In this document: piece by piece, positions 1 to 50,676 of the stretch
Numbering within the stretch: position 1 is the stretch's first letter
Layout of the letters: every line of letters starts with the position of its first letter
IMG/VR virus record: IMGVR_UViG_3300037189_033833
Span: 1-50,676 of that record
DNA: 50,676 bases
Origin: a virus
Direction: 5' to 3' (one strand)
The notes under the pieces: generated by a model
What the model was told of the DNA's origin: nothing
The model's database searches: none
The model's input: the letters and a program-made list of their open reading frames with translations, nothing else
Position numbers and translations under genes: made by a program

Positions 1-1662
1 CTAACGAGCCACAGCGTGGCTGATCGCAGGCTGGCTGCCGTGCCGTGACTTTGCGGTAACTCTGGTGCCCTGCGGCAGCCCATGCACTTCGAGCGAGATT
101 TGGGTGGGCTGACCAGCCGGCGGGCGGTCGTAACGTTCAAGCCCCTGCTTATGGATGACGCTCTTCAGCTTCGCACCATAGCGATGGTCCGTGGCATATA
201 CGCCCGTCAAGGAGTCCGCCGCCTCGTCAACTGTCCGGGCCTGTTGGAAGGCCCTGTATCGCTTGCCGGATAGTAGCTTGGCATGCGCCTCAAACGCATC
301 TTCCAACGTGTCGAATTTTCTGAATTTGGCCGTGGTGTAATAGCTGCGCCCGAAGCGATCTTCCTCGCGTGTCCGCGCCAGTACGAACGGCTCGCCACGC
401 CGCGCCTTGATACCGAAGGGGTTATTGCTCCCGGCTGGCATGCGCTTCCCGTAGGAACTTTCCAATCCATATTGGCCGAGCGTAACCGATGCCCGAACGC
501 CGGTTCGCGCCTGCGTCCGTTGCGCAGCGCTGATGGCGCGGGCTGTCAGTCCAGCCGCTGCGCGCTCGATCGACCTACCACCTTGCTCGATCGCCCTGCC
601 CCCGCGTTCGATCAGCCCGGCCGCCGGCGCAAACGTGTTCTTGACGATCCCCCCGAACGTCGTGGCGCCGCCGACGATCTGGCGCCCTGCGGCGAGCGTC
701 GCATCATAACCCGGCTCCGCCGCATCCGCCGCCGCGCTGCCGGCGATCGCCATCGCGCGGTCGGTCAGCTGCCCAACCATGGCGCCTTTCCGCTGAATGC
801 GCTGGCCGCGCTTAATGTCGTCATCGGACGCGATATAGGCCGTATTGCCCGCGTCCTTCATGTCGTCGCCCAGAGCCTTGCCGCCCTGCGAGAAGACGGG
901 GATCAGGGCGTCCGACAGGCCCAGCGCTGACGCTGCGGTACGGCGACCCGACGAATTCTGGCGCGCGATGGCATCGGCGATCGCGGGCAGCATCGCGCCG
1001 ACATTGACGGTGCCGTCGTCATTGAGCTGCATCTTGACGCCGAGCTTCGACAGCATCGCCAGCGCGCCGGTGTTGCGGCCGTATCGGGCATCGTTCAGCG
1101 TCTGCGATAGGCTGGCCAGCCCGCCGGTCGCTGCGCCCTTGTCGACGCCCATGCGCTCGCTCGCCGCGGCGAACTCCTGCATCTCCTTCCGCGCAACGCC
1201 CATGGTATCGGCCATGCGTCCTACGGCTGCGGCGCCCTTGGCCCATCCGTCCGCCATCTTGAACGCTGCGAAGCCCGCCGCCGCCAGCACACCGACGGTA
1301 GCCCCCGCGACCGTGCCGAGCACGCCGAGCGTGCTGCCCAGCATGGACGCGCTGCCCGCCGCCTCGCCCAACCCCGTGCCGGTCGCCGCCGCCGCCTCCC
1401 GGATCGCGCCGAGGCGCGTCGCAAAGCCCGACGTGACCGAACGGCCGCCGAACACCCGCGCGCTCGCCTGCTCGACCTGCCCGAGGGTGCGTAGCGCGCT
1501 CCGGCTGGAGCGACCCAGCCCCTCGCGCATCGCGCGATCCTGGTTACGGGTGACGGCGCTGACATGCTTCGGCACCGTGCCGAGGCGCTTCTCCGCCGAC
1601 CGGGCGCCCTTCGCCGTCCGGTCGTTCGCGGTAATGTCGATCGCGACCTTCGGCTGGCTCAT
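1..1662 (-). CDS. Tail tape measure protein with C-terminal glucosaminidase (helper phage)
   Basis: This 553-residue protein should set tail length and help pierce the cell wall. Residues 1-350 are Ala/Gly-rich with a hydrophobic stretch near 105-140, as in short tape measure proteins. Around residue 400 a FlgJ/GH73-type N-acetylglucosaminidase domain begins; Glu401 in LESSYG is the likely catalytic acid and a NNPFGIK block follows. The start codon overlaps the stop of the frameshifted chaperone (ATGA). The N-terminal region is clearly homologous to the protein at 22364-24010, and the last 20 residues resemble that protein's end too, while the enzyme domain differs. The tape measure role rests on position after sheath, tube and chaperone genes. 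Confidence 0.85.
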   Translation of the reverse strand: MSQPKVAIDITANDRTAKGARSAEKRLGTVPKHVSAVTRNQDRAMREGLGRSSRSALRTLGQVEQASARVFGGRSVTSGFATRLGAIREAAAATGTGLGEAAGSASMLGSTLGVLGTVAGATVGVLAAAGFAAFKMADGWAKGAAAVGRMADTMGVARKEMQEFAAASERMGVDKGAATGGLASLSQTLNDARYGRNTGALAMLSKLGVKMQLNDDGTVNVGAMLPAIADAIARQNSSGRRTAASALGLSDALIPVFSQGGKALGDDMKDAGNTAYIASDDDIKRGQRIQRKGAMVGQLTDRAMAIAGSAAADAAEPGYDATLAAGRQIVGGATTFGGIVKNTFAPAAGLIERGGRAIEQGGRSIERAAAGLTARAISAAQRTQARTGVRASVTLGQYGLESSYGKRMPAGSNNPFGIKARRGEPFVLARTREEDRFGRSYYTTAKFRKFDTLEDAFEAHAKLLSGKRYRAFQQARTVDEAADSLTGVYATDHRYGAKLKSVIHKQGLERYDRPPAGQPTQISLEVHGLPQGTRVTAKSRHGSQPAISHAVAR

Positions 1663-1814
1663 GACGCCTCCCCGGTTTCGAGCATGTCAGCCCAGCCCAG
1701 CCACTTCAGCAGGACCGACCATGGCCGGGTGGCGATCTCGTCCGGCATCTTGCCGTATCGCTGAGCAAGCGCGTCGAGTGCGCCCTCCCAGCCAGACGGC
1801 CTCAAAGCAAAAAA
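1659..1814 (-). CDS. Minus-one frame extension of the tail assembly chaperone (GT part, helper)
   Basis: This frame has no good start of its own but codes for a conserved-looking segment (RPSGWEGALDALAQRYGK and onward to METGEAS). It is reached by a -1 slip on the heptamer at 1808-1814 from the chaperone frame 1802-2155. It ends with a stop that overlaps the tape measure start by ATGA. A related segment follows the chaperone of the inner element (24091-24252), which supports it being translated. The fused product would be about 165 residues, the usual G/GT arrangement of phage tail chaperones that bind tape measure and tube before assembly. Confidence 0.82.
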   Translation of the reverse strand, partial: FFALRPSGWEGALDALAQRYGKMPDEIATRPWSVLLKWLGWADMLETGEAS

Positions 1815-2155
1815 TCGCCGATCCGCCGCGACGCGCGATAGAAGACGCGGGCGGGGAGCTTCTCGACGACCGAAGTGGGAACGCCCGCGACGACGCTGAT
1901 CGCCTTCACGTCGGCCTCGGCCCCGGAGAGCTTGTCCCACTGCATGATCTCGGCCGCCGTGGGCTCGCGGATGACGATCTGCGCCACCGGCCCCGCTGGC
2001 CCGTCGATCGGCTTGGCCAAGGGGAGCACCAGCTCCTGGTCGAGATCGTGAGGGACGATATCCGCCCCCAGCCCGATCAGCGCCTCGAGCATCTGCGGCG
2101 GCAGTGCGCCGGCGACGATCGTCACCAGCGCGCGCTGATCAGTTTTCACGGACAT
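1802..2155 (-). CDS. Tail assembly chaperone, G-like (Mu gp41 / TAC family; helper)
   Basis: A 117-residue protein. It has the pattern of small Mu gp41-like tail assembly proteins: a beta-rich start, then IREPTAAEIMQWDKLSG and a helical C-terminal half ending IGDFLL. It lies between the tail tube and tape measure genes, the usual chaperone place. The last codons run through TTTTTTG, where a fraction of ribosomes should shift to the -1 frame. The start overlaps the end of the tube gene by 17 bases, suggesting translational coupling. The product is not expected in the virion. Confidence 0.85.
   Translation of the reverse strand: MSVKTDQRALVTIVAGALPPQMLEALIGLGADIVPHDLDQELVLPLAKPIDGPAGPVAQIVIREPTAAEIMQWDKLSGAEADVKAISVVAGVPTSVVEKLPARVFYRASRRIGDFLL
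1808..1814 (-). promoter_or_regulatory. Programmed -1 ribosomal frameshift site TTTTTTG
   Basis: On the minus strand the zero-frame codons read GAT TTT TTG CTT TGA, so T TTT TTG fits X XXY YYZ. The zero-frame stop follows two codons later and the -1 frame stays open to 1659. Confidence 0.8.
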
Positions 2156-2504
2156 CTGCGCCCTCCCACTGGATCGCGAACGAGGCGTCCTCGGTGTCGA
2201 CTTCGACCGGCTCGCCGGCGCGCCACATGTTCCGCCCGATCACCGTCTTGCCGTTGGCGAGCTGGGCAACGACGGTGACGTCGGTCGCATTGGCGAGATC
2301 CGCGACCGGGATCGCCCCGCTGTCGCGCAGCTTGGCTTTGATCATCCCGGCCGCCGGCGTCGACTTCACGCCGTGGACGCCATCCATGCCGAGCAGCGTC
2401 TCGTTATTGCCCTGGGTCGGCCGATAGCTGAATTCGCCGACGAGCTGCACGGAGCGGCCGTCGACGGTCAGATACGCGGTGCCCGCGATCATATTGGTTG
2501 CCAT
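2139..2504 (-). CDS. Phage tail tube protein (Mu gpM-like)
   Basis: A 121-residue protein starting MATNMIAGTAYLTVDGRSV and followed by a Gly-Met-Asp-Gly-Val-His segment, the pattern of the Mu-type tail tube family (Tail_tube). It polymerises into the inner tube of a contractile tail. It lies directly after the sheath gene and before the chaperone, the standard order. No tube gene was found in the inner element, so any tail made with that element's tape measure would need this protein. Confidence 0.88.
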   Translation of the reverse strand: MATNMIAGTAYLTVDGRSVQLVGEFSYRPTQGNNETLLGMDGVHGVKSTPAAGMIKAKLRDSGAIPVADLANATDVTVVAQLANGKTVIGRNMWRAGEPVEVDTEDASFAIQWEGADVREN

Positions 2505-2517
2505 GGTGGCCTTCCGC

Positions 2518-4011
2518 TTACTGGAGCTTGAACTGGACGAGCATGGCGACGACGCGCAGCTGGCCGATCAAGATGATCGGGAGCAGCACGTCGACCCGGC
2601 CCGGGGTGGCGGTGTTCTTCGCCACGCTGACGGCCGCGGCGAAGGCATCGCTGTTCTGCACCCATGCCTGATTGGTCTCGAGCGACCGGTACAGCGCGAC
2701 GAACTCCGCCCGAATCGTGGCAGGGGTCAAAACGTTGGAGCCCGGCCCGTACCGCACCCCGTCCTGTCCCAGCTTTGCCCGGGCGAACTTGGTCGACCAG
2801 AGCGTCGCATAGGCCCGCAGCACTGCCATGAGCGTGAACATGGTTTCGGCGTCGAGATAGGCGTTGTCGGCCTGCCCCTGCGCGTTCACCTGGTAGGTGG
2901 TGATGAGACGCTCGATCTGAACGGTCCCCGCAGGATCGACGCGGAACGTCGAAATGCCGTCGTACAACAGCAGGTTGCGCTGCCCGATCTGGAACTGTGA
3001 CTGGATGGGCGGGGCGAGCACGCCAGCGATGGCGACCGTCTGGAGCGGGGTCCCCGGATCCGCGCGGACGCTCGGCGCCACCGCGCCTGCCAGCGCCGCC
3101 GCCCACGCGTAGGGCGGCGTGGGGCTGTCTGCATAACCCAGACACGTCAGATGCTGGTCGTTCAGCGCGGCGCCGAAGCTCGCGAGCGACCCTTGCGTGC
3201 CGCGCTTCGCAATGAAGCAATGGCCGTAGATCTGCGTCGTCGGCGCCCAGCGGCCCGCCTGATCGCCGAGCAGGCCAGTGATCGCGGCGATCGAGGTCGT
3301 GTCGGAATAGGGCGAGACGATGAAGTCGAACGGCATGCTGCCGAGGGCAGCGAGCGCCGTGGTGAGCGTCGGGTTGGTCGTGCCACCGGACATGGCGGTG
3401 ACGGCGACGGTAACGCCACCGGGCAGCGCTTCACCGCCGGGTGCGCCGCGATAGTTGACGCGCACATCGATATCGTTGGCGACCGCGCCCTTGTTCTTCG
3501 CGGTGAGGTTCACCTTCGCCGGGTTGCCACCGTCTACCGCAGCCGTGACGGGCAGGTCGATCGCGGCGTTGATCGCCGCCGCGGCCGTTGTGGCTACCTG
3601 CGCGGCCGTCGCGCTGGCCGCAACGGCGATCTGCACGATCTGACCTGCGATGTAGAGGCTGACGGCACCGGCGCCCGTCGCGGGGCCACCGAACACGATA
3701 GCCCCCGTCGCGGCGGCCGCGGCGCCATCGTCGGCGAGCGGCAAGTACCAGACCTCGCCGAACGCGTCGTTGGCGCGATAGGCGGCGACCATGGCCGCCA
3801 GCATCGACCCGGCACCGCCGGCGCTGTTCGCCTCGGTGACGCTTGCCGACTGCACGGGGACGTTCGGCGTGAGCGTACCTGCCGCCGTGATCTGGCCGAT
3901 GATCAGCGCGCGCTGGGTGCCAGCGGCGGTGTTCGCCTGGCTCGCGTCGAGCTCGGCGAACGTGCCCGGCGTGCGCAGGCCGGCGGGAATGGTGCGGAAT
4001 GCGATCGTCAC
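2518..4011 (-). CDS. Tail sheath protein (Mu gpL-like)
   Basis: This 497-residue protein has the typical sheath opening TIPAGLRTPGTFAELDAS and a later conserved block (IQSQFQIGQRNLLLYDGIST) leading into the C-terminal domain that contacts tube and neighbouring sheath subunits. It forms the contractile outer layer, so the helper is a myophage type. Family length (about 490-500 residues) fits. The start is the ATG at 4009-4011, overlapping the end of the DUF2635 gene. Confidence 0.93.
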   Translation of the reverse strand: MTIAFRTIPAGLRTPGTFAELDASQANTAAGTQRALIIGQITAAGTLTPNVPVQSASVTEANSAGGAGSMLAAMVAAYRANDAFGEVWYLPLADDGAAAAATGAIVFGGPATGAGAVSLYIAGQIVQIAVAASATAAQVATTAAAAINAAIDLPVTAAVDGGNPAKVNLTAKNKGAVANDIDVRVNYRGAPGGEALPGGVTVAVTAMSGGTTNPTLTTALAALGSMPFDFIVSPYSDTTSIAAITGLLGDQAGRWAPTTQIYGHCFIAKRGTQGSLASFGAALNDQHLTCLGYADSPTPPYAWAAALAGAVAPSVRADPGTPLQTVAIAGVLAPPIQSQFQIGQRNLLLYDGISTFRVDPAGTVQIERLITTYQVNAQGQADNAYLDAETMFTLMAVLRAYATLWSTKFARAKLGQDGVRYGPGSNVLTPATIRAEFVALYRSLETNQAWVQNSDAFAAAVSVAKNTATPGRVDVLLPIILIGQLRVVAMLVQFKLQ

Positions 4012-4205
4012 TTCTCGGCCCCTTCACGATTGGTGGCGGCGCGCGGCGCCGTGGTCACGGCCGACGCCGCAGCGACGTCCCCGTCGACGAGGAGGCGAGC
4101 CCAATAGGGATCATTCTCGTCGATCGTGGTGCCGGCAGCGATGGCAAGAGTAGTGGCCGGGTCGCGCACCAGCGCGCCCGGGGCGGGATCGACGATCATG
4201 TTCAC
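4008..4205 (-). CDS. DUF2635 family small tail-region protein
   Basis: A 65-residue protein with the DUF2635 pattern: DPAPGALVRDPAT near the start and a NDPYWARLLVDGDV block in the middle. In Mu-like phages this family lies immediately upstream of the sheath gene, as here; its role is unknown. Its stop overlaps the sheath start. Confidence 0.8.
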   Translation of the reverse strand: MNMIVDPAPGALVRDPATTLAIAAGTTIDENDPYWARLLVDGDVAAASAVTTAPRAATNREGAEK

Positions 4206-4206
4206 C

Positions 4207-4734
4207 TCATGGGATATGGAGGGCGACGGGCGGGTGGAGCGGATCGACCGCTCGCAATTCTGTAATCTCGTCGGCGGGGAGCGGCGCGAAGTCGTCCGCG
4301 TCCTGGTACAGCTCGAACGTATAGTCGCACTGGATGCCGGCGAGCCGGGTGGCGCTGGCGGTATAAGCGAACTGCGACTGCACCCCGACCAGCCGCTGCA
4401 CGATCCGGAAGAGCGGATAGCTGTTGATGATGGCGATCTCGACCTGCCGCTTCAGGGCAAGGAGCTTCGCCTGGATTGTGGCAACGAGGATATCGTCGTC
4501 GGGATCGACAGGTTCAGATACCTCGCCGTTGATGCGGATCGTCAGGAGCGTCAGGAAGCTGATCGACCCGTGGCCGGTCGCCTGCTTATCCTCCGCCAGG
4601 ACGCGCGCCTTCAGCATCGGGAACTGGTCGGACTGCGTCGGCAGATCACCGGGGACAGCGATGCGGTTCTCTGCGTCCGTCTTGTCCGCGAGCGCATCCT
4701 GCAGGGCGGCGAAAACCTCCACCTCGGTCGTCAT
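4207..4734 (-). CDS. Probable tail terminator or completion protein (Mu gp37-like position)
   Basis: A 175-residue protein, MTTEVEVFAALQDALADKT onward, with alternating beta strands and one helix typical of small tail terminator proteins. In Mu-like tail clusters the gene at this place encodes gp37 or a tail terminator that caps tube and sheath. The assignment rests on size, order and general pattern; no diagnostic motif was seen. It is one base from the DUF2635 gene and overlaps the previous gene by four bases. Confidence 0.55.
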   Translation of the reverse strand: MTTEVEVFAALQDALADKTDAENRIAVPGDLPTQSDQFPMLKARVLAEDKQATGHGSISFLTLLTIRINGEVSEPVDPDDDILVATIQAKLLALKRQVEIAIINSYPLFRIVQRLVGVQSQFAYTASATRLAGIQCDYTFELYQDADDFAPLPADEITELRAVDPLHPPVALHIP

Positions 4735-5084
4735 GCGGCGGCCTCGATCAGGATGAGCAAAACATGGCCGTGTCCATCGGCCTGTGCATCAGCGACGCGA
4801 TAGGTCTTCCCGTTCGAGGGGATGAGCACGCGATCGCCCTGAGCAGGTGGCTGTTCGAACAGGCTGGCGCGGACGCCGAGCACGGGGGTGGAGGTCGAAA
4901 CCTCGCTACCGTCACCTTGCTCGACGACGCGGTGGTATTGCTCATCGAACACAGCATCTGGAAGCTGGAACGCCGACCCGCGCCGCGGCGTGTAGGTCGG
5001 CCACGACGAGGGGACGCCAGGGGCGCCCTCACCGAAAACCGACATCACCGGGCCGAGCAGCTCGGCGTCCCAGTCGATCGACAC
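4731..5084 (-). CDS. Head-tail joining protein (lambda FII-like family)
   Basis: A 117-residue protein beginning MSIDWDAELLGPVMSVFGE with later GDRVLIPSNGKTYRVADAQAD. This matches the phage head-tail attachment family in which a beta barrel ends with a formula for being defined by a single value (V-x-D-x-x-x-D-G). It should sit at the head-tail interface. The next gene overlaps its start codon side by four bases. Position between capsid and tail genes fits. Confidence 0.7.
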   Translation of the reverse strand: MSIDWDAELLGPVMSVFGEGAPGVPSSWPTYTPRRGSAFQLPDAVFDEQYHRVVEQGDGSEVSTSTPVLGVRASLFEQPPAQGDRVLIPSNGKTYRVADAQADGHGHVLLILIEAAA

Positions 5085-5087
5085 CGA

Positions 5088-5357
5088 TCAGATTTCCTTG
5101 ATCTCGATGCCGGACGCCGTCTTCGGACCATCGGAGAAGCCGGCGCGATTGCCATCCTCGTCGAGGATGAAGCCCAGCTCGTAGAGGCGGAGCGCATCGT
5201 CGTCGGTGAGGTCGACCTTCTCGCCCGGCCCCTTGCCGCCGACCATTCGGCCGGGCGCAACTTCATATGCGGTTACGGCGGGCTGCGCCTCGGCATCGCC
5301 CTGGGTTGTGTCCGGCTTGCTCTTCGTCGTGGTCTTGCCGGTGGCGGTATCGTCCAT
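5088..5357 (-). CDS. Small head-tail region protein of unknown function
   Basis: An 89-residue protein (MDDTATGKTTTKSKPD). The N-terminal third is Thr/Lys/Asp-rich and probably disordered; the rest has KVDLTDDDALRLYELGFIL. The ATG at 5355-5357 is chosen over the upstream one because GGGAG lies just ahead of it. Similar short proteins follow major capsid genes in lambda-head phages, where they may be connector parts, but no family could be named with certainty. Confidence 0.65.
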   Translation of the reverse strand: MDDTATGKTTTKSKPDTTQGDAEAQPAVTAYEVAPGRMVGGKGPGEKVDLTDDDALRLYELGFILDEDGNRAGFSDGPKTASGIEIKEI

Positions 5358-5411
5358 GGGAAACTCCCGTGAGAGAAACCGGCGCGGCAATACACCGCGC
5401 CGGCGGAAGGG

Positions 5412-6482
5412 TTAGAAAGCGGTGATGATCGGATCGCAGACGAGCGCGCACAGGCATGCGTTCACTCGGCTGGGGATCACGAGCGGAGCGGACTGCATCA
5501 TGATGATGCGCTGCGCCGGATCGTTGTTCAGCCACGTCTTCGGCGCATAGGCCATCGGCTTATAGTTGAACGCCGGGTCGACGATCAGACCGAAGGCGCG
5601 GGTGCCCATCAGGTCGGGGCCGGTCATGACGATCATGCCGTCGGGCAACATCGGCTGCTCGACGCCGTTCGCGTCGATATACCAGTCGTTGTAGAGCCAT
5701 AGGTCGTACTGGCCCCACTTGCCCTTGTAGATGGCGCCGACCTTCACCTGGCTGCCGGGGTTCAGCGTGTTGCCATCGACGGCGAGCGTCGGATACTGGA
5801 TCGCACCCTGCACACCTTCAGCGGTCAGGAACTTCGCCCAGGCCGAGTTGGTGAAGACGATATCGGTGGCGACCGCGCCCGACGCCTTCAGGATCCGCGT
5901 ACCGAACGCGTCAATCTGGCCGACGATGTTGGTGTCGCGCCCCTGGTCGTTGGTGGTCGCACCCCACTTGTTGGCGCCGGTCAACGCGATCGTCAGGGTG
6001 GGCGAGCGGCCGAAGTCGATCAGGGTCGTGGGGAAGCCCTCGCCCGCGATGGTGATCGTGCCGGTGGTGAGCGCCGACGACGCCATCCACTCCAGGCGGC
6101 GGTTCACCATGTCGACCTGGTCGGTCATTTCCGATTCGAGATTGACCATCTCGCGCTCGGCGGCGGTCAGCTCGCCGCCGATGCGCTCGCCGATCGCGCG
6201 GCGAACCGGGCGGCGCAGGTCCGGCGCGCGCTTGTCTTTGATGTACGCGGGCTTGAACTTGTTGGTGACGAACCGCTTCTGCTCGACGAGCTTGCCCTCA
6301 ACGAGGGGGCTGACGAACGGCGACATCCGGCGAAGGCCGACATCGACGTCGATCGCGACCTCTTCGGTATCGCTTTCGACGATGCCGCCGAAGAAACGAT
6401 CGAGCAGGAAATTCTGCGACGCAATGAGCGAGGGGACGACCTGCACCAGCTTCGCGGTCGTATAGGCAATGGTTTCCGCCAT
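5412..6482 (-). CDS. Major capsid protein (lambda gpE family)
   Basis: A 356-residue protein that builds the icosahedral shell. Features of the lambda E family are visible: an N-terminal arm, the block FKPAYIKDKRAPDLRRPVRRAIGERIGGELT, and C-terminal PDLMGTRAFGLIVDPAFNYKPMAY. Length agrees with the family (about 340-360). Start ATG at 6480-6482 is preceded by GGAG; an in-frame ATG 12 bases upstream is possible. It follows the decoration gene as in lambda D-E. No homologue is present in the inner element. Confidence 0.92.
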   Translation of the reverse strand: MAETIAYTTAKLVQVVPSLIASQNFLLDRFFGGIVESDTEEVAIDVDVGLRRMSPFVSPLVEGKLVEQKRFVTNKFKPAYIKDKRAPDLRRPVRRAIGERIGGELTAAEREMVNLESEMTDQVDMVNRRLEWMASSALTTGTITIAGEGFPTTLIDFGRSPTLTIALTGANKWGATTNDQGRDTNIVGQIDAFGTRILKASGAVATDIVFTNSAWAKFLTAEGVQGAIQYPTLAVDGNTLNPGSQVKVGAIYKGKWGQYDLWLYNDWYIDANGVEQPMLPDGMIVMTGPDLMGTRAFGLIVDPAFNYKPMAYAPKTWLNNDPAQRIIMMQSAPLVIPSRVNACLCALVCDPIITAF

Positions 6483-6547
6483 CGGGGGCTCCATGGAAAA
6501 GCCCGCGATCGGCGGGCGAGAGGATCAGGGGGCGATCGCTGTCGCGA

Positions 6548-6964
6548 TCAGGTGGGCAGCGCCGCCGACACCGACGACTTGAGGTAGATGTTCTTCAGCT
6601 CGAGCGCGGCCTTCGCGGCGGCGAGCGTGATGCCCGCGCCGAGGATCACTGCGCGCTCGTTAAATTCGCCCATGACGTAGGTGCCGCCGTCGACGTTGCC
6701 GCCGGTGGTATCGACATCGTCCGCCAGGATCTCGACCGGGGTCTGCGATCCGTCGTTGGCCGCGGCCGTCGCGATCGTGAACAGGCCGGAGGCGGTGATC
6801 ATGCCCAGCACCGTGCCGCGCTTGAAGATTGCACCGCCGGTCAGGGTACGGTGACGGCTGACGATCTTGAGGTCGCCGCCGATCAGCTGATCGGGAACGA
6901 ACACGTCCTGGGCGACGCCAGGCTGGAACGGGCTGTTGCCCTGAAGGGTCGAGGAAAGAACCAT
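6548..6964 (-). CDS. Head decoration protein (lambda gpD family)
   Basis: A 138-residue protein. It has a disordered N-terminus, then a beta-rich domain (FKRGTVLGMITASGLFTIA), a VMGEFNERAVILG segment and a C-terminal helix region. This is the pattern of lambda D-type capsid-stabilising trimers, which bind after expansion. It sits between the protease/scaffold genes and the major capsid gene, the lambda order. Confidence 0.85.
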   Translation of the reverse strand: MVLSSTLQGNSPFQPGVAQDVFVPDQLIGGDLKIVSRHRTLTGGAIFKRGTVLGMITASGLFTIATAAANDGSQTPVEILADDVDTTGGNVDGGTYVMGEFNERAVILGAGITLAAAKAALELKNIYLKSSVSAALPT

Positions 6965-7008
6965 TCGAGATCTCCTGTGAGAAGGGGGTCAGGCGGAAGC
7001 GCCGCGGG

Positions 7009-7632
7009 TCAGCTGCGGCGACCAGCCTTTTTCGAGGCGGCCAGCACCTGGTCGGCGAACGTCTTCTCGCCGCCGCCGCTGGCACCCGCACCCGGGCGTG
7101 CCTCCCGACGCGCGTTCATGCGCTCATCGAGGCTGCGGCCGCGCGTCGGCGCCGAAGCACCCGCCATGCCGAGAACGCCGATCGCTTCGGCCGACGTCAT
7201 GGTCGTCTCGAACGCCAGCTGGGCGGCGAGGTCGGGGCGGCCGGCGGCGGCGGGCGATGCGAAGATGGCGCGCGCGCGCTTGTTGGCGGCGGCGTAGCCG
7301 CGGTTGAAGCCGGAAGCCTTCTTGCCCTTCGGCTCCGGCTCTTCGTCCTCGGCATCCGCATCATCGCCTTCGTCCTCGGCATCCGCGTCATCATCGCCGT
7401 CTTCCGCGTCAGCGTCGTCTTGCTCTTCCGCCTTGCGACCCCTTGCCTTGCGGCCCTTGGGTTCGGCGCCTTCGTCTTCGGCGTCGACATCGCTGTCATC
7501 GCTTTCGGCCTCGGGGGCCTCGTCTTCGTTTTCGGCGCGGCTTCCGAGGGTACGGCCCGCGAGCGCCGCGGCACCGCTCAGCAAATGGGCGAACGGGGAC
7601 GTCCCCGCCGCCAGGATGGTCTTCTTCGACAT
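7009..7632 (-). CDS. Acidic, possibly scaffold-type capsid assembly protein
   Basis: A 207-residue protein. Residues 33-100 are a long Asp/Glu/Ala tract with DADAED-like repeats broken by two basic GRKARGRK/KGKK patches. Residues 105-205 are helical and basic. The N-terminus has SPFAHLLSG. In related phages a region like this is fused to or follows the S49 protease and acts as scaffold; here it is a separate gene 20 bases after the protease. Scaffold function is inferred from position and composition. The PFAHL motif recurs in the inner element (32350-32685). Confidence 0.6.
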   Translation of the reverse strand: MSKKTILAAGTSPFAHLLSGAAALAGRTLGSRAENEDEAPEAESDDSDVDAEDEGAEPKGRKARGRKAEEQDDADAEDGDDDADAEDEGDDADAEDEEPEPKGKKASGFNRGYAAANKRARAIFASPAAAGRPDLAAQLAFETTMTSAEAIGVLGMAGASAPTRGRSLDERMNARREARPGAGASGGGEKTFADQVLAASKKAGRRS

Positions 7633-7652
7633 GGGAAGTCTCCGGTTGGTGG

Positions 7653-8528
7653 TCAGGCGGCAAGGAAGGCGGCGAATGCCGCATCGGGCGCCATCACGGC
7701 GTCGGCGAGGCCGGCCGTGACGCCGTCGGCGCCCATGAACGTGCCCGCGCGCATGTCGCGCACGGCGGAGGTCGCGATGCTGCGGTTGCGCGCCACGGTG
7801 TCGTGGAACAGCGCACCCATGGTATCGATCTCGTGCTGGAATGCGGCGAGCGCTTCCTTGCTCAGCGGGATTTCCGAATGGCCATCCGTCTTGCGGTCGG
7901 CCCCGGTGTTGGTGATGAACGTGACCTTCAGGCCCGCCTTGGTCAGCGCCTCCGAAAGGTCAACGTGCATGCAAATCACGCCGATCGATCCGGTGCCACC
8001 GGTGCGGGGCACGTAAATCGTGTCCGCGGCTGAGGCGATCGCATACGCTGCCGAATAGGCGCTTTCCGTCAGGATCGCCGCTATCGGCTTGTCGCCGCGC
8101 GCCTCGTGGATGGTATCGACGAGGTCGAAGCAGCCCGCGACCTCGCCGCCGCCCGAACTGATATCGAGCGCGATGCGGCTGACCGCGCTGTCAGCGCGCG
8201 CCGTCAGGAACGCCTGGCGAATGCCATTGTAGCCCGTCATCCCCGAGTAGGGGCGAAGCGACGACTGCTTTTGCACCAGCGTGCCTGCGATCGGAATGAT
8301 CGCGGTGCCAGCCACCACGTCGTAGCCGAGGTCCGTCTGGCGGCTCTGACGCGACGAGACGAATTCCTCGTCATCGTCGAACGCCATCGGCACGGGACGG
8401 CCGTCGCCACGCATCAAGTGCGTTATGCCCAGACGATCGGCTAGCGCGGCCATCGCGATTTCCGCCTTGCGCGGATGGATCGCGATCGGCGTGTTGAACA
8501 TGCGCTGCGCCAGATGAGCGAATTCCAT
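7653..8528 (-). CDS. S49 family head maturation protease (lambda gpC-like)
   Basis: A 291-residue serine protease of the SppA/S49 family that should process capsid and portal during head maturation. The core has LDISSGGGEVAG (residues 121-132), then ESAYSAAYAIASAAD with the likely nucleophile Ser near 159, and TGGTGSIGVI soon after. The ATG at 8526-8528 overlaps the portal stop (TGATG); an in-frame GTG one codon upstream is possible. Neighbours are portal upstream and scaffold-like protein downstream. Confidence 0.9.
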   Translation of the reverse strand: MEFAHLAQRMFNTPIAIHPRKAEIAMAALADRLGITHLMRGDGRPVPMAFDDDEEFVSSRQSRQTDLGYDVVAGTAIIPIAGTLVQKQSSLRPYSGMTGYNGIRQAFLTARADSAVSRIALDISSGGGEVAGCFDLVDTIHEARGDKPIAAILTESAYSAAYAIASAADTIYVPRTGGTGSIGVICMHVDLSEALTKAGLKVTFITNTGADRKTDGHSEIPLSKEALAAFQHEIDTMGALFHDTVARNRSIATSAVRDMRAGTFMGADGVTAGLADAVMAPDAAFAAFLAA

Positions 8529-10195
8529 CACTGCGCCTCCGGATCTGCAATCGTCTTGTTGGCAGGCACGTCGTAGAGCCCCATCGCCGCCCAGCTTGGC
8601 GGCTCGAGGCCGGCCTCGCGGAACCGCGCTATGGTGTTCTTACGCGCCTGGATCATGTCGTCGCCGTCGACGCCCTGCTCGGCACAGATCTCGTCGTAAT
8701 CCATGAGCGCACTGTCCATGCCCAGGATCGCGCCTTTCACCTCGGCGACGGGATCGATCCAACCGCGGCCGGGCCCGATCCACTTCGCGCGGGCGTAGGC
8801 CTCGCGGAACTCGGCGAAATCGGGCGCGCCCGCCGGTAGGGGCACGTCGTCAACATCGTGCGCCTCTTCCACATGGCAGCTGTAGACGGGCTGGCAGGTG
8901 CCGGTCGCGAAGTCGTCCCGTCGACGCGACATCGTTTTCCAAAATTCGAGCATGGCGCCGCGCGCGCTCGAATAGTTGACGTCAGACCAGTCGTTGGAAA
9001 CCTGCTGCGCCGACAGGCCGCCCGCCGAGGCGACGTTGCGGAGAACTGCCTTTTCGAAGGCGACGAAGTTGGTGCTGGGGCGCTTCGTGTCGAGCTGCTC
9101 CAGCTTTTCGCCCGGAAATAGCTTCGCGAGGTTAGGCCCGGCGCCCGGGATGCGGAGCCGGGCATCGTCATGGTAGGAGGCGCGTGCTTCCTGGTAATTG
9201 CCGATGCTCTCACCGGCGGAAAACGCCTCTTCGGCAAACTCCGGATCGAATGGGCTTTCCAGCCAGGCGCCGAAGATCGCGTTCAGCAACGAGGCATCGA
9301 GTTCGGCAACGTCGTAGCGGAACAGCATCTTGAGGCGCTGCACGACTGGCCCAAGGATCCCGACGCCACCACGGTGCTGATCTGCGCGATCCGATTCGAA
9401 GTCGTGGATGATGACCGGGCGGCCCCACTCGGTTTCGCGCTCGATCCGGTCCCACGTCAGCGATTTGCCAGCGCTGAACCAGTCCCCCTGATGCGCGCGC
9501 CGGATATGATAGGCGATGGCGACGCCGTCTTCGTCGATCTCGACACCGCCTCGATTGGTGGCAGTGTCGAGGCCCATCTGCGGGTTCGACAGCCGATCCG
9601 GATCAATCAGCTGCATCGAAGTGGCGTAGCGCGCCCGACCATAGCCGAGCCGTTCAGGCCGCCACTGCGAATGGATGACGTCGTCACCGTCGATGAGCTT
9701 ATGGCGGAAAGCCACACGGAACATCTGCGGGATCGTCAGCCGTCGCTGCGCGTCGCTCCATTTGCCGTCGCTGAGCGCCCAGGTGCGATAGCTCGCGTCG
9801 AGCGCCTTCGAATATTCATATGCCCAGGTGGCGTCGAACGCCTTGTTGCCCGTGTAATAGGCGAGTGCGCGCCAGTCCGGCTTGGCGATCGGGCGAAAGT
9901 TCGCGCCGACGGCATTGTCGAGAACGCGTGTGATCGCGCCGGATGCCCATCCATCATTGCGAACCAGGTCACGCATGCGCGCGACGATCGTGTCGCGGTA
10001 TGGGTTGAGCTCGCCGTCGGTGGACCAGAGGTAGGGGTTCCACTCCGCGGTATGGGCACCGAACCGGTCGGCCGCGTCATAGGGCACGTTGTTGCCGCCA
10101 GTCAGCGCCGCCGCCCTCGGCCGGCCAGATGAGCGCGGCGCTGCCGGAACCATCGGGTTACCGCGGGCATCCAGAATGCGAACGGCACCCGTCAT
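8528..10195 (-). CDS. Portal protein (lambda gpB family)
   Basis: A 555-residue portal protein. The N-terminal section has NPYLWSTDGELNPYRDTIVARMRDLVRNDGWASGAITRVLDN, the mark of lambda-type portals (quoted here in parts: STDGELNPYRDTIVARMRD, then LVRNDGWASGAITRVLDN). The family's WSDVNYSSARGAMLEFW block is near residue 430. Start ATG 10193-10195 overlaps the gpW stop (ATGA), better than an open frame continuing further upstream. The dodecameric portal is the DNA entry channel and docking site of the terminase. Confidence 0.93.
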   Translation of the reverse strand: MTGAVRILDARGNPMVPAAPRSSGRPRAAALTGGNNVPYDAADRFGAHTAEWNPYLWSTDGELNPYRDTIVARMRDLVRNDGWASGAITRVLDNAVGANFRPIAKPDWRALAYYTGNKAFDATWAYEYSKALDASYRTWALSDGKWSDAQRRLTIPQMFRVAFRHKLIDGDDVIHSQWRPERLGYGRARYATSMQLIDPDRLSNPQMGLDTATNRGGVEIDEDGVAIAYHIRRAHQGDWFSAGKSLTWDRIERETEWGRPVIIHDFESDRADQHRGGVGILGPVVQRLKMLFRYDVAELDASLLNAIFGAWLESPFDPEFAEEAFSAGESIGNYQEARASYHDDARLRIPGAGPNLAKLFPGEKLEQLDTKRPSTNFVAFEKAVLRNVASAGGLSAQQVSNDWSDVNYSSARGAMLEFWKTMSRRRDDFATGTCQPVYSCHVEEAHDVDDVPLPAGAPDFAEFREAYARAKWIGPGRGWIDPVAEVKGAILGMDSALMDYDEICAEQGVDGDDMIQARKNTIARFREAGLEPPSWAAMGLYDVPANKTIADPEAQ

Positions 10196-10440
10196 CGAAG
10201 CACGAACCCCGTCATGCGGCGCGACCCGCCAGGCATGTTGAGCGCACGCTTCAGCTGCATGATGAGAGCGGTGCATTCCGCCACGGTGGTGACGCGCTTC
10301 GTCAGCGACTTGGCGCCGTCGCCTTGCGTGTAGGAGACGGACGCGATCGAATTGCCCGACATCAGCTGTATCAGAGCCGCTTGCGCAGACGCCAGGGCGG
10401 CGCGCAGCTGCGGTTCGGGCAGGCCGTCGAATAGGCTCAT
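10192..10440 (-). CDS. gpW-like head-tail joining protein
   Basis: An 82-residue protein with two helices (PQLRAALASAQAALIQLMSG) followed by a short beta hairpin, SVSYTQGDGAKSLTK, and a second helix. This is the lambda gpW pattern, in which the protein plugs the portal and prepares the tail binding site. It lies between large terminase and portal as in lambda A-W-B, with ATGA overlaps on both sides. Confidence 0.85.
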   Translation of the reverse strand: MSLFDGLPEPQLRAALASAQAALIQLMSGNSIASVSYTQGDGAKSLTKRVTTVAECTALIMQLKRALNMPGGSRRMTGFVLR

Positions 10441-12659
10441 GGCCGTCCTCCTCTTGCCAGCCGGGCGCCCAGCGACAGTTTTTTGGCCGGTGCGGCGCTA
10501 GTGACTGACACAACCGGAGCAGCAGCGGTTGTCGCCGGTGGCGCTGGCGATGAGCTCGGCATCGCCGGTGTCGGCGGCGCTTCAGCGTCGGGGAGGTGGT
10601 CGCTTTCGTCGCGATCCCCATCGTCAGGATCGCCGACCACCTCGGTATGCGGCGTCACCTCCGCGCCGACCTTGTCCGCCTCACGGTTCAGCTTCAGGCC
10701 AGTGTGCATTAGGCCGCGAAGCGCGGCGAGCGCATAGACGCGGCAGTCGAGGCGTTCGTTCGCCCGTCCGGCGATCGGGACCCAACGGCGGATTTTCTGT
10801 GAACCTTCGCCTTTAATTTCGATCTGCTCGGACGTGAGCTGTTCGAAGGCGGGGAGGTCCCAATCCCCGTTGAAGTGCATGTACCCAGGCCCAGGAGTGG
10901 GCTTGGGCAGATAGCTCTGAAGAATGGTGTCCTTACCGGCGTTCACGCCGAGAATAATCGGCCGAAACGTCTTTTTTGATCGCGAGGACGGCCGTTTGGT
11001 CGGCCACAGCGGATTACGAAAACCCGTCCGCGCACTCTCGCCTTTGATCGCCCACCACTTACGTCGCAGGTTTTCCTTCGAAAATGCGTAGACAGCGTCC
11101 GTATGGTGGCCGCCGCTGTCCTGGCACGCTGCGGCGATCGTGAAAGGTCGCTCGTCGGCTCGATACCACGTCCGCGATAGGAACCGTTCCAGCTGGGCGC
11201 GAACATCGGGATCGCTCATCTCGCCGTCGATGACGTGATGTTCGATTGACCAGCTTTCCTCGTCGCGCCCCCATCCGACGACTTCGATCTCGATGCGGTA
11301 ATCTTGCGTATCGATGCCGGCCGTCAGCATCGCGACGCCGTTGGGTACGAACCCTTCAGGCCAATTCTCGCGGCGGGCGAGCAGCGCATGCCCATCGACC
11401 TGCTTGGCCATGTGCTTGCGATAGGTCAGCGCCAACTGCGTATTATAGAAGGTGAGCTTGCCGTCCTCGTCCGTGATGGCGAGGAACTTCTCGGCCATCC
11501 GCGGCGGGGAATCGTTTTGCCACGGGCTATAGAGCTTGCCCGCCTGGAAACCGGCATGGATGTTCGGCACGGCCCAGGTGCCGCATTCGCTGCACTTTGC
11601 CCTATAAACGGCGTGCCGAGGGCCTTCCCACCAGTCCCAGATGCGATCAACCGCCGCCGACCCGGTCTCGCTATGCCACTCAGCCTCGTAGCGATCGAGC
11701 GGCTTTTGGAAGACGCCGCAGCATTCGAACGGACGCGTCTGATGCCAGCGGATCGTGCCGAGCGAGCGCAGGCGCTGACCTTCGGTCCAGCTTTCCTTGC
11801 AGCTTTCGCAGTAAACCTGCGCCGTTTCCGGGCGGTGCGTCTTGCCGTCTTTTCCCTTTTCCCAATGAACGTGACGGAAGAAGTCGAGAAACTGGCGATG
11901 ACCGCAATGAGGGCAGGCGACCGACGCGCGACGCTGGTCGGACTGGTTGAAGCGAACCTCGATCTTGCTCTCGCCCGTGACCGTTGGCGAGCAGACCGCA
12001 ACGTCGAGCGAGTTCGATTCGAACGTGGCGAGACGCTCGGCGCCGATGAGGAGCGGGTCGCCCTCCTTCAGGGGCGCGTACTTATCGACCTCGTCGAAGA
12101 GGATGATCCGGATCGGCCGGCGGGCGAGGTTGTCGGGGCTGCCGGCGCCGACGATTCCGAGGAAACCGCCGGGGAAGGCCTTGTAATCAAGCGTGTCGCC
12201 CGCGTCGCGCGTCTTGGAGGCGCCGACCAGGCCCCTTAGGACCGGCGTCGCTTTGATGAAGGGCGCCACGCGCTCCTTCGAAAACTGGAGGGCCGCCGTG
12301 TCCTTCGGCTGGACGATCAGCATCGGACAGGGGTCGAGGTGGGCGTGATACCCCGTGATGTTCTCGATCAGCGTCGTCTTGAGCAGCTGCGTCGCGACCA
12401 TCGCCGAGATCTTGCGGCAGCCTGGCTCCGTCGCTGCCAGCATCGGCCCGCGGGCGATTTCCACGCGCCCGGTACGGTATTTGCCCGAGGTGCTCCCCGC
12501 CTCCTTGGCGAGGACGCGATATCGATCTGCCCATTCAGGTAGGCTGATACGCGGCGGCGGCGTCCAACCTCGTCGACTAGCTCGGCGGAGACGATCAGCT
12601 TTCGACGGCGGTGAAGTCGAGATCCGGCTCGCCGAGCTCATCAAGCTGCTGGTGGACAT
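10437..12659 (-). CDS. Terminase large subunit (lambda gpA family)
   Basis: A 740-residue DNA packaging motor. The family start PPPRISLPEWADRYRVL appears near residue 35. An ATPase domain follows, with Walker B-like ILFDEVDKY near residue 190, then two zinc-binding pairs, CPHCG and CESC, and a third pair CSEC. The C-terminal nuclease domain includes GIDTQDYRIEIEVVGWG and CQDSGGHHTDAVYAF. The last 80 residues are Pro/Ala-rich. The ATG at 12657-12659 overlaps the small subunit gene by 65 bases; the ATG at 12639-12641 is an alternative. It should cut cos and pump DNA, and it is the only large terminase in the window. Confidence 0.94.
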   Translation of the reverse strand: MSTSSLMSSASRISTSPPSKADRLRRASRRGWTPPPRISLPEWADRYRVLAKEAGSTSGKYRTGRVEIARGPMLAATEPGCRKISAMVATQLLKTTLIENITGYHAHLDPCPMLIVQPKDTAALQFSKERVAPFIKATPVLRGLVGASKTRDAGDTLDYKAFPGGFLGIVGAGSPDNLARRPIRIILFDEVDKYAPLKEGDPLLIGAERLATFESNSLDVAVCSPTVTGESKIEVRFNQSDQRRASVACPHCGHRQFLDFFRHVHWEKGKDGKTHRPETAQVYCESCKESWTEGQRLRSLGTIRWHQTRPFECCGVFQKPLDRYEAEWHSETGSAAVDRIWDWWEGPRHAVYRAKCSECGTWAVPNIHAGFQAGKLYSPWQNDSPPRMAEKFLAITDEDGKLTFYNTQLALTYRKHMAKQVDGHALLARRENWPEGFVPNGVAMLTAGIDTQDYRIEIEVVGWGRDEESWSIEHHVIDGEMSDPDVRAQLERFLSRTWYRADERPFTIAAACQDSGGHHTDAVYAFSKENLRRKWWAIKGESARTGFRNPLWPTKRPSSRSKKTFRPIILGVNAGKDTILQSYLPKPTPGPGYMHFNGDWDLPAFEQLTSEQIEIKGEGSQKIRRWVPIAGRANERLDCRVYALAALRGLMHTGLKLNREADKVGAEVTPHTEVVGDPDDGDRDESDHLPDAEAPPTPAMPSSSPAPPATTAAAPVVSVTSAAPAKKLSLGARLARGGRP

Positions 12660-13263
12660 ACGGCTTCAGCGCCTCCGCCAGCGCGGCGCCATCGATATCG
12701 AGATCGGCGGCGAGCAGGGGCGCGAACCGCGAAGGGAACGCCATCCACGCGTCGCGCGCGGCGCGCCGGTCATCGAAAATCACCGCCTCGGCAACCTCGA
12801 TCTCAACGAGCTTGCTGGCCTCCTTCTGCGCGGCGAGCAGGTGCTTCAGCGCGAGAGCATTCTCTTTGATCGCGACCGCTTCGACCTTGGATCGAAACTG
12901 CCCTGCGAGCAGCTCTTCGATGAAGCCGGTAGCGATCGCCTCGTCGATCTCGTCGTCTTCCGCGGCCGCTTTGAAGTCGGCAACAACCTCGTCAATGACC
13001 GCAACAACCTCAGGCGCAACAGGAGACTTGTTGCGTTTCTTGTTGCGCCCGCTGTTGCGGGGGCTTGTTGCGGGTGCGGGAGTAGCCGTCGCGGCCGCCG
13101 ATTTGAACCGTCCCAGCCCAGCTTTGCGCAGCGCTTCGTCGGAGGCGCGCACGTCGACCAGCTTGCCGGAAAGCGTGATAAAACCGCGCCTTACCCAGTT
13201 CTGCACTGCCTGCCGCTTCATGCCGTGCGTTTCCGCATAGGCCGTTATCGACAGCAGCGTCAT
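12595..13263 (-). CDS. Terminase small subunit (gpNu1-like)
   Basis: A 222-residue protein. Residues 1-50 form a winged helix-turn-helix for cos binding (MTLLSITAYAETHGMKRQAV then QNWVRRGFITLSGKLVD). Residues 60-80 are a linker rich in Asn, Arg, Lys and Ser. The C-terminal half is helical and should bind the large subunit. A strong purine-rich site (GGGGGAGGGGG) precedes the ATG at 13261-13263. The linker-coding DNA holds seven GTTGC/GCAAC pentamers. The N-terminus is shared with the protein at 26072-26659; the C-terminus is not. Confidence 0.85.
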   Translation of the reverse strand: MTLLSITAYAETHGMKRQAVQNWVRRGFITLSGKLVDVRASDEALRKAGLGRFKSAAATATPAPATSPRNSGRNKKRNKSPVAPEVVAVIDEVVADFKAAAEDDEIDEAIATGFIEELLAGQFRSKVEAVAIKENALALKHLLAAQKEASKLVEIEVAEAVIFDDRRAARDAWMAFPSRFAPLLAADLDIDGAALAEALKPYVHQQLDELGEPDLDFTAVES

Positions 13264-13279
13264 CGGCGCCCCCTCCCCC

Positions 13280-13379
13280 GCAACAAGCGACCCCCCGCAA
13301 CAAACTTTTCGACCCCGTAGCTGGGCGAGCATCGGGGTGCGCAATTACCCCCGATGCAGAAGGGGGCAGGAGGGACCCA
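13280..13379 (-). other. Candidate helper cos site
   Basis: The 127-base gap right of the small terminase holds two GCAAC pentamers (13280 and 13298) and then a block at 13303-13379 that is repeated at 27013-27089 with 64 of 77 bases equal. Positions 13332-13353 are identical over 22 bases and contain the inverted arms GGGGT and ACCCC around GCGCAATT. In lambda the order is cosN, cosB, then Nu1; here it is block, GCAAC repeats, then small subunit, which fits. The exact nick positions cannot be read from sequence. Confidence 0.65.
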
Positions 13380-13390
13380 TTCGCGCTGGG

Positions 13391-13800
13391 CTAGCGACGC
13401 GCGGTGGCGAGGGCGCGGCGCAGCGCGGCGTCGAAGGCGGCGGCGGCATTCCGCTGGATGTACCGGCGGGCGGCCTGCTCGAACGGCAGTCGCTTGCGCA
13501 CTGGCGTCGTATCCTCGAACTGGATCAGGAGCTTCAGGCCTTGGCGAGGCTGGGCTCCGCTTGCCCGTCGCCCCTTCGCGGCCTTGGCCTTCGCTGGGCG
13601 CTGCCAAACGCCATTGATGACGCGGCCGGACTTCGTCTTGATTGGACCGATGTAGACGTTCGGCTTCGCGCGCAGTGAGGCGAGCTTGCTCTTCGGCAGG
13701 TTGCCGTACTGGTTGAGGCCGACGGCACGCGGAGCGAGCATGCCGCGCTTGGTGCCGAGCGAACGATCTCCGCCGAAGACGTAAGGGGCCAGATATTCGG
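13391..13800 (-). pseudogene. 3' part of a helper virion-region gene split by the inner element
   Basis: This frame runs from the left end of the inner element (core TATTCGG at 13794-13800) to 13391. It codes for EYLAPYVFGGDRSLGTKRG, a middle basic region, and a helical C-terminus ending in ALATARR. The first in-frame ATG is only at 13739-13741. Joined with 33341-33600, it gives a continuous 221-codon frame. The whole protein looks like a minor tail or virion morphogenesis protein, but I cannot name its family. It lies just upstream of the helper cos. Confidence 0.85.
13794..13800. other. attL core TATTCGG of the inner element
   Basis: The 7-base core is repeated at 33341-33347. Helper coding sequence lies to its left; to its right is element DNA leading to the recombinase gene 20 bases on. 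Flanking bases agree only partly, so the true crossover region may be slightly different. Confidence 0.75.
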
Positions 13801-13819
13801 TTTGGTTTTTATCGTTTAG

Positions 13820-15061
13820 TTACAGTGCGCTTAGGCCCCGTGCGTCACTAATGCGCAATGGCTTTGCGAAAACCGATGGCGCGACGGGTTCAATTTCGGC
13901 GCCGGTGAGGCGATGCGCCAGGGCGTCCACCGCCTCCAGCGACTGCGCCCGCTTCTCGATGCTGTGGGCGTAAACCTGCATGGTGATGTTCACGTTGGCG
14001 TGTCCCAGCTGCGCCGCAACGTCGGGCAGAGGCCATCCGTTTTCAATCATCCAGCTCGCAGCGAAATGTCGCAGGGCGTGGAAGCGGAAGGACTGCCCGT
14101 CCTTCAATCCCGCCCGTTCGAGCAGCGCCGACCAGCTCTTCGTCCACCAAGCACCATATCCGATCGGGAGGTTGTGGCACGTCTGGAACACCAGGCTGTC
14201 CGGTCCTTCCGGCGGGAAGTCGGCAACATAGGCGCGAAGCAGCGCCAGCATGGAGGTAGGCAGCCGGATATCGCGCCGGCCCGCCTTCGTTTTCGGATCG
14301 ACCAGCTTCGTGCGATCGACGCGGCTCAGCGACGTGCGCACGCGGAGAATGCCTGCGTCGAGGTCGAGGTTCTTCGATTGCAGCCCGGCAATCTCGCCCC
14401 ATCGCATGCCCAGGAATGCCGCCAGCGACACGAAACATTGCAGCGTGGCCGTGGGGCGGCGTTTGGCCTTGTGGTAGCGCTGCCCGGCCGCGGCGAGCAG
14501 CGCCCGCACGTCGTCCAAACGAAATTGCCGGATGGGTTCCGTTCGAGCGATTCTCACGATCGGGGAAATCGATGCGGTAGGATTGATCCGCGCCCATTTA
14601 TACCGGATCGCGAAATCCATAATCATCTTGAGCAGACTGATGCAATTGGTGACGGTTTTCGGGGCATAGCCGTCAAGGCGCAGCTGGCCGATCCATGTTT
14701 CAATCTGATGGACCTCCAGTTCGGTGACGATGATGTTCCCGATGCGCGGGCGCAGCAGGCTATCGATACGCTGCGAATATTGGGCGACGGACGATGCCCG
14801 CATCGCGCCGCGCTTCGCGGCCTGATCGATGTGCCGAACATATTCCGTGGCAACGAAGTCGATCGTCTTCGCCTGCGATGCTGGGATATGCTCGCGATGC
14901 AGCAACTCGGTTTCTACCTTGTTCCGGTAGATGTCCGCTTCCTTTTTGCGTTGGAACGTCTTCTGACGGTAAGCCCCGCCCTGGTCCTTGTAGCGGACCG
15001 CCCACGCCTCTTTTTTCGTGCCGTCCGGTGCGGTCCACGATCGCTTCGATACGCTGGCCAT
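13820..15061 (-). CDS. int: Tyrosine recombinase / integrase of the inner element
   Basis: A 413-residue phage integrase. Residues 1-60 look like an arm-binding domain, 65-160 the SAM-like core-binding domain, and 200-370 the catalytic domain, with Arg220 (LGMRWGEI), a Lys near 259 (KTKAGRRDI), His328-x-x-Arg331 (HALRH), His354 (LGHANV) and nucleophile Tyr364 (VYAH). Its start overlaps the previous stop (TAATG). It ends 20 bases from the attL core, the expected place for an enzyme that inserts and excises this element. Confidence 0.95.
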   Translation of the reverse strand: MASVSKRSWTAPDGTKKEAWAVRYKDQGGAYRQKTFQRKKEADIYRNKVETELLHREHIPASQAKTIDFVATEYVRHIDQAAKRGAMRASSVAQYSQRIDSLLRPRIGNIIVTELEVHQIETWIGQLRLDGYAPKTVTNCISLLKMIMDFAIRYKWARINPTASISPIVRIARTEPIRQFRLDDVRALLAAAGQRYHKAKRRPTATLQCFVSLAAFLGMRWGEIAGLQSKNLDLDAGILRVRTSLSRVDRTKLVDPKTKAGRRDIRLPTSMLALLRAYVADFPPEGPDSLVFQTCHNLPIGYGAWWTKSWSALLERAGLKDGQSFRFHALRHFAASWMIENGWPLPDVAAQLGHANVNITMQVYAHSIEKRAQSLEAVDALAHRLTGAEIEPVAPSVFAKPLRISDARGLSAL

Positions 15062-15906
15062 TACCGGCCTCCCTTCATGCTGTTCCAGTGGTCGAGCGCC
15101 GCCGTGCTGGCGACGGTGCAACCGTCATCCTGATAGGTGGGCAACCGACGTTCGGCGTCGAGACGCGTCACGTCCGCCGCCGGTATGCCCAAGTGCGCGG
15201 CAATGGCCCGATGCCCGTAGAGCAGCGCAGGTGACGCCGCCGCCGACGCTGGCGAAGGCGCCGCCCTTGATGAGCCCCCACCCGCATCGGATGCTTGCGA
15301 TCCAGCGCGCTTTGTCGGGTCGCGGGGACCATACCGCCTGCTACCCTTTGGTACTTCAGCAGCATTCGCAGACAACGCACCATCAAGCTCGATGCGTCGC
15401 GCGCAAATGCGGCTTCCCAGGCGGAAGGTTGGAAGGTTGCCCTTATCATGGAGGTGCGACGCGACCCGCTTCGGCAAGCCGAGGTATTCCGCGATGGCAT
15501 CCATCCCGTACAGAATGCCGTTGGCCTCCCGTTGCGCCTGATCCGCCTCTCGTTGGGCCTCCAAGGAAGCCGCCTTACGTGCCCGGTACATCTCAACCTG
15601 CGAAGCGCGGTCAGCGATGCGTGCCGCAATGACGGACGGATCGGTTATCGGCGCCCTCCCCCTCTGCTGTGACTGCTCCACAGCAACAGTTTCCGCCGTT
15701 GCTCGCCCGCCCTTCGGTATTTTAAGACGCGCTTTGCGGTCCTCGGCGTAGCGGTCGAGGGCTGAGGGCCGTGCGTACACGGTATTTCCGGTCCCTTGGC
15801 GGAAGGTGGGCAGCCAGCCCTTGTCGGCTTCGGATTTCGCGAGAGACACGGTTATTCCAAGATGCGCGGCGATCGCCTTGTAGCCGTGGATCAGGTCGGG
15901 CTTCAT
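15061..15906 (-). CDS. Triple AlpA/excisionase-like DNA-binding protein
   Basis: A 281-residue protein with three similar DNA-binding units: HGYKAIAAHLGITVSLAKSE (from about residue 7), YGMDAIAEYLGLPKRVASHL (about 133) and YGHRAIAAHLGIPAADVTRL (about 230). Each is followed by an LPT(F/Y) wing and a charged helix. Linkers are Ala/Arg- or Ser/Ala-rich. The single-domain protein at 32939-33166 has the same unit. Placed between antirepressor and recombinase with overlapping ends, it may control excision or bind several arm sites at once. Each unit is recognisable as MerR/AlpA-like; the function of the triple form is inferred. Confidence 0.75.
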   Translation of the reverse strand: MKPDLIHGYKAIAAHLGITVSLAKSEADKGWLPTFRQGTGNTVYARPSALDRYAEDRKARLKIPKGGRATAETVAVEQSQQRGRAPITDPSVIAARIADRASQVEMYRARKAASLEAQREADQAQREANGILYGMDAIAEYLGLPKRVASHLHDKGNLPTFRLGSRICARRIELDGALSANAAEVPKGSRRYGPRDPTKRAGSQASDAGGGSSRAAPSPASAAASPALLYGHRAIAAHLGIPAADVTRLDAERRLPTYQDDGCTVASTAALDHWNSMKGGR

Positions 15907-16682
15907 GCCACCCTCCGTTCGTTCGTCAGCAACTCGGCGAGCTTCGTCAGCCCCTTCGCCGTCACCATGACCTGAAACGTCGAGCGCTCCGGCTGGCCGG
16001 GCGGCTGGTATCTGACCAGCCTGTGTTCCAGGTATCCCGCGTCGACCTTCGCCTGATAGGCAAGGATCCGTTCGCCGTCCGGCCGGCGGTAGGTCCACCC
16101 GTGCGTGCGCAGCCATTCGCCCAGCGCGCGTGGGCCGATCTGCAACGTCTTCGCCGCCGCCGTGATGTTCATGCTGCCTTCGGTGCCGGCGATCCGGTCG
16201 AGCGCTTCCGCCTTGGGCGCCAGCGTCGCGTTCTCGCCAGCAAGGGCGGTGTTTCGGTCCTCAAGCTCCAGGACCCGCTCCGAATAGCCGAGCAGCAGCC
16301 CGCGCAGCGCGGCGGGGTCATTAAGCGCCGCCGCCGTCGTCGCAGTGCCGTAAGCGCCGGACTTGCGCAGGGCGGGGATGACGTCGCCGGTGATCCACTT
16401 GCGGAACCGGTATGGCGCGGTGCCCGGCGTCATCGCATCGCGGCATCGGAGCGCCAACGTATAGACGCCTGCCTCCGACAGCGCGGTCGTTTCCTGCGCG
16501 CCGCCGGGGGTGTCGGAGATTACGACACCCTTCTCGTCAGGATCGAGCTTGGCCACCGCGTCCCGTGCGTTCGCCAGCCCCAGGGCACGGCAAACGTCGT
16601 TGGCGATGAACCACGCCTGCCCGTCTCGCTCGATCGCGCGAACGGGGGTCGTGTCGAATTGAAATGGTGTGATCGCGTTCAT
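15903..16682 (-). CDS. Phage antirepressor with BRO-N and KilAC-like domains
   Basis: A 259-residue protein. Residues 1-110 form a BRO-N domain (WFIANDVCRALGLANARDAV, then ALSEAGVYTLALRCRDA and FRKWITGDVIPALRKSG). The middle is coiled coil, and residues 165-255 match the KilAC antirepressor C-terminus (LQIGPRALGEWLRTHGWTYR). Such proteins titrate a repressor or regulate lytic genes. Start ATG 16680-16682 is used rather than one 12 bases upstream. Its stop overlaps the next gene start by ATGA. Confidence 0.9.
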   Translation of the reverse strand: MNAITPFQFDTTPVRAIERDGQAWFIANDVCRALGLANARDAVAKLDPDEKGVVISDTPGGAQETTALSEAGVYTLALRCRDAMTPGTAPYRFRKWITGDVIPALRKSGAYGTATTAAALNDPAALRGLLLGYSERVLELEDRNTALAGENATLAPKAEALDRIAGTEGSMNITAAAKTLQIGPRALGEWLRTHGWTYRRPDGERILAYQAKVDAGYLEHRLVRYQPPGQPERSTFQVMVTAKGLTKLAELLTNERRVA

Positions 16683-16739
16683 GGGTATCTCCATGAGAAT
16701 GGCCCCGCCGCGCCGCCGATCGGCTGGCGGGGCGAGTTT

Positions 16740-16949
16740 TCATTCGCTCCAGGTGAGCTGCAGGCGCAGTGCGATGTGGCGCAGCGGGTGTTCGAACATG
16801 TCCCCGTACATCTGCCGCGCGGCATCCTGCTCGGCCTCAGATCGGCCTTTGACTTGCCATCCGATGCCGTACCCACGGCCATGTCGCCAGACCACGCCGC
16901 CGGTTGCGCGGAATGCGCGGAGCCAGCGCTTTGCGCTCCACCCGCTCAC
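16740..16949 (-). CDS. Small basic protein, unknown function
   Basis: A 69-residue Trp- and Arg-rich protein (SGWSAKRWLRAFRATGGVVW) with a GTG start that overlaps the previous stop (GTGA). No family recognised. It belongs to the leftward regulatory operon of the inner element. Confidence 0.6.
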   Translation of the reverse strand: MSGWSAKRWLRAFRATGGVVWRHGRGYGIGWQVKGRSEAEQDAARQMYGDMFEHPLRHIALRLQLTWSE

Positions 16950-17152
16950 TGCGACACCTTGAAGGCAAGCGCCATCAGCGTCTGCGCGCCCCTTGTCGCA
17001 CCCGCCAGAATGGTATGAGTGGCCGGTTCCGCGCGCCCATCCTCCAGATTGAGCGCCACAAGGGAGAGGACCGCGTATGCTTCCTCAATGTAGTCGCAGG
17101 CTTCCATGCTCAGGGGGGATGCCCCCAAGAGCTTCATTCGAGGATCGATCAT
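16946..17152 (-). CDS. Small helical protein, unknown function
   Basis: A 68-residue protein from the ATG at 17150-17152 (MIDPRMKLLGASPLSMEACD), with two predicted helices. The frame is open further upstream, but the upstream part is Arg-rich and looks non-coding. No family recognised. It is coupled to the next gene by GTGA. Confidence 0.6.
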   Translation of the reverse strand: MIDPRMKLLGASPLSMEACDYIEEAYAVLSLVALNLEDGRAEPATHTILAGATRGAQTLMALAFKVSQ

Positions 17153-17201
17153 CACGGCCGAGCCTCCCTCAGCAATAGACCGCTGGTCGTTTGGCGCGCC
17201 G

Positions 17202-17648
17202 TCATCGCGCCGCCGGCTGCACCGCAGCCGCCTCCCGTCCGAACGGCGCGCGCGGAGTCCGCCCGTTGATCTGGAACGGCCAATAGGCATCCCGAACCGG
17301 GACGCATCGCCGCGCCCGGATGCGATCCCGATAGCGGACGCGAATCATGCGATCGTCGGCGTCTTCCTCGCGATCGTCGTCAGCATAGGCGAGCAGAGCG
17401 CTACCTTGCCCGATCTGCTCCACGAGGGTTACCCCCTCCCGGTCGTTGTCGCGGTCGTCCTCACCGCGATCGTCAACACAGGTATCGTCGTCCACGTCCT
17501 CGCTGTCGGCGTCCCCGTCGGCGAGGTCGAGCAGCGCAATAAGCCCCTCGATACTCGCTTCCACCGCAGCGCGCGGCATCGTGGCCGCGGCGAGGATCAG
17601 CGCGCGCACGTCAATGGGCGCGGGGGTGAAGGTCTGTCGCTCAAGCAT
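17202..17648 (-). CDS. Acidic hypothetical protein
   Basis: A 148-residue protein starting MLERQTFTPAPIDVRALILA. Residues 55-80 are an Asp/Glu-rich run and the C-terminus is Arg-rich (RVRYRDRIRARRCVPVRDAYW). No family recognised. The start overlaps the end of the preceding gene by eight bases. Lies in the leftward regulatory operon. Confidence 0.6.
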   Translation of the reverse strand: MLERQTFTPAPIDVRALILAAATMPRAAVEASIEGLIALLDLADGDADSEDVDDDTCVDDRGEDDRDNDREGVTLVEQIGQGSALLAYADDDREEDADDRMIRVRYRDRIRARRCVPVRDAYWPFQINGRTPRAPFGREAAAVQPAAR

Positions 17649-17991
17649 GGCCCACCGCCTTTCCGGCGCGGGCGAGGGCATCGGCGCCGCCGTCCGGCCC
17701 GACAGCGCCCATCATTCCGTCGAGGTCCGAGAGGATGGCGATCAGGCATGCGTCGCCGCCCCGCCCCTCCATGAGCATCGTGCGGACTTTCGCGGCAATG
17801 TCGCTCGGCGCCATGGCGCGGGTAGCGATAACCCGATCAACCGCCCCGCCCCACGTTTCGAGCAGGGCGTCGCTATGCCCGCCGTCTGCGAGGGCTGCCT
17901 CCCGCGCGGTACGATAGCGGACCATGGCGGCGGCAAAGTCGTCGCCGCGGTCGAAGTGCTGCGCTGCGCTCCAGCTCGGCCCGTTACCCAT
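17641..17991 (-). CDS. Hypothetical protein of the leftward regulatory operon
   Basis: A 116-residue mainly helical protein (MGNGPSWSAAQHFDRGDDFA) with TPR-like spacing in the first half and a Gly-rich C-terminus. No family recognised. Start overlaps the end of the HTH gene by eight bases; another in-frame ATG lies five codons upstream. Confidence 0.6.
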   Translation of the reverse strand: MGNGPSWSAAQHFDRGDDFAAAMVRYRTAREAALADGGHSDALLETWGGAVDRVIATRAMAPSDIAAKVRTMLMEGRGGDACLIAILSDLDGMMGAVGPDGGADALARAGKAVGHA

Positions 17992-18232
17992 GGCTGGCCT
18001 CCCCACCGATCGCGTTGCGGATGCGCTCGACGGTGGCCGCCGCCGGCATGGCGCCGCCGCGCAGCTGCGCGATGAGGCGGGTGCTGCCCGTCACGCTGCG
18101 CGCGAAGCTGCTGGGAGTGATGCCCTGTTCGTCTAGATGGTCTTCCACCGCGCGCAGCAGGCGGGCGGCAGGCGTCATCGCCGGACGGGGTTTGATTCCG
18201 CGCGACGGAGGATTGCTCCGAAAATGGTGCAT
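17984..18232 (-). CDS. Small XRE-like helix-turn-helix regulator (candidate repressor)
   Basis: An 82-residue protein. Residues 20-80 hold an HTH: RAVEDHLDEQGITPSSFARS, then GSTRLIAQLRGG and AATVERIRNAIGG. It is the first gene of the leftward operon, facing the regulatory gap that separates it from the PadR gene. This is the position of a Cro/CI-type regulator. A start at the internal ATG (residue 19) is possible because no strong ribosome site precedes the first ATG. Confidence 0.7.
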   Translation of the reverse strand: MHHFRSNPPSRGIKPRPAMTPAARLLRAVEDHLDEQGITPSSFARSVTGSTRLIAQLRGGAMPAAATVERIRNAIGGEASHG

Positions 18233-18235
18233 GTT

Positions 18236-18490
18236 TCACTCACTGGTTTCGGCCTCTCACAGCCGTTTTTCCGTCAACGGGACGGAGCCGGGGGGTGAGA
18301 GCCTGCCAGTGAGACAGGTCGGCGGCTTTTAAGCACGAATGCTCTGGACATGGCGCACCGGCCCCGGCCATAAGGTCCGAGTTAGGTGCACGCCGCCAAG
18401 CGCGCCCTTCATTGCGATCCCGCCAAGGGTCGCATCGGCGTTCTTCCCGCGCCAACGGGTTGACTGCCTATCACTGGTCCGGGCTCTCAC
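18236..18490. promoter_or_regulatory. Gene-free divergent control region with three TCACTGG/CTCTCAC sites
   Basis: The 466-base gap 18233-18698 has no credible gene. It holds three related sites made of TCACTGG, a 4-7 base spacer and CTCTCAC: 18240-18260, 18295-18312 (inverted) and 18471-18490. They flank the start of the HTH operon, so they are candidate operators. A perfect palindrome (18569-18586) and the PadR-type palindrome (18658-18687) lie in the same gap. Confidence 0.5.
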
Positions 18491-18568
18491 ACCCACGGTC
18501 CTAAATGCTTGATCCACATTCGTAGCGCAAGTCCTCCCTCGCCAAAGGGAGGATGACGCGCGTCCGCA

Positions 18569-18586
18569 CTTCCGAACATTCGGAAG
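18569..18586. promoter_or_regulatory. Perfect palindrome CTTCCGAACATTCGGAAG
   Basis: Eight-base arms CTTCCGAA/TTCGGAAG around CA. The same site, extended to 21 identical bases, occurs at 40645-40665 in the helper in opposite orientation. A degenerate relative is at 33793-33810. Likely a binding site for a dimeric regulator. Confidence 0.5.
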
Positions 18587-18657
18587 CCCCGCCCTGGACA
18601 ATGCCGCCGCCGGCGCGAACCCTTCGGCCGTTTCGCGACCCGCCTGCCATCTCTTGC

Positions 18658-18687
18658 ATCTGCAATGTAGACGTATACATTGCAGAT
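18658..18687. promoter_or_regulatory. Operator of the PadR-family gene
   Basis: A perfect 12-base inverted repeat, ATCTGCAATGTA (18658-18669) and TACATTGCAGAT (18676-18687). It ends one base before an AAGGAGG ribosome site for the gene at 18699. PadR proteins typically repress their own operon at such ATGTA/TACAT palindromes. Confidence 0.75.
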
Positions 18688-18698
18688 AAGGAGGCCCT

Positions 18699-19013
18699 AT
18701 GATCGGAAAACTGGAAGAGGTTGTGCTGCTCGCCGCGATTCGCGCAGGCGCGGGTTCGTTGCCGAGCGGCATCTATGAGCACATCGTGGCGACCGTGCCT
18801 GAAGGCGAAAAGGAACCGGCGTTCGGCGCGGTCTACACGACCATCATGCGTATGGCGGCGAAGGGCATGCTGTCCGAAGGCGCAAAAACTGACGACAAGG
18901 GCCGGCCGCGCAAGTCCTTCACCGTCACCGCCGATGGTACGCGGGCGTTGCAGGCCGGGTTGTCGCAGACGGCTGCCCTTGGCGGCTATCAGCTGAAGGG
19001 AGCACTGGCATGA
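18699..19013 (+). CDS. PadR family transcriptional regulator
   Basis: A 104-residue winged-helix protein: EEVVLLAAIRAG, GIYEHI, AFGAVYTTIMRMAAKGMLSE and a wing with GRPRKSFTVTADG. These are the hallmarks of PadR-like regulators without a long C-terminal helix domain. It is preceded by a palindromic operator and a perfect ribosome site and is coupled to the next gene by ATGA. It reads rightward, against the flanking operons. Confidence 0.88.
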   Translation: MIGKLEEVVLLAAIRAGAGSLPSGIYEHIVATVPEGEKEPAFGAVYTTIMRMAAKGMLSEGAKTDDKGRPRKSFTVTADGTRALQAGLSQTAALGGYQLKGALA

Positions 19014-19507
19014 GTACCGAAGAACGTACTCCCCTTTCCGCGGAGCAGCTGGACGATCTGCTGAAGAACCTCGAACCGGGCAGCGACATTGCTGAATCGA
19101 TCGTCCGCGCTCAACGCGGCGAGGGCAAGTTGTATTGGCTTACGGAAAAAAGCATTTCCCCCTCGCTCCATGCCTTCCGCATTTTGGCTCAGCTGTCCTC
19201 CAAAGGGGCATCCTTCAGCCAGCTGGTGGCGCAAGCGAAGCAACTGGCGACGCCCGGCGACAACGCGCCGCCGTCGACGTTCTTGCTCGATCTGCTCATG
19301 AAGCCGGACGAGGCGAAGGACGCCGCCGCCAATCTGGAGGATTACTATCCTGTGTGGGTGGCGAAGCACGGCGCACGTCGAGCGTCGCGCATATTTCGGT
19401 TCCAGGCGAGCCGCATTCTCGTTGGCTACTGGTGGGGCCGGATCATGACGCAGGTCGAGCGCGTCGTGAAAACGGTCAGCGTGTTCGTCCGTCCCGGCGG
19501 AAATTGA
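19010..19507 (+). CDS. Partner protein of the PadR regulator, unknown function
   Basis: A 165-residue protein with an N-terminal helical region, then DYYPVWVAKHGARRASRIFR and an amphipathic, aromatic C-terminal helix (ILVGYWWGRIMTQVERVVK) that may touch the membrane. It is translationally coupled to the PadR gene. PadR genes are often paired with such small helical proteins, but I cannot name the family. Confidence 0.65.
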   Translation: MSTEERTPLSAEQLDDLLKNLEPGSDIAESIVRAQRGEGKLYWLTEKSISPSLHAFRILAQLSSKGASFSQLVAQAKQLATPGDNAPPSTFLLDLLMKPDEAKDAAANLEDYYPVWVAKHGARRASRIFRFQASRILVGYWWGRIMTQVERVVKTVSVFVRPGGN

Positions 19508-19530
19508 CGGACGGCGCCAGATGGGGAGTG

Positions 19531-19580
19531 CGGCAATGCCGTATTTCATCATTGACATTGCTACGGCAATGCCGTATTTG
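19531..19580 (+). promoter_or_regulatory. Toxin-antitoxin promoter with duplicated operator
   Basis: Two identical 16-base copies, CGGCAATGCCGTATTT at 19531-19546 and 19564-19579, each with the palindrome CGGCAATGCCG. A -35-like TTGACA (19552-19557) is followed after 17 bases by TATTTG (19575-19580), so the second operator overlaps the -10. The toxin ATG at 19586 is close to the expected start of transcription, so its message may be leaderless. Confidence 0.6.
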
Positions 19581-19585
19581 GCGCC

Positions 19586-19924
19586 ATGCACACGGTGATC
19601 GAAACCAATGCCTACCTTCGCGCTGCGAAGCTGGCCGGTGTCGATGACGATGAGCGCTCCGCGATCGTTGACCTGATCGCGGAGAACCCGGAGGCCGGCG
19701 ACATAATGCCCGGATGCGGCGGCGCGCGAAAGCTTCGCGTGGCGCGTGAGGGCGGCGGAAAGTCAGGCGGCTATCGGGTCGTGACCTACTTTGCGGGTGA
19801 GGCGTTTCCGGTGTTCCTGCTCACGGTCTTCCCGAAGAATGTGAAGACCAACCTTACCAAGGACGAGCAGAACACGTTTGCCAGCGCCTGCAAGCGGCTG
19901 ACTGATGGACTTGGAGGACGATAA
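19586..19924 (+). CDS. RelE/HigB-like type II toxin
   Basis: A 112-residue protein of the RelE/HigB superfamily. IVDLIAENPEAGDIMPGCGGARKLRVARE and GYRVVTYF (given here as the segments ENPEAGDIMPGCGGARKLR and SGGYRVVTYF) form the typical core, followed by PVFLLTVFPKNVKTNLTKDE and a C-terminal helix. It should act as an mRNA interferase at the ribosome. The toxin-first order and TAATG overlap with the antitoxin are as in HigBA systems. Confidence 0.93.
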   Translation: MHTVIETNAYLRAAKLAGVDDDERSAIVDLIAENPEAGDIMPGCGGARKLRVAREGGGKSGGYRVVTYFAGEAFPVFLLTVFPKNVKTNLTKDEQNTFASACKRLTDGLGGR

Positions 19925-20217
19925 TGGCTCGCAAGGCATTCGACATGATGATGGACGGCATCGCCGATGCCATCGCCTATGTTGAGGGTGACGAAAGCAA
20001 GGCGCGCGTCGCGAAGCCGATCGACGCCAAGGCCGTGCGCGTGGCCACCAAGAAGACGCAGGCCGAATTTGCGCAAACCTATCACCTCCCCATTGGGACA
20101 GTGCGGGATTGGGAGCAGAAACGGCGCTATCCTGATGCGCCCGCGCGCGCCTTCCTGGCGATGATCGAGGCCGAACCGGAGACGGTCGAGCGGCTGATGG
20201 CGAAGGTATCCGCGTAA
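19924..20217 (+). CDS. HigA-like HTH antitoxin
   Basis: A 97-residue protein. The N-terminal part should wrap the toxin; residues 45-95 form an XRE HTH (TQAEFAQTYHLPIGTVRDWE, then DAPARAFLAMIEAEPETVER). It should bind the duplicated operator upstream of the toxin gene. Together the pair would stabilise the element in the host. It converges with the fibre-region gene ending at 20218. Confidence 0.92.
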   Translation: MARKAFDMMMDGIADAIAYVEGDESKARVAKPIDAKAVRVATKKTQAEFAQTYHLPIGTVRDWEQKRRYPDAPARAFLAMIEAEPETVERLMAKVSA

Positions 20218-20469
20218 TTACCCCATCGTAAGGGGACGCCGCCGCCGCCGTTGATCGGAAGCGTCCGCAGGCCCCTCCACGACATACACGCTGGCGCGGG
20301 TAATCGTGACCCGCGCAGAGGCACCCTCGACGACGTAGAGCGCGCCGCGGGAGGCAAAGCATCGCGCCGCCGCGCCCTCGACCGCGTACAGGCTGGCGCG
20401 CGAGACGTTCGCACCGCCAGCGCTCCCCTCAACCGCATAGAGGCTCGCGTGGCTCACTTCGGCCGTCAT
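20218..20469 (-). CDS. Small protein with four SRASLYAVEG-type repeats
   Basis: An 83-residue protein built from four near-repeats of about 17 residues: SHASLYAVEG, SRASLYAVEG, SRGALYVVEG and TRASVYVVEG. The end is Arg-rich. The regular beta-like pattern suggests a small structural or fibre-tip part. Last gene of the leftward tail cluster of the inner element, coupled by TGATG to the gene before it. Confidence 0.7.
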   Translation of the reverse strand: MTAEVSHASLYAVEGSAGGANVSRASLYAVEGAAARCFASRGALYVVEGASARVTITRASVYVVEGPADASDQRRRRRPLTMG

Positions 20470-21437
20470 CAGGCCAGCGCCTCGAAACCAAATTCGCCGT
20501 TGGCGTGATCGATCGCGCGCCAGGCGCCCCCGGTCACAGGATCCCCGTCGAAAATGGTAAGCGAGCCGGCAAACCCCGGCCCGATTCGCGCGGCATAGCC
20601 ACCCCGATAGAGCTTCCCGTCGACGCGCAGCAGCGCGCGGACGTTCTGCGGCGCGTCCCCATCGTCGTTGCGAAGGCGCGCGCCGATGGCAACGGCCTTC
20701 ACGATGTTGCCCGCTGGCGTGGCGGACAGCGCAGGCCCTGTGTACGTCGCCATCTGGCCTACGTCCGTCGCGCCGATCGTGGTGGTATCGTCAAGTGCAG
20801 CCTTGCCGATCGCGGCGACATCCCCGGACCAGTCCGCCGCCGCGCCCGCCGCGGTGGGGCGGCGGACGCGGACGGTATGGCCGATCGTCCCATAGCTGGC
20901 GGCGATGACATCGCGGATCGTCTGGCCGTCATATCCCGATGCCCCGCGGAAACGCAGGCGTCCGACGTTGCCGATACCCGACGTGTCGATGCCCTTCAGG
21001 TCGAGCAGCAGTCCTCCGTTCCAGAAAAGCGCGATTCGCCCCTCGCTCCCATCGACAACGATCAGCGCGTCGAGTGCCCCGGAATTGAGCGCCGGAAAGT
21101 CGCCCGCGGTTCGCCATGCCCCGTCGGGGCCGCGAAAGCGGAACGTCATGCCGCGGTTCGCATTGCCCTCCGCCTGCACCGCATCCGCCCCGGCAGCCGT
21201 CATCCAGGTGATCGGGAACCGGCCGCGGTCATAGGTGCCGTAGGCCGGGGCGAGCGCGACATGCGTCCACAGCCGCTTCAGCGATGCCCCGGCGCCGGTT
21301 GCCGGGTCGATCAGTACCGCGTCGGCATAGGCCGCAGCGCTGGTCCCGATCTCCACCGCGGCGTCGCCGGCCGCGCGCGGCTGCGTCGGGGACAATTCAT
21401 AGGCGTCGACGCCGCCCGCCGCGAAATATGTCGGCAT
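20469..21437 (-). CDS. Tail fibre-region protein (inner element)
   Basis: A 322-residue mostly beta protein (MPTYFAAGGVDAYELSPTQP) with Gly/Asp-rich loops and a section that reads like a concanavalin-type sandwich (GRIALFWNGGLLLDLKGID). It sits downstream of the tape measure in the place of fibre or tip genes. No enzymatic motif seen. TGATG overlaps on both sides mark one operon with 20218-20469 and 21437-21925. Its role in host recognition is inferred from position and composition. Confidence 0.6.
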   Translation of the reverse strand: MPTYFAAGGVDAYELSPTQPRAAGDAAVEIGTSAAAYADAVLIDPATGAGASLKRLWTHVALAPAYGTYDRGRFPITWMTAAGADAVQAEGNANRGMTFRFRGPDGAWRTAGDFPALNSGALDALIVVDGSEGRIALFWNGGLLLDLKGIDTSGIGNVGRLRFRGASGYDGQTIRDVIAASYGTIGHTVRVRRPTAAGAAADWSGDVAAIGKAALDDTTTIGATDVGQMATYTGPALSATPAGNIVKAVAIGARLRNDDGDAPQNVRALLRVDGKLYRGGYAARIGPGFAGSLTIFDGDPVTGGAWRAIDHANGEFGFEALA

Positions 21438-21925
21438 CAGATGGCCACCCCGGAAATTGTGAAGCGTAGGCGCGCGATGGTCGGGTCAACGACTTCCGGC
21501 GCGATGACGGTGACGATATCTCCGACCGCGATCGAGTACCGGCGGTCGAAGGAATTGACGAACAGACTCGTCCCATCACTTCCGATGGTCAGCGCCCCGA
21601 TCGCCTGCCCGTTGACCGACAATTCCGCCGACCAGAACGTCGACGGCGGTGTGCCGACGCTGGCGACGCAACCCGCGAAGTCCGCCGCCAGGACGTGCGG
21701 CGCCGCCGCGACATGATCGAGGAGAATTTCCTTCGACGCGACATCCCCCACGGCGAAACCGCCGAAGCGATAGAAGCCAGTGATGGTGTCGGGGGCAGGA
21801 TCGATCCCCCGCAGGATCGTTGCAACCGGGATCGCGATTTGTCGGCCATCCTGGAAGGCGGCAAGGAGCTCTCCCCCATCAAGTGGGCGCGATGGGCCGG
21901 GATAGGCCGCAATAGTCGAGAACAT
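21437..21925 (-). CDS. Tail fibre-region protein (inner element)
   Basis: A 162-residue beta-rich protein, MFSTIAAYPGPSRPLDGGEL, from the ATG at 21923-21925 with GGAG six bases ahead. The frame is open upstream but that part is not protein-like and overlaps the promoter side of the rightward gene at 22032. Segments such as TFWSAELSVNGQAIGALTIG suggest a carbohydrate-binding or structural fold. No family could be assigned. Confidence 0.6.
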   Translation of the reverse strand: MFSTIAAYPGPSRPLDGGELLAAFQDGRQIAIPVATILRGIDPAPDTITGFYRFGGFAVGDVASKEILLDHVAAAPHVLAADFAGCVASVGTPPSTFWSAELSVNGQAIGALTIGSDGTSLFVNSFDRRYSIAVGDIVTVIAPEVVDPTIARLRFTISGVAI

Positions 21926-22031
21926 ATTCACTCCGGCGGTAATTTCCGCGCGAACCGTTATTGCGCCGCGCGGCGTTGGCGTTGAGAATATCGGCGCGTT
22001 GCGCGTTGATGCGCAGAACAGGAGACGGTCG

Positions 22032-22358
22032 ATGCTGAAGACATTTGGTTTGCTGATCGCGCTTGGCGGAGTTTCGATAGCGGCCACGATGCCGGCGACG
22101 GCCTCGCTCTACCCGTCGTACATCCGCAAACATTACCCCAAGTCGATCCAGCCACTGCTGCTGCGGGAAAATGCTTTGGACGATCAATGCAGCGGCGCGT
22201 CTGGCGACCTGCCCTCCACCCAGCGAGCCTGCCGGCAGCGCGACGGAGTCGTAAGGCAGCTGAAGGCGAAGGGGTGGTGCTGGGGATCGAAAGACCCAGA
22301 CGCTATTGGGGCAGACATGACATGGCTGCTGTGCCGGGATGATCGGTCGGGCGGATAA
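22032..22358 (+). CDS. Small exported Cys-containing protein (moron-like cargo)
   Basis: A 108-residue protein from the ATG at 22032, preceded by AGGAG. A signal peptide is clear: Lys3, a hydrophobic core (FGLLIALGGVSIAATM), then PATASL. The mature part has four cysteines in the pattern C-x(13)-C, then GWCWG and a final WLLC. This resembles a common family of small periplasmic proteins without known role. It reads against the surrounding tail genes, as lysogenic conversion or superinfection-exclusion genes often do. Function unknown. Confidence 0.7.
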   Translation: MLKTFGLLIALGGVSIAATMPATASLYPSYIRKHYPKSIQPLLLRENALDDQCSGASGDLPSTQRACRQRDGVVRQLKAKGWCWGSKDPDAIGADMTWLLCRDDRSGG

Positions 22359-22363
22359 GCCGA

Positions 22364-24010
22364 CTAGCGGCTGTTACTGAATGCGTGGCTGATCGCGCCG
22401 CCGGCTCTTGCAGTCGCCTTCACGCCAGCGGGCGCGTTTTTGAACTCGATCTCGAGCAAAATGCGCTCCGCGATGTTCGCACGATCGGCGCTATCTCGGT
22501 CCTTTTCTTTGGGTCGCTCGTAATATCGGGTGATGGCTTCGGCCTTATCACCGGTCCCTTGTGCTTGCGAAATCAGCCGCGCGGCCTTCTTCTCAGTGTG
22601 ACCCAGCTCCCATTTGCGGAACCGCTGCTGATCCTCATACGACGAACCGTATATGCTTTTCCCCATCGCCTTCTGGAAGTCGATGCGGCGATCGTTCTTT
22701 TTATCGTAGGCACCCCATTGAAAGAGACCGTACCCTGGCCCCTTCGGTTGCTGTCGGTGCGGATCATTGTTGCTCTCGGCTTCGCCGACCGCAGCCCAAG
22801 CGGCAGCTTCGTCGGCTGGCATGCCTTCCGAACGATACCTGAGATAATGCTTACTCGCGGCGCGCGCCAAGCTATCGACCTTCTTCGGGCTAAACCGCCC
22901 ACCGCGGCGCCACCCCTTGGTGTAGCCGGAGGGCGGCGCTGACACTCCACCGCTCTCCACGCCGCCGCCTGCGGGGGCGGGCGATGCCTCCGAACCGCTG
23001 GCGCCGCCGCCCTTGGTCAGCGCCTCGTATCCCGCAATGGCGCCATCGCCGACCGTCTTGACCGCCGTCGCATTCGCGCGCTGCACGGCATTCAGGCCCT
23101 TTCCCGCCCACTGCATCGCCTTCGTGTCGCGCCGGGTGATATCGCGCCCGAGCTTCACGTCGTCGTCGGTGATGACGGTGCCGTTCTCGCCGTAATCCTT
23201 CATGTCCGCCGACAGCGCGGCACCCCCTTGGGTGAAGGCGGCGAGCGCGCCATCCGATATGCCCAGGGCGCGGCCGGCCGTCCGTTGCCCGGACGAGTTT
23301 TGCCGAGAGATGGCATTGGCGATCGAGGGGATCATGGCCTCCACGTCGACGGTGCCGTCGTCTTTCGTCTTCATGGCGACGCCCATCTTGGACAGGATCG
23401 CCAGCGCCCCGGAGTTGCGGCCGTACCTCGCATCGTTGAGCGTCTGCGACAGACCGGCCATGGACCCCATCGCCGTATTCTTGTCGACTCCGACCCGCTC
23501 AGCAGCCCCCGCGAACTCCTGTAGGCCCTTTGTGCTGACGCCCATGAGGGATGCCATGTTGCCGAGCTGGTTCGCACCCTTGCCCCACGAGTCTGCCAGC
23601 TTCACCATACCGGCCGCCAGGCCGACGACGGCCGCGCCGGCCGTCAGCGCCGCGCCGCCGATCCCGACGATACCAGCCTCCAGGGCGCCCGCACCGACTG
23701 CGGCCTCGCCCATCGATCCGCCGGCGAGGGTCGCCATGTTGCGGATCGCGCCTAGGCGGCTGATGACGCCGGAACCGTTGCTACCCAGGGGGCCGGCGAA
23801 GGCGCGTTCGGTCGCGCGCTCCACCTCGCCGAACGTGCGCGTGATGCCACGCCCCCAACGCGATATGCCGCGCTGGGTCGCCCCCATGCCCCGGTCAGCG
23901 CCCTTCGCCATTTTTTTGGTCGCGCCGTCAAAGCGACGTTCCGCTTTGGCGATGCCCTTCGCCGTCTTGTCGTTGGCGACGATATCGATGCCGACGCGAG
24001 GTGCGTTCAT
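22364..24010 (-). CDS. Tail tape measure protein with phage lysozyme domain (inner element)
   Basis: A 548-residue homologue of the helper tape measure (1-1662). Both share SLSQTLNDARYGRN, AIxRQNSSG and many other blocks through residue 320. From about 365 to 505 this copy has a Phage_lysozyme2-type domain (AAVGEAESNNDPHRQ, then GPGYGLFQWG) with Glu410/Glu412 as likely catalytic acids, instead of GH73. The last 20 residues (ISHAFSNSR end) again match the helper. Similar N-terminal length means a similar tail length would be specified. Confidence 0.87.
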   Translation of the reverse strand: MNAPRVGIDIVANDKTAKGIAKAERRFDGATKKMAKGADRGMGATQRGISRWGRGITRTFGEVERATERAFAGPLGSNGSGVISRLGAIRNMATLAGGSMGEAAVGAGALEAGIVGIGGAALTAGAAVVGLAAGMVKLADSWGKGANQLGNMASLMGVSTKGLQEFAGAAERVGVDKNTAMGSMAGLSQTLNDARYGRNSGALAILSKMGVAMKTKDDGTVDVEAMIPSIANAISRQNSSGQRTAGRALGISDGALAAFTQGGAALSADMKDYGENGTVITDDDVKLGRDITRRDTKAMQWAGKGLNAVQRANATAVKTVGDGAIAGYEALTKGGGASGSEASPAPAGGGVESGGVSAPPSGYTKGWRRGGRFSPKKVDSLARAASKHYLRYRSEGMPADEAAAWAAVGEAESNNDPHRQQPKGPGYGLFQWGAYDKKNDRRIDFQKAMGKSIYGSSYEDQQRFRKWELGHTEKKAARLISQAQGTGDKAEAITRYYERPKEKDRDSADRANIAERILLEIEFKNAPAGVKATARAGGAISHAFSNSR

Positions 24011-24090
24011 GCTGCATTCCTTAAGGGAGACCTGCGCCGACGTCGCGGCGAGGGTAGGCCGGCGGGACGATTACCGCCGGCCGGGATCGA

Positions 24091-24252
24091 TCAGGCGTCA
24101 GCCTGCGGAGCGAACTCGAGGCCGGCCCACTGGCACCAGCGCCAGAGGTCCGACCACCGGCGCGCGGCGATCACGTCGGGCGCCTGCCCGTAGCGCATCG
24201 CCAGCGCGTCGATCAGCGGTCCCCAGCCGGCAGGCCGGGCACGAGAAAATTT
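24091..24252 (-). CDS. Minus-one frame extension of the tail assembly chaperone (inner element)
   Basis: After a -1 slip at 24246-24252, translation continues as SRARPAGWGPLIDALAMRYG and on through a Trp-rich stretch (RRWSDLWRWCQWAGLEF) to the stop at 24091-24093. The helper extension (1659-1814) has the same GW-x-x-x-x-DALAxRYG pattern, so the frame is conserved although it has no start. The extension is about 53 residues, giving a fusion of about 230 residues. Confidence 0.82.
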   Translation of the reverse strand, partial: KFSRARPAGWGPLIDALAMRYGQAPDVIAARRWSDLWRWCQWAGLEFAPQADA

Positions 24253-24779
24253 GCCAGATAGCTCCCCGCCGCCACCAGGTCCCGCGCCCCCAGCTTGTGG
24301 AGCGCCACCTCCGGCACACCGGATACCGCGCCGATAATTTTCAGATCGGCGAGGATCCCGTCCGCCTTATCCCACTCGATCAGCTGGTTCGCCGTCGGCT
24401 CATGGAGCGCGATCTGACGATAGGTCGTCTCGCCGTGCTCGATCGGATACCGCAAGTCGATGACGAGCTCGGCGGGTACGTCCTGCGGCTGATCGACGCT
24501 GACTAGGCCGAACGCGTTGACGAACTCCGCTGCGGCGATGATGTCGCGGGCGACGAGCTGGCCAATGACGCTGACCGGTCGGCCCGATACGACCGACACT
24601 GCAACGATGTTTGCTTCGATGCCGGACAGGTGCGCCCATCGCAACATTTCGCCCGCGCGAGGCTCCCGCAGATCAAGGGTCGCGACCGACTCGTCGAGGA
24701 AGGGGACGGGCTTGCGCAGGGTAAGGGTCCGGGTGTCCGGCATGATATCAGCCATGGCGGGGGTATCGGTATCGTTCAT
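24213..24779 (-). CDS. Tail assembly chaperone with duplicated domain (inner element)
   Basis: A 188-residue protein. It contains two copies of the roughly 75-residue Mu gp41-like chaperone domain: residues 18-90 (LREPRAGEMLRWAHLSGIEA) and residues 105-180 (LHEPTANQLIEWDKADGILA). The helper protein has one. The start ATG 24777-24779 is taken because the open frame beyond it is Arg/Ser-rich and not protein-like. The heptamer AAATTTT near the end permits a -1 extension. It lies directly before the tape measure gene. Confidence 0.82.
   Translation of the reverse strand: MNDTDTPAMADIMPDTRTLTLRKPVPFLDESVATLDLREPRAGEMLRWAHLSGIEANIVAVSVVSGRPVSVIGQLVARDIIAAAEFVNAFGLVSVDQPQDVPAELVIDLRYPIEHGETTYRQIALHEPTANQLIEWDKADGILADLKIIGAVSGVPEVALHKLGARDLVAAGSYLANFLVPGLPAGDR
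24246..24252 (-). promoter_or_regulatory. Programmed -1 ribosomal frameshift site AAATTTT
   Basis: Minus-strand zero-frame codons are GCA AAT TTT CTC, so A AAT TTT fits X XXY YYZ. The zero frame ends at 24213 while the -1 frame is open to 24091. Confidence 0.78.
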
Positions 24780-24874
24780 CTGTCGTCTCCAGGAGGGCGC
24801 GGGGTAGCGCGTTGACGGCCGCCAGAAGGCGGCGGTTATCGTGATCGGAAGGCGTGACCCGGTGGGGCGGCGCG

Positions 24875-25297
24875 TCAGGCGGTGAGGAAGTCGCGGATCG
24901 TGGCGAGCGTCGCCGCACGGACGCCGGCGTCCTGGCGGACGAACAGGCCATCCCCGTCGTTGAGCGCGGTGACGGGGCGAAGGCCCCAGCCAGCACCGTT
25001 CGCCGGCAGCGCGAAGGCTGATGCCGTTCCCGTGGTGATCCAGGCGATCAGCTGGTCGACCGTCGCAATGCCGCAGCCGCCGGTTGCGCCGCTCATGACG
25101 CGCAGCTGCTCCGTGCCGCTGATCGCGGTGACGGCCGGTTGACCGACCGGCGGATTGGGCGCGCCCGCGCCGATCGGTTGGCCGCGGACGATCTGGCGCA
25201 GCTGCGCGAGCGTCACCGTGCCACCGCGTCCGGCGACGTTGAGCGGAATGCCTTCGCTCCCGTCGAGCGGAAATGCGGGGGGTGAGAATGCGACCAT
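24875..25297 (-). CDS. Virion-region protein of unknown function (inner element)
   Basis: A 140-residue protein, MVAFSPPAFPLDGSEGIPLN, with TLAQLRQIVRGQP in the middle and a GDGLFVRQDAGVRAATLATI ending. Such repeats of 'value, default, iterate' pattern occur in tail or collar proteins of alphaproteobacterial phages, but no family can be named. Lies upstream of the chaperone gene, where the helper has tube and sheath genes instead. Confidence 0.6.
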   Translation of the reverse strand: MVAFSPPAFPLDGSEGIPLNVAGRGGTVTLAQLRQIVRGQPIGAGAPNPPVGQPAVTAISGTEQLRVMSGATGGCGIATVDQLIAWITTGTASAFALPANGAGWGLRPVTALNDGDGLFVRQDAGVRAATLATIRDFLTA

Positions 25298-25377
25298 GAG
25301 GTGTCCTTTCGTGCGGTCGAGGATGAGAGGGGAGGCGCGGGCTTGGCCGCAGCGCGCCGATGGCGCAGGCTGCGCGC

Positions 25378-26085
25378 ATGACGATCGAAGTGACCAAGAT
25401 GATTGAGCCGGCGAAGGCCGTGCTTGCCCCCGCTGGGAACACATTGAGCGAGGCGTGGGCCGGCGTGATCGGTGATCGCGTCGCCGCGTGGCGCCTGAAG
25501 AACGCCGCCGCGTTACAGGTAAAAGTGAACGAGGAATGCGCGGCGTTGGGGCTGAAGGTCGACCGCGCCAAGATCCCCGAACGCTATGCGATCGCGTGGT
25601 TCGAGGAAGCGACGAAACAGGACGAGCCGGAGATACAGACGCTATTCGCACGCCTGCTAGCGCGGGCCACAGCGGGGGATGACGATGCCGGCGACCGCCG
25701 CCTACTGGCGATCGTCAGCCAACTGACGCCGATTGATGCGAAGGTGCTGGAGTGGCTGTTCAAAAGGGTAGGGCACCCCACTGCGTTTCCGCAGATCGAA
25801 GAATTCGTGGCTTGGCGTGAGGTCAAAGACGAGTTTGGCGAACGCGCGCTCATCTCACTCGACCAATTCGTCGTGCTTGGAATATTCGAACGGCAGTATT
25901 CATTGCGCAACGACGCCGGCCTATCGTCATGGCATTCGGTAGAGTCCGGGATGTCGATCAGTCGCCTAGCGGAAGACATCACGGGCAATATGACGGTCAC
26001 GCCCGATCTGTCCGCAACGCCTTTGGGATTGGCGCTGTATAAGGCCTGCCTTTCTGGCAACCCCCAGGAAGTCACCGGGGGGTGA
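25378..26085 (+). CDS. Abi-alpha-like (DUF4393) abortive infection protein
   Basis: A 235-residue protein. It shows the DUF4393/Abi-alpha pattern: N-terminal region with AGNTLSEAWAGVIGDRVAAW, then KIPERYAIAWFEEATKQDEP, the conserved LFARLLARAT and QLTPIDAKVLEWLFKR. Family members are linked with phage abortive infection in lactococci. It is a lone rightward gene between two leftward genes, as cargo defence genes usually are. The start ATG 25378 is preceded by no strong ribosome site; an in-frame start six codons upstream is possible. Family call is from remembered pattern. Confidence 0.68.
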   Translation: MTIEVTKMIEPAKAVLAPAGNTLSEAWAGVIGDRVAAWRLKNAAALQVKVNEECAALGLKVDRAKIPERYAIAWFEEATKQDEPEIQTLFARLLARATAGDDDAGDRRLLAIVSQLTPIDAKVLEWLFKRVGHPTAFPQIEEFVAWREVKDEFGERALISLDQFVVLGIFERQYSLRNDAGLSSWHSVESGMSISRLAEDITGNMTVTPDLSATPLGLALYKACLSGNPQEVTGG

Positions 26086-26659
26086 GGCGAGGGTCCGTCA
26101 AGTCTTGCTCGAAAATCTCCAGCGAGGCGAGACGAGCGCGGACGTGCCGGTGTAGGACCGCTTGCACCGCGTCCACCCGACCGGGGATCCCCAGGTCAGC
26201 CGCGACGGCCGCCGCGATGCCCCCCGGCCACCGGTCCCACCCCGCGTCCTTACACGCCTCGTCCCAGGCGGCGTGATCCGCAGCGTCTAGGGCTTCCACC
26301 CGATCGGCTTCGTCGCCGCTCTCGATCCACGTCCGCAGTTGCGTCGACATAGTGTTGGGGTTGCCGAGCCGATGCCAGCCCGCCCAGGGGGACGGCGCCG
26401 GCAGCACCTCAACGGGCTTGCCGGCGACATACCCCATGCCAGGCCGATCGATCAGGCCGCGGACGCCCTCAGTACGCCTTCCACCGTGCGCCTTTACCCG
26501 GAAACGGCCCTTGCCGGCCGCCTGCATCTTGGCGTCCGACGCCGCCGCATCGACCTGATCGCCTTGCATGACGAGGTATCCACGGTCCTGCCATTTCTTC
26601 GCGGCCTGACGGCTGGCGCTGTGGGTGGCCGCATAGGCGGTCAGGGACATGAGGGTCAT
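26072..26659 (-). CDS. Small-terminase-like cos-binding protein with divergent C-terminus
   Basis: A 195-residue protein. Residues 1-60 match the helper small terminase (MTLMSLTAYAATHSASRQA against MTLLSITAYAETHGMKRQA, and AAGKGRFR against KAGLGRFK), i.e. the winged HTH. The rest, with LPAPSPWAGWHRLGNP and a helical end, shows no similarity to the helper. It lies next to the cos-like block and repeats, as the helper small subunit does. It may direct the helper large terminase to this element or compete for it. The 3' end overlaps the Abi-like gene by 14 bases. Confidence 0.75.
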   Translation of the reverse strand: MTLMSLTAYAATHSASRQAAKKWQDRGYLVMQGDQVDAAASDAKMQAAGKGRFRVKAHGGRRTEGVRGLIDRPGMGYVAGKPVEVLPAPSPWAGWHRLGNPNTMSTQLRTWIESGDEADRVEALDAADHAAWDEACKDAGWDRWPGGIAAAVAADLGIPGRVDAVQAVLHRHVRARLASLEIFEQDLTDPRLTPR

Positions 26660-26680
26660 CAAACGCTCCGGTGTTAAATG

Positions 26681-27011
26681 GTTGCAGGTCATGGTTGCCC
26701 CCCCGCAACCAAGCGATGGTTGCGGGGGCAACCGGGTTCGGTTGCGGGGGCAACCAAGATGCGGTTGCGGGGGTGCGGTTACGGGGTGTGGCCGCGCCGT
26801 CCCGATCGGGCAGACGCCCCGGATTTCTGCGGCGACAGACGCAACAAGCCCCGCAACAGGCCCCCGCAACAAGCGGCGTTTGTTGCCCGCAACAGACGCA
26901 ACAGGTTGCGGGGTTTGTTGCGGGGGGTGCCGCAACCAAGATTTCGCAGATTTCTGCGGGCTAGAGGCCCCTCACCCACCCCGCAACCCCGCAACAGGTT
27001 GCCCCCGCAAC
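26681..27011. repeat. Array of GTTGC/GCAAC repeats upstream of the small-terminase-like gene
   Basis: The gene-free stretch 26660-27249 begins with 21 copies of GTTGC or its complement in about 330 bases, mostly followed by runs of G (GTTGCGGGG type) and often in back-to-back pairs. The helper has the same pentamers next to and inside its small terminase gene (nine in about 330 bases). They are candidate binding sites (cosB-like) for the HTH domain shared by both small subunits. Confidence 0.65.
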
Positions 27012-27012
27012 C

Positions 27013-27089
27013 AACTTTTTGATTTCGTAGCTGGGGTTACGTCGGGGTGCGCAATTACCCCCGTTGCAGAAGGGGGTCGGAAGGACCCA
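27013..27089 (-). other. Second cos-like block (inner element)
   Basis: 64 of 77 bases equal 13303-13379, without gaps. The 22 bases at 27042-27063 and the 12 at 27065-27076 are identical to the helper. The order block, GTTGC array, small-terminase-like gene is the same as in the helper. It is probably where the helper terminase starts packaging the excised element. The remaining gap to 27249 holds two palindromes and no gene. Confidence 0.65.
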
Positions 27090-27174
27090 AAAGACCCCCC
27101 GGGGGGTATAGGCGACGGGATCGGCAGGCACGCCGGGCGGCCGTCGCCCCCTGTCCCCCGTGACGGGCACTTTC

Positions 27175-27208
27175 GTCCCTAGGGACAGCGCCGTTCGTCC
27201 CTAGGGAC
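27175..27208. promoter_or_regulatory. Two copies of palindrome GTCCCTAGGGAC
   Basis: Perfect 12-base palindromes at 27175-27186 and 27197-27208, 22 bases apart centre to centre (two helical turns), each within a longer TTCGTCCCTAGGGACAGCGC copy. Likely a paired operator, just downstream of the gene ending at 27250. Confidence 0.55.
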
Positions 27209-27249
27209 AGCGCGCGAAGGCGCGGCGCCATGGGGCTGCTGCGATGCCG

Positions 27250-27963
27250 CTAACGTTTCGGCTTCATCGCCAGGCTCGCACGGAAGCCCGCCAGGATGCC
27301 AAATAGGTCGGCGGTGCGCGGTGACGGGTAGAGCTTCACGTCGTAGTGTATCGAGCCGTTCTTCGGCGTACCGATCGCGAGCACGCTGTCGTGCGTCACG
27401 CTGCGTCGCGGACCGGAATAGACGGGTTCGTTGGCGTACAGGCGGCGCGCCTGATTGAGCGCGTCAAGTGGCCCCATGACCGCGCCATAAAAGTCGCCCC
27501 ATCGCGCCTCCAGCTCGATCGTCATCGCGTCGCGGGCGACGTTGACGAAGCCTTCCCATGCGATCTCATGCAGCCGCTTGGCCTCTGCCAGGGCCTCCCG
27601 GCGCGCGGTCAGGTGATCGGATACGCTCGACAGCGCCTGCGCGATGATCGTCCGCTTGCCCCTCCACGCCGACAGGGCGGCGGCGGTGGCATCCTGCGCT
27701 TCGCGCAACCGCCCTTCCCAATCCGCTGACGCCGCCGCCGTCGGGTTGTCGGCGAGCAGCTGCGCCAACTCGGCGGTGACGTCAGGATCCTGCGCAGGCT
27801 CGATCGCAGCGTGCTCGGCCTGCGCAGCACGCAAATCGCGTTCGCGCTTGGCGGCGTCGTTCACATCGGCCTGCGCGGCCTGCACGGCAGCGGCGGCGGC
27901 GTCCACGTCCGCACTGAGGCGGACGACGCGAGCCAGAGTTTCGGGGTTCGAGATAGGCGGCAA
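27250..27963 (-). CDS. Coiled-coil protein, paralogue of the one at 31222-31923
   Basis: A 237-residue protein with an Ala/Asp/Gln-rich coiled coil in residues 5-130 and the block AWEGFVNVARDAMTIELEAR near 145. The protein at 31222-31923 has AWEAFVRGAYDGLAAELLTR in the same place, so the two are paralogues. I choose the TTG at 27961-27963 because AAGGAG lies six bases ahead; a GTG at 27982-27984 is in frame but precedes that site. Function unknown. It is the last gene before the cos-like region. Confidence 0.65.
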   Translation of the reverse strand: MPPISNPETLARVVRLSADVDAAAAAVQAAQADVNDAAKRERDLRAAQAEHAAIEPAQDPDVTAELAQLLADNPTAAASADWEGRLREAQDATAAALSAWRGKRTIIAQALSSVSDHLTARREALAEAKRLHEIAWEGFVNVARDAMTIELEARWGDFYGAVMGPLDALNQARRLYANEPVYSGPRRSVTHDSVLAIGTPKNGSIHYDVKLYPSPRTADLFGILAGFRASLAMKPKR

Positions 27964-28053
27964 AGTGCATCTCCTTCGTGGCACTGGTGAAAGACGGGCT
28001 GCCGCGCGATCATCCCCGGACCGGCCAACGAGTCGGACAGGGAGGCGACAGCA

Positions 28054-28503
28054 ATGGACGAGGTTTCAGGCCACCGATTGGACGACGTGATTGCGCAAAA
28101 ACGGGTGCCGGTATTGATCCGGCGCGGCCCAGGTCTTCCGCCGCGGCTTCAGATACCGTTCGACCTCGGCAATCGGGCTTGGTTGCGAGCGACGGGCATG
28201 AACAATCCGAAATGGATCGCGCCGGATAAGCAATGGGAGGTGCCGCAATCCCGCTTTACGGAATTGGTGAACAGGTGCCTCGAAAAATTCGGGAAGGTGT
28301 GGGTGGTCCAGCCCTACAACGAACAGGAGAAGTGCGCTCCGGCATGCTGGGACGCGGAGAAGGAAGAATGCCAGTGCTCTTGCATGGGCGTGAACCACGG
28401 CTCGCGCGGTCCGGCTGGGCGCTGGAAAATCGTGTCGGACCATTTCGCCACCCGATGGCTCGGCGCCCGCATGGCGGCGAGGCTGGTCGTGAGACGGTCC
28501 TAG
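28054..28503 (+). CDS. Cys-rich protein of unknown function (possible cargo)
   Basis: A 149-residue protein with a clear GGAGG site before its ATG. Residues 90-115 hold a cysteine cluster (CAPACWDAEKEECQCSCMG) followed by NHG, a likely metal- or disulfide-bound knuckle. The N-terminal half has VPVLIRRGPGLPPRLQIPF. It reads against the neighbouring operon and overlaps the end of the gene at 28500 by four bases. I do not know the family's role; isolated orientation is compatible with defence or conversion cargo. Confidence 0.68.
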   Translation: MDEVSGHRLDDVIAQKRVPVLIRRGPGLPPRLQIPFDLGNRAWLRATGMNNPKWIAPDKQWEVPQSRFTELVNRCLEKFGKVWVVQPYNEQEKCAPACWDAEKEECQCSCMGVNHGSRGPAGRWKIVSDHFATRWLGARMAARLVVRRS

Positions 28504-29213
28504 ATCAGGCCCGCCGTCATCCCGGCGGCGCATGTCGGCGGCGCATTGGGCGCGACAGACGTCACGGTCTTAATCGGCTCCCGGTAGGGTGGCCGTGGTG
28601 GACCGTAGTACAGCGCGCGACTCACCATCGTTCCGTCGGATAGCAGCCGCATCGCTCCATCCTCGACCGCGATCCGCATCCATTTCTCCGGCACGTCACC
28701 GATCGGCCCGCCTTCGCGCACGCTCGAGAGCCAGAGCGGGAATTGCGCGTCTGTGAATCGCTTGACCTCGATCAGCGCGTCAGCCTGTTCCGACGCGGGG
28801 GGCTGGTAGCGGTTGAGGATGTCGAGGCATTGGCTGGGCGACGGAAACCATTCGAGGGTCGCGCAAGCCGTGCGGGCCATGAACGCCAAGGCGGCTTCGC
28901 TCCGATCGCCCAGCAACGCCGCGTAAACGGCAAACCGCATTTTCCCGGTCCGGTCGTCATCGCCGCGCGAGGGTAGCGCCGCGCGCATGAAGTCGAGATG
29001 CCGGGCCAACTGGTCGCGCGTCGCCGGCGTCGCGGCACCGCCGGCCGTGGACAAGGCCCATTCGCGCAGCTGGTCAGCCTCGGCCATCGTCGTCGGCGTT
29101 CCCACCGGCCTGCACCTCACGGAGGGCGGCGACGAAGCCATCGAGGGGCCGTCCTCTATCACGCGCAGCGCCCGCGCCGCCGCCGCGCCGATCCCCGAAG
29201 GTCCGTTGTCCAT
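28500..29213 (-). CDS. Replication-region protein, unknown function (inner element)
   Basis: A 237-residue protein from the ATG at 29211-29213, which has GGGAGG ahead. The core ATRDQLARHLDFMRAALPSR and LEWFPSPSQCLDILNRYQPP is helical. Placed directly after the O-like gene, as helicase loaders are, but no Walker motif is visible, so a loader role is only a guess. Its start overlaps the O-like gene by 140 bases, which is unusual; an ATG at 29086-29088 or so (MAEADQLREW) may be the real start. Confidence 0.6.
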   Translation of the reverse strand: MDNGPSGIGAAAARALRVIEDGPSMASSPPSVRCRPVGTPTTMAEADQLREWALSTAGGAATPATRDQLARHLDFMRAALPSRGDDDRTGKMRFAVYAALLGDRSEAALAFMARTACATLEWFPSPSQCLDILNRYQPPASEQADALIEVKRFTDAQFPLWLSSVREGGPIGDVPEKWMRIAVEDGAMRLLSDGTMVSRALYYGPPRPPYREPIKTVTSVAPNAPPTCAAGMTAGLI

Positions 29214-29823
29214 GCTCGCCTCCCGTGATGCTCGATTGCCGGCGGCTGCGGCGGACCCAATTGCGCCAGGTCGCCAGCCAATCGGCCTTCCGGCCCGCCG
29301 CGCCCGGCTGCGCGACCCAATAGTCGCGGAACACGTCCGCCTCCGCGCTGGCATCCGCGGCGGTCCATCCGCGCTCTGCCGTCGCCCACGCAGTCCATTC
29401 GGCCGGCGGGGTGAAGTCCGACGCGAGCCGCGATCCTGATGCCGCCGCCGGCCGCGTCTTCGCGCGCACGGACTTATCTCTATTACTGACGGTTCTTGGT
29501 GTATTGGGGGGCAGCGTGTCCGGGGTTTGGGTATTCTCTGTCCGGGGGGACAGCGTGTCCGGGGGGACAGCGTGTCCGGGGTGAACGGTATAGAGAATGC
29601 CGCGACCGGGCTTTCGAATTGTGCTGATGCAGCCGCCCGCCTCCAATCGCGCCATGACACGCCGCGCAGTGCGTACATCGACGCCGGTTTTCTCGGCTAT
29701 CGTCGGCATCGATGGCCAGCACTGCCCGCTCTCATTCGCCCAGTCGGCAAGTGCGACCAGGACGAGGCGGTCGATAGGCGGAACCCCCGATGCCCACGCC
29801 TCGGCGATGAGGCGGAAACTCAT
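29074..29823 (-). CDS. Replication initiator-like protein with N-terminal winged helix (O-like)
   Basis: A 249-residue protein. Residues 1-75 are a winged HTH (LVALADWANESGQCWPSMPT, then GVDVRTARRVMARLEAGGC). The middle is a Pro/Thr-rich linker encoded by DNA repeats that resemble origin iterons. Residues 155-195 show the usual phage O-type end, FRDYWVAQPGAAGRKADWLA then TWRNWVRRSRR. In lambda the origin lies inside gene O; the same layout seems present here. The last 50 residues are Gly/Arg-rich and overlap the next gene. Confidence 0.75.
   Translation of the reverse strand: MSFRLIAEAWASGVPPIDRLVLVALADWANESGQCWPSMPTIAEKTGVDVRTARRVMARLEAGGCISTIRKPGRGILYTVHPGHAVPPDTLSPRTENTQTPDTLPPNTPRTVSNRDKSVRAKTRPAAASGSRLASDFTPPAEWTAWATAERGWTAADASAEADVFRDYWVAQPGAAGRKADWLATWRNWVRRSRRQSSITGGEHGQRTFGDRRGGGAGAARDRGRPLDGFVAALREVQAGGNADDDGRG
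29509..29577. repeat. Candidate replication origin iterons inside the O-like gene
   Basis: Three copies of GACAGCGTGTCCGGGG or its close form: one starting at 29511 (one base different), and two at 29548 and 29565 spaced 17 bases apart, plus a half copy near 29539. Each contains the palindrome GGACA-GCG-TGTCC. Position in the linker of the initiator gene matches lambdoid origins. Confidence 0.6.
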
Positions 29824-30149
29824 TATGCATCGCCGATGCGGGGGTGAAGCTCCGTAAAGGCCCCGCGCCCCCGGCTGTGAAATCGCGTCAGGTGTCCGTC
29901 GCGTTCCAGCTCCCGGATACCGCGCTGGACGGCCCGGAGGCTGTACCCCGATTCGTGAGATATTGCCGCCACGGAGCTGCGGACCGCGCCACGCTCATCG
30001 ACGTCGAGCGCAAGGACCATGAGGACCAGCTTTGCGACAGGTCCGCACCGCACGCGGGTGCATCGTTCGAACAGATCGATCACCGCCGGACTGCGATCAT
30101 GGCTTGGCGTTGAGACTGACCGGTCTTTACCGGCGCATGCGTCAAGCAT
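29823..30149 (-). CDS. Winged helix-turn-helix protein
   Basis: A 108-residue protein with a winged HTH: AKLVLMVLALDVDERGAVRS, SVAAISHESGYSLRAVQRGI and RELERDGHLTRFHSRGRGAF. Similar to the initiator's N-terminal domain, it may act in replication or its control. TAATG overlap with the O-like gene and an eight-base overlap with the gene before it. The internal ATG-less start at residue 24 (VIDLFERC) is not needed. Confidence 0.7.
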   Translation of the reverse strand: MLDACAGKDRSVSTPSHDRSPAVIDLFERCTRVRCGPVAKLVLMVLALDVDERGAVRSSVAAISHESGYSLRAVQRGIRELERDGHLTRFHSRGRGAFTELHPRIGDA

Positions 30150-30612
30150 GCCCCTGTCCCGATCGAACGGCGAGCAACAGGCGATCGACGTGGGCGACCG
30201 TCAGCGTCAGGTGCGCCGGGACGGTGATGCCGCGCAGGCCCGCCACGTCGAAGCCTTGGCGGTCCACGAAGACCGCCGTTGGCCGGCCGTGTTCCTCATG
30301 CCAGCGCGCGACGGCGGCGGCCCGGTCGGGGTTCGCCCAATCCGTCCGCCAGTCGGATGCGAATGCTGCGCGGACGCCGTCCGAGAGCAGCTGATCGCGT
30401 GCGTCGTAGGGATCGGTACTGGCGGTGCATACCAGGACCGCCCCCAGCTTGTCGCACAGGTGAGTAACGGCAGCGACAGGGGGATGCCTCAACACGACGG
30501 CGCCGCCGGTTGGAGCGCCAGCAGGCGGCACAAGCCCTACCGTCGTCACTCTCGATGCGGCGGTGACGATCACGGGATTGAGGAAGACGACTGGAGGATG
30601 CTGTGACGGCAT
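30142..30612 (-). CDS. Hypothetical protein, possibly HAD-like
   Basis: A 156-residue protein starting MPSQHPPVVFLNPVIVTAAS. The second half, LGAVLVCTASTDPYDARDQL and RPTAVFVDRQGFDVAGLRGI, has the alternating pattern of a small Rossmann-like fold and loosely recalls HAD-type domains, but no catalytic DxD is seen. Function unknown. Confidence 0.6.
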   Translation of the reverse strand: MPSQHPPVVFLNPVIVTAASRVTTVGLVPPAGAPTGGAVVLRHPPVAAVTHLCDKLGAVLVCTASTDPYDARDQLLSDGVRAAFASDWRTDWANPDRAAAVARWHEEHGRPTAVFVDRQGFDVAGLRGITVPAHLTLTVAHVDRLLLAVRSGQGHA

Positions 30613-30686
30613 AGGACGGTCCTTGTTCGATGGCGGCAGGCGCTGTTGCCGGTGCGTGATGTGCGATGACCTAGGGTCGTCCAGTC

Positions 30687-31199
30687 TCAGCGGACGCCCG
30701 CGGTGGGTGCGCGCAGCGTTTGACCCGTCATCCGCGGGCCAGCCCCGGCTTTGTCGAGCATAGTCGAAACCGCATGTTCGACCGCCGCCGCCGGCGCATC
30801 CCCGTCGAACGACAGATGGTCGCCGATGCGATCCCGTTCGGCGAATGGACGGACGGTGACGGTCGTGCCACCCGGCCCGCATTGCACCTCGACCCAATCC
30901 CCCTTGGTATGTTCGACACCAGCCGGCCAGTCTGGGCCAGGTCGCGCATAGACGGCGATGACAGCGCGCTTTGGCTGCATGTCGTCGGCAAACTGAGGCT
31001 CGATCACGAGGACGACACCGGCGGACGCCAACTCGGCGGCGGCGCGCTCCAGTGCGGGCATCACCCGTTCCTGCAACTGATCGATAAACGGGCGCAGGAT
31101 GGTCAGGCCGTTGCGCCGGTCACGCTCTGCGGCGGCGGCGGTGTTGAGGTCGAGGCGGATAGCCCCGGCGCGCGCGATCAGGGCGGCGAGATAGGTCAT
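30687..31199 (-). CDS. Hypothetical protein, helical N-terminus and beta C-terminus
   Basis: A 170-residue protein. Residues 1-65 form a helix-rich segment (MTYLAALIARAGAIRLDLNT), followed by a beta-rich domain (KGDWVEVQCGPGGTTVTVRP). No family recognised. It follows the coiled-coil gene by 22 bases in the same operon. Confidence 0.6.
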   Translation of the reverse strand: MTYLAALIARAGAIRLDLNTAAAAERDRRNGLTILRPFIDQLQERVMPALERAAAELASAGVVLVIEPQFADDMQPKRAVIAVYARPGPDWPAGVEHTKGDWVEVQCGPGGTTVTVRPFAERDRIGDHLSFDGDAPAAAVEHAVSTMLDKAGAGPRMTGQTLRAPTAGVR

Positions 31200-31221
31200 A
31201 GGTATCTCCGTTTCCGGTCAA

Positions 31222-31923
31222 TCAGGAGGCGAGCGCAGCACGCAAAGCGTCGACCGCTTCGGGGTGGCGATCCCGCACGCCGCCGCCGCCGCGCTCCGCC
31301 ACCAGCAGATAAACGCGCTCGTTGCCGGGTCCGACGAGCGACAGCGAGCTCTCCGGCGCGATGCGGCGTTGCAAGCCATTGACGATGCCGCCCGGCCCGT
31401 CCGCCAGCCGCAGAAGGGAAAGCTCCTGCATAGGGGTGAGCACCTCGCGGGTCAGAACCTCCCAGCGCGTCAGCAATTCGGCGGCCAGGCCGTCATACGC
31501 CCCCCGCACGAACGCCTCCCATGCGTGCGCGCGATCGACCTGCCCCGCGGCGATGTCCGCTTCCAGCCCCGCGATCTCGCCCTCGACCGCCGTCAGGGCC
31601 TGATGGAAAGCAGCCTGTACGGCGGCGGCGGCGTGATCCTGAACCGCCGCCGCCGCACGGCTATCGCGAAGCTGCGCCGTCGTGCTCGCGTCGATTGCCG
31701 TCGCCGGATCGGCAGCGAGGCGCGCAGCCAGATCGTCGGTTGCCGCGTCGGGTGCTGTCGACACAGCGCTTTCGCCTGCGATCCGCGCCGTAAGGGCATC
31801 GCGTCGGGCGCGCGCGCCGTCGAGGCGATCCGTGAAAGTCGCCAGGGCGGTATCGAGCTTGCGTACATCGGCGTCGAGCGCGGCAATGCGCTGACGCTCC
31901 GCCGTGTTGGTGAAGGGCGTCAT
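31222..31923 (-). CDS. Coiled-coil protein, paralogue of the one at 27250-27963
   Basis: A 233-residue protein from the ATG at 31921-31923. A long coiled coil spans residues 5-150 (ALDADVRKLDTALATFTDRL and onward), followed by AWEAFVRGAYDGLAAELLTR and a C-terminal beta segment with ERVYLLVAERGGGGV. Same architecture and a matching block in the protein at 27250-27963. Function unknown; the pair brackets the replication genes. Confidence 0.65.
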   Translation of the reverse strand: MTPFTNTAERQRIAALDADVRKLDTALATFTDRLDGARARRDALTARIAGESAVSTAPDAATDDLAARLAADPATAIDASTTAQLRDSRAAAAVQDHAAAAVQAAFHQALTAVEGEIAGLEADIAAGQVDRAHAWEAFVRGAYDGLAAELLTRWEVLTREVLTPMQELSLLRLADGPGGIVNGLQRRIAPESSLSLVGPGNERVYLLVAERGGGGVRDRHPEAVDALRAALAS

Positions 31924-32089
31924 GGTGAATCCTTGTAATGGTGGGAGGCTGCCGGCGGACTGACATCGCCGGCTTGGGTCACGCCAGGCGATGGCGTGCC
32001 GGGTGGGGATGAGAAAGGCGACCAAGCCAGCGCGGTCCCCTGCCCGGTGCTATCCGCGCTTCGCTTCTCGGTAAGCGGTCACAGGCTGA

Positions 32090-32314
32090 TTACCGCGCCA
32101 GCGCCTTGCCGGCCTTGGCGAGCAGGCCAGCCCACCCATGGTCCGGCGCGGCGGCGGCGCGCTCGGCGGGCGCGGCGTTTTTCAGCGGTGCGCCGGCCTT
32201 CGCGAAGGCGCCTCCCCAGCCGTTCTTTGCGTCGGCGCGGTGAGCGGCGCCCCAATCGCGCAGGCCCGCGGTGGCCGCGGGCGTTCCGAAGTGCGAGAAA
32301 TCGTGTTTCGGCAT
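32090..32314 (-). CDS. Small FSHF-motif protein
   Basis: A 74-residue protein, MPKHDFSHFGTPAATAGLRD, with two similar segments (NGWGGAFAKAGAPLKNA and HGWAGLLAKAGKALAR). The start DFSHF recalls the FAHL motifs of the next gene upstream and of the helper protein at 7009-7632. Unknown function. Confidence 0.6.
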   Translation of the reverse strand: MPKHDFSHFGTPAATAGLRDWGAAHRADAKNGWGGAFAKAGAPLKNAAPAERAAAAPDHGWAGLLAKAGKALAR

Positions 32315-32349
32315 GTGTCGTCCTCGCTGGCGTATTGAAGCGAACCCGA

Positions 32350-32685
32350 TCACCGCGGCCAGCGACGCGGGGGCGGGATCAGGTGCGCGAACGGAGACGA
32401 TGGCGTGGGAGGTGGCGCGTCTGCATCGCCGCGAAGGTGCGCGAAAGGGCCTGACGGCGGTGGGACCGCTGCGCCGGGGCGAAGGTGTCCGAAGGTCCCG
32501 ACCGGCGGGGCGTCGCGCTTGACCAGGTGCCATACCTGCCATGGCAGGCGCCTGCGGTCCGTCCTCCGCTTCGGCTCCGGCTGCTCTGCGTTCGCAAGCA
32601 CGGGCGACGGCGCGGCGGCCGGTGCCTGCCCCTTCATTGTGCGGAACGCGGCCATGAGCATTTCGAAGGGGGAACGGCTCGCCAT
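32350..32685 (-). CDS. Small protein with three FxHL motifs
   Basis: A 111-residue Pro-rich, basic protein. GTFGHLRPG, GPFAHLRGD and SPFAHLIPP occur at about 20-residue spacing in its second half, and the start is ASRSPFEMLMAAFRTM. The helper acidic capsid-region protein begins with a SPFAHLLSG segment. The shared short motif could let this protein bind the same partner as the helper protein, but this is only a suggestion. TGATG overlap with the gene before it. Confidence 0.6.
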   Translation of the reverse strand: MASRSPFEMLMAAFRTMKGQAPAAAPSPVLANAEQPEPKRRTDRRRLPWQVWHLVKRDAPPVGTFGHLRPGAAVPPPSGPFAHLRGDADAPPPTPSSPFAHLIPPPRRWPR

Positions 32686-32942
32686 CAGGACGCGTCCGCT
32701 GCTCGGCCCGCCCGGCGGAGGACGATCATATTGCGGCCGGACAGCTCATGAAGGGCGCGGCGCGTTACGTCGACCGGTAGGCCGGACGCAGCGGCGGCGG
32801 CGGCATCCGTGCCTCCATAGACGCCGGCAGGATCGACCATGCCACGGATCGCTCGCAGGACGGTGCGGGCGTTCAACGACACATCGAACCCGCCAGGGCG
32901 CGACGCGGAGCGCGAACGCTGCGCGATCGTGCCGCGCTTCAC
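32685..32942 (-). CDS. Small helix-turn-helix-like protein
   Basis: An 85-residue protein starting with GTG at 32940-32942, overlapping the AlpA-like gene stop (GTGA). NARTVLRAIRGMVDPAGVYG, then AAAASGLPVDVTRRALHELS and MIVLRRAG give a winged-helix pattern. Likely a regulator encoded with the AlpA-like gene. Confidence 0.6.
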   Translation of the reverse strand: MKRGTIAQRSRSASRPGGFDVSLNARTVLRAIRGMVDPAGVYGGTDAAAAAASGLPVDVTRRALHELSGRNMIVLRRAGRAADAS

Positions 32943-33166
32943 TTCGCTTCCCCAGCCGATGAGCGCGCCGCCGCAGCTTCCTGGGCAGCGAAATGCTTCG
33001 CCAGCGTCGACCGCCGGGCGCAGACTGTCTTGCCCATCTTGAAGGTCGGAAGACCGCCGTTGCCGTGAAGGTGATACACCTGCTTGGCGGTCAGATTGAG
33101 ATGTTCGGCGATCGCGTTGACCCCATGAAGGAGGTCCGTTGTCGATGCGCCCTGTGCGTCGCTCAT
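32939..33166 (-). CDS. AlpA/MerR-like DNA-binding protein (single unit)
   Basis: A 75-residue protein with one HTH unit, LHGVNAIAEHLNLTAKQVYH then LHGNGGLPTFKMGKTVCARR. The same unit occurs three times in the protein at 15061-15906. It is the first gene of the leftward operon at the right end of the element, so it may be an activator of the element's genes or an excisionase. AlpA-type regulators are typical of P4-like and PICI satellites. Confidence 0.75.
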   Translation of the reverse strand: MSDAQGASTTDLLHGVNAIAEHLNLTAKQVYHLHGNGGLPTFKMGKTVCARRSTLAKHFAAQEAAAARSSAGEAK

Positions 33167-33207
33167 GCGTCACTCCATGCGTTATTGAGGTGCCGGCCGA
33201 TCTCGAA

Positions 33208-33229
33208 AAATGGCGGAAAACCGCCATTT
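33208..33229 (-). terminator. Leftward hairpin terminator or operator
   Basis: Perfect nine-base inverted repeat, AAATGGCGG and CCGCCATTT, with a four-base loop. On the minus strand it is followed by a short T run, so it may stop leftward transcripts. It also lies just upstream of the AlpA-like gene and could be its operator. Confidence 0.55.
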
Positions 33230-33262
33230 ATGCCGGCAGATGTCGGGAACACGCCTGACGTG

Positions 33263-33285
33263 AAAAAGGGGCGCCGTAGCGCCCC
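33263..33285 (-). terminator. Rho-independent terminator reading leftward
   Basis: On the minus strand the stem GGGGCGC, loop TACG, stem GCGCCCC is followed by TTTTT. It stands just inside the right end of the element, so helper transcription entering from the split gene should stop here. Confidence 0.8.
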
Positions 33286-33314
33286 TAAACTGTTGGAAAA
33301 CTGCCGTTTTCTAC

Positions 33315-33331
33315 CCTCTCAGCGTGAGAGG
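33315..33331. promoter_or_regulatory. Inverted repeat CCTCTCA/TGAGAGG beside attR
   Basis: A perfect seven-base inverted repeat with GCG between, ten bases inside the right attachment core. It shares CTCTCA with the repeated sites at 18.2-18.5 kb. It may be an arm site for recombinase or a directionality factor. Confidence 0.45.
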
Positions 33332-33600
33332 ATACACAAGTATTCGGCCTGCACGTCTTTGAATGCCACGGTCGCCACAGGCCGCGACTTGGTCGCCACT
33401 ACGATGCGCGTCGCCTTCTGCGTAAAGGGCGTCGGCGTGTCGAACGTGTCGTTGATCTCGTCCTGCTCGACTGCGGCGACGCCGCGAGCGAGGTCGTTCA
33501 GCGCCAGCGACATCGCGAACGGGACCTGCTGCGCGCCTAGCGCGATCATCGCCCGGTGCAGTGGTTTGAGGTCAGCCTTAATGCTGATCCCGACGGGCAT
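33319..33600 (-). pseudogene. 5' part of the helper gene split by the inner element
   Basis: The true gene part is 33341-33600: MPVGISIKADLKPLHRAMIA through AFKDVQAEYL. After the attR core the frame reads five element-derived codons (CILSR) and stops at 33319. Joined to 13391-13793 it continues with APYVFGGDRSLG to a 220-residue protein. The start overlaps the previous gene stop (ATGA-type). The intact product would be a minor virion or tail completion protein. In the present state only an 88-residue stub can be made unless the element excises. Confidence 0.85.
33341..33347. other. attR core TATTCGG of the inner element
   Basis: Second copy of the core at 13794-13800. To the right is helper coding sequence, to the left element DNA. 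Confidence 0.75.
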
Positions 33601-33785
33601 CAGGCCCGACTGCGGCCGCGCACCGCGGCGCGCGCCTCGGCGGCGATCCGCTCAACGTTCGCGATGCGATCCTCGGCGCGGCCGTGGCTTTCGACATCAG
33701 TCTCGAAGTCAAACGCGGCGCTGTGCAGCTCGCCGGCCAAGCGCTCGAGGATCATCGCAGTGGTAGCGACAGGCTGGGGCATCAA
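33600..33785 (-). CDS. Small helical protein upstream of the split gene
   Basis: A 61-residue protein, MMPQPVATTAMILERLAGEL, all helical with a basic end. Unknown function. It overlaps the split gene start and follows a 132-base gap, 33786-33917, that holds a degenerate copy of the TTCCGAA palindrome. Confidence 0.6.
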   Translation of the reverse strand: MMPQPVATTAMILERLAGELHSAAFDFETDVESHGRAEDRIANVERIAAEARAAVRGRSRA

Positions 33786-33917
33786 CGCCTCCCAACTTCC
33801 GAAACTTCGGTAGCCTTCGGACTTCCGCCGGCGCGGGCCGGGGAATGAGGTGGCGGGCGCGATTGGCTCATTGGCCAGCCTTCAAACCCGCGAGACTGCT
33901 TACGGCAGTGGCGCCCA

Positions 33918-34496
33918 TCAGCTGGGCTGGCGTTCCTGTACCTGATCCGTTCGCAAATGCATAGAGGCGATCTTGAAGTCGAACGGGCCGCCGAACGTCA
34001 CGACTGTCCATGCGCCATCGGATTGCACCACTTCCCCGGTAAGACCGCGAAAGTGATTGCTTTCGACCCGCACCTGCTGCCCCGCGGCGAAGAGCGGCGC
34101 CCCTGCGCCGGTCGATCGCCGCGCCTTTCCACGCAGCTCCTCGGTGCGGAGGCGCTCGACCTCCGAATTCCATACCCGGACCACCTTCCCCAGGTGGTGG
34201 AAGATCGAAAACGCGGGGTAAGGTGAGACCGGCAGACGTAGGACGATTTGGAGATCATCGAGCCGATTGGCGCGAGCGAAAACGAACGTCGGCATAAGCG
34301 CGACCTCGACCTCGGTGGTCTTCGTCTTGCCCCGCAGCGCGCGACGTTTCTGCATGCGCGTCGGCGTCCAAACATCATAGCCCGCTGCGCGCAACGCCTC
34401 GGCGAGGATCAACGTCCGCGGCGCAGCGGTGCGCAGCACAATCCATCGATCCGCATCACGCGCGGCGCCCGCCGCCTCAATCCTCTGGTGCATCAT
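33918..34496 (-). CDS. NusG/RfaH-like transcription factor (candidate late antiterminator)
   Basis: A 192-residue protein. Residues 18-110 resemble the NusG N-terminal domain: WIVLRTAAPRTLILAEALRA, GYDVWTPTRMQKRRALRGKT, and ALMPTFVFARA. Residues 133-175 are a KOW-like domain (FAAGQQVRVESNHFRGLTGE). Specialised NusG paralogues such as RfaH bind RNA polymerase and help it read through terminators in long operons. It is encoded just before the late genes, the place of an antiterminator, but the action itself is inferred. Confidence 0.8.
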   Translation of the reverse strand: MMHQRIEAAGAARDADRWIVLRTAAPRTLILAEALRAAGYDVWTPTRMQKRRALRGKTKTTEVEVALMPTFVFARANRLDDLQIVLRLPVSPYPAFSIFHHLGKVVRVWNSEVERLRTEELRGKARRSTGAGAPLFAAGQQVRVESNHFRGLTGEVVQSDGAWTVVTFGGPFDFKIASMHLRTDQVQERQPS

Positions 34497-34590
34497 CCGC
34501 TATTCCCCGCATGCGATCACCGCGGGGACGGCTATCGCGTCACCTATGTGACGCGGGCCACGGCGGCGGAATAGTTGCCATTCCGTTCCG

Positions 34591-34875
34591 CTATGCGGCC
34601 AAAGGGGCAACGACCTGCCATCCCCGTCGCTGGAGCAGCGCAACGGCCGCCTCGACGTCACCCGGCACCGCCAGCCCATCGGCATGCCGCACCAACCGCC
34701 CGGCTGTGACGAGGCGCGCCACCGCGCGGCTGACGGCCGTCTTCGACCCCGCCCCCACCTCGAGCATGATCTCCCGAAGGCTGGGGCCGCGGTCGTATGT
34801 GAGCCGGAAGGCACGTACGAACGACACGATCTTGACGTCGATCCGAACGGCGCGCGGGATCGTCTGTTCGTTCAC
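34591..34875 (-). CDS. LexA-type winged helix regulator
   Basis: A 94-residue protein with GTG start overlapping the previous stop (GTGA). YDRGPSLREIMLEVGAGSKT then AVSRAVARLVTAGRLVRHAD is the LexA DNA-binding pattern without a protease domain. The C-terminal segment VEAAVALLQRRGWQVVAPL is a short helix. A hairpin-forming stretch CGTCACCTATGTGACG lies downstream at 34538-34553. Confidence 0.75.
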   Translation of the reverse strand: MNEQTIPRAVRIDVKIVSFVRAFRLTYDRGPSLREIMLEVGAGSKTAVSRAVARLVTAGRLVRHADGLAVPGDVEAAVALLQRRGWQVVAPLAA

Positions 34876-35528
34876 GCCGCCTCCTGATGCCGACCCTCGA
34901 ACGACATGGCGGCGGCGACCTGCTCCTCGGTCAGGAAGCCGGCACGAAGGCCCATGCGCCGTAGGTCGACCGTCATGGCCCGTATGCTCTCGGCGGAGAT
35001 CTCGACATCCGCCGGCGGCGGGAGGGCGGCGACCGGCGGGTTGAGCGCCCGATCGATCTCCGCGCGATGTCGCTGCATGGCGGCTTCCCGCTCCTCCCGC
35101 TCGATGATCAGCTCCAGTGCGATACTGCGCAGCGTCGTCTCGATCTCTCCGATGAAGCGGAACGGGCAATGGATTGCCCGCTTGGCGGCAGTCAGCGAGA
35201 TCATCGCCGGCAGATCGGCGAGCGCGTCCACCATGGCCTCGCGCCACGCCTGGGTATCCGCCGGCTTGGCGGTGGGGAGCACCTTGGCCGCCAGCCGCCG
35301 CAGGCGCTCGTCGATGGCATCGCCCCACTGCTTCCGGCCCTCGCTATCCTTGGGCACAGGCCGGAGATCATGAGCGATTTTCGCGAGGGCCGCGTCGATG
35401 CACGCCGGGGCGTCAGCGCCGAGCCGCGTAGCGAGGGTCGTCGTCGTCGAGGGATGCAGGCTCAACGCCCGCCATGCCTGGTCGCGGAGCCCATCCACTA
35501 GCCCCCCGGTCGTCAGCCCGTTTTCCAC
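34872..35528 (-). CDS. Phage replication-region protein of unknown function
   Basis: A 218-residue helical protein. It contains WRALSLHPSTTTTLATRLGA, then AWREAMVDALADLPAMISLT and AKRAIHCPFRFIGEIETTLR. A GTG start at 35526-35528 gives a 116-base overlap with the upstream gene; a later start is possible. Similar genes follow DUF1376 genes in sphingomonad prophages by my recollection, but the function is unknown. Confidence 0.6.
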   Translation of the reverse strand: MENGLTTGGLVDGLRDQAWRALSLHPSTTTTLATRLGADAPACIDAALAKIAHDLRPVPKDSEGRKQWGDAIDERLRRLAAKVLPTAKPADTQAWREAMVDALADLPAMISLTAAKRAIHCPFRFIGEIETTLRSIALELIIEREEREAAMQRHRAEIDRALNPPVAALPPPADVEISAESIRAMTVDLRRMGLRAGFLTEEQVAAAMSFEGRHQEAA

Positions 35529-36309
35529 TGCGAAGCACTCCCTCGATGTAGCTGATGGGCTCGATGGCCCCTTCCCTCTGCGCCTTGCCCAGCGCGACGA
35601 TCACCGCCTCTGGTCCGTGGCCGCCCTTCCACTTGCCGAGCAGCTTGCCCGCCTTCGGATCGACGATGCCGTGGCTGGCCAGGAACGCCTTGCCCTGATC
35701 CCACATGACCTTTTCCGGATCGATCGGCGGCGCTGCGGCGCCCGATCCGATAGGATCGGAATTAGAATCTCTCTGTCCCTGTCCCTCTCCCTGTCTCTTG
35801 GAGACTTCGTCCCCAAGGACACGCGCCGCTGCCCCTGGGGACAGGTGCGGGACAGAGGCGGGGAAATGCTGGGACAGGAAGGTGACGAAGTCCGGCGCGG
35901 CCACGTCTGTCTCGTGCCGCTGGTTATGCTTCTTCACCCGCGCGCATTCGGCGCGGTGACGCTGTTCGACCTTGCTGCGCCAGGCGGCCAGCACCTGCTC
36001 GGCGACCACTGGATGGTAGAGCCGGCCGTCCGCAGCCTCGACCCACCCGCGCAGCGCATCGGCGCGATGCTTGCGGAACGTCTTCAGGTCGCGCCCCAGC
36101 CCGCATAGGCGCGCCAGCACCGCATCCGCCGCCGGCAAAGACCCGGCCGGCAGCTGATGCCACGCCGCTGACCAGAGCAGCACGGCGTACCAGCACGCCT
36201 CCGGGTGGCTCTCCGCGGCGAGGTCGCTGTCGCGCAGCCGTGCAACATGCAGCGGCATGAACGGGAAGTCCTGCAGGTCCGCATCGGCGGGTGTCAGCGG
36301 CGCGGTCAT
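35413..36309 (-). CDS. DUF1376 (YdaU-like) replication protein
   Basis: A 298-residue protein whose N-terminus (DFPFMPLHVARLRDSDLAAE, then HPEACWYAVLLWSAAWHQLP) is the DUF1376 pattern found in phage replication initiators. The central part has GAAARVLGDEVSKRQGEGQG, encoded by DNA with repeated TGTCCC/GGGACA at about 35770-35880, a possible origin. The C-terminal half, DQGKAFLASHGIVDPKAGKL, resembles the end of such proteins. ATGA overlap with RusA. Confidence 0.82.
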   Translation of the reverse strand: MTAPLTPADADLQDFPFMPLHVARLRDSDLAAESHPEACWYAVLLWSAAWHQLPAGSLPAADAVLARLCGLGRDLKTFRKHRADALRGWVEAADGRLYHPVVAEQVLAAWRSKVEQRHRAECARVKKHNQRHETDVAAPDFVTFLSQHFPASVPHLSPGAAARVLGDEVSKRQGEGQGQRDSNSDPIGSGAAAPPIDPEKVMWDQGKAFLASHGIVDPKAGKLLGKWKGGHGPEAVIVALGKAQREGAIEPISYIEGVLRSGKRADDRGASGWAPRPGMAGVEPASLDDDDPRYAARR

Positions 36310-36674
36310 GCGCGATCCTTTGCGGGGGGTGAGATGCGGACGATCACGGCGCCGCCGGTGACGGGCGCGCCGCGCGACATGCTGAGTTCGAACAGGCTGT
36401 CGTCGATGCCGATCGCGGCGCTAACCGCGTCGAGGCCGGCTTTGATCGCGGCGAGCATGTTGTCGATGTCGCGGCGCTGCGCGTCAGGCGGGTGGAAGAC
36501 GACCGTCACCGCCGCCGCCGTGTAGTCCACCGGACGAAGTCCGGCCGCCTTGCACGCCCAGCCGCAATCGGTCTTGTAGCGCTTGGCCGCCTTGGCGCGC
36601 TTGCTCCAGTGGAGGCGGCGCGCCTGGTTCGGGTTCAGCGATGGCGCGGGCCATGGGAGCGTGACCTCGATCAT
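36306..36674 (-). CDS. rusA: RusA-like Holliday junction resolvase
   Basis: A 122-residue protein with the RusA fold pattern: LPWPAPSLNPNQARRLHWSK, HPPDAQRRDIDNMLAAIKAG and GAVIVRISP. The acidic residues in RRDIDN are the metal ligands of the family. It cuts branched DNA made by replication or recombination. Start ATG 36672-36674 overlaps the end of the next upstream gene. Confidence 0.88.
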   Translation of the reverse strand: MIEVTLPWPAPSLNPNQARRLHWSKRAKAAKRYKTDCGWACKAAGLRPVDYTAAAVTVVFHPPDAQRRDIDNMLAAIKAGLDAVSAAIGIDDSLFELSMSRGAPVTGGAVIVRISPPAKDRA

Positions 36675-37522
36675 ACGCCACACATCCCCTCGCATTCGAG
36701 GTCGAAGCCGAGTTGCCGGTCATCGCCGCCGATTGGCGCCTCAGACAGCGGCAGCATGGACGGATGCATGAATTCTTGCCCGCGCATCTTGCCGCCATCC
36801 CCGAGGCGCATCTGGCGATCGACTTCACATGCGTCTGCCCATTCGGCGGGGGAGTTGTCCCGCATGTCGCGCCACATCGCATTCGTGTGAAAGGGGCAGC
36901 CGATACAGGAGGACTTGGGGGCCGTTTCCTGCCGTTCCGCCATCCACCGGATGCAGTCCGCGCGAGACATGCCCGCCTCGATCAAAGGCCACCGATTCAC
37001 CTGCCACTGCACGCGGCTGGGCTTCATGCGCGCGATCTCGTCCATGGAGATGCCGACCCACATCTCGACCGCGCCGGGCTTGATCCTAGCGCGGGGCCCT
37101 ACGCCGAGCAGCTCGCGTAATTTTCGGCTGATGGGCTGGAGCTTGTACTCCTTGGTGCATTGGCGACGGCCCATACCCTTCGTGCCGTCGGGATTGAGGA
37201 CGAACCAGGGCACCGCCGCGTATCGGCCGCCTATCGTCGTGCGCCGCGCGATAACGTCCTCCCGTATGTTGCCGGCAGACACGACATGGACAGGGAAAGG
37301 CAGGCGATCGCGGAGGCGAGCCAGATGTTCGCGCACCGCCCGGGGTTCCCAACCTGTATCGGCGAATATGGCGCAGTCCGGCATCGGGCCGACGTCGCCC
37401 CGCGCCGCCGCCAGTGCGAGCGTGGTCGACTGTACGCCCGCCCCCAAGGACAGCACCCGCTTCTGGGGAGCGGGAAGCGGTGCCGACAATGTCGGCCACT
37501 CGTTCGGCCACTGATAGGTCAC
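36671..37522 (-). CDS. PAPS reductase-like PP-loop ATPase
   Basis: A 283-residue protein with GTG start (GTGA overlap with the methyltransferase). LSLGAGVQSTTLALAAA is a PP-loop (SGGxxS-like) site, followed by CAIFADTGWEPRAVREHLAR. A CIGCPFH motif near residue 225, and an upstream Cys in RRQCTKEYK, could hold a metal cluster. This group is common in phages and includes DndC-like enzymes of DNA sulfur modification, but other adenylation chemistry is possible. It stands next to a cytosine methyltransferase. Confidence 0.8.
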   Translation of the reverse strand: MTYQWPNEWPTLSAPLPAPQKRVLSLGAGVQSTTLALAAARGDVGPMPDCAIFADTGWEPRAVREHLARLRDRLPFPVHVVSAGNIREDVIARRTTIGGRYAAVPWFVLNPDGTKGMGRRQCTKEYKLQPISRKLRELLGVGPRARIKPGAVEMWVGISMDEIARMKPSRVQWQVNRWPLIEAGMSRADCIRWMAERQETAPKSSCIGCPFHTNAMWRDMRDNSPAEWADACEVDRQMRLGDGGKMRGQEFMHPSMLPLSEAPIGGDDRQLGFDLECEGMCGV

Positions 37523-38925
37523 GCTGCGCGCACCTCCGCGCCATCCTGCGCCGCCATCACGTCGGCCAAGCCGTGCGCGATCCACCGCATCACGTTGACC
37601 GCTTGGCTGTTCCCCAGCGCCTTGTAGCGCGGCCCGTCCGCCGCCGGCTTCCCGCGATAGGTGATCGCGGTGAAGCCGTCCGGCGCGCCCATGAGCCGCT
37701 CGCATTCAGTGGGCGTGAGGCGGCGCACCGCCCACTGGTCGGCGATGTTCAGTTCCTGACGCCGACCGCCGCCGGACGGCGCGTTGAGGCTATAGGCAAG
37801 CCCCTCCTGCCACTCGACGTTTCGACCGCCTTCCCGGCCGCGCTCCTGAAACGCGATCGGTTGCACGATCGCCTGCGCACTGCGGTCTGTCCCGGTCGTC
37901 AGCGATCCACTGACGCCGCAGGTTTCATAGGCGCCATCGTTCGGCGTGATGCGGTAGGCCACTGCGTCAGGGCGCTTGGCCCGCATAGCGTAGCCGACGT
38001 CCGGCTGCACGCCCAACCCGGAGCGCTCCGCTGCGGTGCCTCCGGCTCCTTCCCCGGACCGATCCAGCGCATCGCTGTGAATGGCATAGCACGGCACTAT
38101 CGGCGTACCGCGCCCGGTGCCGTCTTCGCTGGCATCAAACCCTTCGGCGCGCAGGGCATGCGCCACGAAGGTTTCAACCTCAAAATCGCATTTGTGCCCG
38201 CGCGCCGTCAGGCATGCCGCCTGCTCTACCGCTCCAGCCCGATTGCCACCGCCGAAAGCGCGCGCGCCAAGAGCGCCGGCAATGCCTTCCCCCGCTTGGC
38301 GGCGCGGCGCAGGATTCCCGCGCAGGCTTTCGCGCTCAAATAATACCGCTGCGGGACCGGCTGCGTCTCCAAGATGTGCGACAACGAACACACGCCGCCG
38401 CCGCTGGGGCACGGCCCCCTCGTGCCCGTCCACTCGGACGTATTGAGCGTCCAGCACTCGGTAGGCCCACCCATACCCGAGTTCGCCCAGGAGCCGGAGG
38501 AAGGTTCCCATCGTTCGTCCGCTGTCGTGCGACAGGAAACCGGGGACATTCTCCCATACCAGCCATCGCGCGCGAACGCGTCGAGCCAGCGCCAGGAACT
38601 CAAGGGTGAGGTTGCCGCGCGGGTCGTCCAGGCCAAGGCGCTTTCCTGCGACGCTGAATGCTTGGCAGGGGGTGCCTCCGGCAAGGAGGTCAACAGGTCC
38701 AACATGGTGGCTCTCGATCTTGGTGAAGTCGCCGAACAGGGGCGTCGTGTTGCTGCCGGGGACGAAGCGGTGATCCCACTCGACCGGCACCGCGCCGTGA
38801 CGCTGCTCGAGCACCGCGCGCGGGAACGCTTCGATCTCGGAATAGCCGACGCAGCGGAACCCCAGCCCCGCCGACGCGAGGGTGAAGGCGCTGTAGCCCG
38901 AGCAGACGTCGAGGTAGCGGATCAT
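37519..38925 (-). CDS. DNA (cytosine-5) methyltransferase
   Basis: A 468-residue enzyme. Motif I DVCSGYSAFTLA, motif IV GGTPCQAFS with catalytic Cys87, motif VI WENVPGFLS, and motif VIII PQRRRRVFVVA are all present. Motifs IX/X (RRLTPTECERLMGAPDGFTA and YKALGNSQAVNV) follow a long variable target-recognition region. No partner restriction enzyme was found, so it probably protects the phage genome from host restriction. Confidence 0.95.
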   Translation of the reverse strand: MIRYLDVCSGYSAFTLASAGLGFRCVGYSEIEAFPRAVLEQRHGAVPVEWDHRFVPGSNTTPLFGDFTKIESHHVGPVDLLAGGTPCQAFSVAGKRLGLDDPRGNLTLEFLALARRVRARWLVWENVPGFLSHDSGRTMGTFLRLLGELGYGWAYRVLDAQYVRVDGHEGAVPQRRRRVFVVAHLGDAAGPAAVLFERESLRGNPAPRRQAGEGIAGALGARAFGGGNRAGAVEQAACLTARGHKCDFEVETFVAHALRAEGFDASEDGTGRGTPIVPCYAIHSDALDRSGEGAGGTAAERSGLGVQPDVGYAMRAKRPDAVAYRITPNDGAYETCGVSGSLTTGTDRSAQAIVQPIAFQERGREGGRNVEWQEGLAYSLNAPSGGGRRQELNIADQWAVRRLTPTECERLMGAPDGFTAITYRGKPAADGPRYKALGNSQAVNVMRWIAHGLADVMAAQDGAEVRAA

Positions 38926-39218
38926 CAGGCGGCCTTCACCCGATCGCGACTGAAGAACGTCGGATCCGACGGGCGAACCCGCTCGCGCAGATCGTCACCC
39001 AACACCGCCCCAGGCTGCGCGCCGTCGATCGGCAAAGCGAACGGCGGCCGGGGCGGAAGCGGCGCGGGCGGGTTCACCGCGGTGCGCGCCCGGTAGATCG
39101 ACGCCGCCCATTCCGGCTTCGTGTGCTTCAGCATCTCGAGTTCGGCGGCGGCGGCGTCGAAGTCGCGGGCCAGGATCGCGCGCGCGAGACGTTCGCGCCA
39201 ATCAAGTGCAGTTCCCAT
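38925..39218 (-). CDS. Small hypothetical protein
   Basis: A 97-residue protein, MGTALDWRERLARAILARDF, helical at the start with a Pro-rich middle. TGATG overlap with the methyltransferase gene. No family recognised. Confidence 0.6.
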   Translation of the reverse strand: MGTALDWRERLARAILARDFDAAAAELEMLKHTKPEWAASIYRARTAVNPPAPLPPRPPFALPIDGAQPGAVLGDDLRERVRPSDPTFFSRDRVKAA

Positions 39219-39252
39219 CGTTACCTCCTCTTCGTGGTGGTTGGTGGCCGCG

Positions 39253-40356
39253 TCAGACGCGGAGCGGCATCAGCACGAGGCTCGCGGCCTTCGCCTTGGG
39301 GCTGGTGATCAGTGCGGGCGCCGCCGCATCGCCCAGCGAGAACTCGACATGATCAACGTCGAGCGCGGCGAGCGCGTCGCGCAGGTACTTGCTGTTGAAG
39401 CCGATGGTCAGTGGGTCGCCCTCGTATTCGCAGGGCACCTCGTCGACGGCTTCGCCATGCTCGGGCGTCGTGATGGAGACGCGTAGGAGATCTCGCTTCA
39501 GATCGAAGCGGACCGCGCGCACCTTGTCCGTCGCCACCAGGGCAAGCCGGCCGACCGCCACCCTCAGCGCGTCGCGATCAACCGAGGCGACGGCTGGGGC
39601 TGGCGCCGGTATCGTGCGAGCGTAATCCGGATACGTCCCATCGACCACCTTGGCGACGATGACGAAATCGCCGGCGGCCATCGTGACCTTGCCGTCGCCG
39701 ACCGCGACGTCGATCGACGTTTCGCGCGCTTCAGCCGCCGCGCGCGCCAGATCAATGCAGCGGGTGCGCAGGATGGTGTCGGGCATGCTTTGAGCGCCTT
39801 CCGGCAGGTCGTCGACATAGCGGGCGAGCCGATGGCCGTCGCACGATGCAAACCGGAGCGATCCTTCGAACGCGTGCAGGAAGACGCCGTTCAAATAATA
39901 GCGAACCTCTTCGGTCGACACCGCGTGGCGCACCACGTCCAGCGCGCACACCAACGCCTTGCTTTCCAGTGTGAAGCGCGCCTGCACGACCTCCTGCTTC
40001 AGGATCGGGAATTGGTCCTTCGGCAGCGTCGCGAAGCGGAACCGCGCCCGGCCGTTCGATACTGTCGCGGCCGATCCGTCGAACTTGATCGCCGTCTGGC
40101 TGCCGCCGCCGAACGACCCGACCACGTCCGCCAGGCGGTGCGCGTCGAGGGTGAAGCTGATCGGCCGCTCAACGACGGCGGGAACGGTCAGCGTGACCAT
40201 CACGTCCAGGTCGGAAGCGGTCAGGCGGACCATCCCGGCTTCCGCCTCGACCAACACGTTCGCGAGGATCGGGATGGTGTTGCGGCGCTGTACGGCGGCG
40301 CGCACCTCGCGCAGCGCGCGGTTGAGCTTGTCGGTTTCAAAGGCGATGGTCGTCAT
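39253..40356 (-). CDS. dnaN: DNA polymerase III beta subunit (sliding clamp), phage-encoded
   Basis: A 367-residue clamp. The three clamp domains are recognisable: RRNTIPILANVLVEAEAGMV in the first, EEVRYYLNGVFLHAFEGSLR and ATDGHRLA-like SCDGHRLARYVDD in the second, and a C-terminal LITSPKAKAASLVLMPLRV end. Family length fits (about 365-375). It would tether polymerase to the phage template. ATG 40354-40356 overlaps the previous gene by ATGA. A clamp gene in a temperate phage of this size is uncommon. Confidence 0.92.
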   Translation of the reverse strand: MTTIAFETDKLNRALREVRAAVQRRNTIPILANVLVEAEAGMVRLTASDLDVMVTLTVPAVVERPISFTLDAHRLADVVGSFGGGSQTAIKFDGSAATVSNGRARFRFATLPKDQFPILKQEVVQARFTLESKALVCALDVVRHAVSTEEVRYYLNGVFLHAFEGSLRFASCDGHRLARYVDDLPEGAQSMPDTILRTRCIDLARAAAEARETSIDVAVGDGKVTMAAGDFVIVAKVVDGTYPDYARTIPAPAPAVASVDRDALRVAVGRLALVATDKVRAVRFDLKRDLLRVSITTPEHGEAVDEVPCEYEGDPLTIGFNSKYLRDALAALDVDHVEFSLGDAAAPALITSPKAKAASLVLMPLRV

Positions 40357-40679
40357 GCGATGGCTCCGATGGACGGGGCGGCGGGCTCGACAGGCCCCTC
40401 GCCAATTTCGCGGAAGAGGTTTGCGGACACGCGGGCGCAGCGCTCGGCGACCTTGGCGAGCTCGCGCGCCAGCATGCGGACTTCGAAATCCGTGATGGTC
40501 GTGTTGCCCTGCCGCTTGTCGTACAGGCCGCGCTCGCTGCACCCGATCAGGGCGGCGACGTTCTTGAACCCGCCGCGATCGCACATGATCTCGCAAGCAG
40601 TTTCGAGGCCGGCCATGCGTGGCACCGACAACCGCCGCGCGACTGCTTCCGAATGTTCGGAAGTGGCTTTTTCCACCAT
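40353..40679 (-). CDS. Small regulator-like protein
   Basis: A 108-residue protein. FKNVAALIGCSERGLYDKRQ reads like a helix-turn-helix, and the C-terminal half is helical. Codons 6-12 are formed by the 21-base sequence that also occurs in the control region of the inner element. Overlaps clamp and methyltransferase genes by a few bases. Function unknown. Confidence 0.62.
   Translation of the reverse strand: MVEKATSEHSEAVARRLSVPRMAGLETACEIMCDRGGFKNVAALIGCSERGLYDKRQGNTTITDFEVRMLARELAKVAERCARVSANLFREIGEGPVEPAAPSIGAIA
40645..40665. promoter_or_regulatory. Copy of the shared TTCCGAA palindrome inside a coding region
   Basis: All 21 bases match 18568-18588 on the other strand, including the palindromic 18. 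Here it lies at the start of the gene 40353-40679, and may be an operator that doubles as coding sequence. Confidence 0.45.
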
Positions 40680-41896
40680 CACGCCACCTCCACATTGCTG
40701 AGCAGGACGCCCTGATCGGCCTCGATTCGGCGGCGTGCGATCGCCGCGTATTCCGGGTTCAACTCGATCAGGATCGCATCGCGCTGCAGGCGATCTGCGA
40801 CGAGGCCGGTCGTACCAGCGCCGCCGAACGGGTCGAGGACGACGCCGCCGGCTGGGCATCCCGCAAGGATGGCGCGCGCAGCCAGCTCAGTCGGGAAAGT
40901 GGCGAAGTGGGCCTCTTTGAACGGCTGGATCGCGATCTCCCACACCGGAAGCGCCGCGGGTTCGTAATTGCGGAGGTATCGTCCGTCGCCACGAGGGGTG
41001 TTGGCGATCCCGGTGTGATTGACGTGACCCTCGTGGCGCGGGCCAACGGTGCGAGTCTTCCCCTTCTCACGGCCCTGACGATGGTGCGACCCATGGGCGC
41101 CAGCACCCGTGTCCCAGCCATCTGGCATCTTGATGCGACGGTTGCCCGTTACCGCGCGAGGCCCCGGTACGCCGCCGACATAGCTGCCACCCCGAAAGGT
41201 CGCGGCGTCCTCGTCCGACGTGCGTCCTTGGAGGACGGCGGCCGCATTGTAATAGGTGCCGATCTTGAGCCAGCGAGACCCATCCCGCTCCGGATCGGTG
41301 ATCAGCGGGCAGCGCTCGGTCAGGTCGGGGCAGAACGACAGCTCGCCGGTGTCGCGGGCGCGCCAGATATCTCCGTCGTCCGACTTCGCCAGCCAGAAGA
41401 CCTTCTCGTGCGAAGTAGATGGGCGCTGCGAACCCGAGCTGTCGGGCATCGGGTTGAGCTTGCCCCACACGATCTCAGAGCGCACCCACCAGCCCGCGTC
41501 CTGCAACGCGATGGCAAGCCGGTTCGGCACCATGCACAGATCCTTGGGCTTGATCCCGGCACCGACGGTGCTGAACGGCTTGTCGCGGAAGGTGCGATCG
41601 TCGTTGCCCGCAACCTTCGCATCTGCCGCTGATCGCCCGTTCGGAGCGGAAGCATAGCAGTCGCCGTAATTCAGGAAGCAATTGCCGGTCGGCTTCAGAA
41701 CCCGGCGCACCTCCTCGAACACCGCGACCATGATCTCGAGATGGTCTGCAAGCGTCGGCTCCAGTCCGATCTGCCCGGCGACGCCGTAATCGCGCAGCCC
41801 CCAATAGGGCGGCGACGTCACGCAGCAGTCCACGGAGTCGGACGGGATCAACGCGAGCTGCTCACGCACGTCCCCGAGCATGATGCGGACACTCAT
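40679..41896 (-). CDS. DNA methyltransferase (amino-group, beta class)
   Basis: A 405-residue N4-cytosine or N6-adenine methyltransferase. Motif IV SPPYWGLRDYG is near residue 28 and motif I DPFGGAGTTGLVADRLQRDA comes near the C-terminus, the order of the beta class. Between them is a variable target domain. No restriction partner is seen, so protection of phage DNA is the likely role. Confidence 0.92.
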   Translation of the reverse strand: MSVRIMLGDVREQLALIPSDSVDCCVTSPPYWGLRDYGVAGQIGLEPTLADHLEIMVAVFEEVRRVLKPTGNCFLNYGDCYASAPNGRSAADAKVAGNDDRTFRDKPFSTVGAGIKPKDLCMVPNRLAIALQDAGWWVRSEIVWGKLNPMPDSSGSQRPSTSHEKVFWLAKSDDGDIWRARDTGELSFCPDLTERCPLITDPERDGSRWLKIGTYYNAAAVLQGRTSDEDAATFRGGSYVGGVPGPRAVTGNRRIKMPDGWDTGAGAHGSHHRQGREKGKTRTVGPRHEGHVNHTGIANTPRGDGRYLRNYEPAALPVWEIAIQPFKEAHFATFPTELAARAILAGCPAGGVVLDPFGGAGTTGLVADRLQRDAILIELNPEYAAIARRRIEADQGVLLSNVEVA

Positions 41897-42057
41897 GCCG
41901 CGCGACTCTCGCGCACCGGCAACCCGATCACCGGGTGCCAGCCCATCACGCAGCCGTTCACGGCATACAGGCGCGTTGCGAGCGCGCTGGCCGCAGGACG
42001 CAGAGGTTCGTCCGCCGTCCCGCCCTTCGACGGGATCGACGCTGTTCGCATCGTCAT
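41893..42057 (-). CDS. Small hypothetical protein
   Basis: A 54-residue protein, MTMRTASIPSKGGTADEPLR, ending in IGLPVRESRAA. It overlaps the methyltransferase start by ATGA and shows in-frame codon use like its neighbours. Too short for a family call. Confidence 0.5.
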   Translation of the reverse strand: MTMRTASIPSKGGTADEPLRPAASALATRLYAVNGCVMGWHPVIGLPVRESRAA

Positions 42058-42097
42058 GGTGTCACTCCTGGCGGGCGGCTGCCCGCGGGCTAGATCC

Positions 42098-42583
42098 TCA
42101 GGTCTGGTCGGTCAGGCGGCGTTGGGACTTGGCGCGCTGCTCACGCAGGCGGTCGATGTGTCGGGCGACAGCTTCGATCTCGGGCCACATGCCGTCGAGC
42201 TCCTCGTCGTCGACGATGTTGTCGTTCTCGAGCGCCGCCGCCTTTTTCGCCATGAGGTCGGCGAGCGCCTTCAGTGCCGTGCGGCCTTCACAGGCGCCGG
42301 CCGCGTCGATCGGGCTGATCCGCATGCCAACGAGGCCCATGACGTCGTTGGCAAAGCGGCCGTCCCACTCGCGGCAGCCGCGCAGGAACGATACGACACC
42401 CATCTCGCCCAGGGCTGTGCGGTAGCGCGCGGCGGTGTCCTCGTGCTTTCCCAGCACCGCACCAAGGTCGGCATCGGTCGCCCCATCCTCCGTCTTGATC
42501 GTCTCGAGGCTCTTGCCGAGCGTCTCAAGCAGTAACGATGCGGGAACGGTGCGGTAGCGGTTGTGGATGTGCGGCGCGGTCAT
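42098..42583 (-). CDS. Phage early-region protein, possible regulator
   Basis: A 161-residue protein, RTVPASLLLETLGKSLETIK, followed by an HTH-like ADLGAVLGKHEDTAARYRTA and CREWDGRFANDVMGLVG. Similar genes follow Cro-like genes in prophages of this bacterial group by my recollection. Its role is not known. ATGA overlap with the zinc-finger gene. Confidence 0.6.
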   Translation of the reverse strand: MTAPHIHNRYRTVPASLLLETLGKSLETIKTEDGATDADLGAVLGKHEDTAARYRTALGEMGVVSFLRGCREWDGRFANDVMGLVGMRISPIDAAGACEGRTALKALADLMAKKAAALENDNIVDDEELDGMWPEIEAVARHIDRLREQRAKSQRRLTDQT

Positions 42584-42840
42584 GCTGCAAAGCCTTCGAC
42601 ATGAACAGGGAAACGATCCACCTCGCCCCGAAAGACGACCGCCTCGCGGTTGCCCGCGCGTTGGTCGACAAAGGTGCCGGTGACGCAGGTACGCGCGTCA
42701 CCGGCGAGGGGGCGGCCGCCCGTCATGGTTTCAGCGGCCGCGGGGAGAGCTTGGGCGCGACGGATCGCGCAATCGGTGTGGGTGCAGGCGAAGGCCTCCG
42801 GATGCCAGGGGCCGATGCCGCAGCGATCGCAGGTGCTCAT
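42580..42840 (-). CDS. Small Cys-containing protein (possible zinc knuckle)
   Basis: An 86-residue protein with CDRCGIGPWHPEAFACTHTD then C, four cysteines and two histidines in the first 25 residues, a likely zinc site. The rest is beta-rich. ATGA overlaps on both sides. Function unknown. Confidence 0.58.
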   Translation of the reverse strand: MSTCDRCGIGPWHPEAFACTHTDCAIRRAQALPAAAETMTGGRPLAGDARTCVTGTFVDQRAGNREAVVFRGEVDRFPVHVEGFAA

Positions 42841-43079
42841 GCGGCCGCGACCTCATCGATCGGATACAGGTCCGGCCGCAGATCGTGGCGGCTGCCGAAG
42901 CCTTCCCGTTCTGCCTTTAAAACGAACTCTCCCGGGAGCGGTCGGCCGTTCTTAAGCCAGTACGAAACCATCTGCTGCGAAGTGCCAATTGCCGCAGCGA
43001 AACGCGACTGGTTGTCCCCTGCGGCTGCGACAGCAGCCCTGAGTGCGGTGTGCATGGTGTCGGGAGAAGGATCGCTCAT
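42837..43079 (-). CDS. YdaS/Cro-like HTH regulator (helper)
   Basis: An 80-residue protein from ATG 43077-43079 (an in-frame ATG is three codons upstream). AAGDNQSRFAAAIGTSQQMV then SYWLKNGRPLPGEFVLKAER is the YdaS/Cro pattern. It is the first gene of the leftward early operon, divergent from the S24 repressor, so it should be the Cro counterpart of the switch. Confidence 0.82.
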   Translation of the reverse strand: MSDPSPDTMHTALRAAVAAAGDNQSRFAAAIGTSQQMVSYWLKNGRPLPGEFVLKAEREGFGSRHDLRPDLYPIDEVAAA

Positions 43080-43091
43080 GACCCGCATTTA

Positions 43092-43156
43092 TACAGAAGT
43101 TCTGTAGCCGTGCAACAGGACTTTTGTAGCCCCGCCAGCCGCAGTATTTTTGTAGG
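43092..43156. promoter_or_regulatory. Repressor operators of the helper switch
   Basis: Between the divergent genes lie the perfect palindrome TACAGAAGTTCTGTA (43092-43106) and two partial copies ending in TTTTGTAG (about 43113-43130) and TTTTGTAGG (about 43143-43156). Likely operators of the S24 repressor and the Cro-like protein. Confidence 0.65.
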
Positions 43157-43166
43157 TGCCGGTGCC

Positions 43167-43850
43167 ATGGATGCGCACCTCACCGATCCGGATGCTGCCC
43201 AGGCTTGGATGATACGCGAGCGCAAGAAGCGCGGATGGTCGACCTCCAAGGTGGCAGACGTGGCCCGAGCCATCGCGCGACGCGAGGGAAGCGAAATGAA
43301 GCTGACCCAGCAGTCGGTATCGGGTTTCGAGACTGGTGATCCGAAGCGGATGCCGGAATGGATGCGTTACGTGCGCATGGCGTTCGAGGAGGGGGAGCCG
43401 GAACCAGATGCTGACACCCAGCCCCGCGACGAGGTCGTGTACATTCGTCAGCTCGACATTCGATACGCCCTTGGCCCTGGCGCGGCCATTGAACGCGCCA
43501 CGTCGGCCACGCTCGTTCCCTTCAATCTCGGCTTCATCCAGTCACTCACGAGGTCCCCGACTGAGCGCTTGTTTATCGCTACGGGCTTCGGCGACAGCAT
43601 GGAGCCGGTGCTGCTCAAACATGACCTGGTGCTCATCGATGCGAACGACACCAGCCTCGATTTGGGCGATACGCTGTGGGCGCTAGAGTATGCTGGCAGT
43701 GGGCTGATCAAGCGCCTTCGCGCAGTCATGCGAGATGGGAAGCGCAAGCTGGTCATTATGTCGGCGAACCCAGACTATCCGGCGGAGGAGGCTGATCCGA
43801 AGGACGTCCGAATCATCGGGAAGGTGGTTTGGGTTGCGCGTCGGATGTAG
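43167..43850 (+). CDS. S24 family phage repressor (CI-like)
   Basis: A 227-residue protein. The N-terminal region (AWMIRERKKRGWSTSKVADV, LTQQSVSGFETG) is an HTH, and residues 85-225 are an S24 peptidase domain with Ser144 in GDSMEP and Lys182 in LIKRL. The ATG at 43167 is preferred over an upstream frame because it starts after the operators. It should keep the helper lysogenic and respond to host RecA-type signals if self-cleavage is intact; no typical Ala-Gly cleavage site was identified. Confidence 0.9.
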   Translation: MDAHLTDPDAAQAWMIRERKKRGWSTSKVADVARAIARREGSEMKLTQQSVSGFETGDPKRMPEWMRYVRMAFEEGEPEPDADTQPRDEVVYIRQLDIRYALGPGAAIERATSATLVPFNLGFIQSLTRSPTERLFIATGFGDSMEPVLLKHDLVLIDANDTSLDLGDTLWALEYAGSGLIKRLRAVMRDGKRKLVIMSANPDYPAEEADPKDVRIIGKVVWVARRM

Positions 43851-43859
43851 GCTCGGCCA

Positions 43860-44270
43860 ATGGCTTGGTCTCAACTCAGCGTAAAGATCGTCGGCGCAAA
43901 TCATCCGAATGCCGATGGCGGCAATCGGCGGAGCGAAATTGCTTTCTGCGATGCTGGCGAGCCAGTGGAACTTCGCCCGGAGCCTAAGAACCCGCACGAC
44001 GAACATGCGATTGCCGCGTACTCGGCGCGCGGTTTTCAGATCGGCTATGTGGCTTCTGATCGAGCGGTATTGCTGAAGGGGCTAATGCGGGATGGCCACG
44101 TGGTCACCGCCATCTTTCAGGACGTAGCCACATGGGGTGCGATTGCCCGAATCGGTATCGACTGCTCGCCGGTCCTGCCGACGCCAACGGTTTCTGAGGA
44201 TAGCCACGACGATCCGCTGCCGACTTCAGAGCCGGATTTTTGGCCGGACTACATCCCTCCCGACGACTGA
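43860..44270 (+). CDS. HIRAN domain protein
   Basis: A 136-residue protein with the HIRAN pattern: VKIVGANHPNADGGNRRSEI, GEPVELRPEPKNPHDEHAIA and GFQIGYVASD. HIRAN domains bind 3' ends of single-stranded DNA; stand-alone forms occur in phages. The Pro/Asp-rich end (PDFWPDYIPPDD) is disordered. It follows the repressor gene by nine bases. Confidence 0.85.
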   Translation: MAWSQLSVKIVGANHPNADGGNRRSEIAFCDAGEPVELRPEPKNPHDEHAIAAYSARGFQIGYVASDRAVLLKGLMRDGHVVTAIFQDVATWGAIARIGIDCSPVLPTPTVSEDSHDDPLPTSEPDFWPDYIPPDD

Positions 44271-44289
44271 CGTATCTACAAAACTATTG

Positions 44290-44315
44290 TTGACATAACT
44301 ACAGCACTTTTGTAG
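44290..44315 (+). promoter_or_regulatory. Promoter and operator ahead of the rightward accessory operon
   Basis: TTGACA (44290-44295) overlaps the start of an imperfect palindrome CTACAGCACTTTTGTAG (44299-44315), which is like the repressor operators at 43.1 kb. A further half site (TCTACAAAACTATTG) is at 44275-44289. The accessory genes are thus probably under repressor control. Confidence 0.5.
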
Positions 44316-44356
44316 CTCGCTTCCAAGCCGCACAACGCGGCATGGAGGTTTCACCT

Positions 44357-44827
44357 GTGGCCACCGCCCTACGCACCGACTGGCCGAGCGACGAACGCGA
44401 TCCCCGCGTCGACGCCGCCGTCGAGGATTTTCGCGCCGCCGTCATTGATCTGCGCCGGCTGAGTGCTGCGCTGTTCGAGCTGCCCGCGGGCAGCTCGCAT
44501 CGCCCACCGCTGAAGGAGCAGATCGACGATCTGGTCGGTGGCATGCAGGCGCGCTGCGACATGCTGGGGATCGACCTCGACCAGCTGTTCCAGCTCATCA
44601 ACGCCGACCTCGCGGCCCGGCGCGGCGGCGGTAACGATCACCGCCCGCATGGCGATCACCTCCGCGCGCTTGTTGATGAGGTGAACGGCGCCTACGCCGA
44701 TGAGGCGACCATCCACCGCAACATCACCCGCCTGCAGGATCTGCTGCCCAGCGCCGCCGCGCGCCGGATCGCCGCCGACCGTGCATGCGCCGGTTTCGTC
44801 GCGGGCTGGCCGGAGCGCGGACGATGA
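44357..44827 (+). CDS. Hypothetical helical protein
   Basis: A 156-residue protein. The GTG at 44357 has GGAGG eight bases ahead; an ATG at 44342 is in frame but overlaps that site. Helices dominate (EDFRAAVIDLRRLSAALFEL, MQARCDMLGIDLDQLFQLIN). No family recognised. First gene of the rightward operon and coupled by ATGA to the next. Confidence 0.6.
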   Translation: MATALRTDWPSDERDPRVDAAVEDFRAAVIDLRRLSAALFELPAGSSHRPPLKEQIDDLVGGMQARCDMLGIDLDQLFQLINADLAARRGGGNDHRPHGDHLRALVDEVNGAYADEATIHRNITRLQDLLPSAAARRIAADRACAGFVAGWPERGR

Positions 44828-45072
44828 GCGCCGCCGCGCCCGCCCCGCGGTCAGAAAAGCAAGAGCAGTTCCTCATCTACCTCCGCCGCATTGGTCCGGA
44901 GGGTTGGGACAGGTCCCGCAACGACAGCGTCCTATGCGCGCTCGAGCGCGACGGCCTGGCCGAATATCGCGGCACCCGCGCCCGTCCCCGCGTCGAGGCA
45001 TGGCACGCCACCCCCGCCGGCGCGAAGTGGGTCGAGGATGCCCGCGCCGCCGCCCTCGCACAGGAGGTCTGA
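44824..45072 (+). CDS. Small winged-helix-like protein
   Basis: An 82-residue protein: KQEQFLIYLRRIGPEGWDRS, VLCALERDGLAEYRGTRARP and EAWHATPAGAKWVED form a short wHTH. ATGA overlap with the gene before. Function unknown. Confidence 0.6.
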   Translation: MSAAAPAPRSEKQEQFLIYLRRIGPEGWDRSRNDSVLCALERDGLAEYRGTRARPRVEAWHATPAGAKWVEDARAAALAQEV

Positions 45073-45073
45073 C

Positions 45074-45301
45074 ATGACCCGCGACACCTTCCTTCATATC
45101 GTCGGCTGGCTGTGCCTGATCGCGATCGCCGAGGTCGCCATCTTCACGATGAGCGAGACGGTCGCGCCGCAGTGGCGCCGGATCTGGCGTCTCGCCACCG
45201 GCCATATCGACCCGGCGCCCATCCCCCCAGCTGCCTCGGACGCGCGCGCCGCGTCGGCACTCCCCCAGAGTTCTGCGGAGGGACGATATCATGTTCAGTA
45301 A
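45074..45301 (+). CDS. Small membrane protein
   Basis: A 75-residue protein with one transmembrane helix at residues 5-26 (FLHIVGWLCLIAIAEVAIFT), then WRRIWRLATG and an Ala/Pro-rich tail. GGAGG precedes its ATG. It may be a holin-like or inner membrane accessory protein, but no lysis context is seen here. It overlaps the HNH gene by 11 bases. Confidence 0.6.
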   Translation: MTRDTFLHIVGWLCLIAIAEVAIFTMSETVAPQWRRIWRLATGHIDPAPIPPAASDARAASALPQSSAEGRYHVQ

Positions 45302-45776
45302 GGCTGTGGTCGAGCGGTTTAAATCGAAGATCGGCAACGGCGCTGCGGACGAATGTTGGATGTGGCAGGGCTATCGGACGAAGTTCGGCCATGGCCAATT
45401 CTGGATCGAAGGCCGAGCGGTTGTCGCATCTCGCATCGCTCTAGCGATCAAGTTGGGGAGGCCACTTACCTCCGCCGAAGCGGCTTGCCATTCATGCGAT
45501 AATCCGGGGTGCTGTAACCCAGCGCATCTTTGGCTCGGTGATGTCGCCGCCAATAACAGAGACATGATCGCAAAAGGCCGGCAGCATCAGCAACGACAAT
45601 CTGCGTGTCGCCACGGGCATCCATTCGTACCTCAAAATACCTACATGGCGCGGCGCGCCGATGGGCGAACTTTCCGCCGATGCCGAACCTGCCAGCGCGC
45701 GATTGATGCGAAACGCGATTATGCCGCAGAGGCTGCCCGCCGCGCCGCCGCGCCAGCTCTCCAGGTCGGCGCATGA
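45291..45776 (+). CDS. HNH endonuclease
   Basis: A 161-residue HNH_3-type protein: WQGYRTKFGHGQFWIEGRAV, then CHSCDNPGCCNPAHLWLGDV with NNRDMIAKGR, the metal and catalytic site. A C-terminal CRHGH and FRRCRTCQR form a second zinc site. Probably a free-standing homing-type nuclease; not next to terminase. Confidence 0.88.
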   Translation: MFSKAVVERFKSKIGNGAADECWMWQGYRTKFGHGQFWIEGRAVVASRIALAIKLGRPLTSAEAACHSCDNPGCCNPAHLWLGDVAANNRDMIAKGRQHQQRQSACRHGHPFVPQNTYMARRADGRTFRRCRTCQRAIDAKRDYAAEAARRAAAPALQVGA

Positions 45777-46372
45777 AGGCGCCCCTCCCCACCGTGATCG
45801 TCGCTGGCCTGGGCCGCTGTGGCACGTCGATGGTCATGCAGATGCTGGCGGCTGGCGGCATCGCCACCGTCGGCACGTTCCCCGATTTCGAGGACATGGA
45901 CACGGATCGTCAGCGCAGCCTCAACCCGGCCGCGTGGCTTGCGAGGTGCGAAGGCCGCGCCGTGAAGGTGCTGGACCCGCAGCGCGTGCCGCCGCCGGCA
46001 GGACAGTTATATCGCACGATCTGGCTGACCCGTGATCCCGAGCAGCAGGGCCGCAGCCAGATCAAGCTGATCGACGCCAACCCCAGCCGCGCGATGCGCA
46101 GGGCGATGGCGCAGTCGATCCGCCGGGATGAGCCACGCGCGCGGCGCGCGCTCGCCGCCGCCGATCTGTCGGGGCGGGCGATGCTGCAGCTGACGTTCGA
46201 AGGCATCCTCGGCGACCCATTCGCAGCGGCACGCGCGATCGTCGAGCACATCGGCGCCGAGTGGTTCGAAGAGGGGGCGGCATGGCGCATGGCCACGGCC
46301 GTGATGCCGCGCGGCCCGCATTGCCTGCCCTTCATGCTCGAAACCCACCTGCTTCAGGGAGCCGCCGCATGA
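45773..46372 (+). CDS. Sulfotransferase-like P-loop protein
   Basis: A 199-residue protein. The N-terminal PTVIVAGLGRCGTSMVMQML is the 5'-PSB (P-loop) motif of sulfotransferases that bind PAPS, followed by TFPDFEDMD and IWLTRDPEQQGRSQIK, which fits the 3'-phosphate site. A late LTFEGILGDPFAAARAIVEH resembles the family C-terminus. Substrate unknown. The helper also has a PAPS reductase-like gene at 36671. Confidence 0.75.
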   Translation: MKAPLPTVIVAGLGRCGTSMVMQMLAAGGIATVGTFPDFEDMDTDRQRSLNPAAWLARCEGRAVKVLDPQRVPPPAGQLYRTIWLTRDPEQQGRSQIKLIDANPSRAMRRAMAQSIRRDEPRARRALAAADLSGRAMLQLTFEGILGDPFAAARAIVEHIGAEWFEEGAAWRMATAVMPRGPHCLPFMLETHLLQGAAA

Positions 46373-46593
46373 CGGACGTATTGCCGCCGCCATTCTGGAT
46401 TGTCTGGTCGCCTAGCGGCCAGCGCCCGCCCCGTTTCATGCACCCTTCTGAGGATGCCGCATGGGCGGAGGCCAATCGCCTCGCAGACTGCCACCCCGGG
46501 CAGGAGTTCTACGTCATGCAGCCAACCGCGCAGGTCATCACCCAGCGGCGTCTGACCCAGCGCTACGCCGGCGACGACGGGATACCTTTCTGA
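46369..46593 (+). CDS. Small hypothetical protein
   Basis: A 74-residue protein, PPPFWIVWSPSGQRPPRFMH, with an alpha/beta pattern. ATGA and TGATG overlaps place it in one operon with its neighbours. Short phage proteins of this type are frequent; function unknown. Confidence 0.6.
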   Translation: MTDVLPPPFWIVWSPSGQRPPRFMHPSEDAAWAEANRLADCHPGQEFYVMQPTAQVITQRRLTQRYAGDDGIPF

Positions 46594-46805
46594 TGACCGA
46601 TCACCGCCTCACCGCAACGCAGGCGGCGGTCAGCGTGCTGCTCAACGACATCGCCGGCCGGTTCAAGCCGGGCGCGAAGCTGACCCTCGTCGTTCGCAAT
46701 CCGACCGCGGAGGCCGCGGGCAAGGATGCCGACTTCGTCATGACCAACGACACCCTGGATGAGGCGATGGCAGCCCTCCAGCGCAGGAAGGATGCCAAAC
46801 GATGA
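46593..46805 (+). CDS. Small hypothetical protein
   Basis: A 70-residue protein, MTDHRLTATQAAVSVLLNDI, with an alpha-beta-alpha pattern (AKLTLVVRNPT, ADFVMTNDTLDEAMAALQRR). Unknown function. ATGA overlap with the next gene. Confidence 0.58.
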   Translation: MTDHRLTATQAAVSVLLNDIAGRFKPGAKLTLVVRNPTAEAAGKDADFVMTNDTLDEAMAALQRRKDAKR

Positions 46806-47488
46806 GCACGAGCGAACCGTTGAGTAATATGAGCAGCATCATCAGCGCCGCCGTGGCGGCCAAGATGACGCCCGAATTCATCGAAGATCAGGTCGACAAG
46901 CGCGTCGAGAAGCTGGTCGTGGAAGCCGTGGACGGTGCGCTCCGGTCCTACAGCGACATCGGTCAGCTGATCAAGAAATCGGTGGAGGAGGCCCTCCGGG
47001 TCGACCGACTTGACTTGCCGACCTACGGGAACGTCGTCGCTGCGATGGTGAAGGCCCAAATCGAAGCAAGCGTTGCGCCGGTGATTGCCGGCCGCCTGTC
47101 CGAGGACGTTGCCGAGCTGCTTCAACTGGCGCCCGCCACAATCAAGCTGTCCCAGATCGCTGATGCCATGCGCAAGCGCCACGAGGATGACGGTTACGGC
47201 GACGTCATAACGGTGATTGTCGAGCGCACTGAGTATGGCTCCGCCTGGGTGTATCTCGACGAGGACGCCGTCCATGCCGAGCGCGATAAGTACCGGTGCG
47301 ATTTCCGCCTTCTGATCGGCGGAGACGGGAAGATCAGCAGCGCGACGCTCCGCGAGCATGACATCAAGTCGTCGAAGCATTTCGGCAGCAGCTACGGGCT
47401 GGAGCAGAAACTGCGGGCCTACTTCGCATGCGGCACGATCATCGAGATCGACGAACACGCCGTATCCACCTCGGTAGGTGACTACTGA
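46802..47488 (+). CDS. Hypothetical phage protein
   Basis: A 228-residue protein. The N-terminal 110 residues are helical (IISAAVAAKMTPEFIEDQVD, LIKKSVEEALRVDRLDLPTY); the C-terminal part is alpha/beta (VITVIVERTEYGSAWVYLDE, KYRCDFRLLIGGDGKISSAT). No family name known. In the accessory operon. Confidence 0.62.
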   Translation: MSTSEPLSNMSSIISAAVAAKMTPEFIEDQVDKRVEKLVVEAVDGALRSYSDIGQLIKKSVEEALRVDRLDLPTYGNVVAAMVKAQIEASVAPVIAGRLSEDVAELLQLAPATIKLSQIADAMRKRHEDDGYGDVITVIVERTEYGSAWVYLDEDAVHAERDKYRCDFRLLIGGDGKISSATLREHDIKSSKHFGSSYGLEQKLRAYFACGTIIEIDEHAVSTSVGDY

Positions 47489-48006
47489 TGGCGGGCGATA
47501 TCTTACCCGAAAGCACGAACGCGGCGCCGCCGAGCTTGATCGCCTATGCAACGCCCGACCAGATGGTCGCCTGGGCGGCGGCGCAGATGCTGCGGCAGCC
47601 CGACTTCGTCATCGGCGAAGCATCCGCACCGTACCTGCGCCGCTGGTGGCAGGTGCCGCGCAACGAGCAGTGCAACGTCTACCTGCACGAGATCCTGCGC
47701 AGCGACGACGATCGCGCGCTCCACGACCATCCCTGGCCGAACACCTCGTTCGTGCTGGCGGGCCGGTATGTCGAGCACACGCCGGACGGGTCGTTCCTGC
47801 GCGAGGCAGGCTGGTCGGGCAGCCGGCCTGCCGAGGCGGCGCACCGGCTCGAGATCTTGCCCGGCGAGCGCGCGATCACCCTGTTCATGACGGGGCCGAA
47901 GCTGCGCGAGTGGGGCTTTCACTGCGCGAAAGGCTGGGTGCATTGGCGCGAGTTCACCGGCGGCGCCAACGGCGAGCTGGTCGGCCGCGGGTGCGGAGAG
48001 GCGTGA
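47488..48006 (+). CDS. Cupin-like phage protein
   Basis: A 172-residue protein with the cupin-type strand order: EQCNVYLHEILRSDDDRALH, DHPWPNTSFVLAGRYVEHTP, and later GERAITLFMTGPKLREWGFH. His residues in LHDHPWPN and GFHCAKGWVHW may bind metal. Widespread in phages, role unknown. Confidence 0.7.
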   Translation: MAGDILPESTNAAPPSLIAYATPDQMVAWAAAQMLRQPDFVIGEASAPYLRRWWQVPRNEQCNVYLHEILRSDDDRALHDHPWPNTSFVLAGRYVEHTPDGSFLREAGWSGSRPAEAAHRLEILPGERAITLFMTGPKLREWGFHCAKGWVHWREFTGGANGELVGRGCGEA

Positions 48007-48028
48007 CCATGAGCGAGATGATCTGGTG

Positions 48029-48502
48029 ATGGGCATCGACCTGCGCCCCGTCACGCGAGAGGAAGCACGCAGCTTCATCCGCGATCACCATCGGCACCAC
48101 GGCGTGCCGGTCGGTTGGATCTGGCTGCATGGCTGCCATGACGATGACGGGCGGCTTGCCGGTGTCGCTGTCGTGGGGCGCCCGGTGGCCCGTCCGCTTG
48201 ATGACGGACTGACCATGGAGGTGACGCGCCTCGCGACGGACGGCACAAGCAACGCCTGCTCGCTACTGTACGGCGCGGCGCGGCGCGCAGCCATCGCCAA
48301 GGGCTATCGCCGCGGGCTGACGTACATTCTGGCGAGTGAAAGCGGCGCAAGCCTGCGCGCGGCCGGATGGCATCATCTCTGGAATGTGGACGGCCGCAGC
48401 TGGGACGTGCCGGGGCGCCCGCGCACGGACAAGCATCCAACGGAGGATAAGGCGGCATACGGCTGGGGCGCTTGGCCGCAGATCGAAAGGCTAGCCGCAT
48501 GA
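48029..48502 (+). CDS. XF1762-like acetyltransferase-fold protein
   Basis: A 157-residue protein: LRPVTREEARSFIRDHHRHH, LAGVAVVGRPVARPLDDGLT, MEVTRLATDGTSNACSLLYG and YILASESGASLRAAGW, the pattern of the XF1762 family of phage and mobile element proteins with a GNAT-like fold. A six-codon mini frame (48009-48029) overlaps its ATG (TGATG), so translation may be coupled. Confidence 0.75.
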   Translation: MGIDLRPVTREEARSFIRDHHRHHGVPVGWIWLHGCHDDDGRLAGVAVVGRPVARPLDDGLTMEVTRLATDGTSNACSLLYGAARRAAIAKGYRRGLTYILASESGASLRAAGWHHLWNVDGRSWDVPGRPRTDKHPTEDKAAYGWGAWPQIERLAA

Positions 48503-48642
48503 CCCCCGACATGCCGACCCGCTTGGCCGCAGCCGAGCGGAAAGCCGAAACCGCGCAGGCGCTGGCGATCGTAGCTCTCGTCCTTGCTGCCCGTCCACCC
48601 CGCCGCAAATCAATAGGAGCGCGACTGTGGGACTTGATATAG
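48499..48642 (+). CDS. Very small hypothetical protein
   Basis: A 47-residue frame, MTPDMPTRLAAAERKAETAQ, then a hydrophobic stretch (ALAIVALVLAA) and a basic end. ATGA overlap with the previous gene. It may be a one-helix membrane peptide. Confidence 0.45.
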   Translation: MTPDMPTRLAAAERKAETAQALAIVALVLAARPPRRKSIGARLWDLI

Positions 48643-49163
48643 TGATGCGTCGCGCCGCCGAGATCAGCCCGTGTGGGCTTTACCGCTACTGGCTCGAGCG
48701 GGAATGGGACACCGCCCTACCCAAGCTCGTCGTCTGCATGCTCAACCCGTCGACGGCAGACGCCGCTGTTGACGATCCGACCCTCCTTACGCTGATCCAT
48801 TTTGGGCGGCTGTGGGGGTACGGTGGGCTGGCGGTGGTCAACCTGTACGGATGGCGATCGCCCCACCCGTCGGTGATGAAGAGCGCCGCCGCTCGGCTGG
48901 ACGACGTCAACCTACGGCGCGGGCGCGAGGCGATGCTCGTCGCCGCCACGATGGGCGATCGCCGGCTGCTAGTCGCCTGGGGCAACGATGGCGACTTCGA
49001 AGGTCAGGCGACACGGTTCGCGGACTGCGCCGCCGACCTGATCGGGGTCGACCTCATCTGCCTCGGCACCACGCTATCCGGCGCGCCGAAGCATCCGATG
49101 GCCCGCGGGCGCTCGCGCATCCCGCGGGATCAGCAGCCGATTATCTGGAGGAAAGCGAAGTGA
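48627..49163 (+). CDS. DUF1643 family protein
   Basis: A 178-residue protein. PCGLYRYWLEREWDTALPKL, VVCMLNPSTADAAVDDPTLL and LAVVNLYGWRSPHPS are hallmarks of DUF1643. GTG at 48627 with AGGAG upstream is taken as start; ATG 48645 is an alternative. Function of the family is not established. Confidence 0.82.
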   Translation: MGLDIVMRRAAEISPCGLYRYWLEREWDTALPKLVVCMLNPSTADAAVDDPTLLTLIHFGRLWGYGGLAVVNLYGWRSPHPSVMKSAAARLDDVNLRRGREAMLVAATMGDRRLLVAWGNDGDFEGQATRFADCAADLIGVDLICLGTTLSGAPKHPMARGRSRIPRDQQPIIWRKAK

Positions 49164-49387
49164 GCATCATGGGAAGGGTTGAGGCGGTGGATCGTCGAAA
49201 CGACGTCTTCCTGCGCCTGCCGGACGTGATCCGCCGAACCGGGCTATCCCGGACGACGATCTATCGGAAAGCCGACAAAGGCGAGTTTCCGGCGCCCCGC
49301 CGGATCGGGGCGAATTGCGTCGCTTGGTACGAAAGCGACGTGGCCGCATGGATCGCGGCGCCGATGGAGTGGCAGGCCGCGGCTTAG
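49160..49387 (+). CDS. AlpA family regulator / excisionase (helper)
   Basis: A 75-residue protein with a GTG start overlapping the previous stop. FLRLPDVIRRTGLSRTTIYR, KADKGEFPAPRRIGANCVAW and YESDVAAWIAA are the AlpA pattern. It converges with the helper integrase, overlapping by four bases, a usual place for an excision factor. Confidence 0.88.
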   Translation: MSIMGRVEAVDRRNDVFLRLPDVIRRTGLSRTTIYRKADKGEFPAPRRIGANCVAWYESDVAAWIAAPMEWQAAA

Positions 49388-50676
49388 CGGTCCTGCCCGT
49401 CCAGCAGATCGTTGGCGGGCAATAGATCGGCGGTCAGGAGATCCGCCCACACTTGCGCCAGCTCACGCCGCCGCGGCATATAAGCGGCGCGGTTGTACGC
49501 CATCTCCGATCCCGAGGTGCCCTTTGCGCGGTGCGCCAGCATGCCGTCGATGATCGCACGATCGTCCGGCCGCCGCTGCTCCACCGCATATTCGTTCATG
49601 ATGGTCGAGAATGTCGACCGCCAGCCGTGCGGCACGTGGCGGCCGCTATAGCCGTTGCGCACGTACATGTAGCCGAGCGTGTTCTCGCTCATCGGCTGGT
49701 GCGTCGATCGCACGCTGTGGACGATGAACGGGAATTTGCCGGTAAGACGCCGCAACGCTCGCAGCACCTCGACGGCCTGCGCCGGCAGCGGCACGACGTG
49801 TTCAAACGCCTCGTCGGCCTTGTTCTCGAGCGCGAGCTTCATGCGTGCCGCCGGGATACGCCACAGCGCCGCCGGCGCCGCCGCCTTCGGCTCCGACCAG
49901 TCGATGCCCTCGAACTCCGACCAGGGCGCGGCGCGCAGGATTCCCGGCCGCACCGCGGTAAGGGCGAGCAGGCGCGATGCCAGCTTCACCATCGGGCCCG
50001 ACGTCGAGGCGTCCATGTCGGCGAGCAGCTGCCGCGCTGCCGCGAGGTCCTTCAGCGCCGGCTGCTTTCCGCCGGTCGGCGTCGGCTTCAGCGCGCGCTT
50101 GATGCCGGCGGCCGGATCGTGCGCCGCCAGCCCCTCGGCGATGCCGTAGCCGAAGACGGCCGAAACGTGCTGGCGAATGCGCTTGGCGGTATCGATCGCG
50201 CCGCGCGCCTCGACCTTGCGCAGCATCCGCAGCACCATCGGCCCATCGATGTCGATCAGGGGCAGCGCGCCGATCGACGGGAACACGTCGCGCTCGAGCG
50301 CTTGGATCACCTTCTTGCGCTGCACTGGCGACCAGCGCGGGCACTGCGCCTCGTACCAGCGCATCGCGACGACCTTGAACGTCGCGCCGGCGGCCGCGTG
50401 CGCCGCCATCTCGCGCTTCCGCTCTTCGAGGCCCGGATCCTTGTGATCGCGCAGCTCGGCGCGCGCGCGGTCGCGCCGATCGCGCGCCTCCTTCAGCGAC
50501 ACCTCAGGATATGCGCCGAGCACAAGCAGCTTCTCTTTTCCGGCGAAACGGTACTTCAACCGCCAGGATTTGAAGCCTTTGGTGGTGACGAACAGATGGA
50601 GGCCGGCCGAATCGGCCAGCTTGTACGGCTTCTCGCTGGGGAGGGCTTTGCGGGCCTGCGTGTCCGTTAGCGGCAT
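49384..50676 (-). CDS. int: Tyrosine integrase with DUF4102 arm domain (helper)
   Basis: A 430-residue P4-type integrase. The N-terminal arm-binding domain is clear (YKLADSAGLHLFVTTKGFKS, GAYPEVSLKEARDRRDRARA). Catalytic residues are Arg243 (AVRPGILR), His350-x-x-Arg353 (HGWRS), His382 (LAHRAKG) and a Tyr at 394 (AYNRAAY). The ATG lies at the very edge of the window, so its attachment site must be outside. It belongs to a different subfamily from the recombinase at 13820-15061. Confidence 0.95.
   Translation of the reverse strand: MPLTDTQARKALPSEKPYKLADSAGLHLFVTTKGFKSWRLKYRFAGKEKLLVLGAYPEVSLKEARDRRDRARAELRDHKDPGLEERKREMAAHAAAGATFKVVAMRWYEAQCPRWSPVQRKKVIQALERDVFPSIGALPLIDIDGPMVLRMLRKVEARGAIDTAKRIRQHVSAVFGYGIAEGLAAHDPAAGIKRALKPTPTGGKQPALKDLAAARQLLADMDASTSGPMVKLASRLLALTAVRPGILRAAPWSEFEGIDWSEPKAAAPAALWRIPAARMKLALENKADEAFEHVVPLPAQAVEVLRALRRLTGKFPFIVHSVRSTHQPMSENTLGYMYVRNGYSGRHVPHGWRSTFSTIMNEYAVEQRRPDDRAIIDGMLAHRAKGTSGSEMAYNRAAYMPRRRELAQVWADLLTADLLPANDLLDGQDR

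Follow-up and report, generated by a model that had tools for sequence, protein, structure and literature searches.

The 50,676-nucleotide viral DNA analyzed here (the window, an IMG/VR record) contains a 77-base block at positions 27013 to 27089 that resembles a second block at 13303 to 13379, next to the terminase genes of a prophage, the helper. Since the first block lies within an element inserted in that prophage (the inner element, or satellite), the question arises whether it is a packaging site and, if so, which terminase proteins would act on it.

Two copies of a lambda-type cos

As claimed in the first-pass annotation, the two blocks align without gaps with 64 of 77 bases equal, and they share an identical run of 22 bases (TCGGGGTGCGCAATTACCCCCG), which spans the two intervals given as cosN in Table 1. 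The runner-up alignment position in the whole window reached 39 of 77. In 60 shuffles of the window that preserved dinucleotides, the best score was likewise 39 (mean, 36.5; standard deviation, 0.9), ruling out a chance similarity of the blocks. The GTTGC/GCAAC repeats said to follow both blocks were also present, and in both places the next gene belongs to the small terminase (TerS) family phrog_57. A reading of the block as an RNA element or tRNA was discarded, since the window contains no tRNA and gave no Rfam match at the gathering score.

Written on the minus strand, along which the terminase genes run, both copies read TGGGTCCYTCC, spacer, CGGGGGTAATTGCGCACCCCG, spacer, AGCTACG, spacer, and GTTGCGGGG. 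The four elements begin at positions 1, 30, 58, and 79 in the satellite and the helper copy alike, and the fourth is in both the putative first TerS-binding repeat. Using the subsite names cosQ, cosN, and cosB (PMC9026076), the AGCTACG element falls between cosN and cosB, and AGCTA is found at the corresponding place in most related cos sites. In phage lambda (NC_001416, gpNu1/gpA), the parts follow in the same order, with a cosQ of the form GGGTCC..TCC (GGGTCCTTTCC) approximately 30 nt ahead of the cut. The record of Serratia phage BZS1 begins at an annotated 12-nt cosL (GGGTCCTTCC-N21-^GCATTGCGCGCC), and its cosL region aligns with both blocks over ATTGCGC. The overhang TAATTGCGCACC is therefore predicted in the register of this annotated cosL. 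The 13 mismatches between the blocks almost wholly spare the putative functional parts of cos, with 1 in the 40 bases of cosQ, the 22-mer, and CGTAGCT versus 12 in the remaining 37. Overall, both blocks have cosQ, cosN, and TerS-binding repeats in the fixed order and spacing of a lambda-type cos, and the identification of positions 27013 to 27089 as a complete site of this type is well supported at the sequence level.

Table 1. Positions of the cos parts, genes, and insertion joints in the window
Feature	Positions	Strand	Basis or remark
Satellite cosQ, TGGGTCCTTCC	27079..27089	-	Block alignment; same element in lambda and BZS1
Satellite cosN, 22 bases, same as in helper	27042..27063	-	Predicted 12-nt overhang TAATTGCGCACC at 27046-27057 (+/-1)
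Satellite AGCTACG element, between cosN and cosB	27026..27032	-	Both copies
Satellite cosB (putative), 13 GGTTGC and 8 TGTTGC	26680..27011	-	Repeat scan
Helper cosQ, TGGGTCCCTCC	13369..13379	-	Block alignment
Helper cosN	13332..13353	-	Predicted overhang TAATTGCGCACC at 13336-13347 (+/-1)
Helper cosB (putative), nine TGTTGC, two before terS and seven in the terS linker	12980..13301	-	Repeat scan
Helper TerS, 222 aa	12595..13263	-	phrog_57
Helper TerL, gpA type, up to 740 aa	10437..12659	-	phrog_15
Inner element (satellite), 19,547 bp	13794..33347	-	Joint comparison with the uninterrupted gene of L004
Interrupted helper minor tail gene (phrog_1924), 5' part	33334..33600	-	PHROG match, L004 comparison
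Interrupted helper minor tail gene (phrog_1924), 3' part	13391..13804	-	PHROG match, L004 comparison
Satellite tyrosine integrase	13820..15061	-	PF00589; L005 has a 99% identical copy at this joint
Bro-N/KilAC antirepressor	15903..16682	-	Domain matches
Satellite tape measure protein (TMP), 548 aa, tail-lysozyme domain	22364..24010	-	Domain/family matches
Satellite tail assembly chaperone (TAC), two TAC domains in one protein	24213..24779	-	Phage_TAC_7
Abi_alpha family gene, convergent with satellite terS	25360..26085	+	PF14337
Satellite TerS, 195 aa	26072..26659	-	phrog_57 family; winged-helix DNA-binding domain, ASRQAA type
O-like replication initiation protein	29074..29823	-	Similarity
Small HTH protein, candidate excisionase/AlpA-like (weak)	32939..33166	-	phrog_18541 only; role from position

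The first-pass annotation had also suggested looking for the block in other prophages with this large terminase, and the outcome in viral contigs was in its favor. A search of viral contigs by cosQ and part of cosN alone, with gene information unused, retrieved at least 119 matching stretches. The large terminase subunit (TerL) was looked for in the 93 listed loci having at least 1.3 kb of downstream DNA, and 87 of these 93 have it next, in the same orientation, at a median distance of 737 bp. In those 87 listed loci, as in the helper, cos lies directly upstream of a Nu1-type terS and a gpA-type terL. A position away from terminase genes was thus not the rule, with 6 of the 93 listed loci lacking TerL next to the block, and a motif unrelated to packaging is ruled out by this gene-blind scan. 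The scan of genome contigs gave 3 loci, 2 followed by TerL and 1 on a stretch ending in terS.

Other arrangements were seen in a few contigs. L074 (8088 to 10301) and L091 (1 to 9103) carry cosQ-cosN and a TerS-type DNA-binding domain with no recognizable TerS C terminus, together with a P4/PICI-type primase upstream; in L091, a tape measure gene stands immediately ahead of cos. Both look like further cos satellites of a kind closer to the Rpp systems discussed below. In L069 (cos at 4681, reversed strand) and L118, cos precedes a TerS that is split across two overlapping frames, and up to 9.5 kb of sequence showed no similarity to TerL; these are possible further TerL-less cos elements. At the L083 cos locus (from 5223 onward), tail sheath genes come almost immediately after cos and the first part of terS, with TerL and head genes absent, which may reflect either a deletion derivative or an assembly artifact.

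The inner element and its helper

The joints of the inner element share a 7-bp core, TATTCGG, at 13794 to 13800 and 33341 to 33347, which gives its size. The insertion target, the phrog_1924 minor tail gene, is located just upstream of the helper cos. Contig L004 represents the empty site, with the same cos and an uninterrupted phrog_1924 gene (220 aa), and the gene is also uninterrupted beside cos in many relatives. In contig L005, which comes from another metagenome, the gene is split likewise and the integrase is 99% identical. The element is co-oriented with the helper, with the integrase and late genes both on the minus strand. No relatives of the integrase, the satellite TerS, or the TMP were found in viral contigs beyond L005, and the integrase had no match at E ≤ 1e-60 in 398 genomes of the order of Novosphingobium. 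A search of phages with the satellite TerS and one of plasmids with the satellite cos-terS DNA gave no match.

The larger open reading frames of the element were all scanned in PHROGs and/or Pfam, and none of them was recognized as a TerL, portal, or capsid gene, in agreement with the earlier claim that a large terminase is absent. The reading frames are intact. In addition to the genes listed in Table 1, the element carries a RelE-type toxin gene with its partner, a PadR-like regulator, and a fiber-like gene. Its resemblance to the helper, or to two relatives in which the region from terminase to TMP is complete, is confined to TerS, TAC, and TMP; the TAC is a tandem duplication, each half of which matches the single helper TAC. 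The search with the O-like initiator retrieved general phage relatives only, and no primase match was obtained among the scanned reading frames. The Abi_alpha gene, which may serve in defense or interference, is encoded on the opposite strand between the terS and tail genes of the satellite. Overall, the element looks like a satellite that has taken or kept a packaging address and two tail-assembly genes.

In the early region of the helper, positions 39253 to 40356 code for a DNA polymerase III beta subunit (sliding clamp) that is complete, each of its three Pfam domains being present. The region also encodes a C5-cytosine DNA methylase and an N6/N4 DNA methylase (37519 to 38925 and 40679 to 41896), and a sulfotransferase-family protein (45773 to 46372). 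The IMG/VR record starts and ends at gene boundaries, and the rest of the helper tail region therefore falls outside the window. Because the nearest cellular relatives include Novosphingobium and a genome of the same order, the host is likely a sphingomonad.

Repeat classes and the satellite TerS

The 353-bp interval between the satellite cos and terS holds 21 GTTGC/GCAAC repeats versus 0.84 per 353 bp elsewhere. All nine helper repeats are TGTTGC, and seven of them (12980 to 13080) lie within the part of terS that encodes the linker after the DNA-binding domain; related phages likewise place their own repeat class inside this linker stretch. The satellite interval combines both classes, and its repeat at the R3 position (27003 to 27011) is of the GGTTGC class. 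Just ahead of the satellite terS (26680 to 26770), the repeats form inverted GGTTGC-N4/5-GCAACC pairs, which would suit an autoregulatory operator too.

The variable base of the repeat follows the TerS recognition helix in the related phages, in a small sample of four phages versus two close relatives: an ASRQAA-type helix goes with GGTTGC and zero TGTTGC in L014, L063, L127, and the G247 phage, and an MKRQAV-type helix goes with TGTTGC in the helper and L033. The DNA-binding domain of the satellite TerS is 61 to 63% identical to the ASRQAA group versus 50% to its own helper. By these comparisons, the satellite cos is not a pure mimic of the helper site, since only cosQ, cosN, and the adjoining element are common to both and the putative cosB is mostly of the GGTTGC class. 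Nevertheless, because it includes eight TGTTGC repeats, the helper TerS may bind there as well.

The lambda TerS binds TerL through its C-terminal part (PMC9026076). The satellite TerS retains every invariant C-terminal residue in an alignment of 12 TerS sequences. Its residues 1 to 173 match the G247 phage TerS (E = 8e-21), and the part past the DNA-binding domain matches that of L127 (p ~4e-8, from shuffles); with a profile of 86 diverse TerS, the C terminus scored just above shuffled sequences (13.1 versus 12.4 bits). Given the kept C-terminal end and the matches to G247 and L127, the protein seems to be a TerS that has a distinct DNA specificity, not just a DNA-binding domain. It has both the winged-helix N-terminal domain and the C-terminal end of a Nu1-type TerS (phrog_57), and the latter should bind TerL. 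A reading of the protein as Rpp only, which came from a BLAST match of the N-terminal 54 residues only, was lowered after the C-terminal match was found. The central KENALA segment, nearly invariant in the aligned TerS, is absent from the satellite protein only, and the protein may therefore not assemble or act normally. The structure model is confident for approximately residues 1 to 54 only and moderate near the C terminus; the fold of its N-terminal domain resembles gpNu1 1j9i and 6hn7 chain B, and Foldseek with the model gave no hit at E ≤ 0.001.

Proposed packaging of the satellite and comparison with known systems

We consider it probable that the block is the cos of an embedded 19.5-kb satellite whose own TerS loads the helper TerL and directs the DNA into helper heads. 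Upon induction, the satellite would be excised by its own integrase, restoring the helper minor tail gene, and would then replicate. The satellite TerS, sitting on the GGTTGC repeats of its cosB, would recruit the helper TerL via the conserved C-terminal end, competing for it with the helper TerS. The helper TerL would nick the cosN common to both genomes, leaving the overhang TAATTGCGCACC, and would pack the satellite DNA into helper heads, with cosQ serving the terminating cut. In this scheme, we infer excision, TerL binding, TerS competition, cutting, and packaging; the cos architecture, the repeat/helix match, the C-terminal homology, the lack of an own TerL, and the empty and occupied sites are read from sequence. 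Two units of 19.55 kb amount to 39.1 kb, which fits the 38 to 43 kb of the related viral contigs L014, L063, and L127, and packaging as a dimer in full-size heads is thus possible, as a guess.

The first-pass annotation had proposed packaging by the helper terminase through a mimicked cos. Its identification of the block as cos stands, and packaging by the helper TerL appears well supported. Simple mimicry does not hold, since the satellite cosB is mostly GGTTGC and the element encodes its own matching TerS; the better reading would be that the satellite offers the shared cut site to the helper TerL under its own address label. The TGTTGC array of the satellite may in addition be bound by the helper TerS, allow mixed complexes, or act as a decoy.

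This array leads to a tentative alternative, in which the cosB is a hybrid, with GGTTGC for the satellite TerS and the TGTTGC array for the helper TerS. The helper TerL would be recruited via the satellite's own or mixed complexes, helper TerS would be soaked up to restrain helper packaging, and one repeat base with the matching helix change would be the main specificity switch. The same eight TGTTGC repeats, one of which lies near the helper second-repeat position (94 versus 95), would also suit a pure cos mimic, packaged by the helper TerS-TerL through TGTTGC and the shared cosN. The identical cosN and the central segment missing from the satellite protein, which would then be a regulator, a decoy, or a relic, are consistent with it. 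However, the repeat at the R3 position is GGTTGC and the satellite helix matches it, and a conserved C-terminal end would be needless for a relic or a mere decoy, making this explanation unlikely.

The Rpp protein of Escherichia coli PICIs has a TerS-like DNA-binding domain and goes with a changed cosB and kept cosN and cosQ (PMC6739421, PMC9026076), and RppC was the sole PDB sequence hit of the TerS profile, at a weak E of 0.38. By analogy, the satellite protein could pair with the helper TerS via its DNA-binding domain, and the mixed complex would read the hybrid cosB, where both repeat classes are mixed, with TerL arriving on the helper TerS. Rpp is reportedly without a TerL-binding domain, whereas the TerS C-terminal end is still present in the satellite protein, and we regard such pairing as improbable. 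Finally, the cos-terS-TAC-TMP order, which is that of a complete phage minus terL to tail tube, and an O-like initiator as in ordinary phages could point to a defective prophage nested in the helper, related to it and left with functionless cos and terS after loss of its head genes. Its intact reading frames, the sparing of the functional cos bases from substitution, the same insertion in a second metagenome contig, and the absence of likeness to the helper or the two relatives beyond TerS, TAC, and TMP argue against such decay, which seems very unlikely.

If the preferred reading, a satellite TerS loading the helper TerL, is true, the helper-satellite pair offers a small natural system for testing how the small subunit of a terminase recognizes a packaging site. 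As the cut site is shared and the main difference is one repeat base and the TerS helix, the question of what loads TerL is directly testable.

Enterobacteria are known to carry helper-embedded PICIs (HE-PICIs) in which a stretch of cos is shared (Tommasini, Mageeney, and Williams 2023, PMC10111431). Like them, the inner element sits in a late gene of its helper prophage and is co-oriented with it; its target is a different one, the minor tail gene beside cos. HE-PICIs follow the order integrase/AlpA, Bro, replication, and late genes, whereas here the integrase and Bro-N genes come last, beyond the late genes. The replication module has an O-like initiator in place of the PICI primase, and the doubled att motif of HE-PICIs with TGTATTGC is absent, the one copy in the window (5387) being outside the element. 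The element carries a TerS, which the HE-PICI 11capE is said to lack (PMC10111431), and probably belongs to a sphingomonad rather than an enterobacterial system. Because gene order, replication module, att motif, and TerS form differ, the element, as judged by its gene layout, is outside the HE-PICI group as described and represents a new layout of helper-embedded cos satellite. If so, helper-embedded satellites also occur beyond the enterobacteria, where they differ in layout, replication module, and target gene, a pattern suggestive of more than one origin of the embedded lifestyle.

Kept cosN and cosQ with a changed cosB and a TerS-like protein are known from EcCICFT073 (PMC6739421). The satellite shares with EcCICFT073 and its Rpp the helper-type cosQ and cosN, the different cosB, and a protein with a TerS-type DNA-binding domain (PMC6092414, PMC6739421, PMC9026076). 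In contrast to Rpp, this protein retains the TerS C-terminal end, and the putative cosB retains some helper-type repeats; the satellite is also embedded in its helper, and a PICI primase was not found in it. According to a published description, EcCICFT073 is packaged into capsids of full size, and cos sites are skipped in the process (PMC6092414). The TerS of pac-type SaPIs would work alike, as a satellite TerS directing the helper TerL to satellite DNA, although packaging there is headful (pac) and here a cos site would be used (PMC6092414). The likeness to lambda includes the Nu1-type TerS and gpA-type TerL downstream of cos; the cosN and repeat sequences differ, and the helper repeats extend here into the terS coding sequence.
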